Of a DNA stretch of 64,000 bases, positions 1 to 64,000 are shown in pieces; position 1 is the stretch's first letter, and every line of letters begins with the position of its first letter. Below the pieces are notes generated by a model, which did not search any database, was not told where the DNA came from, and saw only the letters and a list, made by a program, of their open reading frames with translations. Made by a program: the position numbers and the translations under genes. The DNA comes from Ruania halotolerans (GTDB lineage: Bacteria > Actinomycetota > Actinomycetes > Actinomycetales > Beutenbergiaceae), in NCBI RefSeq assembly GCF_021049285.1, contig NZ_CP088017.1:2243380-2307379 (forward strand), in the 5' to 3' direction.

Positions 1-283
1 TGGCCACCAGCTCCCCACCGGACTCCAACACGAGCGCCACCCGGGTGCGGTGGTCCACGTGCGTGAAGTGATGCAGATCCCGCGCCGGCAATCGCTCCAG
101 CGGGGCGAAGAATCGCAGGTACACCGATTCCGGCGATTGCCGCGCGTGGAATCGCTCGACGGCGTCAGCATCCGTCGGCAGGATGGGCCTGATCCGCATA
201 GTGGTCCCGTCCCGCAGCACCACATCGGCTTCCCAGTGCTCCGGGTAGGTGGTCTCCCCCACCGGGGCGTTGCCGTGAGCCAT
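1..283 (-). CDS. GNAT domain of a bifunctional acetyltransferase / acyl-CoA (acetate-CoA) ligase-like protein, 5' part only
   Basis: Only the first 94 codons lie in the window; the rest runs off the left edge. The start is ATG at 283. The visible part reads YPEHWEADVVLRDG, then IRPILPTDADAV, then YLRFFAP and HFTHVDH. This is the pattern I know from the N-terminal acetyltransferase domain of the large (about 900 aa) actinobacterial Pat/PatZ-like proteins, in which a GNAT domain precedes an ADP-forming acyl-CoA synthetase-like region. Such proteins acetylate lysines of acyl-CoA synthetases. The ligase half cannot be seen, so a stand-alone GNAT enzyme is not excluded. It is divergent from parC, with 72 bp between the starts. 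Confidence 0.75.
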   Translation of the reverse strand, partial: MAHGNAPVGETTYPEHWEADVVLRDGTTMRIRPILPTDADAVERFHARQSPESVYLRFFAPLERLPARDLHHFTHVDHRTRVALVLESGGELVA

Positions 284-355
284 GACACGATCCTAGATGG
301 CGCTCACCGGTGTGTACTGGCCGTGCTGATCGGCCCGGCAGGGGATGATGAGTAG

Positions 356-2830
356 ATGGCACGCCGCAGCACGCCCGGACCAGAGCAGACCCCGGTCGAC
401 TCCATCGTCATCGATACCGACGTCTCCACCGAGATGCGTGGTTCGTTCTTGGAGTACGCCTACTCGGTGATCTACTCCCGTGCCCTTCCCGATGCGCGGG
501 ACGGGTTGAAGCCGGTGCACCGTCGCATCCTGTTTCAAATGGCCGAGATGGGGCTGCGGCCCGACCGTGGGCATGTGAAGTCGGCCCGGGTGGTCGGTGA
601 GGTCATGGGCAAACTGCACCCGCACGGCGACGGTGCCATCTATGACGCCCTCGTGCGGATGGCGCAGTCATTCTCACTGCGACTGCCGCTGGTCGACGGT
701 CACGGCAACTTCGGGTCCTTGGACGATGGCCCCGCGGCCCCGCGGTACACCGAGGCGCGGCTGGCGCCGGCGGCCCTGGTGATGACCGCGGATCTCAACG
801 AGGACGTCGTTGATTTCGTTCCCAATTACGACAGCCAGCTGACTCAGCCGGAGGTGCTGCCCTCCGCGCTTCCGAACCTGCTGGTCAACGGTGCGTCCGG
901 GATCGCCGTCGGTATGGCCACCAACATGCCTCCGCACAATCTCGTCGAAGTGGTCGCCGCGGCGCGGCATCTGATCGCTCATCCGGATGCCGATCTGGAG
1001 GCGCTGATGCGGTTCGTGCCTGGCCCGGACCTGCCAGGCGGGGGCAAGATCGTCGGGTTGGACGGAATCCGGGAGGCGTATGCCACCGGTCGCGGTTCAT
1101 TCCGCACCCGGGCTACGGCCCGAGTGGAGAGCCTCACCCCTCGCAAGAAGGGAATCGTGGTCACCGAGCTGCCGTACCAGGTGGGCCCGGAACGGGTCAT
1201 CGAGAAGATCAAGGACGCCGTCCAGGCAAAGAAACTCCAGGGCATCGCAGCGGTGAACGATCTCACCGACCGCGCCCATGGGCTGCGGCTGGTGATCGAG
1301 GTGAAGAACGCCTTCAACCCCGAAGCCGTGCTCGCCCAGTTGTACCGGCTCACCCCGCTTGAGGAGTCTTTCGGGATCAATAACGTGGCGCTGGTGGAGG
1401 GCCAGCCGCGCACTCTCGGGCTACGTGAACTCCTTCAGGTCTACGTCGCGCACCGGCTCACCGTGGTACGCCGCCGGTGCGAGTTCCGGCTCGCCAAACG
1501 GCGCGAGCGTGCTCACCTTGTCGAGGGCCTGCTCATCGCCATCGCGGACATCGACGAGGTGATCTCGGTGATCCGCACCAGCGATGACGCCGAATCTGCG
1601 CGCGCTCGCCTGATGGCAGTCTTCGACCTTTCTGAGGCCCAAGCCGAGTACATCCTCGAACTGCGCCTGCGGCGGCTGACGAAATTCTCCCGGATCGAAC
1701 TCGAGGCCGAGCGAGACGAGCTGGCCAAGGAGATCGAGGCGCTCGAAGAGATCCTCGGCGACGAAGGCCTACTCCGGGATGTGGTCTCGGACGAACTGGC
1801 CCGCGTAGCAGCTGAGCATGGAACGCCGCGACGTACGGTCTTGCTGGAAGCTTCCGGTGCCACCGCCACGGCGGAGTCCCACCAGTCTCGTGCACGGCAG
1901 GGTCGTGGCAATGACGTCCCGCTGGAGATCGCCGACACTCCGTGCCGAGTCCTGCTCTCGGCGACCGGTCTCCTCGTCCGGACCGCGGACGCTGCCGAAC
2001 CGACTCGAGCCGGTGCCCGCAGCGCACACGACGCGCTGCACGCCACCGTGCGGGCAACTACCCGAGGTGAAGTCGGCGCGGTCACCAGCCGTGGCCGGAT
2101 GTTGCGACTGTCGGTGATCGAGGTGCCCGCCCTGCCGCCCACCGACGCCGCGCCTAGCCTCTCGGGTGGTGTTCCGGTCAGCGAGGTTCTGATGCTGGAG
2201 CCGGGCGAGCGGGTGGTTGGTCTGGCGAGGCTGGACGACGATGCTGTCCCGCTCACGTTGGGCACTCGATCGGGCCAGGTCAAGCGGGTGACTCCCGATT
2301 ACCCCCGCAAGGAAGTCTGGGACGTGATCTCACTCAAGGACGGTGATGAGGTCGTCGGTGCCGCCGACGCCGCAGACGAGGACGAGCTGGTGTTCGTCTC
2401 CTCGGAGGGGCAACTCCTGCACTTCCCGGCCGCGCTCGTACGGCCCCAGGGACGTGGTGCCGGTGGGATGGCAGGGATCAAGCTCGGCGGCGGTGCAGTG
2501 GTCGTCTCGTTCACGGCCTTACCTGCCGGGCGCACCGATGAGGCCGTAGTGGTGACGGTATCCGGTTCGTCCACCGCGCTGCCCGGCACTGTTCCCGGGT
2601 CCGCGAAGGTCACCCCCTTCGCCCTGTTCCCTGGCAAGGGCAGGGCGACCGGTGGCGTCCGCGCCCACCGGTTCCTGCGTGGAGAGGACTCCCTGGTGCT
2701 GGCAGCTGTGGGACCGGACCCCATCCGCGCCGTCGGTTCGGCCGGCCAGCCCGTGGACCTGCCGGAACTGGACGAACGGCGGGATGGATCAGGTCGTCCG
2801 CTGGACGTCTCCATCGCCGGTCTGGGGTGA
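356..2830 (+). CDS. parC: DNA topoisomerase IV subunit A (GyrA/ParC-type)
   Basis: 824 aa type IIA topoisomerase breakage-reunion subunit. It cuts and rejoins duplex DNA for decatenation together with ParE, which is encoded 2.5 kb away (5359-7485). Seen: the winged-helix region with [10 protein letters not shown] (residues 88-97), the catalytic tyrosine Y131 in APRYTEARL, a coiled-coil stretch around residues 430-480, and a beta-pinwheel-like C-terminal region from about residue 495 without a clear GyrA box. The [17 protein letters not shown] variant and the pairing with an actinobacterial ParE point to topoisomerase IV rather than gyrase. The residue equivalent to E. coli GyrA Ser83 is Gly93. 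The 3' end overlaps the convergent yhhN-like gene by 42 bp, so there is no room for a terminator between them. Confidence 0.9.
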
Positions 2831-3511
2831 GTCGGCCGGCTCGTCACCGCCGGGGTCCGCAGGTGCCTGCCGTTCGACGCGCCAATGGCGCAGGAGGCCG
2901 GCCGCAATGAGCACCTGAGCAGCGATATAGGTGGTCATCACTATCAGGTCGTGCGACGGCAGGGCGTACCACGCGGAGAATGACTCAAGTCCGAGTAGGG
3001 CGTCGGAGATGAAGAAGATCAGTCCACCGATACCGGTCATCGTGTTCACCCGGGTGCTGACAGCGGCGGCCGCGACGAGGACCAGGCCGTACACCGCCAC
3101 CAATGGCAACAGCGGGCCTGCCCCAGACACGCACGCCGCGAAGAGCCCCACGAAACCTGCGAGATAGCCGAGTGCGACGATCGGGCGCAGCGGCCTCGAT
3201 CGCAACCGGACAAAAGTGGCCACGAAGCACACCTGCGCAACGCCAAAGGCCGTGACCATCGCGATGAATCCTGCCTCGTCGGCAAACACCCGAGGGGCCG
3301 CATCTCCGATCCAGGAGAAGAACAGGGCGCCTGCGTAGAGTCGAGCCGGCCGGCTCCCGTGCGGAACCTCTGCTCGGTTCCACACAGCACCAGCCAGCGC
3401 GGGCACCAGCAGAACCTGAGTTCCATCGGCCAGTGTATGCGCGTCCACCGCCTGGGCAGCCAGGTGGAGGGCGATCACGAGGCCGGCGGCGATGTCCCAG
3501 GCGCGGTTCAT
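2789..3511 (-). CDS. YhhN/TMEM86-family membrane protein (lysoplasmalogenase-like)
   Basis: About 240 aa, with roughly eight hydrophobic segments almost end to end ([77 protein letters not shown]). The pairs GD in FFSWIGDA and SD in FFISDALLG are the conserved acidic positions of YhhN/TMEM86 proteins. Some members hydrolyse the vinyl ether of lysoplasmalogens; the substrate here is unknown. An upstream extension of the frame exists, but ATG 3511 is preferred: GAGGAA lies just before it and it follows the stop of the upstream GNAT gene by 7 bp. It is the last gene of the leftward parE operon, and its end overlaps parC. Confidence 0.75.
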
Positions 3512-3518
3512 CGGTTCC

Positions 3519-4496
3519 TCACAGTTCGATGGTGTACGTCGTCGATCCCCGGGTCGGCTCGAAGCCGAGTTTGCCGAAGAGCCCGAGAGAGTCCTGCCGC
3601 GTGGCATGATCCACGCCGAGTGCCGCGAACTCCATTCCTGACGCGGCGAACGCACTCATCGCACGCACCAGCAACGTCGTCGCGATCCGCTGACCACGCC
3701 ACGGAGCCCGCACGCCGAGCATATCCACGTATCCCTCCGACCAGCCCAGCGTTGCCCAGTCCTGTTCGTACCTGCTGGAAAGGAGATACCCGGCAACTTG
3801 GGCACGGTCACTGGTCCGGTCGAGTACGAGGAAGCTCCACTCGGGAACGAAATAGGTACGTCCCTCAGCCCAGAGTGTCGCGCTCTGGGCCGGTGCCTGC
3901 CCGCTGGAGCTTTCATTGTGAGCAAGGCGGACCTGTTCGTCCAACTCGGCCGACCAAGGCTCGACGCTGAGGGGGCGTTGGACGGAGACGTCAGGCAATT
4001 CCAGACTCAGGTCCCTACGCATCTCGGTGTGGTATCCGGCTTCGGTGAAGCCGTAGCGGCGCACCAGGTCTGCCGTATGGCTCATCTCCTCCTCAACGTG
4101 TACGACGATCGTTCCCGTGCCATGATCGTCGTCGGCGAGGATCTGCCTGGCGCGCTCGATCTGCCATTCGAGGACAGTTGAGCCCACCCCGCGATGCCGG
4201 TAGTCGGGACGGACACCGCCATCCAGGAACACTCGCACCGGCCCCTGCTCTCCAGGCGAGACACTGACCAGACCGAAGGCACACAGGCGACCTCCGGCGT
4301 CGAAACCCCCGATGGAATTCTCGGCCAAGTCCGTCCATTGGGTCACGAACGACTCATCCAACTCCTCCCGGGTACTGCGGTAGGGAAGGTCGTCGTGCTC
4401 TTCGATCTGCTGCCACAGTGCAAACAGGGTCGGGGCGTCCTGATGCTCCACAGCCCGCCACAGCAGGCCAAGTCGCTGCTCCCCCGCCCCGATCAC
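3519..4496 (-). CDS. Tandem-GNAT acetyltransferase
   Basis: 325 aa with two GNAT folds. The N-terminal one has the acetyl-CoA loop VRPDYRHRGVGSTVLEW and the C-terminal one has VRAPWRGQRIATTLLVRAM followed by a GFEPTRGSTTYTIEL ending, so both motif A loops look intact. The double-domain layout resembles mycothiol synthase MshD, but similarity outside the loops is not strong enough to assign that activity. It is the third gene of the operon parE - GNAT - GNAT - yhhN; its ATG overlaps the stop of the previous gene (ATGA, 4 bp), which suggests translational coupling. The substrate is unknown. Confidence 0.75.
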   Translation of the reverse strand: MIGAGEQRLGLLWRAVEHQDAPTLFALWQQIEEHDDLPYRSTREELDESFVTQWTDLAENSIGGFDAGGRLCAFGLVSVSPGEQGPVRVFLDGGVRPDYRHRGVGSTVLEWQIERARQILADDDHGTGTIVVHVEEEMSHTADLVRRYGFTEAGYHTEMRRDLSLELPDVSVQRPLSVEPWSAELDEQVRLAHNESSSGQAPAQSATLWAEGRTYFVPEWSFLVLDRTSDRAQVAGYLLSSRYEQDWATLGWSEGYVDMLGVRAPWRGQRIATTLLVRAMSAFAASGMEFAALGVDHATRQDSLGLFGKLGFEPTRGSTTYTIEL

Positions 4497-5362
4497 ACGC
4501 GCACCGACGATCCCGTGGTGTACCGGATCGCCTCCCCGAGAGTCGTGAAACCCAGGGTGCCGGCAGCGTCGAGCACCCCGTCCTGGTGGACGTCCACGTC
4601 AATCCGTGCGGTAACCATGTCAGCGGAAGCGTAGGCGCGCACTGCCGCGGCGAGCAAAGGCAGTGCCACATCGGCACTGCACACGTCGACGCCGCAGAAG
4701 TCGAACTGCAGGTGCGCCACGCCATGGTCGGGCCATGCTGCGGGCGTCACCGCACCCTCCAATGCACCCACGCGTCGGCCGTCTCGCCGCGCCTGCCACC
4801 GCGTGCCGGCGGCGAGCTCCTCGCGGTGAATCTCCAGGCCATCGACGCCCGTGACCGTTCTAGGTGCCGGGGCCGACGTGGCCGAACCTGTGGTGAACGT
4901 CCGGTGCATGGCGCGGACCCGCCCGGCCGAGGTGAAGCCGGCGGCAGCGGCCAGACGCCGCTGGTCCGTTCTGGTCTCATCGACGAGAATGTCCGCCACC
5001 ACCGCACCCGCGCGCTGGGCGCACGCGTCCTGCCAGCGGAGCATCGCTCGTCCAATTCCACGGCCCCGCCACCCGGGGTCGATCATGGCCCAGAGGAGGG
5101 CCCTCCCGCCGTCTCGGCGCACGAGCGCCACTGTGCGAAGCGCACCGTCCGGGTCGACCCCGGCAAGTGAGTCGAACTCGAGGTCCACTCCGGCCGACTG
5201 CTGCCGGGAGGGGTGCAGATCGAGCGAACCTGGGTGCAGGCTCTGATCGACAGGCCAGGAACGGCTCAAAAGCTGCCGCACGGCCTCGTCATCCCGCGTG
5301 GTCAAGGGTCGCCACGTGAGACCGAAGTGCCGCCCAGGCAGTGGGGGGCGCCCTTCGCTCAC
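4493..5362 (-). CDS. GNAT-family acetyltransferase, second domain degenerate
   Basis: 289 aa. The N-terminal GNAT domain carries the acetyl-CoA binding loop IDPGWRGRGIGRAMLRW. The C-terminal half has the length and the ending (LGFTTLGEAIRYTTGSS) of a second GNAT fold but no recognisable R/Q-x-x-G-x-G/A loop, so it may be structural only. The gene overlaps both neighbours in the operon by 4 bp (parE stop/start at 5359-5362, next gene at 4493-4496). It is probably a diverged paralogue of the next gene, with which it shares architecture. Function is not known. Confidence 0.7.
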   Translation of the reverse strand: MSEGRPPLPGRHFGLTWRPLTTRDDEAVRQLLSRSWPVDQSLHPGSLDLHPSRQQSAGVDLEFDSLAGVDPDGALRTVALVRRDGGRALLWAMIDPGWRGRGIGRAMLRWQDACAQRAGAVVADILVDETRTDQRRLAAAAGFTSAGRVRAMHRTFTTGSATSAPAPRTVTGVDGLEIHREELAAGTRWQARRDGRRVGALEGAVTPAAWPDHGVAHLQFDFCGVDVCSADVALPLLAAAVRAYASADMVTARIDVDVHQDGVLDAAGTLGFTTLGEAIRYTTGSSVRV

Positions 5363-7485
5363 GCGTCGATCCGATCCCTGTCCAGCTCGTTGGCGCCGGC
5401 GATGATGAAGTCCTTCCGCGGCGCCACATCGTTGCCCATGAGCAAATCGAACACCGTCTCGGCCGCCTCGATGTCGTCCATCGTGATCTTGCGTAGGGTC
5501 CGGTGGGCAGGATCCATGGTGGTTTCGGCGAGCTGGTCGGCGTCCATCTCCCCCAGACCCTTGTAGCGCTGGATCGGCTCCTTGTAGCGGCGGCCCGCCT
5601 TCTCCAGGGTACGGAGCAGCTGGCGCAACTCGGCCTCGGAGTACGTATAGGTGATAGAACCCTTGCGCTTGCCCTGAGCGGTCGTCTCCACTCGGTGCAA
5701 TGGCGGCACAGCAGCGAAAACGCGGCCCGCCTCGACCAGTGGTCGCATGTACCGGAAGAAGAGGGTCAGCAGCAACGTGCGGATGTGGGCGCCGTCGACG
5801 TCCGCGTCGGTCATCAGCACGATCTTGCCGTAGCGCACGGCATCAAGCTCGAACGAACGACCGGATCCCGCTCCGATCACCTGGATGATCGAGGCGCATT
5901 CAGCGTTCTTGAGCATATCCGCGAGAGAAGCCTTCTGAACGTTCAGGATTTTCCCACGGATCGGCAGCAGCGCTTGGAAGTCGGACTGCCGCGCCAGCTT
6001 GGCGGTGCCCAGAGCACTGTCACCCTCGACGATGAACAACTCCGAGCGTTCCACATCGTCACTGCGGCAGTCGGCCAGCTTCGCGGGCAGGGTTGAGGTC
6101 TCCAGCGCGTTCTTGCGCCGCGAGATCTCCTTATGAGTGCGTGCCGCGATACGTGCCCGCATCTCGCCGACGACCTTCTCGAGCAACGTTGCAGCCTGCG
6201 CCTTCTCGGTGCGCTTGGCAGAAGTGAGCAGAGCGGTGATCTCGGTGTCGATCACCTTGGCGACGATGCCACGCACCGGTGCGGTGCCGAGCACTTCCTT
6301 GGTCTGCCCCTCAAACTGGGGCTCCGGCAGACGCACGGTGACGACGGAGGTCAGGCCGGCCATCACATCGTCCTTCTCGATGCGTTCCTTGCCGCTCTTG
6401 CCAGTGAGTTTCAATCGGCGGGCGTTGGCCTCGATCTGCTTGCGGACCGCCTTGACCAGGCCCTGTTCAAAGCCGCTCAAGTGAGAGCCGCCCTTCGGGG
6501 TGGCGATGATGTTCACGAAGCTGCGAACCTCGGTGTCGTAGCCGATGCCCCAACGGAGTGCGATCTCCACCTCACAGGTGCGTTCGACCTCGACCGGGCG
6601 CAGGTGACCCTTGTCGTCCAACTGCTGCACCGTCTCCGTGAACGTGCCCTGGCCACTCAACCGCCAGGTGTCGGTGATGGCCGTGTCGGCCGAGAGGAAC
6701 TCGACGAAGTCGCTGACTCCGCCGTCATGACGGAAGACCTCCTCCACCGGGCCGTCTTCGCCAGGTGTGCCCATCAAACGCCGTTCGTCCCGCACCGTCA
6801 GTTGCAGCCCTGGTACCAGGAAAGACGTCTGCCGCGCCCGCGTGATGAGCTCGTCATAGGAGAATGCTGCCGACGCCGGGAAAATCTGACGATCGGCCCA
6901 GTAGCGCACCCGGGTACCGCTCACACCACGCTTCACCTTGCCGACTTTGCGTAACTCCGAGTGATCGGTGAACGGCGTGAAGGGTGACTCCGGTGACACT
7001 GCACCGGTATCGTCGAACGTCCCCGGTTCGCCGCGATGGAACGACATGGCGTAGGTGGCCCCACCCCGGTCTACCTCGACGTCCAAGCGGGACGACAGTG
7101 CGTTCACCACGGAGGCGCCCACACCGTGCAGACCGCCGGACGAGGCGTAGGAGCCCCCTCCGAACTTGCCGCCGGCGTGCAGTTTGGTGAAGACCACTTC
7201 GACACCGCTCAGGCCCAAGGCCGTCACGTTGTCCACGGGGATGCCGCGCCCGTTGTCGCGGACCTCCACCGAGTTGTCCGGATGGAGCACGATCTCGATC
7301 GCGTTGCCGTGCCCTTCGAGGGCTTCGTCCACGGCATTGTCGATGATCTCCCACACACAGTGCATGAGGCCCCGCGAGTCGGTGGAGCCGATGTACATGC
7401 CGGGGCGCTTGCGCACAGCTTCGAGGCCCTCGAGCACCGAGAGGTGACGAGCGGTGTAGCTGGCATCCGTGGAAGTTTTCGACAC
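5359..7485 (-). CDS. parE: DNA topoisomerase IV subunit B (GyrB/ParE-type)
   Basis: 708 aa ATPase and TOPRIM subunit, partner of parC. Seen in order: the GHKL ATP site (EAVRKRPGMYIGST, IIDNAVDEAL, DNGRGIPVD, GLHGVGASVVNALS), the transducer, the TOPRIM part with FIVEGDSALGTAK, PIRGKILNV and DADVDGAHIRTL, and the C-terminal RYKGLGEMDADQL. EGDSALGTAK rather than EGDSAGGSAK is the form I know from actinobacterial ParE. Start: the ATG at 7494 lies inside the box TACCAT (7493-7498), which is a good -10 element 7 nt before GTG 7485, so the leaderless GTG start is preferred. It is the first gene of a four-gene overlapping operon with two acetyltransferases and YhhN. Confidence 0.92.
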   Translation of the reverse strand: MSKTSTDASYTARHLSVLEGLEAVRKRPGMYIGSTDSRGLMHCVWEIIDNAVDEALEGHGNAIEIVLHPDNSVEVRDNGRGIPVDNVTALGLSGVEVVFTKLHAGGKFGGGSYASSGGLHGVGASVVNALSSRLDVEVDRGGATYAMSFHRGEPGTFDDTGAVSPESPFTPFTDHSELRKVGKVKRGVSGTRVRYWADRQIFPASAAFSYDELITRARQTSFLVPGLQLTVRDERRLMGTPGEDGPVEEVFRHDGGVSDFVEFLSADTAITDTWRLSGQGTFTETVQQLDDKGHLRPVEVERTCEVEIALRWGIGYDTEVRSFVNIIATPKGGSHLSGFEQGLVKAVRKQIEANARRLKLTGKSGKERIEKDDVMAGLTSVVTVRLPEPQFEGQTKEVLGTAPVRGIVAKVIDTEITALLTSAKRTEKAQAATLLEKVVGEMRARIAARTHKEISRRKNALETSTLPAKLADCRSDDVERSELFIVEGDSALGTAKLARQSDFQALLPIRGKILNVQKASLADMLKNAECASIIQVIGAGSGRSFELDAVRYGKIVLMTDADVDGAHIRTLLLTLFFRYMRPLVEAGRVFAAVPPLHRVETTAQGKRKGSITYTYSEAELRQLLRTLEKAGRRYKEPIQRYKGLGEMDADQLAETTMDPAHRTLRKITMDDIEAAETVFDLLMGNDVAPRKDFIIAGANELDRDRIDA

Positions 7486-7492
7486 GCTCCCC

Positions 7493-7498
7493 ATGGTA
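7493..7498 (-). promoter_or_regulatory. -10 box TACCAT, leaderless start of parE
   Basis: TACCAT matches TANNNT and ends 7 nt before GTG 7485. Using the internal ATG instead would place the start codon inside the promoter. Confidence 0.55.
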
Positions 7499-7637
7499 TG
7501 CGGGCCTGCGGGTGCCATCTCGGAACGCCACCCGGAACGGCGGAATCGGCTCCCGGCGAACCCGTCGCCGTTCCGCAGTGAGCGAACTCTGCCCTTCTGA
7601 GGAATGCGGCTGGCCGTGCAGGTGGTTACATGGCGGT

Positions 7638-7862
7638 GTGAGCACATTGACAGCCGACAACGCCCATGACGCACTGACCGCGGCCGACCGCTGCGACGCC
7701 TGCGGAGCTCAGGCATACGTACGCGTGCTCCTGGATGCCGGTGAACTGCTGTTCTGCGCGCATCACGCACGCAAGCACTCGGAGAAGCTGACCACGGTCG
7801 CCACCCATATCCAGGACGAGACCGAACGGCTACACGCCGACGCGGAGTCCACCGACAACTGA
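7638..7862 (+). CDS. Small zinc-ribbon protein, DUF7455-like
   Basis: 74 aa. It begins with GTG 7638. Cysteines at residues 19 and 22 (DRCDACG) and C40 followed by H42-H43 (LLFCAHH) form a CxxC...CxHH metal site, followed by a charged helix rich in Glu and Lys. Small actinobacterial proteins of this type are common next to topoisomerase IV or sigma-factor genes, and their function is not known. It is divergent from parE with about 150 bp between the starts. A longer frame upstream lacks coding character. Confidence 0.7.
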   Translation: MSTLTADNAHDALTAADRCDACGAQAYVRVLLDAGELLFCAHHARKHSEKLTTVATHIQDETERLHADAESTDN

Positions 7863-7986
7863 GCCAGCCGCAGCGCGGCACGGCGAGTGAGAGCTACTGA
7901 CGATCAGTTCGGACCACTCCGACTGAGTGAAGCCACGCCTCACTGAGGCCAGGCTCGGCTTCGATGCGGACCGTCGCCGGGATCAC

Positions 7987-7992
7987 TACGCT
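7987..7992 (+). promoter_or_regulatory. -10 box TACGCT, leaderless start of ferritin
   Basis: TACGCT ends 7 nt before ATG 8000. No Shine-Dalgarno sequence is visible before that ATG. Confidence 0.55.
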
Positions 7993-7999
7993 CGATCCC

Positions 8000-8548
8000 A
8001 TGACCACCAACGCACACTCCGAATCCACCTACGTCCGGCTGCTCACCGAGCAGATCGGTCACGAGTTCGACGCGCACACGCAGTACGTCGCGATCGCCGT
8101 GTGGTTCGACGGCCAGGACATGCCGCGGCTCGCTGCGCACTACTACCGCCAGGCTCTTGAAGAGCGCAACCACGCGATGATGATCATCCAGTACATGCTC
8201 GACCGTGATCTCCGCGTGGCCATCCCCGCCGGTTCGCCCGTCCAGAACGACTTCTCCGACATTCGCGAACCGATCGCCCTGGCGCTGCAACAGGAGAAGC
8301 AGGTCACCGAGCAGATCGAGGCCATCTTCCAGGCGGCCCGAGCCGAGTCGAATGTGATCGGTGAGCAGTTCATGCTCTGGTTCCTCAAGGAGCAGGTGGA
8401 GGAGGTCGCCTCAGCCAGCACCTTGCTCACGGTGGCCGAGCGCGCCGGAGACAACCTCTTCGATCTGGAGAATTTCCTCGCCAGGGAGTCGATCGGAGAC
8501 GGCGGGGAGTCAGCCGATGCACCGGCCGCGGCGGGCGGCGCGGTCTGA
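8000..8548 (+). CDS. Ferritin (non-haem, BfrB-like)
   Basis: 182 aa four-helix ferritin, expected to form a 24-mer shell that oxidises Fe(II) and stores iron in the cytoplasm. Ferroxidase ligands are visible: E22 in GHEFDAHTQY, E55/E56 and H59 in ALEERNHAMM, and acidic residues in EQVEEVASA. Length and the hydrophilic Ala/Gly-rich tail are typical. The longer frame upstream was not used because ATG 8000 fits a leaderless promoter. I looked for an IdeR/DtxR-type iron box in the 130 bp upstream and did not find a convincing one. It is convergent with sigA; the two genes share the hairpin at 8587-8635. Confidence 0.88.
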   Translation: MTTNAHSESTYVRLLTEQIGHEFDAHTQYVAIAVWFDGQDMPRLAAHYYRQALEERNHAMMIIQYMLDRDLRVAIPAGSPVQNDFSDIREPIALALQQEKQVTEQIEAIFQAARAESNVIGEQFMLWFLKEQVEEVASASTLLTVAERAGDNLFDLENFLARESIGDGGESADAPAAAGGAV

Positions 8549-8586
8549 ACCAAGGACCGAACTGCTAGAAACACTTCCGAGCCTGA

Positions 8587-8635
8587 ATGCACAGGACCGC
8601 GGCGAATCTCGATGATTCGCCGCGGTCCTGTGCAT
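8587..8635. terminator. Bidirectional hairpin between ferritin and sigA
   Basis: A perfect 22-bp inverted repeat (8587-8608 with 8614-8635) around the 5-nt loop TCGAT. It lies between two convergent genes and has no clear T-tract, as is usual in high-GC actinobacteria. Confidence 0.85.
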
Positions 8636-8654
8636 CAGCCCTGTGGGCAGGGGC

Positions 8655-10241
<1,587 letters not shown>

Positions 10242-10302
10242 AGAAGACCTTTCGGCGGGAGACAAGGCGCGGACGGCGGACTGAACGTCGCGGCGTCCTA
10301 CA

Positions 10303-10308
10303 ATTATA
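10303..10308 (-). promoter_or_regulatory. Consensus -10 box TATAAT upstream of sigA
   Basis: A perfect TATAAT on the minus strand in a very GC-rich setting, giving a leader of about 55 nt before GTG 10241. No clear TTGACA-like -35 box is seen at the usual distance. Confidence 0.6.
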
Positions 10309-10609
10309 ACCGCCCAGTGGCGATGCGGCGGGGTGTAGGTATCGGAGCAGCGGAATTGAGGCCACAGGGCGAAACCACGGGTCGGCCGCGATGACCTCAC
10401 CTGATGCGTACCCGCCACGGTCTCCAACGGCCGATGGGCGCGAGATGTTCCCTGGCGCCGACACCCGTGCACTGTCTGCAGGTCCCGTACCGGACCGGCG
10501 AAGGTGCGGAGCGGATCTAGGGGCCAGGCGGGGAGCCCGCCATCCCCTCGGCCACGGCGATGCACTCGCGCTCGACTTCCTGCCCGTCGATCAGCGCGAC
10601 GATGTGGTC
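10309..10609. other. Intergenic region upstream of sigA, no gene seen
   Basis: The 368-bp gap between sigA and the [13 protein letters not shown] gene holds the sigA -10 box and, near its far end, a hairpin. Open frames crossing it have no ribosome-binding site and no recognisable protein. I see nothing else in it. Confidence 0.5.
10519..10548 (-). terminator. Possible terminator of the universal stress gene
   Basis: Hairpin of the form AGGGG - internal loop - GGCGGG - GAG - CCCGCC - internal loop - CCCCT, about 60 bp past the stop of the leftward [13 protein letters not shown] gene. The interrupted stem makes this uncertain. Confidence 0.4.
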
Positions 10610-10993
10610 CTACGAGAGCTCGGGCTTGACGGCGAGCACTGGGCAGGGCGCGTCCAGCAGGATGCGCTGTGCGTTCGAACCCAGAATCAACTTTCCAAGT
10701 GGCGATCGCCGACGCAAGCCGATGACGATCAGCGAAGCGTTGAGTGACTCGGCAGCTGCCATCAGCGCCTCCGCCACGTCACTACCCGGTGCCACGCTGC
10801 GCACTTCCCTCAGCAGCTCACCGTCGATACGTTGCCGCACCTCATCCGCAGCCAGATCGACGTCTGCTTGTTCGGCACCCCGCGGCGCGTGCACCACGAC
10901 TGTCACTGTGTCTCCTCGCCGACCCGCCTCTTCGACGGCCGCCTCGAGCGCGGCGCGCCCCTCGGCGGTGGCGATGAATCCGACCACGATCAC
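10610..10993 (-). CDS. Universal stress protein (UspA family), single domain
   Basis: 127 aa alpha/beta nucleotide-binding domain. It starts with [12 protein letters not shown], and the ATP-binding signature G-x2-G-x9-G-[ST] is seen as [18 protein letters not shown], followed by CPVLAVKP. The start GTG 10993 follows a strong GGGAGGA at 7 nt. Monocistronic; role in stress or dormancy physiology is inferred only from the family. Confidence 0.85.
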
Positions 10994-11100
10994 GTCGCAC
11001 TCCTCCCGTTGCCCACGCGCCGACCCTAGCGCGTCCCGATGGAAGTAGCAGATCGTCCCACTGTGCCGACATGTCTCGGCCCGTCGTGAGGGCCGCCGTC

Positions 11101-12216
11101 TCAGGCCGAACGGGGTTCGCGTACCCACCCCGGAGCGACACCGCCGGCAACCACGGCACTGAGCAGCCGTGCGAGCGGATAGCTCGAGTCGATCTGCGCA
11201 ACCCGTTCGAGCAGCAAGGCCGCGCGCGCTCCGTCACCACCCCACCAGGCCAGCCACGCTGCCGTGCTCAGGACGGGCACTCGCCATCGCCGACTGGCAT
11301 GCGCTCCCAGGAGCCCCAAGGCCGCGTTTGCTGCGTGGAGCCTGCCTTCGTGTGGGTTCACGCTACCCGTGAAGAGCGCCTCAAGGACGGCCCCTCGTTC
11401 TCGGTCCGAAAGAGCCCGCCCCGTGGCCGCCCAGAGCAGCACACCGTCGCGCACCCAGTCATCCGCCAGACCCGCCAGAACCGCACCAACGAGGGCGGGC
11501 TCAATCGGAGCCGCGAGCTCCTGACCCGGCTGCCCGATTCGATCGATGAGTTCCACCCAGCGACGTAACGCGAGACGCCGCCATCGCATGGGATCGATGC
11601 GGTCACGGCGTCCCTCATATCGGGTAGCAGCTGCGCTCGCCGCGCGTCGGCCGGGCGCCGACCGTTCCATATCGGCCACAAGCTCCCTGCGGGTGGAGGC
11701 GTAGGAGTGACCGCGGAACACCATGGTGGCAGTGACCTCAGATTCCTCCAGTATCGCCGCGGGCCGACCGGCGGCTGGGCAGCACGGCGGATCAGAGCAC
11801 TCCACGCATCGGAACGCCTCATCCGAGAGCAACCACGTCGTGGCTGGATCGGCCCATGGCGTCTGCAACCACCATCGCAGCACCTCCCCCGCATCCCCCT
11901 TGCGATGCGAGATTCGCAACCAAGGCTCGTTGCTGACGAGCACGAACAAGGCACCGACCGCACTCTCGCGCGCAAGGTGACGTTCCGCTTCTGCCTGCAG
12001 CCGGGGTTCTCGGGCCAGGTCGGCGAGATCGAAGCGTGCCACCACGCCGATGGACATGCTGTCGGCGGATCGCCGCAAGGCGACCATGACAGCGGATTCG
12101 TGTGGCTGGAAGCCGAGCTGAAAGGGTAGCCAGGACAGCACGTCCACCGGATCGTCTAGCGCGATGCGCAGCGGTGGGTGTGCGGTCGCCTCGGGAATGC
12201 CGGTGATGTCGTCCAT
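11101..12216 (-). CDS. DUF4192 family protein
   Basis: About 371 aa. Its N-terminus, LRIALDDPVDVLSWLPFQLGF followed by PHESAVMVAL, is the DUF4192 signature found across Actinobacteria. There is no assigned biochemical function. The C-terminal part is Ala/Trp-rich and helical (AAWLAWWGGDGARAALLLERV), resembling a small helical repeat. It contains a Cys cluster, CVECSDPPCCP, in the middle, which may bind metal. Two ATG codons, 12225 and 12216, are possible; neither has a good ribosome-binding site. It is divergent from the polyprenyl synthase gene with about 250 bp between them. Confidence 0.75.
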   Translation of the reverse strand: MDDITGIPEATAHPPLRIALDDPVDVLSWLPFQLGFQPHESAVMVALRRSADSMSIGVVARFDLADLAREPRLQAEAERHLARESAVGALFVLVSNEPWLRISHRKGDAGEVLRWWLQTPWADPATTWLLSDEAFRCVECSDPPCCPAAGRPAAILEESEVTATMVFRGHSYASTRRELVADMERSAPGRRAASAAATRYEGRRDRIDPMRWRRLALRRWVELIDRIGQPGQELAAPIEPALVGAVLAGLADDWVRDGVLLWAATGRALSDRERGAVLEALFTGSVNPHEGRLHAANAALGLLGAHASRRWRVPVLSTAAWLAWWGGDGARAALLLERVAQIDSSYPLARLLSAVVAGGVAPGWVREPRSA

Positions 12217-12432
12217 GGCAACCATCTGAGTCCATGGAACTGCGGCACGCTGTCGCCGGCCGAGGGGGGTGTGGGTTCCAGTGCAACGCGTGCCGCCGCG
12301 ATGGACAACGCCGACCACGCGAACCCCTGTGGACACGGCACCGATGGTGGATGTCTCTCCTCTCGAGAGTTATGGCTGCCACCGCGGGGCCCACTTTCGC
12401 GACGATGACGCCCGCGCACATGGGCGGCTGGG

Positions 12433-12456
12433 CACATCGGCACATCGGCACATCGG
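12433..12456 (+). repeat. Three tandem copies of CACATCGG in the idsA promoter
   Basis: Exact 8-bp unit repeated three times, ending 8 bp before the -10 box at 12465. It fills the -35/spacer region. Confidence 0.9.
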
Positions 12457-12464
12457 CAGGACCG

Positions 12465-12470
12465 TAGGCT
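12465..12470 (+). promoter_or_regulatory. -10 box TAGGCT, leaderless start of the polyprenyl synthase gene
   Basis: TAGGCT ends 7 nt before GTG 12478. Confidence 0.65.
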
Positions 12471-12477
12471 GGACGAC

Positions 12478-13575
12478 GTGCGCGCCACCGACTCCGAGAC
12501 CCGACTCGACCACCTTCGTGCAGCGGTCGCGGACCGCGTGCTGACGAGCTTGACCGAAGTGATGGCAGCACACGAGGAGGTGGGCCCTGAGATCGGTGAT
12601 CTGGGCACTGTGGCCGCGGACATGCTTGCGGGAGGTAAACGCCTCCGGGCCTCCTTCGCAGCGGCCGGATGGATGGCTTTCGGGGGCGCCGACCTCGATG
12701 ATCGGATCATCGCAGCCGGAGCCGGGCTCGAACTCTTCCAGATGGCCGCTCTAGTGCATGACGACGTCATCGACGACTCCCACACTCGGCGTGGACGCCC
12801 AGCCGCACATCGCCAACTCGCTACCCGTCACCACCAGCTCTCCATGGTCGGCGATGCCGACCGCTTTGGTGCCTCGGCCGCCGTCCTCCTCGGCGATCTC
12901 CTCGTGGTGGCATCCACGCGAGAGCTGGACGATGCGCTCGACCGTCTTCCTGACTCCGAACGGCGCTCCGCCCGCCGCATCGTGACGGACATGATGGCCG
13001 GGGTGACCTTCGGCCAGTACCTCGACATCTACGCCCAATCTGCGCCCTGGGCCGACGATCCCACTGTGGACCTCGACAGGGCACGACGCGTCTTGCGAGC
13101 CAAGGCCGCGCGCTACAGCGTGGAGCAACCGCTGTGCCTCGGCGCGACCATGGCCGGTGCACCGCCAGCCGGAGTCCGCGCGTGCGCCGAGATCGGCTTA
13201 CCGATCGGCGAGGCTTTCCAACTCAGGGATGACCTGCTCGGCGTCTTCGGCGATCCGGCACTGACGGGCAAACCCGCTGGTGACGACCTTCGGGAAGGAA
13301 AGCGGACCGTGCTGATCGCGACCACGTTGCAGCGTGCTGGGACCGAAGCCGCTCGCGAGTTGCGTCACGCCATCGGGAACCCTGAGCTCGACGCAGATGC
13401 GCTCACCCGAGCGCGCGAGATCATCGTCGCGACCGGTGCGCCCTCGGCCGTCGAAGCACTCATCGCCGAGCGGACCAGCGAGGGACTCGCGGCCATCGCT
13501 TCGGCACCGTTGACGAAACCGGCGGCGGACGCCCTTCGGGCTCTGGCGGCTGCGGCGGTGTCCCGCACCGCCTGA
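12478..13575 (+). CDS. Polyprenyl (geranylgeranyl-type) diphosphate synthase
   Basis: 365 aa trans-prenyltransferase that condenses isopentenyl diphosphate with an allylic diphosphate. The first Asp-rich motif is VHDDVIDDS (D95, D96, D99, D100) and the second is QLRDDLLGVFGD; GGKRLR (residues 53-57) binds the diphosphate. Chain length cannot be fixed from the sequence; a C20 product for menaquinone, carotenoid or carrier lipids is likely by family. It corresponds in order to Mtb idsA2 (Rv2173). It starts with GTG 12478, apparently without a leader. It ends 2 bp from the convergent Rv2175c-like gene. Confidence 0.88.
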   Translation: MRATDSETRLDHLRAAVADRVLTSLTEVMAAHEEVGPEIGDLGTVAADMLAGGKRLRASFAAAGWMAFGGADLDDRIIAAGAGLELFQMAALVHDDVIDDSHTRRGRPAAHRQLATRHHQLSMVGDADRFGASAAVLLGDLLVVASTRELDDALDRLPDSERRSARRIVTDMMAGVTFGQYLDIYAQSAPWADDPTVDLDRARRVLRAKAARYSVEQPLCLGATMAGAPPAGVRACAEIGLPIGEAFQLRDDLLGVFGDPALTGKPAGDDLREGKRTVLIATTLQRAGTEAARELRHAIGNPELDADALTRAREIIVATGAPSAVEALIAERTSEGLAAIASAPLTKPAADALRALAAAAVSRTA

Positions 13576-13577
13576 GC

Positions 13578-13952
13578 CTAGAAGGCCAAGTGCTGCGCCG
13601 CACGTCGGACGGCGTGCGTCCGACCGCGTCGAAGTGCATCGATCGGGCGTTCGTCCAACTCCTCGTTCGGGGCGAAGAGCCAGACCACGATCTCCTCGTC
13701 ATCGAAACCTGAATCGCCCAGCTGCATCACAGTGCCACGCAACGAGCTCAAGACGACATAACCGGGCTCCCCAGGCTCACCAGATGCGAGGAACTCCTCA
13801 GGGACGGACCACACCCGATTCGCTCCGCGCCGCACGGCCACCAGCCGCCGTTCGGCCACCAGGTCCCGGACGTCCCGCAGCCGCGAGTCCAGGGCGTCGG
13901 CCACTTCCGGCAGGCTCAGCCACCGGCTGCTCTCAATCGGGCTCTCAGTCAC
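13578..13952 (-). CDS. Rv2175c-like DNA-binding protein
   Basis: 124 aa. The N-terminal winged-helix-like segment (SRWLSLPEVADALDSRLRDVRDLVAERRLVAV is its full span, residues 9-40; key part LPEVADALDSRLRDV) is followed by a small C-terminal domain with PIDALRRGRTHAVRR. The family is typified by M. tuberculosis Rv2175c, a DNA-binding protein phosphorylated by PknL. Here too it lies close to a PknL-type kinase gene (15730), which supports the call. The N-terminus is Thr/Ser-rich (MTESPIESS) and could hold the phosphosite. GTG 13952 is preceded by TAGGCT at 13959-13964. Confidence 0.8.
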   Translation of the reverse strand: MTESPIESSRWLSLPEVADALDSRLRDVRDLVAERRLVAVRRGANRVWSVPEEFLASGEPGEPGYVVLSSLRGTVMQLGDSGFDDEEIVVWLFAPNEELDERPIDALRRGRTHAVRRAAQHLAF

Positions 13953-13958
13953 GGCCTG

Positions 13959-13964
13959 AGCCTA
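13959..13964 (-). promoter_or_regulatory. -10 box TAGGCT, leaderless start of Rv2175c-like gene
   Basis: TAGGCT on the minus strand ends 6 nt before GTG 13952. Confidence 0.65.
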
Positions 13965-14125
13965 CGGGTCAGCGCCGTGGAGGACGAACGGGTTGTCAGC
14001 ACCGACCGGCAACCACTACTGTCACAACTGTCTCACCATTCTCATACACCTCACTCACCACAATCGTCACGTCAGACACGCCGTGTCGCCGATCAAGGCG
14101 ACGGACACTTCGGGGGAATCCGCCC

Positions 14126-15691
14126 ATGACTCGCAGCACGCGCAGCGCCAGGACGCGCCGCACCACGTCCGTCACGACCTTGGGCGCGATCGGCGCGGCC
14201 ACCGCCGTCGGCCTCACCGCTACCGCCGCACCCGCCGCCGCGGCACCCGCCACGGTCGACGTGACGCGAGAGCTCAGCAGCGCCCCTCAGCTCGCTTCCC
14301 GCCACAGCGTCGGCGTGGCGAGTGTCGATCGTGCCCCCTCGGACACGATCTACACGGTGCGCGCGGGCGACACCGTCAGTCATCTTGCCCTGCGGTATGA
14401 CACCACGGTGCGCGCCATCGTGAACGCCAACGACCTCGGGTCGCGTGCGATTATCCGCATCGGACAGACCCTACGCATCCCCGGATCCGGCTCCTCCAGC
14501 AGCGGCTCCTCCACGGGTTCGAGTTCCAGCAGTTCGAACTCGTCTGGCTCCAGCTCCAGTTCGAGCAATGGGGCCACCTATCGGGTGCGTGCGGGTGACA
14601 CGGTCTCGGGCATCGCCGCCCGGCACGATTCCTCCGTGCGCGCCATCATCAACGCCAACAACCTCAACTCCAACGCCCTGATCCGCATCGGCCAGACCCT
14701 GCGCATCCCTGGCTCCAACTCCTCCAGCAGCGGCTCCTCCACCTCCAACTCCTCAGGCAGCGGCTCGTCGCAGTCCTCCAACTCCTCGAGCGGGTCCTCG
14801 ACCACTGCCTCCAGCTACCGCGTCCGGGCGGGTGACACGGTCTCAGGCATCGCCGCCCGGCACGGCTCCTCCGTGCGCGCCATCATCAACGCCAACAACC
14901 TCAACTCCAACGCCCTGATCCGCATCGGCCAGACCCTGCGCATCCCTGGCTCCAGCTCCTCCAACGGCGGCTCTTCCACCTCCAACTCCTCAGGGTCGGG
15001 AACCTCCGGTAGTTCGAGCAGTTCCTCGGGTTCCTCGAGTTCGAACGACTCGACGGCGAGCACCACGCATCGCGTCATCTCCGGCGACACGGTCTCGGGC
15101 ATCGCCGCCCGCTACGGCAGCAGTGTGCGCGCCATCATCGATGCCAACAATCTCGGCGCATCAGCCGCGATCCGGGTCGGACAGAGCTTGCGGATCCCGG
15201 CCGGCCTGGTCTCCAACACCTTCCTGCACTACACCTACTCCTCTGACGTCACCGCAGCCGCCAACGCGAACAAGCGCACGCTGCTGGCGGCAGATCTGCC
15301 CAGTCGGTCCCAGATGCAGTCACTCATCCGGCAGACCGCGAATCGGATGGGCGTTGACCCTGCCCTTGCGCTCGCCGTGGCGTATCAGGAGTCCGGTTTT
15401 GATATGGCAGCCGTCTCCCCCGCCAACGCGATCGGCGTCATGCAGGTGATTCCTTCGTCCGGCGAATGGGCCTCCACCCTCGTCGGACGCGAGCTCAACC
15501 TGCTCGATCCGCAGGACAACGTGACGGCCGGCATCGCCATCCTGCGGACACTGCATCGCGTGGCAGACAATGACCGCGAGGCGATCGGCGGCTACTACCA
15601 GGGACTCGGCTCAGTCCAGCGCAACGGCTTGTATGACGACACTCGCCGGTACGTGGCTAACGTGCAGACGCTGATGACACGCTACGGCTGA
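14126..15691 (+). CDS. Secreted lytic transglycosylase with four LysM domains
   Basis: 521 aa, predicted to bind and cleave peptidoglycan outside the membrane. An Arg-rich signal peptide with AAPAAAA near residue 40 is followed by LysM 1 (about 75-119), LysM 2 (152-196), LysM 3 (231-275) and LysM 4 (315-358), separated by Ser-rich linkers. A C-terminal SLT domain spans 395-520 with the catalytic Glu in AYQESGFD (E422), GVMQVIPSSG and the GGYYQGLGSV block. ATG 14126 is chosen because GGGGGA lies 8 nt before it and the signal peptide starts there. LysM 2 and 3 share 87 identical bp. It sits between the Rv2175c-like gene and pknL, where Mtb has no such gene, suggesting a cell-wall link to the kinase. 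Confidence 0.9.
   Translation: MTRSTRSARTRRTTSVTTLGAIGAATAVGLTATAAPAAAAPATVDVTRELSSAPQLASRHSVGVASVDRAPSDTIYTVRAGDTVSHLALRYDTTVRAIVNANDLGSRAIIRIGQTLRIPGSGSSSSGSSTGSSSSSSNSSGSSSSSSNGATYRVRAGDTVSGIAARHDSSVRAIINANNLNSNALIRIGQTLRIPGSNSSSSGSSTSNSSGSGSSQSSNSSSGSSTTASSYRVRAGDTVSGIAARHGSSVRAIINANNLNSNALIRIGQTLRIPGSSSSNGGSSTSNSSGSGTSGSSSSSSGSSSSNDSTASTTHRVISGDTVSGIAARYGSSVRAIIDANNLGASAAIRVGQSLRIPAGLVSNTFLHYTYSSDVTAAANANKRTLLAADLPSRSQMQSLIRQTANRMGVDPALALAVAYQESGFDMAAVSPANAIGVMQVIPSSGEWASTLVGRELNLLDPQDNVTAGIAILRTLHRVADNDREAIGGYYQGLGSVQRNGLYDDTRRYVANVQTLMTRYG
14631..14954 (+). repeat. 87-bp identical direct repeat in LysM 2 and LysM 3
   Basis: 14631-14717 is identical to 14868-14954, a period of 237 bp (79 codons). 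The identity includes third codon positions, so the domain copy is recent or kept by gene conversion. Confidence 0.9.
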
Positions 15692-15717
15692 GGCCCGCCG
15701 ATCGCGGCCAGCGCCCA

Positions 15718-15723
15718 TACACT
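15718..15723 (+). promoter_or_regulatory. -10 box TACACT, leaderless start of pknL
   Basis: TACACT ends 6 nt before ATG 15730, only 26 bp after the stop of the LysM gene. Confidence 0.6.
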
Positions 15724-15729
15724 CGGCTC

Positions 15730-17685
15730 ATGGCCACCACTGTCGCCGACCCGCTGATCGGCCGCTTGGTCGACAGCAGGTACGAAATCACCGCGCGCAT
15801 TGCTCGCGGTGGTATGGCGACCGTCTACCGAGCGCTGGATCGCCGCCTCGATCGCATTGTCGCGCTGAAGGTGATGCACGCACACCTGGCCGAGGGCGCG
15901 GATGTCGCCGCCCGGTTCCGCCGAGAGGCCCGCGCTGCCGCCAGGTTGGCCCACCCGGGCGTCGTCGGGGTGTTCGATCAGGGCAGTGCCGATGACCTGA
16001 ACTACCTCACCATGGAGTTCGTTGACGGCACGAACCTGCGCACCGTGCTGCGCCGTCGCGGCGCGCTCCCCGTCGGTGAGGCGCTCCGGCTGATCGAACA
16101 TGTCTTGAGCGCGTTGGCGGCCGCACACCACGCTGGCCTTGTCCATCGAGACGTGAAGCCGGAGAACATCCTGGTCGCTCATACCGGCGAGGTGAAGGTG
16201 GCCGACTTCGGATTGGCCCGTGCCGTCAGCGAGGCGACGGCGGCATCCACCGGCAGCCTCCTCGGCACCGTCGCCTACCTCTCCCCCGAGATCGTCACCT
16301 CCGGAAACGCCGACGCTCGTGCCGACATCTACGCCGTCGGTGCCATGCTGTTCGAGATGCTCACCGGCCACCAGCCATTCCGCGGTGAGACGCCGATCCA
16401 GGTGGCCTACCAACACGTGCACGACGTCGTACCCGCACCATCGGAGTCCGTGCCGTGGCTCCCGTTCGAGGTGGACGAACTCGTCCTGCGAATGACAGCG
16501 CGGGATCCGGCCGACCGCCCAGCAGATGCAGGCGCTGCCCTCGCTCTGCTGCAACGCACTCGCGACGGTCTGCAGACGCACCAACTCGGCATCCGCGCCG
16601 ACGTCAACGGTACGGAGGGCGACACACAGACCCCGATGGTCACCGCCACCGTGCCCGCGGCCGATGACGTCGTCACCGAGGACTCCGACGCAACGGGGAC
16701 CACCACGGGACTCGACCACACCGGGACAGTCGCGCTCCCGATCGGTGCCGTCGCCTCAGCACCCGCCGAGCCTGCCCAACGGCGCCGAGTGCGGCGGCGC
16801 CGACGCGCCGGCATCGCCGTAGTGATCCTGCTCCTGATTGCCACACTCGGCGGCGGCGGGTGGTGGTACGTCAACGTCGGACCCGGTGCCTACGCCGAGG
16901 TTCCGGACGTCGCCGGTGCCGAGGAGGCAGACGCCCTTGCCACGCTCGAGTCGGGCGGTTTCGTCCCCGTCACCACCGCCGAGCACTCCGACGACGTCCC
17001 TGCCGGCGCGGTGATCAGCACCGATCCGGCCGCGGGGGCCGACCTTCTCCGCGGTGGTGAGATCACGGTCGTGGTCTCACGCGGGGTACAGATGCTCGCC
17101 GTACCCCGCGTGGCCGGCCTTCAGGAGGGCGCTGCGATCGAAGCGATCGAGAACGAGGGCTTCACCGTGGCACCAACGGTCGAGCAGTCCTATTCACAGG
17201 ATGTCGAAGCCGGCGTCGTGATCAGCAGCGATCCGGAGGAGGGCACCGAGACGCGGCACGACACCCCGGTGACGCTCACGGTCTCCCAGGGCAGGGAACC
17301 GATCACCATCCCCGATGTGGTCGGCGCAGACGAGGATACGGCTATCTCCGACCTCCAGGAAGCGGGCGCCGAGCCCCAGATCGACGGGTCTGCTTATCAC
17401 GACAGTGTTCCCGAGGGACATGTCCTCACACAGAGCCCCGAGAGCGGAGACGCACTGCGTGGTGACATCGTGATGCTGACGATCTCTCTCGGCCCCGAAC
17501 TCGTCGAAGTACCAGACGTCTTCGGCGAGCAGTATCAAGACGCCGAAGCGGCCCTGGAAGCACTCGGCTTGACGGTCGCTCGCGAGAACGTCTTCGGTGG
17601 CGTATTCGGGACCGTGCGCTCACAGTCGGTCCCTGCCGGCGACGAGGTGCCGCTGGGAACCGAGATCGTCCTGTCCGTGGTCTGA
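15730..17685 (+). CDS. pknL: PASTA-domain Ser/Thr protein kinase (PknL-type)
   Basis: 651 aa membrane receptor kinase. Kinase domain about 15-285: Gly-loop ARGGMATVY, K47 in VALKV, catalytic D141 in VHRDVKPEN, D159 in ADFG, TGSLLGTVAYLSPE activation segment. The juxtamembrane region is acidic/Thr-rich. An Arg-rich stop-transfer (350-359) precedes one transmembrane helix (about 361-378). Four extracellular PASTA repeats follow (from about 388 to the end), which in this family bind peptidoglycan fragments or lipid II. The position beside the Rv2175c-like gene and before aroG matches Mtb pknL (Rv2176). A cell-wall transglycosylase immediately upstream fits a wall-sensing role. Confidence 0.92.
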   Translation: MATTVADPLIGRLVDSRYEITARIARGGMATVYRALDRRLDRIVALKVMHAHLAEGADVAARFRREARAAARLAHPGVVGVFDQGSADDLNYLTMEFVDGTNLRTVLRRRGALPVGEALRLIEHVLSALAAAHHAGLVHRDVKPENILVAHTGEVKVADFGLARAVSEATAASTGSLLGTVAYLSPEIVTSGNADARADIYAVGAMLFEMLTGHQPFRGETPIQVAYQHVHDVVPAPSESVPWLPFEVDELVLRMTARDPADRPADAGAALALLQRTRDGLQTHQLGIRADVNGTEGDTQTPMVTATVPAADDVVTEDSDATGTTTGLDHTGTVALPIGAVASAPAEPAQRRRVRRRRRAGIAVVILLLIATLGGGGWWYVNVGPGAYAEVPDVAGAEEADALATLESGGFVPVTTAEHSDDVPAGAVISTDPAAGADLLRGGEITVVVSRGVQMLAVPRVAGLQEGAAIEAIENEGFTVAPTVEQSYSQDVEAGVVISSDPEEGTETRHDTPVTLTVSQGREPITIPDVVGADEDTAISDLQEAGAEPQIDGSAYHDSVPEGHVLTQSPESGDALRGDIVMLTISLGPELVEVPDVFGEQYQDAEAALEALGLTVARENVFGGVFGTVRSQSVPAGDEVPLGTEIVLSVV

Positions 17686-17729
17686 ACGACGCGCCGGCCC
17701 CTCAAGGAGTGGCGTCGACCGCGAAAGCC

Positions 17730-18371
17730 TCAGAGATCCTGGGGCACCGGGCGCGGAGAAACCTCCTGGTAGGCGTAGCGCTCCTGCCGCCACGCGTCAC
17801 CACGCCGGTGATAGCCGCGCTGCTCCCAGAAGCCGAGATGCATGGATTCATCGGTCAGGTAGTTCCAGCCACGCACCCACTTGGGCCCTTTCCACGTGTA
17901 CAGGTGGGGAACGATCAACCGCATCGGTGCGCCCCGATCGCGGGGCAGGGGTTCACCGTCCAGGTGCGTGGCCAGTACCGTCCGGGGCGAGAGCAGATCA
18001 TCCACTGCCACGTTGGCGGCATATCCGAACTCCGCGAAGACCAGCAGTTCGCGTACGTGTGGCGCAGGCGGCGCAAGCTCGATCACGTCCGATGCGCGAG
18101 GGCCCGCCCACCGCTGATCCAAAGCGGACCAGCGCGTGGCGCAGTGCATATCAGCGACAACCTCGCGCACCTCCAGGCGCGCCATTGTCTCCCAGTCAAA
18201 CACATGCTCGACGCCATCCACGGTGGCGCCCCCCACGGTGAACGACCACCGATCAGGCCGCGGCCGCGGCACCGGCCCGTAGTGCATCACGTCGGGTTCG
18301 GCACGCCAATGCTGCCCCGGCGGAAGCACTCGCTCCAACGGAGCTCCTGCGGCGTCCCTGGCATGATCCAT
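17730..18371 (-). CDS. Sulfite-oxidase-like molybdopterin-dependent oxidoreductase
   Basis: 213 aa single molybdopterin domain without the haem or dimerisation domains of full sulfite oxidases. The molybdenum-ligating cysteine is in ADMHCATRWS, with the family ending blocks GAPMRLIVPHLYTWKGPKW and YLTDESMHLGFWEQRGYH. There is no signal peptide, so it is probably cytoplasmic. The electron donor and substrate are unknown. Its ATG overlaps the aroG stop by one base (TGATG), so the two genes are co-transcribed; no functional link to the shikimate pathway is evident. Confidence 0.82.
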   Translation of the reverse strand: MDHARDAAGAPLERVLPPGQHWRAEPDVMHYGPVPRPRPDRWSFTVGGATVDGVEHVFDWETMARLEVREVVADMHCATRWSALDQRWAGPRASDVIELAPPAPHVRELLVFAEFGYAANVAVDDLLSPRTVLATHLDGEPLPRDRGAPMRLIVPHLYTWKGPKWVRGWNYLTDESMHLGFWEQRGYHRRGDAWRQERYAYQEVSPRPVPQDL

Positions 18372-19723
18372 CAGGATCCTCGCAGCATCTCCGCCACCAG
18401 AAACGCCATCTCCAGCGACTGCTGGTGATTCAGGCGCGGATCAACGAGGGTCTCGTAGCGGCGGGTGAGCGCGTGATCGTCGATCTCCTCGCTGCCGCCG
18501 AGCACCTCGGTGACATCGGAACCGGTCAACTCCACGTGCAGGCCGCCGGGCACCGTGCCCAGGCTGCGATGGACCTCGAAGAAGCCGCGTACCTCGTCGA
18601 TCACGTCACTGAAGCGACGAGTCTTATACCCGTTGGCCGAGGTGATCCCGTTGCCGTGCATCGGGTCGCACACCCACGTCACCGGACGACCGTCGGCACG
18701 CACCCCGTCGACCAGCTCCGGGAGCAGGTCCCGTACCTTCGAGGCGCCCATCCGACTGATGAAGGTCAATCGGCCCGGTTCACCGTCGGGGTTGAGCCGG
18801 TCCATGAGGGCGACGGCATCGGCGACAGTGGTGGTCGGTCCGAGCTTGACTCCGATCGGATTGCGCACCTGAGCAAAGAAGTCCACATGTGCACCGTCAA
18901 GGTGGCGGGTCCGCTCCCCGATCCATAGGAAGTGTGCCGAACAGTCGTAGGGAAGGCCGGTCCGTGAGTCAATCCGGGTGAGTGGACGCTCGTAGTCCAG
19001 CAGCAGTCCCTCATGGCTGGAGAAGAATTCCACAGTGCGCAGAGCATCGAAATCCGCACCCGCGGCGCCCATGAAGCGAATGGCCCTGTCGATCTCAGTG
19101 GCGAACGCGTCGTACTGCGCGTACGCAGGGTTCTCCATGAACCCTCGGTTCCACTCGTGCACGCGCCTCAGGTCGGCGAAACCGCCCTGCGTGAAGGCGC
19201 GGATCAGATTCAGTGTGGTGGCCGAATTGTGGTAGGCATCCACCAGCCGCTGGGGGTCCGGCACTCGCGCCGCCGCGGTGAAGGCGTGATCGTTGACGAT
19301 GTCCCCGCGGTAGGCGGGAAGCGTGACCTCACCTCGGGTCTCGGTGTCGGAACTGCGTGGTTTGGCGTACTGCCCGGCCATTCGGCCCATCTTGATGATC
19401 GGCATGCTCGCCCCGTAGGTCAGCACGACCGCCATCTGCAGGATGGTCTTGATCTTGTCGCGGATATTGTCGGCGGTGAGTTCACTGAAGGTCTCGGCAC
19501 AGTCGCCCCCCTGCAGGAGGAACGCCTCCCCCCGGGACGCTGCAGCCATGTGCTCGCGCAACCGATCCGCCTCACCGGCGAAGACCAGCGGGGGGACTCC
19601 TCCGAGGCGTTCGGTGGCTGCGGCGAGTGCTGACGCATCCGGCCAGGTGGGCTGCTGCCGCACCGGCAACGCACGCCATCGATCGAGACCAGTCAGGACC
19701 GCGGGGTCGGGGATCACACTCAC
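18371..19723 (-). CDS. aroG: 3-deoxy-7-phosphoheptulonate (DAHP) synthase, class II
   Basis: 450 aa. First step of the shikimate pathway: phosphoenolpyruvate plus erythrose 4-phosphate gives DAHP. Class II signatures seen: LLQGGDCAETF, KMGRMAGQYAKPRS, FSSHEGLLLDYE, DCSAHFLWIGERTR, NPIGVKLGP, and WVCDPMHGNG with metal ligands Cys, His, Glu and Asp. GTG 19723 is chosen over an earlier in-frame start because TATCCT at 19731-19736 gives a leaderless start there. It matches Mtb aroG (Rv2178c) in order. The sulfite-oxidase-like gene follows with a 1-bp overlap. Confidence 0.93.
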   Translation of the reverse strand: MSVIPDPAVLTGLDRWRALPVRQQPTWPDASALAAATERLGGVPPLVFAGEADRLREHMAAASRGEAFLLQGGDCAETFSELTADNIRDKIKTILQMAVVLTYGASMPIIKMGRMAGQYAKPRSSDTETRGEVTLPAYRGDIVNDHAFTAAARVPDPQRLVDAYHNSATTLNLIRAFTQGGFADLRRVHEWNRGFMENPAYAQYDAFATEIDRAIRFMGAAGADFDALRTVEFFSSHEGLLLDYERPLTRIDSRTGLPYDCSAHFLWIGERTRHLDGAHVDFFAQVRNPIGVKLGPTTTVADAVALMDRLNPDGEPGRLTFISRMGASKVRDLLPELVDGVRADGRPVTWVCDPMHGNGITSANGYKTRRFSDVIDEVRGFFEVHRSLGTVPGGLHVELTGSDVTEVLGGSEEIDDHALTRRYETLVDPRLNHQQSLEMAFLVAEMLRGS

Positions 19724-19730
19724 GGACCTC

Positions 19731-19736
19731 AGGATA
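19731..19736 (-). promoter_or_regulatory. -10 box TATCCT, leaderless start of aroG
   Basis: TATCCT ends 7 nt before GTG 19723 on the minus strand. Confidence 0.65.
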
Positions 19737-19821
19737 CGCACCGACGAGCCGCCCGCTGACCATGTGCTCACGACGTCCGGCGCACGGACCGCTGCCCCAA
19801 TGACTCACCTTCACCAACGCC

Positions 19822-19857
19822 GGCACCCGGCCCGAACTCTCGGTCGGGCCGGGTGCC
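19822..19857 (-). terminator. Hairpin terminator after the phosphofructokinase gene
   Basis: Perfect 14-bp GC-rich stem (19822-19835 with 19844-19857) around an 8-nt loop, 40 bp past the stop codon at 19897. Confidence 0.8.
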
Positions 19858-19896
19858 CCATGGGGCGGACCTCGCCGGCTTCAGTCCTCGCCAGCG

Positions 19897-21135
19897 TCAG
19901 TGCGCGGCCGGCTCGGCGGCCACCAGCGGCTGACCGATGCTGGCCAGCAGCTCACCGAACCAGTCCACGGTGACGTCGAACGCCTTGCCGCCGGCAATGC
20001 GGGTGAACGAAATCGCGCTCAGTCGATCGTCGTTCTCCTCGTCGTGCCCGATCACCCCCGATTCCCCGGCGAGTGCCGTGTCCACGGCAAGGTCGGTCAT
20101 CGAACGAATGAGCTCGAGGTCGGCAGCATTCGCGGGGGCGGAGCGCGAGAAGTATCCGGACTTCTGCACCATCACCTTCTCCGCCCCGATCAGGTCGGCG
20201 AACTGCTTGGCGAACCAGGCACCCGGGTTGATCGTGTCAAGCATCACGTGACCGAATGGGTCGCGCTTGACCTCCTCGCCGGCGGCTTCGAGTTCGGCCA
20301 CGATCTCGGGTACACCGGCGCCTTCAGAGAGGAAAATGTTCACATTGCCGACCTCATCCATGATCGAACGCAGCCGCGCGGCCTCGGCCTGCAGGTCGAC
20401 CTTGAGCTCGGGGAGCAGCACGGCGTGCACGTCCCACCGCTCCTTCGTCAGGCCCAGACCGGGGTTCCACGAGCGCTCGGACCACCATGACCGGTAGTCG
20501 CGTGCCGCAGCTGCCGTGAGCCACCCGCAGTGCCGTCCCATCACCTCGTGCACGATCAGCATCCGCGGGTTCACCCGGTGCTCCCCGATGATGTTCTGGG
20601 CGAACCGGGAGGCTTCCGAGGCAGCGGTCATGGCACCGAGGGACTGCCGGATGGGGACGATGTCGTTGTCGATCGTCTTGGGCAGGCCCACCACGGTGAG
20701 GTGATAGTCGTTCTGTTCCAGGTAGCCGGCCAGATCCGCGGCCGTGGTGTTCGTATCGTCGCCGCCGATGGTGTGCAGCACGTCGACGCCGTCGGTGCGC
20801 AGGCGCTGCGCGGCTACCGCGAGCGGATCCTGGCCCTCCTCGACGAGCCCTCGCGAGACGAGATCCTTCGCGTTGGTGAGCTTGACGCGGCTGTTGCCGA
20901 TCGGGCTTCCGCCGAACTCGTCGAGCACGTCGATCGCAGCTCGCGCCTGCTCATCCACTACTACGTAGTTGCCGGTGAGGAGACCGTGGTAGCCGTACTG
21001 GTAGGCGATGATCTCCGCATCGGGGAGCACCTCGCCATAACGGCGCACCAGGCCCGCGACGGCGGCCGACAGGCACGGGGCGAATCCGCCCGCGGTGAGC
21101 AGGGCGATCCGGCGGATCGGAGCATTCTGGGACAT
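19897..21135 (-). CDS. pfp: Diphosphate-dependent 6-phosphofructokinase
   Basis: 412 aa. Phosphorylates fructose 6-phosphate reversibly, probably using PPi. Seen: LLTAGGFAPCLSAAV at the N-terminus, TIGGDDTNTTA (the second Asp in GGDD replaces the Gly that ATP enzymes keep and marks PPi use), GLPKTIDNDI with the catalytic Asp, EVMGRHCGWL, and KSGYFSRS. ATG 21135 is preceded by GGAAAGGG at some distance. The promoter side carries a 12-bp palindrome (21189-21200). It is divergent from the small membrane protein gene. Confidence 0.9.
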   Translation of the reverse strand: MSQNAPIRRIALLTAGGFAPCLSAAVAGLVRRYGEVLPDAEIIAYQYGYHGLLTGNYVVVDEQARAAIDVLDEFGGSPIGNSRVKLTNAKDLVSRGLVEEGQDPLAVAAQRLRTDGVDVLHTIGGDDTNTTAADLAGYLEQNDYHLTVVGLPKTIDNDIVPIRQSLGAMTAASEASRFAQNIIGEHRVNPRMLIVHEVMGRHCGWLTAAAARDYRSWWSERSWNPGLGLTKERWDVHAVLLPELKVDLQAEAARLRSIMDEVGNVNIFLSEGAGVPEIVAELEAAGEEVKRDPFGHVMLDTINPGAWFAKQFADLIGAEKVMVQKSGYFSRSAPANAADLELIRSMTDLAVDTALAGESGVIGHDEENDDRLSAISFTRIAGGKAFDVTVDWFGELLASIGQPLVAAEPAAH

Positions 21136-21188
21136 GTGGCGGGGGCCCTTTCCGATGGGTGTCTATCGAGGAGCGAAACGCACCGATC

Positions 21189-21200
21189 TACCGATCGGTA
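21189..21200. promoter_or_regulatory. Palindrome TACCGATCGGTA, possible operator
   Basis: Perfect 12-bp palindrome with an extra half-site ACCGATC directly beside it (21182-21188), located 54 bp upstream of the pfp start and about 107 bp upstream of the divergent gene. The shape suits a dimeric repressor such as a TetR-family protein; no such regulator is encoded in the window. Confidence 0.4.
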
Positions 21201-21293
21201 CCTGCCCTCATGCTACTGATCGCGCGCCTGAACTCACTCACCCGTAGCACCGCACCCTTCTGTGCAGCGTTCGTTCCCGTCAGCACCTCACCG

Positions 21294-21299
21294 TAGAGT
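21294..21299 (+). promoter_or_regulatory. -10 box TAGAGT, leaderless start of 21307 gene
   Basis: TAGAGT ends 7 nt before ATG 21307. Confidence 0.6.
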
Positions 21300-21306
21300 G
21301 AGAGGC

Positions 21307-21816
21307 ATGCCCGAAGGGACTCCCGACGACAGCGACTCCCCCGCTGATCGACCCGAGCCGACCGACGCCGACATTGATGCCCGCTGGGCAGAGATCACCG
21401 CACAGCTCGGCGATCTGCACACGCAGACGGGCGATGCACCTGGCGAACGCCGGCCCACCACGGAGACGACGGGCACTGCGGGACCGGTAGAGCTGCCCCG
21501 TTCGAGCGAGGGTGGCGAGCGGCCCGGCACCGATCTTGCCGGACCGCGGGATTACACAGTGGCCGACAACGCCGAAGAGGCTGGTTTCGTGCCACCCGAC
21601 CCTCCGCTCCGGGCGCACGATCCACTGCCGACGTTGGCGTGGTTCTTCGCCTTGGGTGGCCCGATCCTCACCGTGCTTTTCCTCATCGTGTGGCCCGCCG
21701 CACCGTCATGGGTCTACCTGGCAGCCATCATCGCCTCGATCTTGGGCTGGCTGGTGCTCTTGTGGCGGATGCCGCGGGGGCGGCGCTCCGACACTGACGA
21801 CGGCGCAGTCGTGTAA
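21307..21816 (+). CDS. Conserved hypothetical membrane protein
   Basis: 169 aa. A long acidic/Pro-rich cytoplasmic N-terminal part (1-105) has WAEITAQLGDL at 27-37 and DYTVADNAEEAGFVPPDPP at 82-100. Two transmembrane helices follow (about 108-129 and 134-153), then WRMPRGRR and an acidic tail ending DDGAVV. I recall similar short proteins with the FVPPDPPP and LLWRMP blocks in Micrococcales, but no function is known. ATG 21307 is set by the leaderless promoter; the open frame continues upstream. It is followed 70 bp later by the acyl-CoA ligase gene. Confidence 0.65.
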   Translation: MPEGTPDDSDSPADRPEPTDADIDARWAEITAQLGDLHTQTGDAPGERRPTTETTGTAGPVELPRSSEGGERPGTDLAGPRDYTVADNAEEAGFVPPDPPLRAHDPLPTLAWFFALGGPILTVLFLIVWPAAPSWVYLAAIIASILGWLVLLWRMPRGRRSDTDDGAVV

Positions 21817-21886
21817 GTCAGACGTAGTCGCCCAGGCGCCGATAGAGTGAGGCCAGCATCTCGACCGTGCCAAAGGAGCCACTCTC

Positions 21887-23695
21887 ATGAAAGACACCGA
21901 CGTTCCGCTCATGGTGAGCACGCCAGCCGAACTGACGATCCCAGACCTTCTCCTCGACTGGGCGGCGAAGGAACCCGAACGGGTACTCATCGAGTTGCCC
22001 GACGGCGACGGCTGGGACCCGCAGTCTGCCGAGGCACTGCACGAGCAGGTGCTCGGGGTGGCGAAGGGCCTGATCGCTGCTGGCGTGAGCGCCGGGGACC
22101 GCATCGCGATCATGTCCCGTACCCGCGCCGAGTGGACCGTGCTCGACTTTGCGATCTGGTACGCCGGAGCCATCACCGTGCCGATCTATGAGACCTCCTC
22201 AACGGAACAGGCGCGATGGATCCTGTCCGATTCCGCAACAGACCGCGTCGTGACAGAGACCGCCGAGCTCGCCACGCTCATCCGCGAGGCCGCAGGCGAC
22301 AATCAGCCGCAAGACCTCTGGGTCATCGATGATGGCGCGCTCGATGAACTCACGCGCGGCGGGTCAGAGGTGACCGATGAGCAGGTACGCGAGCGCTACG
22401 ACGCATTGCGCCTGCAGGATCTGGCCACCATCATCTACACCTCCGGGACGACCGGGCCGCCCAAGGGTGTCGAGCTCACCCACGGCAACTTCGTGGAACT
22501 GTGCCGTAACGCCACCGCGGCTCTCGGACAGGACATCCTGCACGACAACGCCCGCACCCTACTCTTCATGCCGTTGGCGCACGTGTTCGCCCGGTTCGTC
22601 TCAGTGCTGACCATCTGCGCCGGCGTTCCGATCGGGCACGTCGGTGATCCGACGACACTCCTTCAGCACATCGGCACCTTCCGCCCCACCTTCATCCTCT
22701 CCGTGCCCCGCGTGTTCGAGAAGGTGTACAACTCCTCCGAACAGAAGGCCGCTGCCGCTGGGAAGGTGAAGATCTTCCGCTGGGCGGCCGGCGTGTCCAC
22801 CGCGTACTCGAAGTCTCTCGACACCGGCGGCCCAGGCGCGGCACTCAAGATCAAGTACGCGCTAGCTGACAAGTTGGTGCTGCACAAGATCCGCGACGCG
22901 CTCGGCGGCCAAGTGGAGTTCGCGATCTCCGGTGGTGCACCGCTCGGTGATCGCCTCGGGCACTTTTTCCGTGGCGTCGGCGTCCGAGTACTCGAGGGAT
23001 ACGGCCTCACCGAGACCACGGCGCCTGTCTCGGTCAACGTCCCGGCACGCTCGAAGATCGGCACAGTGGGCCCCGCGCTACCGGGGATCAGTCTGCGCAT
23101 CGCCGAGGACGGCGAGATCCTCGCCAAGGGCATCGCGGTATTCCGCGGGTACCACAACAACGACGAGGCCACCGCAGAGGCCGTCACCGACGGGTGGTTC
23201 CACACCGGGGACCTGGGCGCACTCGATTCCGACGGATACCTGCGGATCACCGGCCGGAAGAAGGAGATGATCGTCACCGCCGGAGGCAAGAACGTCATCC
23301 CCTCTCAGTTGGAGGACAAGATCCGCGCCCACGCGCTGATCAGCCAGTGCGTGGTCGTCGGCGATCAGCGACCGTTCATCGCCGCGCTGCTCACCCTCGA
23401 CGCGGAGATGCTCCCGACGTGGCTGTCCAATCAAGGCTTGCCCGAGATGAGCGTGCTCGAAGCCGCAGAGCACCCGCACGTGCGCGCCGCTCTCCAGGAG
23501 GCGGTGGACAAGGCCAATACCTCCGTCTCCCGCGCGGAGTCGGTACGACGGTATGAAGTTCTGGGCGACGATTTCACCGTCAGCGACTACCTGACCCCGA
23601 AGATGAGCGTGAAGCGCAACCTGGTCCTGCGCGACTTCGCTGAACGGATCGACGACCTCTACGCCAAAGCTGCCGCCGAGCGCGAGACCACCTAA
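21887..23695 (+). CDS. fadD15: Long-chain fatty-acid-CoA ligase (AMP-forming, FadD15-like)
   Basis: 602 aa ANL-superfamily enzyme that activates long-chain fatty acids with ATP and CoA. The P-loop-like motif is IIYTSGTTGPPKGVELTH; further motifs are GYGLTETTAPVSVN, GWFHTGDLGALDSDGYLRI (hinge Asp) and the C-terminal K in YLTPKMSVKR. Length and motif wording match the bacterial long-chain (rather than acetyl) group. ATG 21887 follows AAGGAG at 8 nt. It occupies the place of Mtb fadD15 (Rv2187). Confidence 0.9.
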   Translation: MKDTDVPLMVSTPAELTIPDLLLDWAAKEPERVLIELPDGDGWDPQSAEALHEQVLGVAKGLIAAGVSAGDRIAIMSRTRAEWTVLDFAIWYAGAITVPIYETSSTEQARWILSDSATDRVVTETAELATLIREAAGDNQPQDLWVIDDGALDELTRGGSEVTDEQVRERYDALRLQDLATIIYTSGTTGPPKGVELTHGNFVELCRNATAALGQDILHDNARTLLFMPLAHVFARFVSVLTICAGVPIGHVGDPTTLLQHIGTFRPTFILSVPRVFEKVYNSSEQKAAAAGKVKIFRWAAGVSTAYSKSLDTGGPGAALKIKYALADKLVLHKIRDALGGQVEFAISGGAPLGDRLGHFFRGVGVRVLEGYGLTETTAPVSVNVPARSKIGTVGPALPGISLRIAEDGEILAKGIAVFRGYHNNDEATAEAVTDGWFHTGDLGALDSDGYLRITGRKKEMIVTAGGKNVIPSQLEDKIRAHALISQCVVVGDQRPFIAALLTLDAEMLPTWLSNQGLPEMSVLEAAEHPHVRAALQEAVDKANTSVSRAESVRRYEVLGDDFTVSDYLTPKMSVKRNLVLRDFAERIDDLYAKAAAERETT

Positions 23696-23747
23696 GCTCA
23701 ATGGCCGCGGACGGAGCGTCCCGAGCCGTCATGTCACAGGTCGCGCG

Positions 23748-23753
23748 TAGCGT
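23748..23753 (+). promoter_or_regulatory. -10 box TAGCGT upstream of the exonuclease fusion
   Basis: TAGCGT ends 8 nt before ATG 23762, giving a leaderless or nearly leaderless transcript. Confidence 0.55.
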
Positions 23754-23761
23754 GCGCAGAG

Positions 23762-25660
23762 ATGGCCGAGAATCTCCTGCACCCGCCCCGACCGGGGCGC
23801 CGTCTGCCGCGCGCGGACGATCCCGCCCAGCCAGGCTCGCCGGGTGCTCGGGAGCATCCCGGCACGCCGCTCCAGCTCGGGCTGGACGAGCTCGGCACAG
23901 CGTTGATCGACGCGACGTTCGTGGTGGTGGACCTTGAGACAACCGGCGGATCTCCGCGGGAGAGTGCGATCACCGAGATTGGCGCGGTCAAGGTCCGTGG
24001 TGGTGAGGTTCTCGGTGAGTTCCAGACCCTGGTGAACCCCGGGATCGGGATCCCCCCGACGATTACGGTGCTCACGGGCATCACGAATGCCATGGTGATG
24101 ACCGCTCCCCCGATCAACGAAGTACTTCCGGCCTTCCTGGAGTTCGCCCGAGGTGCCATCCTGGTGGCACACAATGCACGCTTCGACGTCGGGTTCCTGC
24201 GCGCGGCCAGCGCCCGAATGGATCTCGTCTGGCCACGCCCGCAGGTGGTGGACACCGTCGCCCTCGCCCGCCGAGTGGTGACGCGCGACGAGGCGCCGAA
24301 CCACAAGCTGTCCACTCTCGCACCGTTGTTCGGCTCGCCGACAGCACCGGACCACCGCGCCCTGACCGACGCACGCGCCACCGTTGATGTGTTGCACGCA
24401 CTACTCGGGCGAATGACCGCTCTCGGCGTCACCCACGTCGAGGACCTCGCCACTGCCGCAGACCCCGTACCCGCCCGACGACGACGCAAGGCCACGCTTG
24501 CCGACGACCTCCCGACCGGACCCGGCGTCTACCACTTCCTCGGACCAGGCGGGGAAGTGCTCTATATCGGCACTGCGGTGAACCTGCGCCGGCGAGTCCG
24601 CAGCTACTTCACGGCGGCCGAGAAGCGGGCACGAATCGCCGAGATGGTCGATCTGGCCACGTCGGTACGACCCATCCCGTGTGCCACTGCCCTCGAGGCC
24701 TCCGTGCGGGAACTGCGCGGCATCGCCGAGCACCATCCGCCGTACAACCGCCGTTCCCGGTCACCGGAGAAGCAACCATGGGTCCGCCTGACCGACGAAG
24801 CCCATCCGCGACTCTCGGTGGTGCGCACTGTCCCTCCTGAGCACGCCGGGCAAGCGATCGGTCCGTTCACCTCCCGAGCTCAGGCCGAGCTGGCTGTCTC
24901 GGCCCTGGTAGCGGCCACCGGACTGCGCACGTGCACCACCCGGCTCGCTCGCACACCCACAGGCTCGGCCTCGGCCTGTGTGCTCGCCGAAATGGGCAAG
25001 TGCCTCGCCCCCTGCGTGCACGAGGCTCCGCAGTACTCCGGCCGAGTCCTGGCCGCGCAACGAGCCCTGTCCGGCGACGCCTCAGCAGTGGTCGCTACGG
25101 CACGCGTGGCCATCGCGAGACTGGCTGCACAGCAACGCTACGAGGAGGCAGCCGTCCGCCGTGATCAGCTCGTGGCGTACCTGCGTGCCGCTTCTCGTAC
25201 CGAGCGGCACAGCCCACTCCACCGTGCACCACAGGTCATCGCCGCGCGTCGACATGCCGACGGCGGCTGGGAGCTGGTTCTGATCCGCCACGGCCGGCTG
25301 GCCGGAACCACAGTGTCCAGACCCGGTGCTCCGGTGATGGCCGTCGTCGCCGCACTGGCCGACAGTGGCGAGCAGGTCCCTGCCGCCGCGGCGCTCGGCG
25401 GTGCGGCCACCGCGGAGGAGACCGAGTTGGTGCTGCGGTGGCTCGAGACGCCCGGTACGCGCCTGGTGGAGGCCACTTTCGCCGACTCCGATGGCGGCTG
25501 GTCCGTTCCCCTCCGCGGTGCCACCGCGCACCTGCCACGCCTGGCGGAACGGCAGGTGCGCGAGACGGAGAATCGTGCGCTCGGCACACCAGCAGATCTT
25601 TCGCTGCCCACTGCGGCCGTCCCACCCGGGCGCAGCACCAGCGACTCGGGCGCGGCATGA
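23762..25660 (+). CDS. DEDD 3'-5' exonuclease fused to a UvrC/Cho-like GIY-YIG nuclease
   Basis: 632 aa two-part nuclease of the Rv2191 type. Residues about 55-220 are a DnaQ-like exonuclease: VVVDLETTG (D, E), VAHNARFDVGFL (D) and DHRALTDARAT (H, D). From about 245 comes a GIY-YIG domain, GPGVYHFLGPGG and VLYIGTAVNLRRRVRSYFT, as in UvrC and Cho. A Cys-containing helical region follows (TCTTRL, CLAPC) and a UvrB-interaction-like helix (AQQRYEEAAVRRDQL). The C-terminal tail is variable. The predicted role is an alternative incision or processing step in excision repair; this is inferred from domains only. Position beside trpD and ctaE agrees with Mtb. Confidence 0.88.
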   Translation: MAENLLHPPRPGRRLPRADDPAQPGSPGAREHPGTPLQLGLDELGTALIDATFVVVDLETTGGSPRESAITEIGAVKVRGGEVLGEFQTLVNPGIGIPPTITVLTGITNAMVMTAPPINEVLPAFLEFARGAILVAHNARFDVGFLRAASARMDLVWPRPQVVDTVALARRVVTRDEAPNHKLSTLAPLFGSPTAPDHRALTDARATVDVLHALLGRMTALGVTHVEDLATAADPVPARRRRKATLADDLPTGPGVYHFLGPGGEVLYIGTAVNLRRRVRSYFTAAEKRARIAEMVDLATSVRPIPCATALEASVRELRGIAEHHPPYNRRSRSPEKQPWVRLTDEAHPRLSVVRTVPPEHAGQAIGPFTSRAQAELAVSALVAATGLRTCTTRLARTPTGSASACVLAEMGKCLAPCVHEAPQYSGRVLAAQRALSGDASAVVATARVAIARLAAQQRYEEAAVRRDQLVAYLRAASRTERHSPLHRAPQVIAARRHADGGWELVLIRHGRLAGTTVSRPGAPVMAVVAALADSGEQVPAAAALGGAATAEETELVLRWLETPGTRLVEATFADSDGGWSVPLRGATAHLPRLAERQVRETENRALGTPADLSLPTAAVPPGRSTSDSGAA

Positions 25661-25730
25661 TGGTGGACGTGCTGCCGGTCGGTGCACCGGGACCGGCACC
25701 GTCATCGCCGCCGCTACTGGAGGAACACTG

Positions 25731-26012
25731 ATGCAGACTGCCATCGTCCTGATCGACGCCGAAGCCGCGAGAATACCCGAGGTTGCCAGCCAGGTAGCCG
25801 AGTTGCCCGGGGTGAGCGAGGCCTACTCCACCACCGGCGATGTGGATGTGATCGCACTTGTTCGGGTCACGGCCCACGAACAGCTCGCCGACGTGATCGC
25901 CGATCGGATCAGCAAAGTCCCCGGGGTGCTCAGTACCCGTACCTACATCGCATTCCAGGCATACTCCCGCCATGACCTGGAGGCGGCGTTCGCGCTGGGA
26001 CTCGACGACTGA
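25731..26012 (+). CDS. Stand-alone Lrp/AsnC ligand-binding (RAM) domain protein
   Basis: 93 aa made only of the regulator domain: MQTAIVLIDAE at the start, LPGVSEAYSTTGDVDVIALV in the middle and a tail with TRTYIAFQAY. The helix-turn-helix of Lrp/AsnC regulators is absent, so it cannot bind DNA by that route. Such single-domain proteins form oligomers that bind amino acids and may modulate full-length partners. ATG 25731 follows GGAGG at 8 nt. It is convergent with trpD; an amino-acid ligand related to tryptophan biosynthesis is possible but not shown. Confidence 0.8.
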   Translation: MQTAIVLIDAEAARIPEVASQVAELPGVSEAYSTTGDVDVIALVRVTAHEQLADVIADRISKVPGVLSTRTYIAFQAYSRHDLEAAFALGLDD

Positions 26013-26082
26013 GAACCCGCCGGGCGCAGGCGCCGCTGATCGCAAGCGCCAGCAGGGACCCACCATTACCGCGCCACGCACC

Positions 26083-27153
26083 TCAGGCTCGGGTCGCCGC
26101 GACCCATCGCTCAAGCACGGCAGCCGCTGCTCCGCTGTCCACCGCATGAGCGGCGGCGTCGATTCCTGCGGCGAACCGATCGGTCAGGCTGCCCTCGGCG
26201 GTTCCAGGAACACTGCCATGGGCCACCAGCCCGGCCGCCGCGTTCAGCAGTACGGTCTCGCGCACCGGCCCTGCTGCTCCAGCGAGAACGTCTCGCGCGA
26301 CCTGGGCGTTCTGCTCTGGCGCACCGCCACGCAAGTCGTCCAGCGTGGCGCGCGACATACCGAACCTCGTGGCATCGAGTTCGTGTTCCCGGACGGTCCA
26401 ACCGCTGGCTGCGGTGACCTCCCACACGCGCGCAGGTGCCGTCGTCGAGAGTTCGTCCAAGCCATCCTCACTGCGGAAGACCACCGTTGAGGTTCCCCGC
26501 GCCGCGAACACACCGGCGACGATCGGTGCCATGCGGGCATCCCCGACCCCGATCGCTCCTGCGCGTGGTCGCGCCGGGTTCGTCAGTGGCCCGAGGATGT
26601 TGAAGGCTGTCGCCACGCCGAGCTCGCGCCGGGTCGTCGCCGCGTGCCGGAAGCTCGGGTGATACACCTGGGCAAACAAGAAAGTGATGCCGGCCTCTCG
26701 AGCGACTCGAGCTGCCTCGGCCGGGCTCAGGTCCAGACGGACGCCAAGCGCTTCCAGAACGTCCGCCGAACCGCTCGCGGAGGAGGCCGCGCGATTGCCG
26801 TGCTTGACCACGCTCACCCCGGCGCCAGCCACCACCAGGGCGGCCATGGTCGAGATGTTCACACTACGGTGCCGGTCCCCCCCAGTTCCGACGATGTCAA
26901 CCGCGTCGGCGTCGATGTCCGCGGCTAGCGCGTGCCGGCGCATTGAGTCCGCCAGACCGCTGATCTCTGGGACCGTCTCGCCTTTGGCTCGCAGCGCCAC
27001 CAGGAAGCCGCCGAGAGCGATCGGATGACTGTTCCCCGCCATCACCTGATCCATCACCCAGGTCGTCTCGGCTGTCCCCAGATCCTCACCGGCCACCAAT
27101 CGGGTGATCAACTCGGGCCAGCTGTAGGCGTCAAGCGGGGTGTCCGCGTTCAC
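26083..27153 (-). CDS. trpD: Anthranilate phosphoribosyltransferase
   Basis: 356 aa. Transfers phosphoribose from PRPP to anthranilate in tryptophan biosynthesis. Seen: the PRPP motif [38 protein letters not shown] (anthranilate site), [13 protein letters not shown] and [11 protein letters not shown]. Other trp genes are absent nearby, the usual case for actinobacterial trpD. GTG 27153 overlaps the stop of the receiver-like gene (GTGA, 4 bp), so both are translated together. Convergent with the AsnC-domain gene. Confidence 0.92.
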
Positions 27154-27575
27154 TGCGATGCGAACATGTCAGCGATGGTCTCCTGCAATACGAGGGGGTC
27201 GAGCGGCATCGACACGACGGCGTCCGCTTGCGACCACGAGGCAAGCCAGGCGTCCTGGGCACGGGCGATCAACAGCAGCACTGGCGGACACTGGTAGATC
27301 TCGGTCTTGAGGCTCCGGCAGAGCCCCATCCCGCCGAACTTCGCCGACTCACCGTCAAGGATCACCAGGTCATAGTCACCGTTCTCCACGTAGTCCACGA
27401 CAGCCGCGGGCGTTGCCGCCTCCTGCCAGAGAATCCTGGGGGTGTGGGCCGAGGCGCGGCGCCCGACGCCAGTGAGAACCTGGCCTCGTGTGGTCGCGTC
27501 GTCGCTGTACAAGAGCACCGATACCGTGTCCTCGGTCTCAGGAACTGCCGCGTCATCGTGCTGTACCGCAGTCAT
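27150..27575 (-). CDS. Degenerate response-regulator receiver domain protein
   Basis: 141 aa with one CheY-like fold and no output domain. The acidic pair (D25, D26 in YSDD) and the phospho-acceptor position D74 (VILDG) are present. The switch Thr/Ser after beta 4 is Ile103 (LLLIAR), and the invariant Lys before Pro in beta 5 is Met123 (VSMPLDP). These losses suggest a pseudo-receiver working by protein-protein contact rather than phosphorelay. ATG 27575 follows AGGAAGGA. It is coupled to trpD and divergent from ctaE. Confidence 0.75.
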
Positions 27576-27677
27576 GGTGGTCCTTCCTGGGCACGCATCG
27601 GCCCGCACCGTCGTGGTCCCCACCGATGCTAGTCGCCGCTGGGCCGAGGCGTGTGCATCCGCAGCGCCTCCCGGATC

Positions 27678-27689
27678 CGTGACGTCACG
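27678..27689. promoter_or_regulatory. Palindrome CGTGACGTCACG in the trpD/ctaE divergent region
   Basis: Perfect 12-bp palindrome, followed at 27705-27716 by the partly matching GCGTCACGTCGT. It lies about 140 bp upstream of ctaE and 100 bp upstream of the receiver gene. Possible operator for the respiratory operon; the regulator is unknown. Confidence 0.35.
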
Positions 27690-27750
27690 ACGAAACGTCC
27701 TCGCGCGTCACGTCGTTGCGGGGTGCGACGCGCCGACAGATCACATTTCA

Positions 27751-27764
27751 GGCGCGATCGCGCC
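27751..27764. promoter_or_regulatory. Palindrome GGCGCGATCGCGCC
   Basis: Perfect 14-bp palindrome 50 bp before the ctaE -10 box. In DNA of this GC content short GC palindromes also arise by chance, so the weight is low. Confidence 0.25.
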
Positions 27765-27815
27765 GGAAAGCCCGATCCAGGCCACTTGCGGTGCCCACCA
27801 CGGTCTCAGAACCGC

Positions 27816-27821
27816 CATAAT
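27816..27821 (+). promoter_or_regulatory. -10 box CATAAT, leaderless start of ctaE
   Basis: CATAAT (5 of 6 to TATAAT) ends 6 nt before GTG 27828 and would drive ctaE-qcrCAB. Confidence 0.6.
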
Positions 27822-27827
27822 GACACC

Positions 27828-28472
27828 GTGTCGTCTGCAACCACCCACCCAGTTACGCCCCACCTGGCGGTGAACCGGCCCAACCTCACGCAGGTGGGCA
27901 CGATCGTCTGGCTCTCCTCGGAGCTGATGTTCTTCGCCGGGTTGTTCGCGATGTACTTCACCCACCGCTCGGTCGCCGGACCGGAGGTCTGGGGACAGGG
28001 ATATGACTTCCTCAACATCACGTTCTCCGGAGTCAACACCCTGATCCTGGTGCTGAGTTCAGTCACCTGCCAGCTCGGCGTATGGGCCGCAGAACGGTTC
28101 CAGCCGACGCGCAGCGGCTCGCTGCTGCAGCTCACCAAGTGGGGGATGCAGGAGTGGTACATCCTGACCTTCGTGATGGGGTCGATCTTCGTGGCCGGTC
28201 AGGTCTACGAATACGCCGAACTGGTGGAGCACGGACTCACGATCTCGAACTCGACCTACGGTTCGGTGTTCTACCTCGCCACCGGCTTCCACGGACTACA
28301 CGTGGTTGGCGGACTGATCGCCTTCCTTTTCGTCCTGCTGCGGTCCTTCGCCGCCCACCGGTTCGGAGAGCACGAGGCGACGACCGCCTTGGTGGTCTCC
28401 TACTACTGGCACTTCGTCGACGCCGTCTGGATCGTCCTGTTCGGCGTCATCTACCTGCTACCGATGCTCTAG
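27828..28472 (+). CDS. ctaE: Cytochrome c oxidase subunit III
   Basis: 214 aa, five transmembrane helices, part of the aa3 oxidase that actinobacteria hold in a supercomplex with cytochrome bc1. Seen: [39 protein letters not shown], the [16 protein letters not shown] block and [19 protein letters not shown] at the end, all typical for subunit III. GTG 27828 is supported by the leaderless promoter; an upstream extension lacks coding character. It leads ctaE-qcrC-qcrA-qcrB. Confidence 0.95.
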
Positions 28473-28524
28473 CAGGGACCCCGCCCGCACACCCGACCCC
28501 CATCTGATTCGAGGACTCGTAGAA

Positions 28525-29304
28525 GTGAAGGCTCTAGCGGCAGGTCGACGACACCGGCTGGCACCCGTGGTCCTGATGACACTGGCTTTGCTGTTCACCG
28601 GTGCCCTGTACGCCGCGTTCGCCCCCAGCTCCGCACAGGCGGATACCGCCACCGCAGACGACGTCGCCGAGGGCGAGCGGTTGTTCATCACGAACTGCTC
28701 CACCTGCCACGGTCTCGACGCCGAAGGGATGGACACGGCCCCGTCGTTGATCGGCGTGGGAGCCGCGTCCGTGCACTTCCAGATCGTCACCGGTCGGATG
28801 CCGATGGATGCGAACTCTCCGCAGGCAATGGCCAAGCCGCCACAGCTGACAGAGGAGCAGGCACGGCAGGTAGCGGCCTATATCGCCTCACTCGGCCCTG
28901 GCCCGACTATCCCGTCCGAGGAACAGGTCGACCCCGCATTGGGTGACGCCGCCGTCGGTGGTCAACTGTTCCGCACCAACTGCGCCATGTGCCACAACGC
29001 CGTCGGCGCAGGCGGTGCGCTCACCGACGGTAAGCACGCTCCCGCGCTCTACGACTCCACACCGACCGAGATCTATGAGGCGATGCTCACAGGCCCGCAG
29101 TCGATGCCTGTGTTCAATGACGTCAATCTCACTTCTGAAGAGAAGCGCGACATCATCGCCTACCTGTATGAGCAACGGGAACCGAACCCGGGCGGGCTCA
29201 GCCTCGGGTCCATCGGTCCCGTCTCTGAGGGACTGTGGGTCTTCGTCGTGGGCATTGGTGTGCTCATCGGTGCAGCCGTCTGGATCGGAGCGCGGTCGTC
29301 ATGA
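28525..29304 (+). CDS. qcrC: Cytochrome bc1 complex diheme cytochrome c subunit
   Basis: 259 aa. Carries electrons straight from the bc1 complex to the aa3 oxidase, replacing soluble cytochrome c. N-terminal anchor (VLMTLALLFTGALYAAF), two haem sites CSTCH and CAMCH with distal Met-containing segments (GRMPMD, SMPVF), and a C-terminal transmembrane helix (WVFVVGIGVLIGAAVWIG). GTG 28525 follows GAGG. The stop overlaps the qcrA start (ATGA). Confidence 0.95.
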   Translation: MKALAAGRRHRLAPVVLMTLALLFTGALYAAFAPSSAQADTATADDVAEGERLFITNCSTCHGLDAEGMDTAPSLIGVGAASVHFQIVTGRMPMDANSPQAMAKPPQLTEEQARQVAAYIASLGPGPTIPSEEQVDPALGDAAVGGQLFRTNCAMCHNAVGAGGALTDGKHAPALYDSTPTEIYEAMLTGPQSMPVFNDVNLTSEEKRDIIAYLYEQREPNPGGLSLGSIGPVSEGLWVFVVGIGVLIGAAVWIGARSS

Positions 29305-30329
29305 GTACCCAGCCGAACAAGGAACTGTCCGCACCGGAGGGCACGCAGTTCGAGAATCCGGGCATCGCCCCGCACCGTCCTCGCCTCGGTGACGAGGACG
29401 CCAAGGCCGCCAAGCGGTCCGAACGGCAAGTCGCGGTGCTGTTCACCATTTCCATCCTGGCCACCATCGGGGCGATCGTCGGGTATGCGGTGTACCCCGT
29501 CTCGGCCACGGACGCCAGCAACCTGCGCATGAACACGCTCGTGCTCGGCCTCGGCCTCGGGCTCGGCATGCTCGGCATCGGAGTCGCCGCCGTGCACTGG
29601 GCGAAGACGCTGATGAACGACCACGAGAAGGTCGAGGAGCGGCACGCCCAGCGCGGGGATGACGCGACCCGAGAGCGGGCAGTGGAGATGTTGCGCGAGG
29701 GCGCCGCAGACTCCGGGATCGCTCGCCGTCCACTCCTCAAGGGCGCGCTCGGTGGCGCACTCGCTCTCGCGCCACTCAGCTTCCTCGTCCCGCTGGTCGG
29801 AAACCTGGGTGCCGACTGGAACGTCTCCAAGTTCCGGCACACGGCATGGGCGGGTGCCCCGGACGGTGGCCCTCGCTACCTGGCCACCGACCCGACCAAT
29901 CGGCGTCTGAAAGCCTCGGAGATCACGCGAGGCAGCATGTTCCACATCATGCCGTGGGGCTTGCCAGAGGAGGAGCACTACCTCGAGGAGAAGGCGAAGG
30001 CCGTCGTCATCCTCATGCGTGTGGACCCTTCCATCCTCAAGGAACCCGAGGACCGCAAGGAGTGGTCCTACGACGGCATCGTCGCCTACTCCAAGGTGTG
30101 CACGCACGTCGGGTGCCCCGTAGCACTCTACGAACAGCAGACCCACCACGTGCTCTGCCCGTGCCACCAGTCCACGTTCGACATCACCGATCAGGCCAAG
30201 GTGGTCTTCGGTCCCGCGAAGCGGCCGCTGCCACAGTTGCCGATCGCCGTTGACGACGAGGGTTACCTGTACGCCCAGCACGACTTCAACGAACCCGTCG
30301 GCCCGAGCTACTGGGAGCGTGAGCGATGA
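29301..30329 (+). CDS. qcrA: Cytochrome bc1 complex Rieske iron-sulfur subunit
   Basis: 342 aa. The actinobacterial type with three N-terminal transmembrane helices (VAVLFTISILATIGAIVGYA, LVLGLGLGLGMLGIGVAAV, ALGGALALAPLSFLVPLVG) before the Rieske domain. The [2Fe-2S] ligands are in CTHVGCP and CPCHQSTFD. The segment RRPLLKG before the third helix resembles a Tat signal, as known for this family. It overlaps both qcrC and qcrB by 4 bp. Confidence 0.95.
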   Translation: MSTQPNKELSAPEGTQFENPGIAPHRPRLGDEDAKAAKRSERQVAVLFTISILATIGAIVGYAVYPVSATDASNLRMNTLVLGLGLGLGMLGIGVAAVHWAKTLMNDHEKVEERHAQRGDDATRERAVEMLREGAADSGIARRPLLKGALGGALALAPLSFLVPLVGNLGADWNVSKFRHTAWAGAPDGGPRYLATDPTNRRLKASEITRGSMFHIMPWGLPEEEHYLEEKAKAVVILMRVDPSILKEPEDRKEWSYDGIVAYSKVCTHVGCPVALYEQQTHHVLCPCHQSTFDITDQAKVVFGPAKRPLPQLPIAVDDEGYLYAQHDFNEPVGPSYWERER

Positions 30330-32008
30330 GCACCCGTACCGAGGTACCCCGCCAATCGCAGGCCTCCCCTGCCATCGCCGGCGGAGCCGACTACCTGGAC
30401 ACCCGCGTGGGTGCCTCGAAGATGGTCAAGGAGTTCGCCCGGAAGATCTTCCCGGATCACTGGTCTTTCCTGCTTGGCGAGATCGCCCTGTTCAGTTTCG
30501 TGGTGCTGATCCTCAGCGGCATCTTCCTCACGATGTTCTTCGTGCCGAGCATGACCGAGGTGCACTACCCGGAAGACGCTCTGCCCGTGACCATGCAGGG
30601 GTTGGAGATGTCCGAGGCGTTCGCCTCCACGGTCTGGATGTCCCACCACGTGCCCGGCGGGCTGCTGATGCGGCAGATCCACCACTGGGCCGCGCTCATG
30701 TTCGTGGGTGCCATGACGGTGCACATGATGCGGGTGTTCTTCACTGGAGCGTTCCGGAAGCCGCGCGAACTCAACTGGCTCGTCGGCTTCACGCTCCTGA
30801 TCCTTGGTCTTGCCGCGGGATTCACCGGCTACTCACTCCCCGACGATGTGCTCTCCGGTAACGGCCTGCGGATCGCCGATGGTGTGCTCCGGGCCATCCC
30901 GATCATCGGCAGCTACGGAAGCTACATGCTCTTCGGTGGCGAGTTCCCGGGCACGGACATCATTCCGAGACTGTTCACCGCGCACATCCTGCTGGTTCCC
31001 GCGCTGATCCTCGCGCTGATCGCCCTGCACCTCTTTCTCGTGGTCTGGCACAAGCACACCCAGTTCCCCGGCCCTGGTCGCACAGATCGGAATGTGGTGG
31101 GCTACCCGCTCTTCCCTGTGTACATGGCGAAGGCCGGTGGCTTCTTCTTCATCGTTTTCGGCGTGCTCTCCTTGATGGGCGCATTGATGAGCATCAACAA
31201 CGTCTGGGTCTACGGCCCGTACGACCCATCAATCGTCGGGGCGGGTGCCCAACCGGACTGGTACATGCTGTTCCTCGAGGGCGCCTTGCGCCTGATGCCC
31301 GGTCAAACCGAGTACGTGATCGCCGGCTACACGCTGTCGTTGAACGTCCTGGTCCCCGGTGTCGTCGTGCCGGGCCTGCTGTTCGGGATCCTTGCGCTCT
31401 TCCCGTTCATCGAGAGCTTCGCCACCAAGGACACCGGCGAGCACCATGTACTCGACCGGCCTCGGAACGCCCCGGTGCGTACCGCCAGCGGCGTGGCCAT
31501 CCTGAGTGTGTTCTTCGTGCTCGTGGCGGCGGGGTCGAACGACATCATCGCCACCCACTTCGATCTGTCCCTGAATGCGATCACGTGGGCCTTCAGAGTG
31601 CTGATCTTCGTACTCCCAGTGATCAGTTTCCTGGTGACCAAACGAATCTGCCTCGGGCTGCAGCGCAAGGACCGCGAGGTCGCTCTCCACGGCCACGAGA
31701 CCGGTCGCGTGGTGCGATTCGCCTCCGGCGAGTACATCGAGGTCCACCGTGAGCTGGACGACTACGAGCGATGGGTGCTGGTCTCCCACGAGCCTCGCCG
31801 TCCCCTGGAGATCGACGCCGAGGAAGACTCCTCCGGGGTGCGCCGCACCGGATACCGCAAGGATCGCTTGCGTCAGCGCATCTCCCGGTTCTTCTACGAG
31901 GACCGCGTGGAGCCTGTCACTCCGGCCGAACTCGCGGCGTCGCATTCCCACGGCGACCACGATCAGGTCGAGTCCGATCCAGCACGCGAGACGCTCGAGG
32001 CGCGCTGA
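30326..32008 (+). CDS. qcrB: Cytochrome bc1 complex cytochrome b subunit
   Basis: 560 aa. Quinol oxidation and proton translocation. Haem-ligating histidines lie in SHHVPGGLLMRQIHHWAA and AHILLVPALILALIALHLF; GAFRKPRELNW and the PDWYMLFLEGALRLMP block (PEWY-like Qo motif as PDWY) are seen. The C-terminal extension of about 120 residues, His/Asp-rich at the end (HSHGDHDQ), is typical of actinobacterial QcrB. Last gene of the operon, followed by the hairpin at 32061-32092. Confidence 0.95.
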   Translation: MSTRTEVPRQSQASPAIAGGADYLDTRVGASKMVKEFARKIFPDHWSFLLGEIALFSFVVLILSGIFLTMFFVPSMTEVHYPEDALPVTMQGLEMSEAFASTVWMSHHVPGGLLMRQIHHWAALMFVGAMTVHMMRVFFTGAFRKPRELNWLVGFTLLILGLAAGFTGYSLPDDVLSGNGLRIADGVLRAIPIIGSYGSYMLFGGEFPGTDIIPRLFTAHILLVPALILALIALHLFLVVWHKHTQFPGPGRTDRNVVGYPLFPVYMAKAGGFFFIVFGVLSLMGALMSINNVWVYGPYDPSIVGAGAQPDWYMLFLEGALRLMPGQTEYVIAGYTLSLNVLVPGVVVPGLLFGILALFPFIESFATKDTGEHHVLDRPRNAPVRTASGVAILSVFFVLVAAGSNDIIATHFDLSLNAITWAFRVLIFVLPVISFLVTKRICLGLQRKDREVALHGHETGRVVRFASGEYIEVHRELDDYERWVLVSHEPRRPLEIDAEEDSSGVRRTGYRKDRLRQRISRFFYEDRVEPVTPAELAASHSHGDHDQVESDPARETLEAR

Positions 32009-32060
32009 CGCAGATCCGGGTTACGGTGAGATGGCCTGGAACGATCAGGGCACACGATGT

Positions 32061-32092
32061 CCGTTCCGGCATCGACTTCGATGCCGGAACGG
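32061..32092 (+). terminator. Hairpin terminator after qcrB
   Basis: Inverted repeat with 15-bp arms (32061-32075 with 32078-32092), 53 bp past the qcrB stop and upstream of sodA. Confidence 0.75.
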
Positions 32093-32152
32093 TCAGGCGG
32101 CGGTCCGCCGTCGCCGACTACGGAACGCCACGTCAACACGGGAGGAAACCCG

Positions 32153-32764
32153 ATGGCCCAGTACACGCTTCCTGACCTGCCCTACGACTATTCGGCACTC
32201 GAGCCGCACATCTCCGGCAAGATCATGGAGCTGCATCACGACAAGCACCACGCGACGTATGTGGCCGGGGCCAACACTGCCCTGGAGAAGCTCGCTGCAG
32301 CCCGCGAGTCCGGTGACCTCAGCTCGGTGAACCTGCTCGAGAAGAACCTCGCGTTCAACCTCGGCGGGCACATCAACCACACCATCTTCTGGAACAACCT
32401 CTCTCCGGATGGCGGGGGTGAGCCTGATGGCGAGCTGGCGGCAGCAATCACCGAGTTCTTCGGCTCCTTCGCAGCCTTCCAGAAGCACTTCGCGGACAAC
32501 GCCGCGGGCATCCAGGGGTCCGGATGGTCCGTACTCGGCTGGGACAGCCTGGGTGAGCGGCTGGCGATCTTCCAGTTGTTCGACCAGCAGTCCAATGTGC
32601 CGGTATCCATCACACCGCTGCTGATGCTGGACATGTGGGAGCACGCGTTCTACCTGGACTACCTCAACGTCAAGGCGGAGTACATCAAGGCGTTCTGGAA
32701 CATCGCGAACTGGCAGGACGTCGCCGCGCGCCTGGAGAAGGCTCGCGCGCAGTCCACGGTCTGA
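32153..32764 (+). CDS. sodA: Superoxide dismutase (Fe/Mn type)
   Basis: 203 aa. Disproportionates superoxide; metal ligands are the His in [13 protein letters not shown], the His in [13 protein letters not shown], and Asp and His in [11 protein letters not shown]. The segment [11 protein letters not shown] and [10 protein letters not shown] is compatible with Mn or Fe, leaning to the Mn/cambialistic bacterial form. No signal peptide. ATG 32153 follows a strong GGGAGGAAA. It lies between the two respiratory gene groups, where Mtb has no sod gene, so it was probably inserted there in this lineage. Confidence 0.93.
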
Positions 32765-32901
32765 TTCCTGCCTCTCTGGGCATGATGCCGTGGGCACACC
32801 AGGTCGATACCTGGACGCATGAGTCCCGAGCCCAGAGGCTCCCCGGCAGGCTCTGACACTTCTCGACAGATCCTGACACTGCTCAACAGGTTCAGACACT
32901 G

Positions 32902-32941
32902 CTGAAAGGGCCTCACCACACTCGTGGTGAGGCCCTTTCAG
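32902..32941. terminator. Strong hairpin terminator after sodA
   Basis: Perfect 18-bp stem (32902-32919 with 32924-32941) and 4-nt loop ACTC. It lies between convergent sodA and ctaF and may serve both strands. Confidence 0.8.
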
Positions 32942-32972
32942 GCTCGTGTGGTGAGGCCCTTTCAGGCTCGTG
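32925..32972 (+). repeat. 24-bp tandem duplication of the hairpin's right arm
   Basis: 32925-32948 is repeated exactly at 32949-32972. Either copy of the right arm can pair with the single left arm, so two alternative hairpins are possible. Confidence 0.9.
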
Positions 32973-33051
32973 GTGGCGGGCTCTCACTCCACTCGAGGAC
33001 CGCGCCGTCCGTGTGGACGCCCGATACCGGGAGGCCACCCGTCCCAGGGCA

Positions 33052-33111
33052 TCGACTGGAGCCGGTCATCGGGTCAGTGCGTCGACTGGAGCCGGTCATC
33101 GGGTCAGTGCG
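33052..33111 (+). repeat. 30-bp tandem duplication at the ctaF 3' end
   Basis: 33052-33081 is repeated exactly at 33082-33111. The second copy contains the ctaF stop codon (33104-33106) and its last two codons; the first copy lies just beyond the gene. Confidence 0.9.
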
Positions 33112-33547
33112 CGTGATGCCCGCGGCTGAACTCCAAGACGTGTCCGACGAGGCCGATGAAGGCGATGACGACTCCGATTCCCACCAGCCACCACCCCACT
33201 GCCACGCCGAGGAAGACGAACGAGACGGCGATGCCCAGCACCAGCGGCCACCAGCTCCACGGCGAGAACGTGCCGTACTCGCCCGCAGCGCTGTCCACAT
33301 CGGCCATCGGGTCATCCTCAGGCCTCGGATCGATCCGACGGCTGAGCAGGAACAGATAGAAGCCCACCAGTGACCACAGTCCGACCACCAGGGCCAGGGC
33401 CGTGGAGCCGACCGGCTCCCAGCCGGACCACAGACCGTAGATCACGAACATCGGGACGAAGAATCCGAGCAGGCCGAGGAAGAAGACCGCCTCAGTGCGG
33501 ATCGGCTTATGCGGCTCGGTACGCGGTCCGTGTGCCTTCTTGCTCAT
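33104..33547 (-). CDS. ctaF: Cytochrome c oxidase subunit IV (actinobacterial CtaF)
   Basis: 147 aa with four hydrophobic segments ([84 protein letters not shown]) and the spaced charged loop [11 protein letters not shown] typical of actinobacterial subunit IV. His-rich end (RGHHAH). The start ATG 33547 overlaps the ctaD stop by 4 bp. Last gene of ctaC-ctaD-ctaF. Confidence 0.9.
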
Positions 33548-35346
33548 CGTCCTTCTCCGCTCTCACGCTGCGTCCGCTCGGCTGCGACCTCGGGTTCTCC
33601 GCTCCGCTCCGCTTCGCCATAGACCTTGTCGAGAAGGTCGGGCTCCGGCTGCGTGTGGTCGAGCGCGGACACCTCGGGATGGTGCAGATCGAATGCCGGT
33701 CGCTCGGACCGGATCCGCGGGAGGGTCACGAAGTTGTGCCGTGGCGGCGGGCAGGACGTGGCCCATTCCAGCGAGTTGCCGTGGCCCCAGGGGTCGTCGA
33801 CGTGTACCTGGGCTCCTGTACGCCACGTCTTGTAGACGTTCCACAGGAACGGCAGCGTCGACAGTGCGAGCACGACGGCGGCGATCGTGGAGAGCTGGTT
33901 CATCCAGACGAAGTCGTCCTCCGGCAGGTAGTCCGGCACTCGGCGCTGCATCCCCATCACACCCAGCCAGTGCTGGATGAGGAACGTGCCGTGGAAGCCG
34001 AAGAAGAGCAGCCAGAAGTGCACCTTCCCGAGCTTGTCGTCGAGCATCGTCCCGGTGAACTTCGGCCACCAGAAGTAGAAGCCGGCGAACATCGCGAACA
34101 CGACCGTGCCGAACACCACGTAGTGGAAGTGCGCGACGACGAAGTAGGTGTCGGTCACGTGGAAGTCCAGCGGCGGGACGGACAGGATGATGCCGGTCAG
34201 CCCACCGAAAAGGAACGTCACCAGGAAGCCGATGCACCAGAGCATCGGCGATTCGAAGGTGAGCTTTCCTCTCCACATCGTGCCGATCCAGTTGAAGAAC
34301 TTCACCCCGGTGGGCACCGCGATGAGCATCGTCATCACGGAGAAGAACGGCAAGAGCACTTGACCTGTGGAGTACATGTGGTGCGCCCAGACCGTGACCG
34401 ACAGACCAGCAATCGCGATCGTGGCGAACACCAGACCGACGTACCCGAAGATCGGCTTGCGGGAGAACACCGGAATGATCTCGGAGACGATGCCGAAGAA
34501 GGGCAACGCGATGATGTAGACCTCAGGGTGGCCGAAGAACCAGAACAGGTGTTGCCACAGCATCGCTCCGCCGTTTTCCGCGGCGAAGATCTGGGAGCCG
34601 AGTACTCGATCGGCGCCGAGACCGAACAGCGCCGCGGCCAGGATCGGGAATGCCATCAGGGCAAGGATCGAGGTCAGCAGGATGTTCCAGGTGAAGATCG
34701 GCATCCGGAACATCGTCATTCCCGGCATCCGCATGCACAGGATGGTGGTGATGAAGTTGACCGAACCGAAGATGGTGCCGAAGCCCGTCATCGCCAGTCC
34801 CATCACCCACAGATCGCCGCCCAGACCGGCGGTATAGGTGGCATTGGACAGCGGCGTATAGGCGAACCAGCCAAAGCTCGCCGCACCCCGGGGGGTGAGG
34901 AAACCGGCACACGCGATGATGCCGCCGAACAGGAACAGCCAGTAGGCAAACATGTTCAGCCGCGGGAACGCCACGTCCGGCGCGCCGATCTGCAGCGGAA
35001 CGAGGACGTTGCCGAATCCGACGAACAGCGGGGTGGCGAACAGCAGCAGCATGATCGTGCCGTGCATGGTGAACATCTGGTTGTACTGCTCACCGCTGGC
35101 CACCACCTGGATCCCCGGCTCGAACAGTTCCGCGCGGATCACGAGCGCGAGCAGGCCCCCGATGCAGAAGAAGACGAAGGAGGTGATCAGGTACAGATAC
35201 CCGATGGTCTTGTGGTCGGTCGAGGTCACCCAGGACACGACTGTCTTGCCGAGGCTCTGACGGTCCTTCCGCAAGCCAGGGACGGCGTTCGCGGACGGCT
35301 CGAACTCGCCGCCGGATTCAGTGCGCTGATCGTCCTGGACGGCCAT
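33544..35346 (-). CDS. ctaD: Cytochrome c oxidase subunit I
   Basis: 600 aa catalytic subunit of the aa3 oxidase with twelve transmembrane helices. Seen: [13 protein letters not shown] (haem a His), [18 protein letters not shown] (CuB His and cross-linked Tyr region), [11 protein letters not shown] (CuB His pair), [19 protein letters not shown] (haem a3 and a His). All key His positions are present. The start overlaps the ctaC stop by one base. Confidence 0.96.
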
Positions 35347-36260
35347 CAGTGGTCAGCTCCCTCATCCTCGCCGCTCGTGGAACTGGCCACGTCGGCGGCA
35401 TTCTGCCGGTCATACTCGGTACCCAGGTCGCCGGTCTGCCCGGCCTCGCGCAGCTCATCCATGTGTGCCTCGTACTCCTGCGCCGAGACCACCTCCACAT
35501 TGAAAAGCATGTTCCCGTGGTACTCACCGCACAGTTCGGCGCACTTGCCGAGGTAGCGGCCTTCCTCGCCAGGGGTGAGCTGGAACGTGTTCACCACCCC
35601 GGGGATCGTGTCCAACTTGTAGAGGAACTGCGGGATCCAGAACGAGTGCGCCACGTCGCGGCTGCGCAGCGTGAACTCCACCGTCTCCCCCACCGGGAGG
35701 TACAACGTCGGCAGATCGTCGGCCGGTGCCATCGTGCCGTCCAGCTGAGCCGGCACCCCCGTGTCCCAGACGCCGGAGTCGGTGTAGACGAAGTCCCACG
35801 TCCATTGACGCCCGTACACCTCGACGTGCAGATCGGGCTCGGTTTCGGGGTTGACGATCTCTTCCTGCAGTGTGGCGGTGTAGTAGAAGAGCACCCCCAC
35901 CATGACCAACGGCACGAAGGTGTACAGCAGCTCGAGCGGCAGGTGATAGCGCAACTGGATCGGCAGCCGCTCGTCACCCTTGCGCTTGCGGTACACGATC
36001 ACGCACCAGATGATCAGCCCCCAGGTGATCACCCCCACCACGAGCGCAGCGATCCACGAACCGTTCCACAGGGCGACGACGTCGTCACTGTGCTCGGTGA
36101 TCCCTGGCGTTCCGGGTAGCCACCCTCGCGAGACCTGCTCGGCGGAACATCCGCCCAGCGCGAGAGCGGAAACGAGCCCGAGCGCCCCGAGGCCGACCGC
36201 GCGGCGCCTCGTGGTCCGGGGAGAGGGCGATGGCACGATCCTCAAGCCTTCCGACGTCAC
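35346..36260 (-). CDS. ctaC: Cytochrome c oxidase subunit II (lipoprotein)
   Basis: 304 aa. Receives electrons from QcrC via the binuclear CuA site, seen as [12 protein letters not shown] with Cys, Cys, His and Met ligands. The N-terminus has a lipobox LGGC (C38), then two transmembrane helices ([21 protein letters not shown] and [18 protein letters not shown]). The annotated start is GTG 36260; GTG 36236, with GAGG before it, would remove eight residues and still leave a complete signal. First gene of the leftward oxidase operon; the 181 bp upstream hold its promoter, which I could not define. Confidence 0.94.
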
Positions 36261-36441
36261 TATCCTGGTGAACCGACTGGTCCGGGCGCGTGCTCACTGC
36301 CCACGACGGGCACTGACCCAGCGCTCATTCCGGCGTCTGCTCATTCGGTGCCCACCCTATCGCCAAACAGGGGGTCCGCAGAGCACGACGCACGGCCGCG
36401 CAGCAGACTACCTGACGCGGTGTCAGAACTCTCGCGCTGCC

Positions 36442-37398
36442 TCAGGCAGCGCCGAGCACGTCGACGACGTAGGCGGACGCAGGAGCCCCGTCACCGGCCG
36501 GTGCGAGCACCAGCACGCGCGATCCGACCGGAACGTCAACCACCGCGTCGACGATCGACCCGCGGCCGACGACATTCGAGAACGGTCCGCTTCCAGGCGT
36601 GCCGTCGACCGTCCAACTGCTCCCGGCCGAGGCTCCGTCCCAGGTGGTGCCTGCGAATCCGACCACGACCGTGTCTCCGGCAGCCACCGCCTCTCCGGAG
36701 CCCTCAGCGAGCACGATCGTGGCGACCTCCCCCGGTTCCGTAGCGCCCTCGGGGACCGCGATACTGGCCGGTTCGCCGAGTGCGCCGTTGACGGTCACCG
36801 CAAGCTCCTCGGCCGGTGTCACCTCCGTGGCGTCCGCTTGACCCGTCTGCTCGGCGTCGTAGGCGCCGACCAGGTCCACGACGAAGACGATGGTGTCATC
36901 CGGCCCGATCCCGGCATTCGGGTTTCCGCCCTGTGGGCCATATCCGAGGTCGGCAGGGATGCTCATCAGCAGCCGCGATCCGATCGCGTGCTCCGGGATC
37001 CCCTCGGTCCATCCCTGCACCACACCGCTGAGCGGGAACATCGACGGAGCCTCGCGGCTGTAGGAGTCGTCGAAGGTCTCCTCTGCTCCCCAGACGATGC
37101 CGGCGTAGTGCGCCAGGACGTACGCGTCCGGTTCCACCACGGCGCCGTCTCCTTCGGAGAGCACCTCCACCTGGAGCCCTTCGGGCGGGGTCTCGCTGGA
37201 GAACGTGAACTCGGGCGCCTCGCCGAAGGCCCCGGACGCCTCAGCTCCCGTGACCTCCCCATTCTCGGGCGGGGCGCTCTGCTCGTCAGTCGGTTCGCCA
37301 GTCGGTTCGGCAGGAGAGGCTCCGCCGCCGGCGCACCCAGTGAGCACCAAGGCGCCGGCCAGGAGAAGGGCAAGGGGGCGCAAGGGGCGCACGGTCAC
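36442..37398 (-). CDS. Lipoprotein with two FKBP-type peptidyl-prolyl isomerase domains
   Basis: 318 aa. The signal peptide with lipobox LTGC (C22) anchors it outside the membrane; an acidic Pro/Glu-rich spacer follows. FKBP domain 1 (about 72-180) has YVLAHYAGIVW, PLSGVVQGWTEGIPEHAIGSR and DLGYGPQGGNPNAGI, with most active-site residues. Domain 2 (about 195-318) keeps the fold (VVVGFAGTTWDG, VPVGSRVLVLAP) but lacks the GYG loop and looks inactive. It probably assists folding of exported proteins. GTG 37398 has no good ribosome-binding site; the signal peptide supports it. Confidence 0.82.
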   Translation of the reverse strand: MTVRPLRPLALLLAGALVLTGCAGGGASPAEPTGEPTDEQSAPPENGEVTGAEASGAFGEAPEFTFSSETPPEGLQVEVLSEGDGAVVEPDAYVLAHYAGIVWGAEETFDDSYSREAPSMFPLSGVVQGWTEGIPEHAIGSRLLMSIPADLGYGPQGGNPNAGIGPDDTIVFVVDLVGAYDAEQTGQADATEVTPAEELAVTVNGALGEPASIAVPEGATEPGEVATIVLAEGSGEAVAAGDTVVVGFAGTTWDGASAGSSWTVDGTPGSGPFSNVVGRGSIVDAVVDVPVGSRVLVLAPAGDGAPASAYVVDVLGAA

Positions 37399-37434
37399 GT
37401 CTGGCTCGTCTCGTTGTTCGGGGCTGTCGCACCA

Positions 37435-37474
37435 CGACGGCCGCGCTACTCGCAGCGGAGCAGCGCGGCCGTCG
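37435..37474 (-). terminator. Hairpin terminator after the Fe-S carrier gene
   Basis: Perfect 13-bp stem (37435-37447 with 37462-37474), 14-nt loop, 27 bp past the stop codon of the leftward gene at 37501 and before the FKBP start. Confidence 0.7.
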
Positions 37475-37500
37475 GTGCAGAGGTCAGTACTGAAGGTGGA

Positions 37501-37860
37501 TCAGTGGAAGGAGTCACCACAAGCACACGAGCCGCCCGCGTTGGGGTTGTCGATGGTGAAGCCCTGCTTCTCGATGGTGTCCGCGAAGTCGATGGTGGCT
37601 CCCGCGAGGTAGGGCACGCTCATCTTGTCGACAATCACCTGGACGCCCTCAAAGTCCCTCACGGCGTCGCCATCAAGGTACCGCTCGTCGAAGTAGAGCT
37701 GGTAGATCAGCCCGGAGCAACCGCCGGGCTGCACGGCGACGCGCAGCCGCAGGTCGTCCCGGCCCTCCTGTTCGAGGAGCGCCTTCACCTTGGTAGCGGC
37801 CACATCGGTCAGGGCCACCTCGTGCTCAAGCGCTTCGGTGGTAGTTGTGGTCTGCGTCAT
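37501..37860 (-). CDS. erpA: A-type iron-sulfur cluster carrier (ErpA/IscA/HesB family)
   Basis: 119 aa. Delivers Fe-S clusters to apoproteins; the three ligand cysteines are C48 (GGCSG) and C112/C114 (SCACGD). Length and the ending CACGDSFH match the family (Mtb Rv2204c occupies the same position). ATG 37860 follows GGAGAG. Likely clients nearby include the Rieske protein QcrA and lipoyl synthase LipA. Confidence 0.9.
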   Translation of the reverse strand: MTQTTTTTEALEHEVALTDVAATKVKALLEQEGRDDLRLRVAVQPGGCSGLIYQLYFDERYLDGDAVRDFEGVQVIVDKMSVPYLAGATIDFADTIEKQGFTIDNPNAGGSCACGDSFH

Positions 37861-37977
37861 CTGTCTCTCCGAAGGTCGTGCGCGCCGGTCGGGCCGGCCT
37901 GCTAGAGGGGCAACGTCACCGAGCCCGCTCCTGTTCCCGGCACGCCCTTGGGCGCGATCCGGCCCTGCCAGGATACG

Positions 37978-39174
37978 TCACTGCGCCCAGGTCCGGCGGA
38001 TTCGCTCTCCTCGTCTCACCATGGCCGTCCACGGGTCCGCCTCCGACGCTGGGCCACGATGCGGACTTGCGATCGGCGCGTCCACCACCGGATAGGTCGC
38101 ACTCACACCGATCCGCGCGCCGTCGCGCCGGCTCGTCTGCACCTGGGCACCGAGGGCCACCACGGGCAGCCCGACGGCCATGGCTGCCCGTCCGACCGTG
38201 GCCACCACCGACTCGTGCATGGCGCTGCCATCGAGCGTCGTGGTTCCGGTGACCACCAAATCGGCCGTGGCCACGATGTCGGTAAGACCGATCTCCGCCG
38301 CGACCACGTCCGCACCCGGCAGGATCCGAGCTCCCAGCAGGGCAAGCGCGTAGGCCGCGCCACCACCGGCGCCAGTGCCATAGTCGCGAGAGGGCCGGAT
38401 CTCTGCCCGTGGCGCACGGTACTGCGGGGTGAGCACACCGAGCCCGGGAGTCCGATCCGGCTCGGCAGACGGAGTCGTATCGGCCGCGCCCGAGCGGACG
38501 AGCGCGGCGCAGTACTCCCCCACCGTCCGCTCCGCGTCCTGCGCAGCCGCCGGGGTGATCCCCGGCAGATGAGCGAGCGCCGCGCCGGCCCCGGTCAGCC
38601 CGAGCAGCGGTAGGTCCGTCGCGGAGGCCAGATCCACCTGCACGCCGGCGAGTCGGTCTCGCAACGCCGCCAACGGCGGCGACGACACATCTGCGGCCAG
38701 ACCCCAGCGCTGCGTGAGACGTTCGAGCAGACCACGTCCGCCGTCGTGCACGGCGACCTGTCCGAGGCCAAGGACCACCCGGGAGGCCCCGGTCGCGAGT
38801 GCGGCGAGCAGCAGGTCCGCCACTGGTGCGGTGGTGCCGGTCCGCAGCAGCCGGCCTGGCCCATCTGCTCCCGCTCCCGCCCCAAGCACGAATGCTCCAT
38901 CGACGTATGCCGTGCCGCCACCTCGTCCCCGGACGTGCAGCAACTCGACCGGCACGAGCTCACCATCCGGAGCCGAGCCCGCAGGCGACACAGGAACGGG
39001 GAGCAAGTCGCCGCCCCGAGCCGCTCGGATCGCCTCGACCATCCCGGCACCGCCATCGCTCATCGGTCGTTCGACCACGCGATGCCCGTGCTCACGCCAG
39101 GACTGGGCGAGCGCGCGCGCCACATCCGCAGCAGCCAACGGGCCGATCCGATCGGGACTGATCACCACATGCAC
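37978..39174 (-). CDS. Glycerate kinase-like protein (GlxK/GarK family)
   Basis: 398 aa. Family features: MSDGGAGMVEAIRAA near the N-terminus (ADGGEGT in classical enzymes), the Gly-rich GTGAGGGAAYALALLGARI (usually GAAGG) and a C-terminal ADLVVTGTTTLDGSAMHESV. In characterised kinases this last block reads TGEGRLD-x-Q; here the Glu, Gly and Arg are replaced by Thr, so activity on glycerate is doubtful. It corresponds to Mtb Rv2205c. GTG 39174 has GAGGA upstream. Back-to-back with the DUF3043 gene, 59 bp between the starts. Confidence 0.7.
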   Translation of the reverse strand: MHVVISPDRIGPLAAADVARALAQSWREHGHRVVERPMSDGGAGMVEAIRAARGGDLLPVPVSPAGSAPDGELVPVELLHVRGRGGGTAYVDGAFVLGAGAGADGPGRLLRTGTTAPVADLLLAALATGASRVVLGLGQVAVHDGGRGLLERLTQRWGLAADVSSPPLAALRDRLAGVQVDLASATDLPLLGLTGAGAALAHLPGITPAAAQDAERTVGEYCAALVRSGAADTTPSAEPDRTPGLGVLTPQYRAPRAEIRPSRDYGTGAGGGAAYALALLGARILPGADVVAAEIGLTDIVATADLVVTGTTTLDGSAMHESVVATVGRAAMAVGLPVVALGAQVQTSRRDGARIGVSATYPVVDAPIASPHRGPASEADPWTAMVRRGERIRRTWAQ

Positions 39175-39220
39175 GCCGCCATCCTCTCAGCCGGCGGCAC
39201 GAGTCGAGCCCCGCCTCGAC

Positions 39221-39226
39221 TAGGCT
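39221..39226 (+). promoter_or_regulatory. -10 box TAGGCT, leaderless start of DUF3043 gene
   Basis: TAGGCT ends 7 nt before GTG 39234. Confidence 0.65.
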
Positions 39227-39233
39227 GGCGCTC

Positions 39234-39821
39234 GTGTTCGGACGGAAGAAGATCGAGGACGCCGCACCTGCCGCTGAGGAGGACGTGCCCGCCGGCAAGG
39301 GTCGGCCGACCCCCAGGCGTCGTGATGCCGAGGCGCGGAACAAGCGACCCTTGGTGCCGACAGATCGGCGCGCAGCCCGGCGCGAGCAACGGGCGAAGTA
39401 CGCCGAGGCACGCGAGCGGATGAACCAGGCAATGGTCACCGGTGACGATCAGCACATGCCCGCCCAGCACCGCGGCCCGGTGCGTCGCTATCTGCGCGAT
39501 TTCGTTGACGCCCGATGGAACCTCGGCGAGATGTTCCTGCCGATCGCGGCACTGATCGTGCTCATCATGCTCAGCGCGAGCTTTCTGCCGATCCCGCCTG
39601 ACGTGGTGCTGATCGCGTTCTACTCGCTCTACATTGTGGTCTTCATCGCGTTGGCAGACGCCATCATCCTGGCCGTGCGGCTCCGCAAGCGGGCCCGGGT
39701 CAAGTTCGGCACTGACCGGGTCGGCCGGGGTGTGCTCATGTACGTGGTGATGCGAGCGTTCCAGTTGCGCCGCACTCGCCTACCGAAACCGCAGGTCACC
39801 AGGGGCTCCTTCCCCAGCTGA
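39234..39821 (+). CDS. DUF3043 membrane protein
   Basis: 195 aa. A charged cytoplasmic N-terminal part with the conserved KGRPTPRRRDAEARNKRP and RAARREQRAKYAEARERM blocks, then YLRDFVDARWNLGEMFLP before two transmembrane helices (IAALIVLIMLSASFLP, VVLIAFYSLYIVVFIALAD) and a basic tail. This is the actinobacterial DUF3043 family (Mtb Rv2206). The strongly basic N-terminus suggests contact with nucleic acid or membrane surface; function is unknown. Confidence 0.85.
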   Translation: MFGRKKIEDAAPAAEEDVPAGKGRPTPRRRDAEARNKRPLVPTDRRAARREQRAKYAEARERMNQAMVTGDDQHMPAQHRGPVRRYLRDFVDARWNLGEMFLPIAALIVLIMLSASFLPIPPDVVLIAFYSLYIVVFIALADAIILAVRLRKRARVKFGTDRVGRGVLMYVVMRAFQLRRTRLPKPQVTRGSFPS

Positions 39822-39847
39822 GCCGCACCGGCGCCGGTGACCGACGA

Positions 39848-39853
39848 TAGGAT
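39848..39853 (+). promoter_or_regulatory. -10 box TAGGAT, leaderless start of the aldo/keto reductase gene
   Basis: TAGGAT ends 6 nt before ATG 39860. Confidence 0.6.
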
Positions 39854-39859
39854 CGCGAT

Positions 39860-40873
39860 ATGCGCTTTCGTCACCTTGGCCGTTCAGGCCTCAAGATCAG
39901 CGAGATCACCTACGGCAACTGGATCACCCACGGCTCTCAAGTCGAGAACGACACGGCGACCGCGTGCGTGCGAGCGGCCCTGGACGCCGGAATCACCACC
40001 TTCGACACGGCCGACGTGTACGCGAACACCAAGGCCGAAGAGGTGCTCGGTGCCGCCCTCGCCGGTGAGCGCCGGGAGAGCCTGGAGATCTTCACGAAGG
40101 TCTACTTCCCGACCGGGCCCATGGGCCCGAACGACACAGGTCTGTCGCGCAAGCACATCATGGAGTCCATCAATGGCTCACTGCGCAGACTGGGTACCGA
40201 CTACGTCGACCTCTACCAGGCACACCGATTCGACTACGCGACTCCACTGGAAGAGACGATGCAGGCGTTCGCTGACGTCGTCCGTTCCGGTAAGGCGCAC
40301 TACATCGGCGTCAGCGAGTGGACTGCCGAACAACTACGTGCCGGGCACGCGCTGGCGCGGGAGCTGGGCATCGGCCTGATCTCTTCTCAGCCGCAGTACT
40401 CGATGGTGTGGCGGGTGATCGAGGACGAGGTTGTGCCCACCTCGGCCGAACTCGGCATCTCTCAGATCGTGTGGTCCCCCGTGGCCCAGGGAGTGCTGAC
40501 CGGCAAGTACCTGCCCGGCCAGCCGGCACCGGAGGGCTCCCGCGCAGCCGATACCCAAGGCGGGGCCAAGATGATCGGTGGCCTGCTCGGCAAGGAAGAG
40601 CTACTGCGGCGGGTCCAGGATCTGCGTCCAGTCGCGGCGGAACTCGACCTGACGATGGCGCAACTCGCGGTGGCGTGGGTGCTGCAGAACGAGAACGTGG
40701 CGGCAGCACTGATCGGTGCCTCACGACCGGAGCAGGTGGCCGAGAACGTCGCAGCCTCCGGGGTGGAGATTCCGGCGGAGATCATGACCACGATCGACCA
40801 GATCCTTGGCGAGAGCGTCGTGCGGGATCCGCGGGTCACCGATGACGTCTCCCCCAAGGAGCGTCTCTGCTGA
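39860..40873 (+). CDS. Aldo/keto reductase (Kv-beta-like subgroup)
   Basis: 337 aa NADPH-dependent TIM-barrel oxidoreductase. Catalytic tetrad residues are visible: Asp in FDTADVYANTKAEEVLG with the following Tyr, Lys in IFTKVYFP, His in YQAHRFD. The wording RHLGRSGLKISEITYGNW and NGSLRRLGTDYVDLYQ is that of the potassium-channel beta-subunit-like AKRs. The substrate is unknown. It has its own leaderless promoter and is convergent with pyrD. Confidence 0.88.
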   Translation: MRFRHLGRSGLKISEITYGNWITHGSQVENDTATACVRAALDAGITTFDTADVYANTKAEEVLGAALAGERRESLEIFTKVYFPTGPMGPNDTGLSRKHIMESINGSLRRLGTDYVDLYQAHRFDYATPLEETMQAFADVVRSGKAHYIGVSEWTAEQLRAGHALARELGIGLISSQPQYSMVWRVIEDEVVPTSAELGISQIVWSPVAQGVLTGKYLPGQPAPEGSRAADTQGGAKMIGGLLGKEELLRRVQDLRPVAAELDLTMAQLAVAWVLQNENVAAALIGASRPEQVAENVAASGVEIPAEIMTTIDQILGESVVRDPRVTDDVSPKERLC

Positions 40874-40886
40874 TCAACCAGCAGCC

Positions 40887-40942
40887 GTCAGGTGAACAGG
40901 GTGCCGCCTACCGCACCTTCGTGAGTGCCCTGTTCACCTGAC
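40887..40942. terminator. Inverted repeat overlapping the pyrD 3' end
   Basis: 15-bp perfect arms (40887-40901 with 40928-40942) around a 26-nt loop between convergent genes. The right arm lies inside the last codons of pyrD, so whether it works as a terminator is uncertain. Confidence 0.45.
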
Positions 40943-41933
40943 CGGGCCAGGCGGGGCCGCCGTAGATGAACGCCGTATACGCCTGGACCGCCGTGGCGCC
41001 GGCCGCTAGGTATTCCCGCGCATCTGCTGCAGTGGAGATTCCACCGACGCCGAGGATCACTGGCTTAGGCCCGAGGACCTCGCGCACGCGGCGCACGACC
41101 TGTACTCCTCGTTCGCGGACCGGCGGGCCGGACAGACCACCGGGCCCGTGGTCGTGGTCGATCGTGGTGTTCACGGCCACCACCCCGGCCAGATCCAGGT
41201 CACGGGCGAGCCGGGCCACAGCATCGACATCCGCATCAGCCAAGTCGGGGGCAATCTTCACCAGCACGGGAACCTCACGCGCGGCGGCCGCTCGCGCAGC
41301 GTCGCGGACCGCTTCGAGGATTGGGCGCAGCGCCTCGGTCTGCTGAAGATCACGCAGACCTGGAGTGTTCGGGGAAGAGACGTTGACCACCAGATAGTCC
41401 ACGTGCGCAGCGACAGCCCGGGCGCTGATGACGTAGTCCGTCACCGCTGCTGCTGCAGGCGTGACCTTCGACTTGCCGATGTTGGCGCCAATCACCATCC
41501 GGCGGCCATGCGGGGTGCGGCGCAACTGCTGCAGGCGCGTCGCCGCGGCGGCAGCACCGGCGTTGTTGAAGCCCATCCGGTTGCGTAGCGCGCGTTCGGG
41601 CACCAAGCGCCACAGCCGCGGCGGAGCATTCCCGGGCTGGGGACGGGCCGTGACGGTACCGACTTCGACGAAGGCGAATCCCATCGCGTCCAGCGCCGCC
41701 GCCATCGTGGCGTCCTTATCGAAACCGGCAGCGACGCCGAGCAGACCCGGGATCTCACGATCAAACAGGCGCGTCGTGGAACCCTCTGATCGGCCAATGG
41801 TTCGGCGCAGCCCTTCGCGCATGGGCGCGACTGCGCCGGCCACCCGGATCAACAGAGTAGCGATCCGGTGCGCAACCTCGGGGTCGACCCGGGTGAAGAC
41901 GGAAGAGAAGAAGGCGCTGTACGGGTTGACCAC
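40908..41933 (-). CDS. pyrD: Dihydroorotate dehydrogenase (quinone), class 2
   Basis: 341 aa. Oxidises dihydroorotate to orotate with menaquinone at the membrane. An N-terminal amphipathic region (YSAFFSSVFTRVDPEVAHRI) suits membrane contact. FMN-site blocks: GVAAGFDKDATMAAAL, NRMGFNNAG, NVSSPNTPGLRDLQ with the catalytic Ser, KIAPDLAD, NTTIDHDHGPGGLSG and GVGGISTAADAREYLAAGATAVQ. GTG 41933 has TAGGCT 6 nt upstream. It is an isolated pyrimidine gene, as usual for class 2. Confidence 0.93.
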   Translation of the reverse strand: MVNPYSAFFSSVFTRVDPEVAHRIATLLIRVAGAVAPMREGLRRTIGRSEGSTTRLFDREIPGLLGVAAGFDKDATMAAALDAMGFAFVEVGTVTARPQPGNAPPRLWRLVPERALRNRMGFNNAGAAAAATRLQQLRRTPHGRRMVIGANIGKSKVTPAAAAVTDYVISARAVAAHVDYLVVNVSSPNTPGLRDLQQTEALRPILEAVRDAARAAAAREVPVLVKIAPDLADADVDAVARLARDLDLAGVVAVNTTIDHDHGPGGLSGPPVRERGVQVVRRVREVLGPKPVILGVGGISTAADAREYLAAGATAVQAYTAFIYGGPAWPGQVNRALTKVR

Positions 41934-41939
41934 GATTTC

Positions 41940-41945
41940 AGCCTA
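41940..41945 (-). promoter_or_regulatory. -10 box TAGGCT, leaderless start of pyrD
   Basis: TAGGCT on the minus strand ends 6 nt before GTG 41933. It lies between the pyrD start and the stop of the gene upstream (41962). Confidence 0.65.
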
Positions 41946-41961
41946 CTGGCACAGCGAGGTC

Positions 41962-42408
41962 TTAGGTGTGCGCGATCCTGGCCGGAGAGGAGCGCCACAT
42001 CCAGAACAGTCCCAGCAACGGCAGTACCGCGGGTACGTACCCGTAGCCGGCACCGAACTGCGACCAGACGGTTGACTCGCCGAACAGTTCGGGGTGCCAC
42101 AGGCTGAGCGCGCCCACTGCGCCCACGCCGAGCAACTCCGTGGAGACCGTGATCCAGGCGATGCGGCGCATCCGTCGCCCATTGTGCGCCATCGCCACCG
42201 TCGCAGCGATGTAGATCAGCGCGGCGAGCGCCGAGAGCGAATACGCCAGCGGCGCCTCACTGGCGTCCCGGATCAACTGGACACTCGCGCGCGCCGTCGC
42301 GGAGAGCGCGAAAACTCCGTAGACGAAGATCAGCACTCGGCCCGCACCGTAGGCGGGCCGGCGCGAATCCTCAGCCGATTCCGACTGCGCGACTGATTCC
42401 CGGCTCAT
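41962..42408 (-). CDS. Hypothetical four-helix membrane protein
   Basis: 148 aa. Hydrophilic Ser/Glu-rich N-terminus, then four hydrophobic segments (VLIFVYGVFALSATARA, YSLSALAALIYIAATVAMA, IAWITVSTELLGVGAVGAL, GYVPAVLPLLGLFWMW). I do not recognise the family with certainty. ATG 42408 overlaps the stop of the upstream membrane protein gene by 4 bp (ATGA), so the two are translated together and may form a complex. Confidence 0.6.
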   Translation of the reverse strand: MSRESVAQSESAEDSRRPAYGAGRVLIFVYGVFALSATARASVQLIRDASEAPLAYSLSALAALIYIAATVAMAHNGRRMRRIAWITVSTELLGVGAVGALSLWHPELFGESTVWSQFGAGYGYVPAVLPLLGLFWMWRSSPARIAHT

Positions 42409-42764
42409 ACGATTCCCACACTCCACAGCTGGTGCACCCGCACCTGCATCACCACCACCGTCACACACGCTGCGACGAGTACCACCGAGCTCCACCTGGT
42501 TCGCTCAACCACCGCGACCACTGCCGCGGCCGGGAACACCAGCAATGCTGTGACCAGATACCCCCAGAACAGCACGGGGTCCACCTCGTTCCCGCGGGCA
42601 ATCCACACAGCGGCCACGATCATCTGCATCACGATTCCTGCCTCGATCGCTCCCGCAGCGATCAGCTGGCGCAGGATCACCGGCGAGTTCCGCGCCGCCC
42701 GCCATCCGGCCCATCCGGCCAGCACGAGCGAAGCCGCGATGAGCACGAGGATCACAATGGGCAC
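42405..42764 (-). CDS. Hypothetical small membrane protein
   Basis: 119 aa, almost wholly hydrophobic with four segments (IVILVLIAASLVLAGWAGW, LIAAGAIEAGIVMQMIVAAV, FWGYLVTALLVFPAAAVVAV, WSSVVLVAACVTVVVMQVRV). Not recognised. The frame is open far upstream through pepA on the other strand; GTG 42764 is chosen because TACTCT (42771-42776) gives a leaderless start and the coding character begins there. It is divergent from pepA and coupled to the following gene. Confidence 0.6.
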   Translation of the reverse strand: MPIVILVLIAASLVLAGWAGWRAARNSPVILRQLIAAGAIEAGIVMQMIVAAVWIARGNEVDPVLFWGYLVTALLVFPAAAVVAVVERTRWSSVVLVAACVTVVVMQVRVHQLWSVGIV

Positions 42765-42770
42765 TGCTGC

Positions 42771-42776
42771 AGAGTA
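42771..42776 (-). promoter_or_regulatory. -10 box TACTCT, leaderless start of the 42764 gene
   Basis: TACTCT on the minus strand ends 6 nt before GTG 42764. Confidence 0.55.
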
Positions 42777-42866
42777 GTCGCTTTCCAGCGGCAACTGCTG
42801 GACCCACCCATCGGCGCAACCCGCCCCACCCCGTCCGTAGGACCACCCCGAGCACACGGCCTCGCC

Positions 42867-42872
42867 TACGAT
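42867..42872 (+). promoter_or_regulatory. -10 box TACGAT, decides the pepA start
   Basis: TACGAT ends 7 nt before GTG 42880. An in-frame ATG at 42871 overlaps this box and would be upstream of the transcript start, so it is rejected as the start codon. Confidence 0.6.
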
Positions 42873-42879
42873 GGAAGGT

Positions 42880-44358
42880 GTGACGGAACTGAAGATCAGC
42901 ACCAAGGACCCTGCCCGCCTCGCCACCGATGCGCTCGTCATCGGTGTGGCCTGCGAGAGCGGCGCACCACGCATCGAGGGTGCTGACGCCCTCGGCAAGG
43001 GCGCCCGCGCGGGAATCGAACGAGCGATCACGCTGCTCGGGGTCACCGGGGAAGTCGGTGAGGTCACGAAGGTGCCCGCCGGTGGCGAACTCAAGGCCGA
43101 CCTGCTGGTGCTCACCGGAACGGGCGCCCCGGTCGAGGACCCCGAGACGGCGCGCGAGCGGTTGCGCCGGGCCGCGGGAGCCGCGCTCGCTGCCCTCGCC
43201 GGTACTGCGCACGTGTCCCTCGCACTTCCCGTGGCAGACGCCGAGAGCCTGCGTGCCGTGGCCGAGGGAGCCCTGTTCGGCAACTACCGGTTCGCCGAGG
43301 GCAAGAAGGCCAAGGAGCCGGTGAAGGCGATCGAACTGATCGCCCCAGGGGTGCGAACCAAGGATGCCAAGGGCGAACTCGCACGTGCCGAGGCCATCGC
43401 CGACGCCGTGCATGGTGCCCGGGACCTCGTCAACCTCGCTCCCAATCTCCTCTTCCCGGAGTCCTTTGCCGCCCGCGCCGTGGCCGCCGCCAAGGGAACC
43501 GCGGTGAAGGTCACGGTGCTGGACGAGGCGGAGCTGCGCGCCGGCGGGTTCGGCGGCCTGATCGGCGTGGGACAAGGGTCCGCACGCGGACCTCGCCTGG
43601 TCAAGCTCAGCTACCGGCCGGCACGCGCCCGCCGGCACATCGCGCTCGTCGGCAAGGGCATCACCTTCGACTCCGGCGGTCTCTCCCTCAAGCCCGCGAA
43701 GGGGATGGAGACCATGAAGAACGACATGGCCGGCGCCGCCGCAGTGCTGCACGCCGTCCTCGCCGCTGCACGCCTCGGCCTTCCGGTCGCCGTCACGGGT
43801 TGGCTCGCCCTGGCCGAGAACATGCCCTCTGGTTCCGCTCAGCGCCCCTCGGACGTAATCACGATCCGAGGCGGGAAGACGGTCGAGGTCCTCAACACCG
43901 ATGCGGAGGGGCGGCTCGTGATGGCCGATGCACTGGTGGCAGCGACTGAGGAGGGACCGGACGCTGTGATCGACATCGCCACCCTGACCGGTGCACAGAT
44001 GGTCGCGCTCGGAAACCAGGTCAGCGCCGTGATGGGGTCCGAGGACGTTCGTACCGATGTGGTGGCCGCCGCTGGTCGTGCCGGTGAGCAGTTCTGGCCG
44101 ATGCCGCTGCCCGATGAGTTGCGCGCCTCGATGAATACTCCGATGGCGGATATCGCCAACATCGGCGACCGTTTCGGCGGCATGTTGGTTGCCGGGCTGT
44201 TCCTGCGCGAGTTCGTCGGCGAGACCCCGTGGGCGCATCTGGACATCGCCGGCCCCGCCTTCAACGACGGCGCCCCTCGCCACTACGTGCCCAAGGGCGG
44301 CACGGGCGTCGGTGTGCGCACCCTGGTCGAGATGCTCAGCGGATCCGCCCAGACGTGA
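42880..44358 (+). CDS. pepA: Leucyl aminopeptidase (M17 family)
   Basis: 492 aa. Removes N-terminal residues from peptides with a two-metal active site. The C-terminal catalytic domain shows LVGKGITFDSGGLSLKPAKGME (Lys and Asp ligands), KNDMAGAAAVLHA, and the M17 signature VLNTDAEGRLVMADAL with Asp and Glu ligands and the catalytic Arg. The N-terminal domain is variable, as usual. It corresponds to Mtb pepB (Rv2213). About 115 bp separate it from lpd, with no clear terminator. Confidence 0.93.
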   Translation: MTELKISTKDPARLATDALVIGVACESGAPRIEGADALGKGARAGIERAITLLGVTGEVGEVTKVPAGGELKADLLVLTGTGAPVEDPETARERLRRAAGAALAALAGTAHVSLALPVADAESLRAVAEGALFGNYRFAEGKKAKEPVKAIELIAPGVRTKDAKGELARAEAIADAVHGARDLVNLAPNLLFPESFAARAVAAAKGTAVKVTVLDEAELRAGGFGGLIGVGQGSARGPRLVKLSYRPARARRHIALVGKGITFDSGGLSLKPAKGMETMKNDMAGAAAVLHAVLAAARLGLPVAVTGWLALAENMPSGSAQRPSDVITIRGGKTVEVLNTDAEGRLVMADALVAATEEGPDAVIDIATLTGAQMVALGNQVSAVMGSEDVRTDVVAAAGRAGEQFWPMPLPDELRASMNTPMADIANIGDRFGGMLVAGLFLREFVGETPWAHLDIAGPAFNDGAPRHYVPKGGTGVGVRTLVEMLSGSAQT

Positions 44359-44473
44359 GGCACGCCACTGTGGCGCACGACCGCTGCGGTTGGGCCTGCC
44401 ACGCCGTCAGTGCCAAGATGGTGGTGCGCCAAGCGCCCGGTGGCGCAGGCGCATGCCGGACCAGGAGGTGCAC

Positions 44474-45871
44474 GTGAGCGGAGACGGTCAGCCGTGGGAC
44501 GTCGTCGTCCTCGGAGCGGGCAGCGGTGGGTACGCCACCGCACTGCGTGCCGCGCAGCTGGGTCTTCAGGTCGCGCTGATCGAACGTGAGAAGCTCGGTG
44601 GTACCTGCCTGCACCGTGGCTGCATCCCCACCAAGGCCCTCTTGCACGCCGCGGAGGTGGCCGATCAGATCCAGCACGCCACTGACCTGGGCCTGCATGC
44701 CACGTTCGAGGGCGTCGACGCCGGTGCCCTGCACAGGTATCAGCAGAAGGTGGTCGGCCGGCTCTATCAGGGCTTGGAGGGATTGGTCTCGGCCAGCTCC
44801 GTGGATGTGTTCGCCGGAGACGGTCGGCTCATCTCCTCCGACACTGTGCAGGTCACCGCCCAGGACGGCAGCACACAGAATGTCACCGGCCGGCACGTGG
44901 TGCTTGCCACCGGTTCGCGCAGCCGCAGCATCGCGGACATCGAGATCGGTGGGCGCATCCTCACCTCCGATGGAGCGCTCGACCGCAGAGGCATTCCGCG
45001 CCATGCGGTCGTCCTCGGTGGCGGTGTGATCGGGGTCGAGTTTGCGAGCCTGTGGCGATCGCTCGGCGCAAAGGTCACCGTCATCGAAGCCCTTGACCGC
45101 CTAGTCCCGGCTGAAGACCCGGCGCTCTCGTCCGGGCTCGCCCGGGCATTCCGCCGCCGCGGTATCGAGGTACGCACCTCCGCACGGGTGGCCTCGGCCA
45201 CCCAGGATGCCGACGGCGTTCGCGTCGTCCTGGCCGATGGCGCCGCTGTGGAGGGTGACATTCTCCTCGTCGCCGTCGGCCGCGAACCTGTGTCGGACGA
45301 AGCCGGCCTCGCCGAGCAGGGCCTCACGATCACGAGCGCCGGTGTGCGCACCGACGAGCACCTGCACACCGGGGTCGGCGCGATTTATGCCGTGGGCGAC
45401 CTGGTTCCTGGTCTGCAGTTGGCGCACCGCGGTTTCGCGCACGGAATCGCCGTCGCTGAACGAATCGCCGGCCGGGACCCGCTCCCTGTGGTCGAGGAGA
45501 CGATCCCGCGGATCACCTACAGCGATCCAGAGCTCGCCTCCGTCGGGCTCACCGAACCCGCCGCCCGCGAGCAGTACGGCGACGACGGCGTGCAGGTGGT
45601 GGAATACTCCCTCGCCGGCAACGGTAAGAGCCAGATCCTCGGTACGACCGGCCTGGTCAAAGTCGTGCGGCAGACTGAAGGACCGATCGTCGGTGTTCAC
45701 CTCATTGGTGCCCGAGTCGGCGAGCAAATCGGGGAGGCACAACTCTGGGTCGGCTGGGAGGCCTACCCTCAAGACATCGCCACCTTCATCCACGCACACC
45801 CGACGCAGAATGAGGCACTGGGCGAGGCCGCGCTGGCCCTGGCCGGTCAGCCATTGCACTCCCACACCTGA
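44474..45871 (+). CDS. lpd: Dihydrolipoyl dehydrogenase (E3)
   Basis: 465 aa FAD enzyme that reoxidises dihydrolipoamide. FAD site [21 protein letters not shown]; redox disulfide in [20 protein letters not shown] site [12 protein letters not shown]; second FAD contact IYAVGDL; and catalytic His-Glu in [16 protein letters not shown] 44474 is chosen over ATG 44456 because AGGAGG ends 5 nt before it. It is followed 29 bp later by the E2 gene; this E3-E2 pair with lipB and lipA nearby forms a lipoate-dependent dehydrogenase neighbourhood. Confidence 0.95.
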
Positions 45872-45900
45872 AGACCCCCGAGAAGGAGACTGAAGAGGTC

Positions 45901-47745
45901 ATGTCCCAATCCGTACAGATGCCCGCCCTCGGCGAGAGCGTCACCGAAGGTACTGTGACGCGCTGGCTCAAGGCCGTGGGAGACACGGTCGAGGTGGACG
46001 AACCTTTACTCGAGGTCTCCACCGACAAGGTTGACACCGAGATTCCGTCCCCGGTTGCTGGGGTGCTCGAGAAGATCCTCGTTGAGGAGGATGAGACTGT
46101 CGAAGTGGGGGCAGATCTGGCCGTTGTCGGCTCAGGTGAGGGCGCATCCGCTGACGATGAGCCCGCCCAGGAGGAGTCGGCTCCCGCCGATGAGGACACC
46201 TCCGAGGCTGCGCCGACGGCTGAGGAGAGCGCCGACAGTGCGCCATCGACTGACGAGGCCTCCGAAAGTGCGCCGTCTACCGACGAGGCTCCCGCTGCTG
46301 AGCCGGAGCCAGAGGCGGACGCCCCGGCCCAGAGTGAGGACTCGGGATCGGGCGAGCGGACCGCCGTTACCCTGCCCGCCCTCGGCGAGAGCGTCACCGA
46401 AGGGACAGTCACCCAGTGGTTGAAGTCCGTCGGTGACACGGTCGAGGTCGATGAGCCGCTGCTCGAAGTCTCCACTGACAAGGTCGACACCGAGGTGCCT
46501 TCGCCAGTTGCCGGCACAGTGCTCGAAATCCTCGTCGGCGAAGACGAGACCGTCGAGGTTGGCGGAACACTCGCCTACGTCGGCGCCGCAGATGGCGCGT
46601 CGGCTCCTGCGGACGCCCCCGCCAAGGAGGCTCCGGCCGAGCAGGAATCAGAACCGGCAACCGAGCCGGAAACCACGCCCGCACCTGAGCCCGAGCCCGA
46701 ACCTGAGGCTAAGGCCGCGACCGAACCAGAGCCCGAAGCCAAGCCAGCGGCCAAGTCCGAGCCCGAAGCCACTCCGAAGGATCCGGAGCCGGCTGCCACG
46801 GACTCGAGCGGATCCGACACGCCGTATGTCACCCCGCTGGTTCGCAAACTCGCCGCAGACAAGGGCGTGGACCTGGCCGAGCTCACCGGCACCGGCGTGG
46901 GAGGACGCGTCCGCAAACAGGATGTCCTGGATGCCGCAGAAAAGGCGGCCGCACCTGCACCCGCTGCGGAATCTGCACCGGCCGCTGCCCCATCGACGGC
47001 TGCACCCAAGCAACCGGACGTCTCGCCGCTACGCGGCACCACCGAGAAGATGTCCCGACTGCGCAAGATCGTCGCGCAGCGGATGGTGGAGTCGTTGCAG
47101 ACCTCGGCGCAGCTGACCACGGTCGTGGAGGTCGACGTCACGAAGGTGGCGCGGTTGCGTGCCAGGGCCAAGTCCGAATTCCAGGCACGGGAAGGCGTCA
47201 AGCTCACCTTCCTGCCCTTCTTCACCCTGGCTGCGACAGAGGCGCTCAAGCAGTTCCCGAAGCTGAACGCGAGCATTGACGGGGACGAGGTGGTCTACCA
47301 CGGCAGCGAGAACGTCGGGATCGCCGTGGACACCGAGCGCGGCCTGGTGGTGCCGGTGATCAAGGAGGCTGGCGACCTGAACATCGCGGGCATCGCCCGC
47401 AAGATCGCCGATCTGGCCTCCCGGACCCGCGACAACAAGGCGACTCCGGATGAGCTCGGTGGCGGCACGTTCACCATCACCAACACCGGCTCCGGTGGCG
47501 CGCTGTTCGACACTCCGATCCTGCTCCAGCCGCAGGTCGGGATCCTCGGGGTCGGCACCATTGTGAAGCGGCCGGTCGTCGTCACCGACGCAGACGGTGG
47601 CGAAGTGATCGCGGTACGTTCGATGGTCTACCTGGCCCTGTCCTACGACCACCGACTGGTGGACGGCGCGGACGCCGCCCGGTTCCTCACGGCGATGAAG
47701 AACCGGCTCGAAGAGGGCGAGTTCGAGGCCGCGCTCGGTCTCTGA
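45901..47745 (+). CDS. sucB: 2-oxoacid dehydrogenase dihydrolipoyl acyltransferase (E2), two lipoyl domains
   Basis: 614 aa. Lipoyl domain 1 (about 1-78) and 2 (about 153-229) carry near-identical lipoylation sites, K43 and K194 in [10 protein letters not shown]. Linkers are Glu/Ala/Pro-rich. A peripheral subunit-binding domain (about 300-335, [15 protein letters not shown]) and the catalytic domain (from about 375) follow, with [15 protein letters not shown] holding the catalytic His and Asp. The Mtb counterpart DlaT (Rv2215) serves both pyruvate dehydrogenase and peroxynitrite reductase, so the annotation as 2-oxoglutarate-specific would be unsafe. GGAG precedes ATG 45901. Confidence 0.93.
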
Positions 47746-47783
47746 CCTCACCCAGCGGGGCCAGTGCCCTGCTAGGCACCGCT

Positions 47784-47825
47784 GATCAGGGTGCCCGCGG
47801 CTTTCGAGCCGCGGGTACCCTGATC
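47784..47825 (+). terminator. Hairpin terminator after the E2 gene
   Basis: 19-bp stem (47784-47802 with 47807-47825), one G-T wobble, TTCG tetraloop. It lies 38 bp past the E2 stop and just before the ribosome-binding site of the epimerase gene, so it must either end the E2 transcript or attenuate read-through. Confidence 0.75.
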
Positions 47826-47849
47826 GGTATTCGACCGCAGGAGGTTGGC

Positions 47850-48746
47850 GTGGCTGTCGTCGTGATCGCAGGATCGTCCGGATTTCTCGGTAGCGCGCTG
47901 ACCGAACTGCTGAGCGCCGATGGCCATGAGGTACGGCGGCTGGTGCGGCGCCCAGCCCGCGCGCAATCGGAGATCTCCTGGGATCCGTCCACCGGTCATC
48001 TCCCGGATGAGGCTTTGACTGGAGCCTCGGCAGTGGTCAACTTCGCTGGTGTGGGCGTCGGTGATCGGCGGTGGTCGCCCACACGACGGCAGGCCATCCT
48101 CACCTCCCGGGTTGCTCCGACGACGCTGCTGGCCACGCGGATCGCTGCCACCGGCCGGACCGATCTCAGCCTGGTGAACGCCTCGGCCGTGGGGTTCTAC
48201 GGCGACCGCGGCGAGGAACAGATCGACGAAGGATCGACAGCAGGGGCCTCCTTCTTGGCGACCGTCTGCCAGGCGTGGGAGGCGGCCGCCGATCCTGCGC
48301 GTGCGGCGGGTGCCCGCGTGGTGCACCTACGCACCGGCATCGTCCTGGACGCCAAAGGTGGCGCGCTCACGCGGATGCTGCCGCTGCTGAAACTCGGCCT
48401 TGCGGGCCCGCTCGGTGATGGCGGCCAATGGTGGCCGTGGATCACCCGGGAGGATGTGCTGAAGGCGATCGAGCACCTGCTGCTGCGGTCGACTCTGCAC
48501 GGACCGGTGAACCTCACCGCCCCGCACCCGGAGCGCAATCGAGACGTGATGACCGCCCTGGCCTCCGCCGTCGGCAGGCCTGCCGTGCTCCCGGTGCCCG
48601 CGTTCGCTCTTCGTCTCGCGCTCGGCGGGTTCGCCGGCGAACTGCTCGCCTCGCAGCGGGTGATCCCGTCCGCACTTCTCGGCGACGGCTTCACCTTCAC
48701 GTGGCCAGAACTCGATCGTGCTGCGAAGCACCTCCTCGGTGACTGA
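47850..48746 (+). CDS. TIGR01777-family epimerase / SDR protein
   Basis: 298 aa extended-SDR nucleotide-sugar-epimerase-like protein. NAD(P) loop IAGSSGFLGSAL; LVNASAVGFYGDRG holds the catalytic Tyr region; HLRTGIVLDAKGGAL and GDGGQWWPWI are family signatures; a C-terminal DUF1731-type segment reads QRVIPSALLGDGFTFTWPEL. The Escherichia relative YfcH has no assigned substrate. GTG 47850 follows AGGAGG at 6 nt. It corresponds to Mtb Rv2216, between dlaT and lipB. Confidence 0.88.
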   Translation: MAVVVIAGSSGFLGSALTELLSADGHEVRRLVRRPARAQSEISWDPSTGHLPDEALTGASAVVNFAGVGVGDRRWSPTRRQAILTSRVAPTTLLATRIAATGRTDLSLVNASAVGFYGDRGEEQIDEGSTAGASFLATVCQAWEAAADPARAAGARVVHLRTGIVLDAKGGALTRMLPLLKLGLAGPLGDGGQWWPWITREDVLKAIEHLLLRSTLHGPVNLTAPHPERNRDVMTALASAVGRPAVLPVPAFALRLALGGFAGELLASQRVIPSALLGDGFTFTWPELDRAAKHLLGD

Positions 48747-48802
48747 CCGCCGGCTGTCGCCCTGAGGTCTGCCGGCAGCGACCGGGCGTCGCGGAACAGT
48801 CC

Positions 48803-50188
48803 CTAGCAGGCAGCGACGTCCGCCACTCGCCACTCGCCCACGTGCCTGCTCAACGAGAGCTCTGTGCATCTGCCGCGTTGTGCCGGCACCGAACGCACGG
48901 CACCGGTGGGGTCGATCCGCTCGTGCGCAGTTTGCGTGATCACGGCGCGCACCTGCGATGCGGTGCCGTTGACCTCCAGGACCTCCACCTCGCTCACCTC
49001 ACTGGCGAGTCCCGCCACCCGCTCCCCCGCCTGCTGCAACGACTCCAGCACGGCCGCATCGCGCTCGGCAGCCGGAGAACCAGGTACTGTCACCGTCGCC
49101 AGCAATTCGCTGTCACCGGAGACCAACGCCTCGTCGCGGATCGCAGTCAATTCCACGACCCGAGAGTCCCTGACCGCATCCGTGCCTGATCCGGCCGTTC
49201 GAGGCAGAAGGCGCGATGGCCCTGCAGGCGCGTCCATACCCGCCCCCGAACCCAGCACTGCGCTCAGCACAACCACGGCTACCCCACCGAAAGCCGCCAC
49301 CCAGGCCCTCGGTCGGCTGCGCCGGTGCCGTCCTCGCCGCCGCTGCCGCCGCGCGGGAACGGTGGTGGTCGATGCTCGCGCCGCGTGCTCCCGCAACGTC
49401 GCCGCTGCCAGAGTGTCAGCATCCGCCGGCGCGATCGCTGCCCGCTGGTCCGCGAGTGCGTAAGCGGCAGCCGCGGCGCTCGGCCGGCGCGCCGGGTCCT
49501 GGTCGAGCAGATCCTTCAGCTCCGACCGGACGTCGCTGCGCTCCCCGGGTGCGGCCGCCCAGATCGCCGTGGTCGCGATCGAGTACACATCGGCTGGAGC
49601 ACCCGGCGCCGCCCCGCACCGCACCTCAGGTGCTGCAAATCCGGGCGTGCCACGTTCACGTCCCGGAATGCCCAGCAGGTCCACCAGTACGGGTCGAAGC
49701 TTCGCCCCCTGCGATCTCGGCGCCGATCCGGTGTGCGCACGTGACCCGGCGCCCTCCGTGTCATCGTCGGGCACGAGCACGACGTTCGCCGGCGCCACAT
49801 CGGCATGCACGATCCCCGCTTCATGGAGATGCGTCACACCGTCCAGCATTGCGCGTGCAAGTGCCAGGCACTCCGGGGCCGAGAGGCCACGGCGCGCTGT
49901 GTGCATCGTGGCAAGCGTCGGGCCTTCGACCATGGCAGAGACGAGCGCGATCTGCCCGCCCGGCAGTTCACGCCGCTCCCGCAACGGTGCCAAGGCAGGG
50001 TGCGAAAGGCCGCGGAGCGCACCATATCGGCGCACCAGCACCTCTCGTTCGGTCGTGGACTCAGGGCGGACGGTACGGATCGCCACGCGTTCACCGCCCG
50101 GGGTCTCGGCCGTCCAGACGGCGCTGCCCCCACCCACCCCCGCGACTCCGATCACGCGGTAGCCCGGCAGTCGTGGTTGATCGGTCAT
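48803..50188 (-). CDS. Membrane-anchored Ser/Thr kinase-like protein, probably a pseudokinase
   Basis: About 461 aa. Kinase-like fold in residues 10-250, with a Gly-rich loop GVGGGSAVW, the HRD equivalent IVHADVAPANVVLV (D130, N135) and an APE equivalent FAAPEV. The ATP-anchoring Lys of VAIK is Arg38 (VAIR) and DFG reads DLLG (D170). An Arg-rich stretch (RRQRRRGRHRR) precedes one transmembrane helix (about 306-325), and a 130-residue extracellular part follows with two cysteines (RCTEL, final AAC). The lost Lys suggests reduced or no catalysis. A GTG at 50203 is an alternative start. Convergent with the epimerase gene, divergent from lipB. Confidence 0.72.
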   Translation of the reverse strand: MTDQPRLPGYRVIGVAGVGGGSAVWTAETPGGERVAIRTVRPESTTEREVLVRRYGALRGLSHPALAPLRERRELPGGQIALVSAMVEGPTLATMHTARRGLSAPECLALARAMLDGVTHLHEAGIVHADVAPANVVLVPDDDTEGAGSRAHTGSAPRSQGAKLRPVLVDLLGIPGRERGTPGFAAPEVRCGAAPGAPADVYSIATTAIWAAAPGERSDVRSELKDLLDQDPARRPSAAAAAYALADQRAAIAPADADTLAAATLREHAARASTTTVPARRQRRRGRHRRSRPRAWVAAFGGVAVVVLSAVLGSGAGMDAPAGPSRLLPRTAGSGTDAVRDSRVVELTAIRDEALVSGDSELLATVTVPGSPAAERDAAVLESLQQAGERVAGLASEVSEVEVLEVNGTASQVRAVITQTAHERIDPTGAVRSVPAQRGRCTELSLSRHVGEWRVADVAAC

Positions 50189-50298
50189 GAAGCTAGCCAA
50201 CACCCACCGCGCTGATGCGTGCAGGCCCTATCCACAGGCGAGGTTCCCGAGGGGTGGACGGGCTGTTCTGCCCGCGCCCGCGCCACGCCGTCAGCGCC

Positions 50299-50304
50299 TA
50301 CAGT
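50299..50304 (+). promoter_or_regulatory. -10 box TACAGT, leaderless start of lipB
   Basis: TACAGT ends 6 nt before ATG 50311. Confidence 0.6.
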
Positions 50305-50310
50305 GGCGGG

Positions 50311-51012
50311 ATGAGGACTCAGCGCTGGGATCTCGGGCATGGCCTGATCCCCTATGTCCGCGCGTGGGACCACCAGCGCCACGTGCATAGCCAGGTCGCC
50401 GAGGGTGGCGAGGACACCCTGATCCTGCTCGAGCACGAGTCCGTCTACACAGCCGGCAAGCGCACCGCTTCATGGGACCGGCCCACCGATGGCACCCCGG
50501 TGATCGATGTGGACCGAGGTGGACGGATCACCTGGCACGGGCCTGGGCAGCTCATTGCCTACCCCATCCTCCGGTTGACCGAACCAGTGGACGTCCTCGC
50601 CTACGTCCGCGCGCTGGAACAGGCCGTCATCGATGCAGTGGCCGAGTTCGGCGTGCGGGCCGAACGGGTCGAGGGTCGTTCGGGTGCGTGGGTCCGCGGT
50701 GACGAGGATCGCAAGGTGGCGGCGATCGGGGTCCGGGTGGCTCGTGGAGTGACCATGCACGGCGTGGCCATCAATGTCTGTCCGGATCTGCAGGCATTCG
50801 GCACCATCGTCCCGTGCGGAATCAGCGATGCCGGTGTGACGTCACTCACCGAACTCACCGGACGTGAGGTAAGCGTGCTCGACTGTGCCGCCCGGTTCGA
50901 ACCGCATCTGCGGCGCACACTCGCGCCATTGCGGCGCTCGGAGGATCTCCTGGAGCCCCGGGGGGTTGACCATCGGGACACCACGCCGCACACGCCCCAG
51001 GTCATAGGCTGA
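50311..51012 (+). CDS. lipB: Lipoyl(octanoyl) transferase
   Basis: 233 aa. Moves octanoyl from acyl carrier protein to lipoyl domains of E2 and related proteins. Signature [18 protein letters not shown], catalytic Lys in [10 protein letters not shown] and catalytic Cys in [13 protein letters not shown] 50311 is set by the leaderless promoter; a longer frame has no coding support. lipA follows 34 bp later. Substrate protein is encoded nearby (45901). Confidence 0.93.
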
Positions 51013-51046
51013 CTCGAGCCAGCAACTCAAGCGAAGGGAGTCTCGG

Positions 51047-52048
51047 GTGGCCATCGCTCCCGAGGGACGACGGATGCTTCGCGTGGAAGCGCGCAACGCG
51101 GCCGTCCCGATCGAGAAGAAGCCGTCGTGGATCAAGACGCGAGCCACGATGGGCCCGGAGTACACCGAGCTGCAGTCGTTGGTACGCCGCGAGAAGCTCA
51201 ACACAGTCTGCGAGGAGGCGGGCTGTCCGAACATCTTCGAATGCTGGGAGGATCGCGAGGCGACCTTCCTGATCGGCGGCGACCAATGCACGCGGCGCTG
51301 TGACTTCTGCCAGATCGACACGGGCAAACCGGCTGCCTTCGACGCCGACGAGCCGCGCCGCGTCGCTGCCTCAGTCCAGGCGATGGGCCTGCGCTACTCC
51401 ACCGTGACGGGCGTGGCCCGGGATGACCTTCCTGACGGCGGTGCCTGGTTGTACGCCGAGACGGTGCGTCAGATCCATCAGGTGAACCCCGGCACCGGGG
51501 TGGAGCTGCTGATTCCGGATTTCAATGCGGACGCGGCACAGCTCGCCGAGGTCTTCTCCTCCCGCCCGGAGGTGCTGGCCCACAACCTGGAGACGGTGCC
51601 ACGAATCTTCAAGCGGATCCGCCCCGGCTTCCGCTACGACCGCTCGCTCTCCGTCCTCACTGCCGCGCGCCGGGACGGGCTGGTGACCAAGTCGAACCTG
51701 ATCCTGGGCATGGGCGAGACCATCGAGGAGGCCGCGGACGCGCTGCGCGACCTGCACGAGGCCGGCTGCGACCTCGTCACCATCACGCAATACCTGCGTC
51801 CCTCTCCCCGGCACCATCCGGTGGACCGGTGGGTGCGACCGGAAGAGTTCGTGGAACTTTCCGACGAAGCAGAGCGCATCGGGTTCGCGGGTGTCATGGC
51901 AGGTCCGTTGGTCCGCTCCTCCTATCGGGCCGGCCGACTGTGGGCGCAGGCGATGTCCCGCCGGGGCGAGCAGATCCCGGACTCACTGGCGCACCTCACG
52001 CAGCCCGGGAGTGCCCGGCAGGAGGCGGCTTCCCTACTGCGTCGGTGA
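51047..52048 (+). CDS. lipA: Lipoyl synthase (radical SAM)
   Basis: 333 aa. Inserts two sulfurs into octanoyl groups. Auxiliary cluster [12 protein letters not shown], radical SAM cluster CTRRCDFC, and the C-terminal RSSYRAG motif whose Ser ligates the auxiliary cluster. All ligands are present. GTG 51047 follows AAGGGAG. Part of lipB-lipA. Confidence 0.96.
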
Positions 52049-52123
52049 CGCCGGACGCACGCGCCCGCTCACGCGTGCGGCGTGAGGTGAGTGGGCGCCG
52101 TCGGGAATGCTCGGACTGACCGG

Positions 52124-52129
52124 TAGGCT
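52124..52129 (+). promoter_or_regulatory. -10 box TAGGCT upstream of DUF4191 gene
   Basis: TAGGCT ends 10 nt before ATG 52140, giving a leader of about three nucleotides. Confidence 0.5.
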
Positions 52130-52139
52130 GGGCGCCATC

Positions 52140-52856
52140 ATGGCGAAGAACACCTCCCCCGACGCGGACACGACATCCAAGCCCAAGAAGAAGCGCTGGT
52201 ACCACCAGATCTGGGAAGTCTTCCAGATGGTCCGCAAGGCGCAGCCGAGCATCGTGGCGTGGTTGCTACTGGTGTTCCTCGGCGTGGTCGGGATCGGTGT
52301 GGCCCTCGGGTTCGTCTTCGACCAGGTGCTGTACTTCACCTTCCTCGCCGTTCCGTTCGGCGCCTTGGCGGCCATGTTCCTGCTCGCCCGGCGCGCGGAG
52401 ACGGTGGCCTACCAGCGCATCGAAGGTGAACCGGGTGCTGTGTCGGCGGCGCTGGGCACGATCCGTCGAGGGTGGAACATCTCGGATGAACCGGTCGCCG
52501 TTGATCCCCGCACGCAGGACATGGTGTTCCGTGCCGTGGGCCGTCCCGGTGTGGTGCTGATCTCCGAAGGGCCCGCCCATCGGGTACCAAAACTCCTCGA
52601 GGGTGAGCGCAAACGCGTGGCGCGAGTCATCCCGAATGTGCCGATCACGCTGCTGCAGTGCGGAGATGACGATGGCCAGGTCAAACTCGCCAAGATCGCC
52701 GGCGCTGTGAAGCGGCAGAAGAACGTGCTCACCCGCAACGAGGTGGCCGAGGTGTCCAAGCGGCTGCGAGCCCTTCGCTCGAACGCCTTGCCGATTCCCA
52801 AGGGTGTGGATCCGCGGCGTGCTCGCCCGGACCGCAAGGGAATGCGCGGGCGCTGA
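52140..52856 (+). CDS. DUF4191 membrane protein
   Basis: 238 aa. Lys-rich N-terminus (KPKKKRWYHQIWEVFQM), two transmembrane helices (about 38-60 and 62-83), then a cytoplasmic domain with RRAETVAYQRIEGEPGAVSA, VGRPGVVLISEGPAHRVPKL and GAVKRQKNVLTRNEV. This is the actinobacterial DUF4191 family (Mtb Rv2219), typically next to lipA. Function is unknown. Confidence 0.85.
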   Translation: MAKNTSPDADTTSKPKKKRWYHQIWEVFQMVRKAQPSIVAWLLLVFLGVVGIGVALGFVFDQVLYFTFLAVPFGALAAMFLLARRAETVAYQRIEGEPGAVSAALGTIRRGWNISDEPVAVDPRTQDMVFRAVGRPGVVLISEGPAHRVPKLLEGERKRVARVIPNVPITLLQCGDDDGQVKLAKIAGAVKRQKNVLTRNEVAEVSKRLRALRSNALPIPKGVDPRRARPDRKGMRGR

Positions 52857-52872
52857 CGGGTTGCTCGCCGCT

Positions 52873-52891
52873 CGCTCGCCCCGGGCGAGCG
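52873..52891. terminator. Short hairpin between DUF4191 and RDD genes
   Basis: CGCTCGCC and GGCGAGCG arms (8 bp) with a 3-nt loop between two convergent stops. Short, so only a candidate. Confidence 0.4.
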
Positions 52892-52901
52892 CTGCGCGAA
52901 C

Positions 52902-53267
52902 TCAGCGTCGCTGAATTCGAGTGCCCGCGGCTCGGTCGTGCGCCCCACGCCCCTCCGGGTCGGTCACGACGGCCGGGATCACCAGGCAGACCAGCAGTGT
53001 GCGCACTAGCGCACGCAACGGACCAGGAAGGCCGCCAGTGTCGGTCCGGACTGCGAGTCCGAGGAGGCGGTGCCCGATCGTGCTGCCGGCTGTTCCCACC
53101 AGGAGCACGGTCATCGCCGCGAAGACGCCCAGCGTGGCCATCGGATCGAAGGCGAAGAATCCCGCGCTGATGGCCGAGGCGACCGCCCAGTCGACCGCGA
53201 GTGCCAGGATTCGGCGGCCCCATCCCGCAGTCCCGTTCTGCGGGGCGGGCCCGGTGGTGGCGTTCAC
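52902..53267 (-). CDS. RDD-family membrane protein
   Basis: 121 aa. The RDD signature is seen as GWGRRILALAVDWAVASAIS (Arg, Asp) with helices at about 23-45, 48-68 and 88-105, and TIGHRLLGLAVR in the middle. Small actinobacterial RDD proteins sit beside glnA (Mtb Rv2219A). Some RDD proteins are linked to osmotic or Na+ stress; the role here is unknown. GTG 53267 has TAGGCT 6 nt upstream. Divergent from glnA. Confidence 0.83.
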   Translation of the reverse strand: MNATTGPAPQNGTAGWGRRILALAVDWAVASAISAGFFAFDPMATLGVFAAMTVLLVGTAGSTIGHRLLGLAVRTDTGGLPGPLRALVRTLLVCLVIPAVVTDPEGRGAHDRAAGTRIQRR

Positions 53268-53273
53268 TCCGAC

Positions 53274-53279
53274 AGCCTA
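53274..53279 (-). promoter_or_regulatory. -10 box TAGGCT, leaderless start of the RDD gene
   Basis: TAGGCT on the minus strand ends 6 nt before GTG 53267. Confidence 0.65.
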
Positions 53280-53352
53280 CGGCGCACCGGACGCCCAGCC
53301 ATGCACCTCGTCCGTATGCAGGAATGGCCCGACGGCGGAACACCGGCACCGT

Positions 53353-53390
53353 TTAACATGGCCGACACATTACGGTCATGGTGGAGAAAC
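53353..53390 (+). promoter_or_regulatory. Tandem GlnR-type binding site upstream of glnA
   Basis: Reads TTAAC-N6-GACAC-N6-GTCAT-N6-GAAAC. It matches the actinobacterial GlnR pattern gTnAC-N6-GAAAC in two consecutive 22-bp units with exact spacing (17 of 20 fixed positions). It is centred about 80 bp before the glnA start. Confidence 0.7.
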
Positions 53391-53450
53391 GCTGTCCGCC
53401 TACCGTGAACACGTCTGGAAGACGCATGTCCCACCATCAAGGAGCCCTGG

Positions 53451-54875
53451 ATGTTCAGTAGTGCCGAGGAGGCCATCGCCTTCACCAAGGAGCAGGACGT
53501 CAAGTTCGTCGACGTACGGTTCTGCGACCTGCCGGGGGTGATGCAGCACTTCAACATCCCAGTCGAGGCCTTCAATGAGGACGCCTTCTCCGACGGCCTG
53601 ATGTTCGACGGTTCGTCGATCCGCGGGTTCCAGGCGATCCACGAGTCCGACATGAAGCTCATCCCGGACGTCACGAGTGCGTTCATCGACCCGTTCCGCA
53701 CGCAGAAGACCCTCGTGGTGAACTTCTCCATCGTGGACCCGTTCACCGACGAGCCCTACTCGCGTGACCCACGCAACATCGCCGCGAAGGCCGAGGCCTA
53801 CCTCGCCTCGACCGGCATTGCCGACACGGTGTACTTCGGCGCCGAGGCCGAGTTCTACATCTTCGACGACGTTCGATTCCAGACCGGTCCGGACTCGAGC
53901 TACTACTTCATCAACTCGAACGAGGCCGCGTGGAACACCGGCCGTGACGAGGAGGGTGGCAACCGCGGGTACAAGACCCGGTTCAAGGGCGGCTACTTCC
54001 CCGTCTCCCCCAACGATCAGATGGCTGACCTGCGCGACTCGATGGTCTCGGTCATGCAGCAGAACGGCCTCGAGGTCGAGCGGGCGCACCACGAGGTGGG
54101 CACCGCCGGTCAGCAGGAGATCAACTACCGGTTCAACACGCTGCGCGCTTCGGGCGATGACCTGATGAAGTTCAAGTACATCGTGAAGAACGTGGCGTGG
54201 GAAGCGGGCAAGTCGGCCACGTTCATGCCTAAGCCGATCTTCGGCGACAACGGTTCGGGGATGCACTCACACCAGTCGCTGTGGAAGAACGGCGAGCCGT
54301 TGTTCTACGACGAGCGTGGCTATGGTGGTCTGTCCGACATCGCTCGCTGGTACATCGGTGGTCTGCTGGCACACGCGCCGTCGTTGCTGGCCTTCACGAA
54401 CCCGTCCCTGAACTCCTTCCACCGTCTGGTGCCGGGATTCGAGGCCCCGGTGAACCTGGTGTACTCGGCTCGGAACCGCTCTGCCTGCATCCGGATCCCG
54501 GTCACCGGTACCTCACCGAAGGCCAAGCGGGTGGAGTTCCGGGTGCCGGACCCGTCCTCGAACCCGTACCTGGCGTTCTCGGCGATGCTGATGGCTGGTC
54601 TGGACGGGATCAAGAACCGCATCGAGCCGCCGGAGCCGGTGGACAAGGACCTGTACGAGCTCCCGCCTGAGGAGCACGCGCAGATCGCACAGGTGCCGGA
54701 CTCGTTGACCGGTGTGCTCGATGCACTCGCGGCCGATCACGACTACCTCACCGAGGGCGACGTGTTCACGCCCGACCTGATCGAGACCTGGATCGACTAC
54801 AAGCGCACCAACGAGGTTGACGCCGTGCGCCTGCGGCCGCACCCGCACGAGTTCGAGCTGTACTACGACCTGTGA
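53451..54875 (+). CDS. glnA: Glutamine synthetase, type I
   Basis: 474 aa. ATP-dependent condensation of ammonia and glutamate; dodecamer in the cytoplasm. Seen: [18 protein letters not shown] with metal-binding Glu, [24 protein letters not shown] (ammonia/ATP site), [11 protein letters not shown], and the adenylylation site Y402 in [10 protein letters not shown]. It is therefore the GlnE-regulated GSI-beta form, and glnE lies 6 kb downstream. ATG 53451 follows AAGGAG. GlnR-type boxes lie upstream, and the 3' end is duplicated as part of a 62-bp tandem repeat. Confidence 0.97.
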
Positions 54876-55009
54876 GGAGTGAGCGGAGCTTGCGGAGCGA
54901 GCCCCGCCAACAGGTCGTCACCAACAGAGACCTGTGAGGAGTGAGCGGAGCTTGCGGCGCGAGCCCCGCCAACAGGTCGTCACCAACAGAGACCTGTGAG
55001 GAGTGAGCG
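54867..55009 (+). repeat. 62-bp tandem repeat (2.3 copies) starting inside the glnA stop region
   Basis: Copies begin at 54867 and 54929 and a partial one at 54991 (19 bp). The two full copies differ at one base. Each unit starts with GACCTGTGA, the last two glnA codons plus stop, and contains ACAGGTC, so each can fold with 7-bp arms. The third, partial copy runs straight into the terminator. Confidence 0.9.
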
Positions 55010-55043
55010 AAGGCCCCGGATCCCCTGCGGATCCGGGGCCTTC
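55009..55043 (+). terminator. Hairpin terminator of glnA
   Basis: Perfect 15-bp stem (55009-55023 with 55029-55043) and 5-nt loop, 134 bp past the stop because of the intervening repeats. Confidence 0.85.
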
Positions 55044-55112
55044 GTCGTCCCGTACCCGCCGCCAGACGGTATGAAATTTATTTTCGCCGTCACGCAATAA
55101 TCGCGATAACCC

Positions 55113-55141
55113 TTGACACCGGTCGACCACGCTCCTACGGT
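55113..55141 (+). promoter_or_regulatory. Strong sigma-70 promoter of the GH3 gene
   Basis: Perfect -35 TTGACA (55113-55118), 17-bp spacer, -10 TACGGT (55136-55141). The leader is about 67 nt. The spacer contains the palindrome GGTCGACC (55121-55128), and an AT-rich stretch (55070-55110), unusual for this DNA, lies just upstream. Confidence 0.75.
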
Positions 55142-55214
55142 CCTGGACAGGCGCACCGGGCGAGGACGCCCAACGGTCATCACACCGTCGCGCCGTCCGA
55201 CACAGGAGGTTCTC

Positions 55215-57113
55215 GTGAAGGATCCAGGCAGAAGGCGCTTTGTGCGCCCGGTGACGGTAGCGATGGGCGCTGGCCTATTACTGAGCGGGGTCGCGCCCGC
55301 ATCCGCTGAGACGGAACCATCGCCGGCCCATGACATCGTGGCGATGGTCGACTCGATGACGCTGCAGGAGAAGATCGGCCAGATGACGTGGACCCACGTC
55401 TACGGTTCGTCCGCTCAGGACGCCTCGATGGCCGCAAGCAACCAGGCACGTTACGGCGTCGATACTCCCGCCGAGGTGGTGGAGAAGTACGACTTGGGCG
55501 GTGTGCTCTACTTCGCCTGGTCAGGGAACACCAACAACCCCCAGCAGATCACTGCCCTCTCCAATGGGCTGCAGGACGCCGCGCTGGGCGAGGACGGCCC
55601 CGGAGTCCCGCTCGCCGTGACGATCGACCAGGAGGGTGGCCTCGTCGCCCGCATCGGGCCACCTGCCACGCAGCTTCCGGGGAATATGGCGCTCGGTGCC
55701 ACTTTCGATGCCGACCTCGCGCGTGCCCAGGGCGAGATCCTCGGCGCCGAGATGCAGGCCATGGGTATCAACGTTGACTTCGCCCCCGTGGTCGACCTCA
55801 ACTCCAACCCGGACAACCCCGTCATCGGCATCCGATCGATGGGCGAAGACCCTGACGCTGTCAGTGAGCTCGGGGCTGCCCAGATCGAGGGCATCCAGGA
55901 GTACATCGGTGCGACGGCGAAGCACTTCCCCGGGCACGGGGACACCGAGGTCGACTCCCACTTCGGCCTGCCCGTCGTCACCTACGACCGTGCAACGCTG
56001 GACGACCACCTGCAGCCGTTCCAGGCGGCGATCGATGCTGGTGTGGACATGATCATGACCGCACACATCATCGTCGAGGCGATCGATCCTGATCTGCCGG
56101 GAACCTTGTCATCGGAGGTGCTCACCGGCCTGCTGCGGGAGGAGATGGGTTTCGACGGCATCATCACCACCGATGCACTCGATATGGGCGCGATGACGGA
56201 CAACTGGTCGCAGGAGGAGATGTCGGTCCTGGCGATCCAGGCTGGCTCGGACATTCTGCTCAACTCCCCCGACGTCGATGCCTCGATCGCCGGGGTCGAG
56301 CAGGCTGTGGCCGACGGCGTCATCACCGAGGACCGGCTCGACGAGTCAGTCACCCGGATCCTGGAATGGAAGGCGGAACGGGGCGTCCTGGACGACCCGT
56401 ACGCCGATCCCGGTGCAGTGGATTCCGTCGTCGGGAACTCGGCCCACCTGGAGACGGCCGCGACAATCGCGAACCGCTCCATCACTCTGCTGCGCAACGA
56501 GGATCGCCCCCTCCCGCTCGACGTCGCCACCGACACAGTGCTTGTGGTCGGCGCCGGAGCAGCGTGGCCGGAACGCCTGGGGCCGATGTTGGCCAATCGC
56601 GGATTCGACGTGATCGAGGAGTACGAGAACGGGAGCTCGCCCTCACCTGCCTACCGGGCCCGCGCAGTCGCTGCCGCCGAGGACGCTGACGCGGTGGTGT
56701 TCACCTCCTACAACGCCAGCAACAACACAGCCCAGCAACAGATGGTCGCCGATCTGGCCGCCACGGATACTCCGGTAGTCGTCGTCGCTGCCCGCAACCC
56801 CTATGACATCAACGTGTTCGACGACGCCGACGCTGTGCTGAACAGCTACGGCTACAACGTGGTGAACTATGCAGCCGTCGTCCGGGCCATCGCCGGTGAC
56901 ATCAACCCCTCCGGCGAACTGCCGGTGGACGTACCGACGGCGGACGGGAGCGAGACGTTGCTGCCCCTCGGCTTCGGCCGCCATTACCCCGGTCCGCCAG
57001 ATCACGCCGGGCCACCCGATCACGCCGGTCCGCCAGATCACGCCGGTCCGCCAGATCACGCCGGGCCGCCCGACCATGCCGGGCCACCCGACCACGCCGG
57101 ACCGAACAACTGA
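55215..57113 (+). CDS. Exported GH3 beta-N-acetylhexosaminidase-like enzyme (NagZ type) with GPPDHA-repeat tail
   Basis: 632 aa. Signal peptide 1-31 (basic start, VAMGAGLLLSGVAPASA). GH3 barrel about 38-390 with IDQEGGLVARI, KHFPGHGDTEVDSH containing the D247-S-H249 dyad that marks NagZ-type hydrolases, and the nucleophile D320 in ITTDALDMGAM. A second alpha/beta domain (about 415-590) is present, as in Gram-positive NagZ. Predicted to release GlcNAc from muropeptides or similar oligosaccharides outside the cell. The last 40 residues are six GPPDHA repeats. GTG 55215 follows AGGAGG at 6 nt and starts the signal peptide. The NamZ-like gene follows 30 bp later, so both are one operon. Confidence 0.87.
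   Translation: MKDPGRRRFVRPVTVAMGAGLLLSGVAPASAETEPSPAHDIVAMVDSMTLQEKIGQMTWTHVYGSSAQDASMAASNQARYGVDTPAEVVEKYDLGGVLYFAWSGNTNNPQQITALSNGLQDAALGEDGPGVPLAVTIDQEGGLVARIGPPATQLPGNMALGATFDADLARAQGEILGAEMQAMGINVDFAPVVDLNSNPDNPVIGIRSMGEDPDAVSELGAAQIEGIQEYIGATAKHFPGHGDTEVDSHFGLPVVTYDRATLDDHLQPFQAAIDAGVDMIMTAHIIVEAIDPDLPGTLSSEVLTGLLREEMGFDGIITTDALDMGAMTDNWSQEEMSVLAIQAGSDILLNSPDVDASIAGVEQAVADGVITEDRLDESVTRILEWKAERGVLDDPYADPGAVDSVVGNSAHLETAATIANRSITLLRNEDRPLPLDVATDTVLVVGAGAAWPERLGPMLANRGFDVIEEYENGSSPSPAYRARAVAAAEDADAVVFTSYNASNNTAQQQMVADLAATDTPVVVVAARNPYDINVFDDADAVLNSYGYNVVNYAAVVRAIAGDINPSGELPVDVPTADGSETLLPLGFGRHYPGPPDHAGPPDHAGPPDHAGPPDHAGPPDHAGPPDHAGPNN
56991..57098 (+). repeat. Six 18-bp repeats encoding GPPDHA
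   Basis: Six in-frame units; units 1, 3 and 4 are identical at the DNA level and the others differ at wobble positions. They form the C-terminal tail of the GH3 protein. Confidence 0.95.
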
Positions 57114-57143
57114 CCCCGTCCACCTCAACGAAGAGGAGCCACG

Positions 57144-58481
57144 ATGAGCAGACGTACCTGGAGAGGACTTGCGGTGGGTGCCGCGCTGGCGATGGCGGTG
57201 ACCAGTTCATTCGCACCGATGGCACCTGGTGAGAGACCCGATACCCCACCCGGGCTCGATCGTCCGCTCGAGCTCGGCGTCGAGGTCCTCCTCGATGACC
57301 TCACCCAACTGGAGGGGCAGCGAGTCGGCATCATCACCAACCCCACCGGCGTCACCTCGGAGCTGACCCATATCATCGACGCGCTGATCGCTGGTGAGGA
57401 GGACGGCGGCTACGAGGTCACCGCCCTGTACGGGCCCGAGCACGGGGTGCGCGGCGGGGTCCCGGCCGGGGCGTACGTGGAGAGCTATGTCGACGAGCGG
57501 ACCGGGCTTCCGGTGTACTCCCTGTACGGCCCCACGAGGAAGCCGTCACCGGAGATGCTTGCCGACGTCGACGTCCTACTCTTCGACATCCAGGACATCG
57601 GCGCACGCTTCTACACCTATATCTGGACGATGTACTACGCGATGGAGGCGGCCGCCGAGAACGACAAGGAGTTCGTAGTGCTCGACCGGCCGAACCCGCT
57701 CGGCGATCGGATGGATGGTCCGGTGCTGGAATATCCGGAACTCAGCTCGTTCGTGGGTCTACGGGAAATTCCGCTCCAGCACGGAATGACAGTGGGCGAG
57801 CTCGCGCAGTTCTTCAACGGTGAACTGCTTCAGAATCCGGCGGACCTGGACGTCGTGGAGATGTCCGGCTACGACCCGAGCGAGATCGTCGCAGAGTGGG
57901 ACATGCCGTGGGTGCTGCCTTCACCGAATATCCCCACCCATGAGACAGCGTTGGTGTATCCCGGAACCGGTCTGATCGAGTCGATCAATGTGTCCGAGGG
58001 GCGCGGCACCACCAAACCGTTCCTGTGGTTCGGCGCGCCCTTCATCGATGAGACGGAGTCGTCCGCTCTCGCGGCCGACCTCAACTCGCGTGGCCTGGAC
58101 GGTGTGACCTTCCGGCCGGCGTCCGCCACGCCGTCGGCGAGCAAGCATGCCGGTCAGTTCTCGGGCGGCCTCGAAACGCACATCACCGACCCGGCAGCGT
58201 ATGAATCCTTGCGGGTGGGCGTGCACGTTCTCGACGCGCTGTTCACCCACATCGATGAGGTGGACTGGCGAGAGGGCGAGGGCTGCCGCACGCCGGAGGA
58301 CCGATGCTGGATCGACTTGCTATCAGGCACGAGGGATGTGCGCGCTCAGCTCGAGGCCGGCGTCGCTCCGGACGAGATCGTCGCCGGATGGGACGAGGAT
58401 CTGGCTGCGTTCGCTGCGCTCGCCGAGCCGTACCGCCTCTACGACGACCAGCACCCGGGCCGCGGTCACGGTCGTCACTAA
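57144..58481 (+). CDS. namZ: Exported DUF1343/GH171 exo-N-acetylmuramidase-like protein (NamZ type)
   Basis: 445 aa. Signal peptide about 1-24 (RRTWRGLAVGAALAMAVTSS). DUF1343 motifs in order: GQRVGIITNPTGVT, LYGPEHGVRGG with the candidate catalytic Glu99, LLFDIQDIGARFYTYIW (147-161), VLDRPNPLGDRMDGP, PSPNIPTHETALVYPGT and SEGRGTTKPF. Characterised members cleave terminal MurNAc from the non-reducing end of glycan strands and work with a NagZ. Here the NagZ-like GH3 gene is directly upstream, strongly supporting the role. Usual length about 400 aa plus signal. GAAGAGGAG precedes ATG 57144. Gene symbol is by family. Confidence 0.85.
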   Translation: MSRRTWRGLAVGAALAMAVTSSFAPMAPGERPDTPPGLDRPLELGVEVLLDDLTQLEGQRVGIITNPTGVTSELTHIIDALIAGEEDGGYEVTALYGPEHGVRGGVPAGAYVESYVDERTGLPVYSLYGPTRKPSPEMLADVDVLLFDIQDIGARFYTYIWTMYYAMEAAAENDKEFVVLDRPNPLGDRMDGPVLEYPELSSFVGLREIPLQHGMTVGELAQFFNGELLQNPADLDVVEMSGYDPSEIVAEWDMPWVLPSPNIPTHETALVYPGTGLIESINVSEGRGTTKPFLWFGAPFIDETESSALAADLNSRGLDGVTFRPASATPSASKHAGQFSGGLETHITDPAAYESLRVGVHVLDALFTHIDEVDWREGEGCRTPEDRCWIDLLSGTRDVRAQLEAGVAPDEIVAGWDEDLAAFAALAEPYRLYDDQHPGRGHGRH

Positions 58482-58485
58482 CCGA

Positions 58486-58529
58486 CTCGGGCCGAGAGGG
58501 CTGCGAGCAGTCACCCTCTCGGCCCGGGC
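58486..58529. terminator. Bidirectional hairpin between the namZ-like and PL8 genes
   Basis: 15-bp stem with one G-T wobble (58486-58500 with 58515-58529) and a 14-nt loop, directly between the convergent stops at 58481 and 58542. Confidence 0.8.
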
Positions 58530-58541
58530 CGGGTCAGATCA

Positions 58542-61064
58542 TCAGGTCAGGGTGGCGGTGAAGGTTCTGCCGTGGGCCTGATGCGTCCGGACGGTGACCT
58601 TGGTCCCACCCGGTACGCGGGCAACCGTGACGCCGTCATCGGCCTCGGCCAGGGCGAGCGGGCGGCCACGGACCGTCACCGAGACGCTCTCACGACGCAT
58701 CGTCGGGTCGGAGACGGCAAGCTCCACGGCTCCGTCGCGCCGCCGGGCGATCACCGACGCGGGACCATCGATCGCAAGCCGCTCCGCCTGATGGGTTCCC
58801 TCCACGAACACGTTCGCGGCCACCACACCGAGCCCGGTGTGCTTGACAGCCTGGACCCGGTCGTTGTTCCGCAACACGCTGAGCGGTCCTGGATAGGCCG
58901 CCAACGACGCCTCGTCTGCGTGCGGCAACAGCGCGTATGCGATCGCGTCGGGCCCTGATCCGGCCGGATGATTCACACTGAGGCCGAACACCTGCTTGGT
59001 CACCCGAGTGTTCGGGTTGGAGAGGCGGATCGCCCGCCTGCTGCGGGTGACAACCTCGAGTGTGACATCGACGTCGTGCTCGTCCAGCAGAACATACCCG
59101 ACGGCGCCACCCTGATCGGCGTTGACGTAGCGCAACCAGGCAAGAGGTGCCTCGCCGGTGCCTGACCATGGGCTCCCATCGCGGAGTGCTCCGGTGATCT
59201 GCACGTCGTCTCCCGGGTTCGCGATCCTGGAGTCGAGACTCGTCACCGCATCGCGCCCCGATCTACCGTCGATACCGGCTGCGAGGACGACGACCTCATC
59301 ATCGAACATGAACCAGGACTTGGTGGCGCTGGCGTTCTGATAGGTGACGAAGTCCTCCGGGAGGATCCCGGCCTGCTTATCTGCGTACGCGACGTCGTCA
59401 GAAAGCACCATGGCGACGGCGCCGAGACTTCCCAGGGTGGCCCCGCCCGAGTGGGGATTCGTGCCGCGCGGGAAGTAGACGTAGGTGTTCTGGGATTGGG
59501 ACGAGGAAGTGAACTCGAGCGGATGGTCCGGGTTCTCGTACCAGCGTTCACCATACAGCTCGGGGATACTGCGACGTTCCTCCACGGGCGCTGTCACACC
59601 GCCGAAGCGGTACGGCGCCACGGTCGTGTAGTAGTCGACGCCGAAAGCCTCGGTCTGATCCACATCGGAGAGGTAGAGATGGTGCGCGCCGTCGCCCTGG
59701 AACCAGGGCAGGAGATTCTCGCCGTTCATGTACTCGTACTTACTGATCCGGTCCGAACTGCGCGCCAGGGCGAAGGCGTAGCCCGGGCGCCGGTGCACCG
59801 TCCGGTCCATCGCGTTGAACGCCACATGGTCTTCGTCCGGATTGAGGTCGGCAGCGGGGATCGACGAGTCGCCGACGATCTGCGCGAACCGGGCAATGCT
59901 GACCGGTGAGTCGAAACGGGACGAGTCGAGCATCTCGGGTGAGGCGGAGTCGAGATGCTTCACGTACGCCTCGAGATCGGAGGCGTCCTGGTCGCTCGCA
60001 TAGGCCGACAGATCGACGATGGCCTCGGCCACCACCCGCACGTCGGTGTATCCGGTGGTGGTCCGCGAGACGGCACGCCCCTTGACGATCTCCATCATCC
60101 AGCCCTGATAGATCAGCGGGGCGAAGCCATGGCGGACCCAACCCGTCACGACCGCAACGAGGTCCGCGTTGCTGGTCTGTGACGTACCGTCGAGGATCTT
60201 CACGGTCTGGACAACCCTGGTGAGCAAACCCTTCCCGTAGGAGCCCGTGTAGGCGACCGAATGGTGCTGGATGAAGGAGCCGTCCGCGTAGTATCCATCG
60301 GTCACGCCATGGGCAAGGTTGTACGGATCAATCGTGGCGAACACGGTCGACTGGTCCGCGATTGCCTTGGAGATGCGCGCGTCGTCGCCGGTGAGGGCGC
60401 CCTGCAGGATGCGGTTGGTGGTGATGTCGGCCAGGTTCGCACCGGTGTGGAAGCGGGAATCGAGATTCACATCGCCACCGACGCCGTTGCGCAGGTAGGC
60501 GTCCATCGTCGCGATGTAGGTGGTCACTAGATCTGGCCGGTAGGTGGCGAGTTCGTCGGCCAGGAGGACAAGCGTGCGCGTGACGTCGGTCGGGAAGCCG
60601 ATCTCCCAGTTGAACCAATTGCCGTAGTAGCCCGCCTGCTGGTCGGCGAGATAGTGCTCGTGCAGCCAGACCAGGCCGTCGATCACCTGCCGCTGAACGT
60701 CGACGTCATCGAGCAGGTCGGATCCGGGAGTACGGGTCGCCAGGGCGATCTCGTAGAGGTAGGTGGTCGTCCGGCGCAGGTGGGTGTCATTCGAGCCCAG
60801 CGGCTGCCCGGCGAAAAGCTCGCCGGCGCCGGCGTCGGCCATATCTGCCAATCGGATCTGCGCGGCGGACTCGATCGCCGCCACCTTCGGCGCAACCTCC
60901 GGACGCGCATTCGACTCGGTGGTACCAGCCAGCATCGCCACAGTGTTGGCGAGCAAACGGGTGTGCTGCGTCGGCGTGTCGGCATGTGCCAACAGCGGAG
61001 CGCCGACGGTGAAGAGTCCAGCGGCGGGAATGATGGACAAGACGTGACGGCGGGTGAGCTGCAT
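58542..61064 (-). CDS. Tat-exported polysaccharide lyase family 8 enzyme
   Basis: 840 aa. Tat signal (TRRHVLS, then IIPAAGLFTVGAPLLAHAD). The alpha/alpha toroid (about 35-390) has GNWFNWEIGFP, TGANLADITTN with candidate catalytic N210, and DGSFIQHHSVAYTGSYG with H267 and Y276; beta-sheet domains follow (from about 400: NAMDRTVHRRPGYAFAL, YMNGENLLPWFQGDGAHHLY). PL8 enzymes are beta-eliminating lyases acting on hyaluronate, chondroitin or xanthan; the substrate cannot be decided here. ATG 61064 starts the Tat signal. It is convergent with the GH3-namZ operon and lies 85 bp after the glnE stop, same strand, with its own promoter. Confidence 0.9.
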   Translation of the reverse strand: MQLTRRHVLSIIPAAGLFTVGAPLLAHADTPTQHTRLLANTVAMLAGTTESNARPEVAPKVAAIESAAQIRLADMADAGAGELFAGQPLGSNDTHLRRTTTYLYEIALATRTPGSDLLDDVDVQRQVIDGLVWLHEHYLADQQAGYYGNWFNWEIGFPTDVTRTLVLLADELATYRPDLVTTYIATMDAYLRNGVGGDVNLDSRFHTGANLADITTNRILQGALTGDDARISKAIADQSTVFATIDPYNLAHGVTDGYYADGSFIQHHSVAYTGSYGKGLLTRVVQTVKILDGTSQTSNADLVAVVTGWVRHGFAPLIYQGWMMEIVKGRAVSRTTTGYTDVRVVAEAIVDLSAYASDQDASDLEAYVKHLDSASPEMLDSSRFDSPVSIARFAQIVGDSSIPAADLNPDEDHVAFNAMDRTVHRRPGYAFALARSSDRISKYEYMNGENLLPWFQGDGAHHLYLSDVDQTEAFGVDYYTTVAPYRFGGVTAPVEERRSIPELYGERWYENPDHPLEFTSSSQSQNTYVYFPRGTNPHSGGATLGSLGAVAMVLSDDVAYADKQAGILPEDFVTYQNASATKSWFMFDDEVVVLAAGIDGRSGRDAVTSLDSRIANPGDDVQITGALRDGSPWSGTGEAPLAWLRYVNADQGGAVGYVLLDEHDVDVTLEVVTRSRRAIRLSNPNTRVTKQVFGLSVNHPAGSGPDAIAYALLPHADEASLAAYPGPLSVLRNNDRVQAVKHTGLGVVAANVFVEGTHQAERLAIDGPASVIARRRDGAVELAVSDPTMRRESVSVTVRGRPLALAEADDGVTVARVPGGTKVTVRTHQAHGRTFTATLT

Positions 61065-61091
61065 CGTTGCGGATCCCTGAAGTTGTCGAGA

Positions 61092-61120
61092 ATGATCGGT
61101 AGTGACCATTTGGCATTCAA
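61092..61120 (-). promoter_or_regulatory. Promoter of the PL8 gene
   Basis: Minus strand: -35 TTGAAT (61115-61120), 17-bp spacer, -10 GATCAT (61092-61097), leader about 20 nt. The spacer contains TGGTCACTACC, an imperfect palindrome resembling the GGTCGACC in the spacer of the GH3 promoter. Confidence 0.5.
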
Positions 61121-61149
61121 TCAGAACTGCTGCGATCAACCAAGAGGAC

Positions 61150-64000
61150 TCACCCGTAAAACACACGCTCCATGACCGTGCGTGCCCGACGCGCCGCGCG
61201 CAGCCAGTCCTGTTCGAGGTCCACGGCGTGGCCGGGCTCGTAGCCGAGCAGTCGCGAGACGGTCGAGAGAGTCTGACGCTCGGCCGGCAGGATATCCACG
61301 CGTTGACCGCGTGCTCGACCAGTCGCCAGAACAATCGCATTCCGCAAGCGGGTGGCCAGCTCCCATGCGCGGATGAGCTGATCCGCATCGGAACCGCTCA
61401 GCAACGACAGGTCGCGAGCGGCCAACAGGGCCTCGCGGGTGCCAGGAACACGGAGTTCCGGATGTTCTCCGGCGTGCTGGAGTTGCAGGAGCTGGGCGGT
61501 CCACTCCACATCGGTGAGACCACCGCGGCCGAGTTTGAGGTGATGGGTGGCAGGGACGCCGCGCGGCAACCGCTCGGCTTCGACGCGGGCCTTGATCCGG
61601 CGCAATTCACGCAACTCGGCGGAGTCCAGTCCACCGGCCGGGTATCGGTACTCCTGGATCAGCGCAGTGAACCGCTCGCCCAGCTCCCCGTCGCCGCACG
61701 CCACCCGGGCGCGAAGCAGCGCCTGCCGCTCCCAGCCGAGCGCCCACCGCTGGTAGTACTTGGCATAGGAGTCGAGGGTGCGCACGACGGGCCCCTGCTT
61801 CCCCTCGGGCCTGAGGGCAGTATCCACCGCCAGCTGAGGTTCGCTCGCCATCGAGCCGAGCAGACTGGCGATCGAGTTGGCGACCTCGAGTGCCCAGGCA
61901 CTCGCGAGCTGGCCGTCGGCACCTGGGCGCGGATCGTGAACGAACATGACGTCGGCGTCGCTGGCGTATACGACTTCCGCACCGCCCAGACGGCCCATCG
62001 CCACCACGAGAAAGGCCGTCGGGGATTCGGTGAGTTCGTGCTTGACGTTCGCCTCGTGGGCGGCGATTCGGAGCGCACCGGCCAGCGCCATATCCGCCGC
62101 CGGGGAGATCACCCGGCGGCAGGTATCGACCGGTACGTGTTCCAGCACGTCGCGGATTGCCCCGCGGGTCAGCTCACGCCGGCGCAGGAATCGCACCGCC
62201 GAGGCTGCCTTCGTCGCATCATCACGTCGCACCAGCATCGCGTCCATGTGGGTCGCGAGCGCGTCGGTCGTACGCGGCTGGAGGTCCTTGTCGTCGTCCA
62301 ACCAGGCGACGGCGTCAGTCAGCTGGGCCAGATTGTCCGCCACATAGGTGGAGGCCGAGAGAAGATGGGCGAGCCGGTCCGCCGCGGCACCGGAGTCACG
62401 CAGCAGTTTGAGATACCAGTGCGTGCTGCCGAGAGAGTCCGAGAGTTTGCGGAACGCCAGCAGGGCGCCGTCCGGATCGCTGCCTTCGGCGAACCAGCCG
62501 AGCATCACCGGCAGGAGTTGCCGCTGGATGGCGGCTCGCCTCGAGACACCCTCGGTGAGTGCCTTGATGTGCCGCGTGGCACCACTCGGGTCGCGGTACC
62601 CGATGGCTCGCAGTCGTGCCGTGGCCGCCTCGGCTGTCAGCGAGGCGTCATCGGCGGACAACCGCGCGGTCTCGGGCAGGAGCGGCCGGTAGTACAGGTC
62701 CTCGTGCAGGCGTCGTACCTGGCGGCGGGTCGTCCGCCATCGGGCGCTCAGGCCGCCTGGGCCTTCCACCGGCAGTCGGGCGGCCCGGGCCAGGCGGCGT
62801 AGCTCCTCCTCGCCGGTGGGCATCAAGTGCGTGCGACGCAATCGGCTGAGTTGGACGCGATGCTCAAGCACGCGCAGGAACCGGTAGCACTGGGCGAGCT
62901 CAACGGCGTGATCGCGCCCCACGTATCCACCGGCAGCGAGGGCCGCGAGAGCGTCCAGAGTGTTCGCCGAACGGATCGTCGGGTCCACGCGGCCGTGCAC
63001 GAGTTGCAGCAGCTGTACGGTGAACTCCACATCGCGCAGGCCACCGCGGCCCAGTTTGATCTGCCGGTCCGCCTCGGCGATCGGCACGTGATCCTCCACG
63101 CGCCGGCGCATCGCCTGCGCGTCCTCCACGAAGTTCTCCCGGCCGACGGCGTCCCACACCAAGGGCCGAGTGGCCTCCAGGTATGCCGAACTGAGCTGGG
63201 TATCACCAGCCACATGCCGCGCTTTGAGCAATGCCTGGAACTCCCAGGTCTTGGCCCACCGTTCGTAGTAGCTGAGGTGGGATTCTAGGGTCCGCACCAA
63301 GGGTCCGTTCTTGCCTTCCGGGCGAAGCGCAGCATCCACTTCCCAGAGGGCCGGCTCCCGGGACGGCATCGAACACATCCGCGCCATCGCGGCAGCCAGC
63401 CTTGCGCCGGACCGCATGGCCTCGTCCTCGGCCACCCCCTCGGCCGGTTCAGCGACGTAGATCACGTCCACGTCGGAGATGTAGTTGAGTTCTTCGCCGC
63501 CCGTCTTCCCCATTCCCAGGACGGCCAGGCGCACGCCCGCGGCATGGTCAGCGAACTCTGCGCGAGCGAGCGCGAGAGCTGCCTCGAGGGCTCCACCGGC
63601 AAGGTGCGCGAGTGCGGCAGCCACGTCGGGCAGCAGTGCCTCCGGGTCGCTGGAGGTCAGGTCCTGGGTGGCGATCTCGAGCAGAAACCTGCGATAGGTG
63701 CGCCGCATCTCGTCCAACGTTCCGTCACCGGCGGGTGCGGCGGCGACGGGGACCGGGGCGGACGGATCGGCCCCGACGGAGCGCAGCATCAGGGCACGTA
63801 CCCGGCGCGGATCGCTGCCGATTCCGTCGGGAACGTCCAGCACGATGCTCACGTCGTCAGGATGGCTGATCAGCCAGTCGCCGAGCGCCGGGGAGGCACC
63901 GAGTACGCCGATCAGCCGATCCCGCGAAGCCGAGTCCTCGGCGAGTACGTTCTGCAACCGGTGTGCGTCGTTCTCGACGGCCTCACCGAGACGAACCAGG
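61150..64000 (-). CDS. glnE: Bifunctional glutamine synthetase adenylyltransferase/adenylyl-removing enzyme, 5' end beyond the window
   Basis: 950 codons are visible; the frame continues past 64000, where it still reads LVRLGEAVENDAHRLQNVL. Controls GlnA by adenylylating Y402 and removing the AMP. The two nucleotidyltransferase domains are seen: the N-terminal (deadenylylating) one with LGMGKTGGEELNYISDVDVI and the C-terminal (adenylylating) one with MGRLGGAEVVYASDADVMFV; helical PII-response regions lie between and after. Normally it lies next to glnA; here three exported-enzyme genes separate them. Confidence 0.95.
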   Translation of the reverse strand, partial: LVRLGEAVENDAHRLQNVLAEDSASRDRLIGVLGASPALGDWLISHPDDVSIVLDVPDGIGSDPRRVRALMLRSVGADPSAPVPVAAAPAGDGTLDEMRRTYRRFLLEIATQDLTSSDPEALLPDVAAALAHLAGGALEAALALARAEFADHAAGVRLAVLGMGKTGGEELNYISDVDVIYVAEPAEGVAEDEAMRSGARLAAAMARMCSMPSREPALWEVDAALRPEGKNGPLVRTLESHLSYYERWAKTWEFQALLKARHVAGDTQLSSAYLEATRPLVWDAVGRENFVEDAQAMRRRVEDHVPIAEADRQIKLGRGGLRDVEFTVQLLQLVHGRVDPTIRSANTLDALAALAAGGYVGRDHAVELAQCYRFLRVLEHRVQLSRLRRTHLMPTGEEELRRLARAARLPVEGPGGLSARWRTTRRQVRRLHEDLYYRPLLPETARLSADDASLTAEAATARLRAIGYRDPSGATRHIKALTEGVSRRAAIQRQLLPVMLGWFAEGSDPDGALLAFRKLSDSLGSTHWYLKLLRDSGAAADRLAHLLSASTYVADNLAQLTDAVAWLDDDKDLQPRTTDALATHMDAMLVRRDDATKAASAVRFLRRRELTRGAIRDVLEHVPVDTCRRVISPAADMALAGALRIAAHEANVKHELTESPTAFLVVAMGRLGGAEVVYASDADVMFVHDPRPGADGQLASAWALEVANSIASLLGSMASEPQLAVDTALRPEGKQGPVVRTLDSYAKYYQRWALGWERQALLRARVACGDGELGERFTALIQEYRYPAGGLDSAELRELRRIKARVEAERLPRGVPATHHLKLGRGGLTDVEWTAQLLQLQHAGEHPELRVPGTREALLAARDLSLLSGSDADQLIRAWELATRLRNAIVLATGRARGQRVDILPAERQTLSTVSRLLGYEPGHAVDLEQDWLRAARRARTVMERVFYG

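Follow-up and report, generated by a model that had tools for sequence, protein, structure and literature searches.

We describe here a three-gene interval between glnA and glnE in a window of 64,000 nucleotides (G000:C1:2243380-2307379), taken from the genome, a single contig of 4.27 Mb, of a soil-type actinobacterium. The interval encodes a glycoside hydrolase of family 3 (GH3), a member of family 171 (GH171) and a family 8 polysaccharide lyase (PL8), and the family assignments of the preliminary description stand, with Pfam domains well above their curated cut-offs in all three products (GH3 N and C; NamZ_N and NamZ_C; N-terminal, central and C-terminal Lyase_8). Comparisons were made among 396 genomes of the order, 24 of them from the same family and 372 from outside it. 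We refer to the eight genomes of group g1 as Ruania-type, and note that the family of the window genome includes Occultella, which is placed in Ruaniaceae, Micrococcales.

Table 1. Genes and candidate control elements of the glnA-glnE interval, in window coordinates
Feature	Position	Strand	Basis
glnA, type I glutamine synthetase, left flank	53451..54875	+	NCBIfam TIGR00653, 668.6 bits; Pfam
Terminator-like stem-loop of glnA	55008..55044	+	folding of 54985-55055
Imperfect inverted repeat TGAAATTTATTTTC, candidate operator	55072..55085	.	pattern in the window and G001 only
Promoter-like TTGACA-N17-TACGGT before GH3	55113..55141	+	by eye; kept in relatives' upstream regions
Conserved 50-nt leader, probable three-helix RNA	55149..55198	+	folds, models, searches
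Ribosome-binding site AGGAGG of GH3	55204..55209	+	sequence
GH3, secreted-type, two-domain, NagZ type, 632 aa	55215..57113	+	domain, structure-relative and motif matches
GH171 (NamZ-type exo-beta-N-acetylmuramidase family), 445 aa	57144..58481	+	profile matches, solved relatives
Stem-loop, shared terminator candidate at the convergent GH171 and PL8 ends	58482..58541	.	-41.3 kcal/mol, z -5.4
PL8 lyase, 840 aa	58542..61064	-	Lyase_8 domains; catalytic N/H/Y/R/R kept
glnE, glutamine synthetase adenylyltransferase, right flank	61150..63957	-	NF010707, 1283.5 bits

The GH3 start proposed earlier, TTG at 55113, lies within the -35 box of a promoter-like element that is conserved, and translation probably begins at the GTG at 55215 behind AGGAGG; for PL8 the ATG at 61064 is the probable start and is preferred to one near 61120. 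Promoters had also been proposed for each gene. Before GH3, TTGAC-N17-TAnnnT can be seen by eye in the window and in relatives, with a transcription start predicted near 55147. GH171 begins only 30 nt past the GH3 stop codon and therefore probably lacks a promoter of its own, while PL8, which follows glnE on the same strand at a distance of 85 nt, could be transcribed from it. GH3 and GH171 are probably co-transcribed. A consensus scan gave no more than chance, with one promoter-like site where 0.8 were expected and one terminator-like site where 2.1 were expected, neither in the gaps between these genes, and the promoter-like element before GH3 was not picked up. The predicted shared terminator is supported by a strong stem-loop, which has no T-run, and for the 71-nt stretch behind glnA (54985-55055) the folding energy is -44.1 kcal/mol (z -6.3). 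The interval, with a GC content of 0.64-0.69, is not clearly foreign, and a tRNA-linked island was rejected, the window having no tRNA gene.

Identity of the three enzymes

The best solved match of GH3, at 325 bits, is B. subtilis YbbD/NagZ, with an alignment that spans both domains. Its N domain carries both KHxPGHGxxxxDSH and TDA, which we take to be the catalytic motif and the nucleophile, respectively, of NagZ-type GH3 enzymes; the motif KHFPGHGDTEVDSH stands at residue 236, an Asp replaced by Asn in another YbbD/NagZ entry (4gyj) is retained, and the C-terminus has PPDHAG repeats. Against the NCBIfam beta-N-acetylhexosaminidase equivalog NF003740, a model of 340 positions, the longer, two-domain window protein scores 166.6 bits, under the cut-off of 207, and we file it as a putative Bacillus-type NagZ through its similarity to YbbD, not as an equivalog of that model. 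GH171 exceeds the curated cut-offs of NamZ_N (267.9 bits) and NamZ_C (150.5 bits) and aligns with both of the solved relatives that were found, in one case across nearly its whole length, with PEHG, DIQDxG and DRPNP common to both and GRGTT in 4jja only. Export signals, claimed for all three proteins, are indeed visible by eye: a Sec-like N-terminus (...GVAPASA) in GH3, a hydrophobic N-terminus in GH171 and a Tat-like one (TRRHVL...AHA) in PL8. The GH3 of G006 may not be exported, since its frame has no ATG, GTG or TTG ahead of the residues MVEAM.

PL8 has the three Lyase_8 domains and the catalytic Asn-His-Tyr-Arg set of its family, and the Asn, His, Tyr and two Arg are kept in all 22 aligned PL8 proteins from the sampled genomes. 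Its nearest solved relatives are xanthan lyases, followed by chondroitinase AC and hyaluronate lyases. It nevertheless falls far below the NCBIfam equivalogs for hyaluronate lyase (273.3 against 1350 bits) and chondroitinase AC (111.6 against 1000 bits). In xanthan lyase Arg313, Tyr315 and Arg612 are presumably the residues that recognise pyruvyl-mannose; Arg313 is kept in the window protein, Tyr315 lies opposite a gap or a Thr in two alignments, and Arg612 adjoins an alignment gap. Matches to PF07470 (GH88/GH105) occur in 11 of the 24 family genomes, nine of them over the cut-off. The window genome has a single GH88-family match, 1.27 Mb from the interval, and G001, G003 and G006 have none at E 0.001. 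The linked GH88 gene by which we would recognise a glycosaminoglycan utilisation locus is thus absent from the interval.

A conserved leader before the GH3 gene

The region upstream of GH3 contains, besides a candidate operator that is resembled by eye in Isoptericola and Occultella, a leader that is 72-91% identical to that of the window in relatives, whereas the four-fold sites of GH3 are only 44-49% identical, even in G001 of the same genus. This difference shows that the leader is under strong constraint. Taken in isolation, the leaders of the window, G001, G003 and Isoptericola adopt one common predicted fold (z -2.2 to -3.8) with three helices, P1 (GGCGC/GCGCC), P2 (GGGC/GCCC) and P3 (CGGU/ACCG). 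The leaders of Occultella and Georgenia do not have this fold. Known RNAs were also set aside: no Rfam family passed its gathering score, and no match overlapped the leader even at E 10.

A first model, built from the four sequences just named and searched against the 396 order genomes, matched 27 genomes at E 0.01, comprising three training genomes, 23 genomes at 27-32 bits and one stand-out, G093 (E 4.5e-5, 37.8 bits). The neighbours were examined in this search for the G093 locus (L210) alone, where the leader immediately precedes a GH3 of 81% identity. A second model, of five sequences, was searched against the 221 genomes of G093's family and matched 36 at E 0.05, with four stand-outs (G093, G518, G524 and G520) at 50-67 bits and the rest at 34 bits or less. 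The new finds in G524 and G520 each precede the same GH3, which among the 29 loci checked was present at only the three strong ones. These blind searches added three further genomes with the leader before the same GH3; all four stand-outs belong to g18, the genus of the Isoptericola training sequence, so that the new finds enlarge the sample inside that genus without reaching a third lineage.

In seven distinct leaders, aligned by fitting to the model, all 91 pair cells can pair; of the 13 pairs, two have changes in both partners and 11 are invariant. The covariation score was reached by 1 of 500 shuffles and the number of doubly changed pairs by 64 of 500, and with four leaders covariation did not rise above shuffles (122 of 500). 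When early coding sequence is included, RNAalifold keeps P2 and P3, but the arms of P1 now pair with coding sequence and the covariation term is unfavourable. Single-sequence folds of this kind favour P1 only in G001, and forcing it costs 2.6-6.3 kcal/mol in the other six of seven sequences; in the window, G003, G524 and G520 the P1-forced fold is followed by a start-codon hairpin. The GH3 start codon is predicted to be mostly paired in three of the seven sequences. From these models P2 and P3 are likely parts of the RNA structure, and P1 may or may not be a fixed helix.

A role as a regulatory switch is speculative. We tentatively entertain the possibility, on balance a doubtful one, that the leader acts as a cis-regulatory RNA of a new kind: a three-way junction of 50 nt with which the mRNA begins at its 5' end and which sets translation of the secreted NagZ (and NamZ). 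The later hairpin could then pair the start codon in some species, the signal might for instance be a protein, an amino sugar or a change of temperature, and the leader would have travelled with GH3 between Ruaniaceae and the genus of Isoptericola.

Distribution and history of the pair and the lyase

GH171 occurs in 16 of the 24 family genomes; across the order, with E 1e-60 as the threshold, 61 of the 396 genomes have it. The window genome has a single copy, that of the glnA-glnE interval. When the 30 best of these order-wide GH171 loci are examined with flanks of 1.5 kb, GH3 is present at 24, four of which are from Ruania-type genomes, and PL8 at three. Ten family genomes (G000, G001, G003, G006, G015 and G017-G021) have an adjacent secreted-type GH3-GH171 pair. 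GH3 can also stand alone, since the g18 genomes G093, G524 and G520 have GH3 with its leader, and the flanks inspected there, roughly 3-8 kb to each side, contain no GH171. Ruaniaceae relatives (G007 and others) have a second NamZ, apparently cytosolic, with NagZ, oligopeptide ABC and MurQ genes; the window genome does not.

The PL8 orthologue (E 1e-100) is distributed differently, with carriers in 16 of the 24 family genomes and one of the 372 others. The order GH3-GH171-PL8 is seen in the glnA-glnE interval of G000, G001 and G003, and G006 has PL8-GH3-GH171, the lyase and the pair diverging across roughly 250 nt. In G005 PL8 lies in the interval and the pair is absent, its place being occupied by LysR-, EamA-, SRPBCC- and SDR-like genes (by eye). 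No GH3 or GH171 was found around PL8 in the remaining 11 family genomes, in stretches of up to 19.5 kb, or to a contig end 0.5 kb beyond PL8 in G004. In 12 of its 16 family carriers PL8 is thus not linked to the pair, and it lies elsewhere in six of the ten family genomes that have the adjacent secreted-type pair. Independent scattering among relatives, the test set beforehand for a single cassette, is therefore what we see for PL8, and the interval comparisons lead us to reject the three-gene cassette as a conserved unit that includes the lyase. In the explanation preferred below, PL8 is a lineage-specific, separate neighbour and no fixed part of the pathway.

The junction with glnE may preserve a trace of this history. 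The end of glnE lies 85-90 nt ahead of PL8 in G000, G001, G003 and G005, and in G006 a counterpart of the final 36 nt of glnE, with 27 of 36 positions identical, stands 88 nt before PL8. This relic was judged by a fixed-length position scan in place of free local alignment: among 38,930 positions of a 19.5-kb stretch it is second only to glnE itself, the next best having 22 matches, whereas the glnE end, when aligned freely and locally to the sequence upstream of PL8 in G006, scores 29, where 200 shuffles have a best of 38 and a mean of 20. The relic suggests that the pair and the lyase came together separately; PL8 probably had its place behind glnE before the pair was inserted between the two in G006.

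The window GH3 is 81-82% identical to that of Isoptericola, 73-74% to Occultella and 73% to Georgenia, where glnE gives 62%, 73-74% and 62%, respectively. In the GH3 tree Occultella groups with Georgenia (99/100), and the fork that holds the Ruania-type sequences together with the genus of Isoptericola is not resolved. A clade of Ruania-type and Occultella sequences is rejected (p-AU 1.9e-25) and one of Ruania-type and g18 sequences is not rejected by the same test (p 0.35), both groupings having been chosen after the first tree was seen. Identity to Isoptericola above the glnE level, together with rejection of the Ruania-Occultella clade, supports transfer of GH3 between families. GH171, about 80% identical to both the Isoptericola and Occultella proteins, points in the same direction, with a tree that gives no resolved order among Ruania-type, Occultella, Isoptericola and Georgenia sequences. 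The acquired origin suggested for the whole cassette is supported for GH3, and the pair looks horizontally acquired.

Plasmid vehicles were considered and rejected. GH171 matched 28 plasmid records, all at less than 60% identity, and the ten shown are all haloarchaeal. PL8 matched 19, with one match at 65% identity in an 11.85-Mb Nonomuraea record labelled as a plasmid, in which the PL8 region is unannotated and the neighbours, by eye, are not telling.

Proposed function of the locus and comparison with known systems

In the preliminary description a NagZ-type GH3 and a NamZ-type GH171 worked one after the other outside the cell, and this is the straightforward reading of their domains, solved relatives and adjacency. 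It had also remarked that no transporter, amidase or MurQ is present locally. This is correct for the interval, which accordingly does not constitute a Bacillus-type MurNAc recovery cluster, but misleading for the genome as a whole, which has MurQ at G000:C1:2852653 (349.9 bits, cut-off 168). That gene lies 0.55 Mb from the pair and adjoins a second GH3/NagZ that has no visible signal and the same motif pattern. MurQ exceeds the cut-off in 19 of the 24 family genomes, in all 16 with GH171 and three of the eight without, counts that are uncorrected for kinship.

The explanation we prefer, and hold to be fairly probable, is that a secreted NagZ-NamZ pair frees GlcNAc and MurNAc for MurQ-dependent recovery, with PL8 a separate neighbour. 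GH3 and GH171 would be transcribed together and secreted; at the non-reducing ends of peptidoglycan strands free of peptides, NagZ would clip off beta-N-acetylglucosamine and NamZ would then clip off N-acetylmuramic acid. Extracellular wall-turnover fragments would in this way yield GlcNAc and MurNAc, to be imported by a carrier, and MurNAc would be fed through the MurQ encoded elsewhere in the genome. Our comparisons establish gene identity, catalytic motifs, conservation of the pair, the spread of GH3 across families, the independence of PL8 and the presence of MurQ; the enzyme activities, export, reaction order, uptake route and physiological role in this scheme are what we infer. The pair would be the known, ordinary NagZ-NamZ peptidoglycan pair in a new setting, and the substrate of PL8 some uronate-containing glycan.

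A second model, which we consider evenly poised between right and wrong, treats the glnA-glnE interval as a mere insertion site, limits the functional relation to NagZ and NamZ, and makes PL8 a dietary lyase for xanthan or glycosaminoglycan. The glnA-glnE distance does vary, from about 1.7 kb in G019 through 4.6 kb in G008 and 5.9 kb in G023 to 6.3 kb in the window, different genes occupy the pair's place in G005, and in G007 PL8 adjoins a GH53-GH42-ABC sugar cluster, with matching clusters in G002 and G004. The solved relatives of PL8 fit a dietary lyase as well, although the gap or Thr opposite Tyr315 speaks against xanthan, and the scores far below the hyaluronate lyase and chondroitinase cut-offs against glycosaminoglycan. 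We note that this model and the preferred explanation say the same of the pair and differ only in that the former gives PL8 a substrate class.

We find it improbable that all three enzymes form one secreted wall-glycan unit, in which PL8 cuts a teichuronic-type uronate polymer on peptidoglycan and NagZ-NamZ trims the strands, for recycling or predation. All four Ruania-type genomes with a close pair (87-89%) have PL8 in the same interval, in two orders and still adjacent where the order is altered in G006, and this co-residence could reflect a selected link; the near confinement of the PL8 orthologue to the family and the lack of a GH88/GH105 match in G001, G003 and G006 are also consistent with such a unit. 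However, PL8 is linked to the pair in only four of its 16 family carriers, which likewise leaves the single peptidoglycan and glycosaminoglycan system proposed earlier without support; G005 has PL8 without the pair, the 65% relative in Nonomuraea, of another order, has no telling neighbours, and a literature search by title and the start of the abstract found no teichuronic-acid lyase of such a kind. A scavenging or fratricide system against other bacteria is very unlikely, since for all the secretion signals seen by eye we found no evidence for fratricide, the interval has no recognised endo-acting hydrolase, amidase or immunity gene beyond the three genes, and lysis of intact walls would not be expected from exo-acting hexosaminidases.

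With the preferred explanation, a Bacillus-type NagZ-NamZ pair is present in a sizeable minority of the sampled Micrococcales genomes, and it is set apart from the PL8 neighbour that had suggested a grander system. The compact conserved leader may control extracellular peptidoglycan salvage. If it is regulatory, it offers a handle on the timing of wall-sugar recovery by actinobacteria, and it is the part of the locus most worth following.

Among known systems, the Bacillus GL1 xanthan lyase shares with the window PL8 its family and the catalytic Asn/His/Tyr/Arg/Arg, but the window protein has no counterpart of Tyr315 and has EIG, not QLG, after the aromatic patch. For the pair a close parallel is in B. 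subtilis, where amiE, nagZ and ybbC follow murQRP, and AmiE and NagZ act outside the cell (PMC5061867). We take ybbC to be namZ, so that in this cluster (murQ-murR-murP-amiE-nagZ-ybbC), as is predicted for the window, a secreted two-domain NagZ is encoded with a NamZ-family gene. The window pair differs in that it has no adjacent murQRP or amiE, its neighbours being PL8 and glnA/glnE, and in that MurQ is distant and beside another NagZ. A further likeness is to Tannerella forsythia, which belongs to a different phylum and has a different genetic setting. Its NamZ1 and NamZ2 are described as exo-muramidases that process peptidoglycan, in a study cited in PMC10465942. Mycobacterial LpqI is an actinobacterial NagZ that primes recycling, and the same source reports no murQ in M. 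tuberculosis, whereas the window genome has one (PMC6572805). The solved LpqI chain, of 343 aa, matches only the N-terminal part of the window GH3. The NamZ-NagZ-oligopeptide ABC-MurQ cluster of Ruaniaceae (e.g. L058) has the same two enzyme families but is apparently intracellular, with no signal peptide by eye, a GH171 39-41% identical to that of the window, and PIG-L, GNAT, oligopeptide ABC, MurQ and beta-lactamase-family genes as its neighbours.

The GH3 leader and nearby repeats

The 50-nt leader upstream of GH3 is probably a folded RNA and had no match in an Rfam search. The copy number of the repeat encoding the PPDHAG tail varies among species, with the Isoptericola GH3 having no such C-terminal tail. 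In the Ruania-type relative G006, the leader is absent and no ATG, GTG or TTG start precedes the GH3 catalytic domain. To judge from its sequence, the PL8 gene adjoining this GH3 looks to carry a relic of the glnE 3' end.

Features of the GH3 and PL8 loci and of a second NagZ-NamZ cluster
Feature	Location	Remarks
Direct repeat, 62 bp, 2.3 copies, 98% matches	window 54867-55009	directly behind glnA
GH3 leader, conserved	window 55149-55198	common to the window and Isoptericola's genus
Tandem repeat, 18-bp unit	window 56989-57104	codes for PPDHAG repeats of the GH3 C-terminal tail
G006 GH3 region	L055 7210-7560	lacks leader; no usual start codon ahead of the catalytic domain
2430-aa protein, five DUF5979 stretches (domain scan)	L077 (Occultella) 1865-9157	adjoins PL8 orthologue
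NagZ and NamZ with PIG-L deacetylase, GNAT, oligopeptide ABC transporter, MurQ and beta-lactamase-family genes	L058 (Ruania-type genome) 7482-19440	

PL8 and its neighbours

Proteins that gene clustering groups with the 2430-aa Occultella protein lie beside PL8 or one ORF away in all four genomes of genus g7. The whole genome of G001, another Ruania-type relative, has no GH88 or GH105 match, yet it has eight matches to the PL8 family, a number that includes fragments of a single gene.

A second NagZ-NamZ cluster

Gene clustering assigns two further loci in Ruania-type genomes, L057 and L059, to the same type as the L058 cluster. The NagZ and NamZ proteins of this type are apparently cytosolic, and the cluster likely serves the uptake and recycling of muropeptides in these other Ruania-type genomes.
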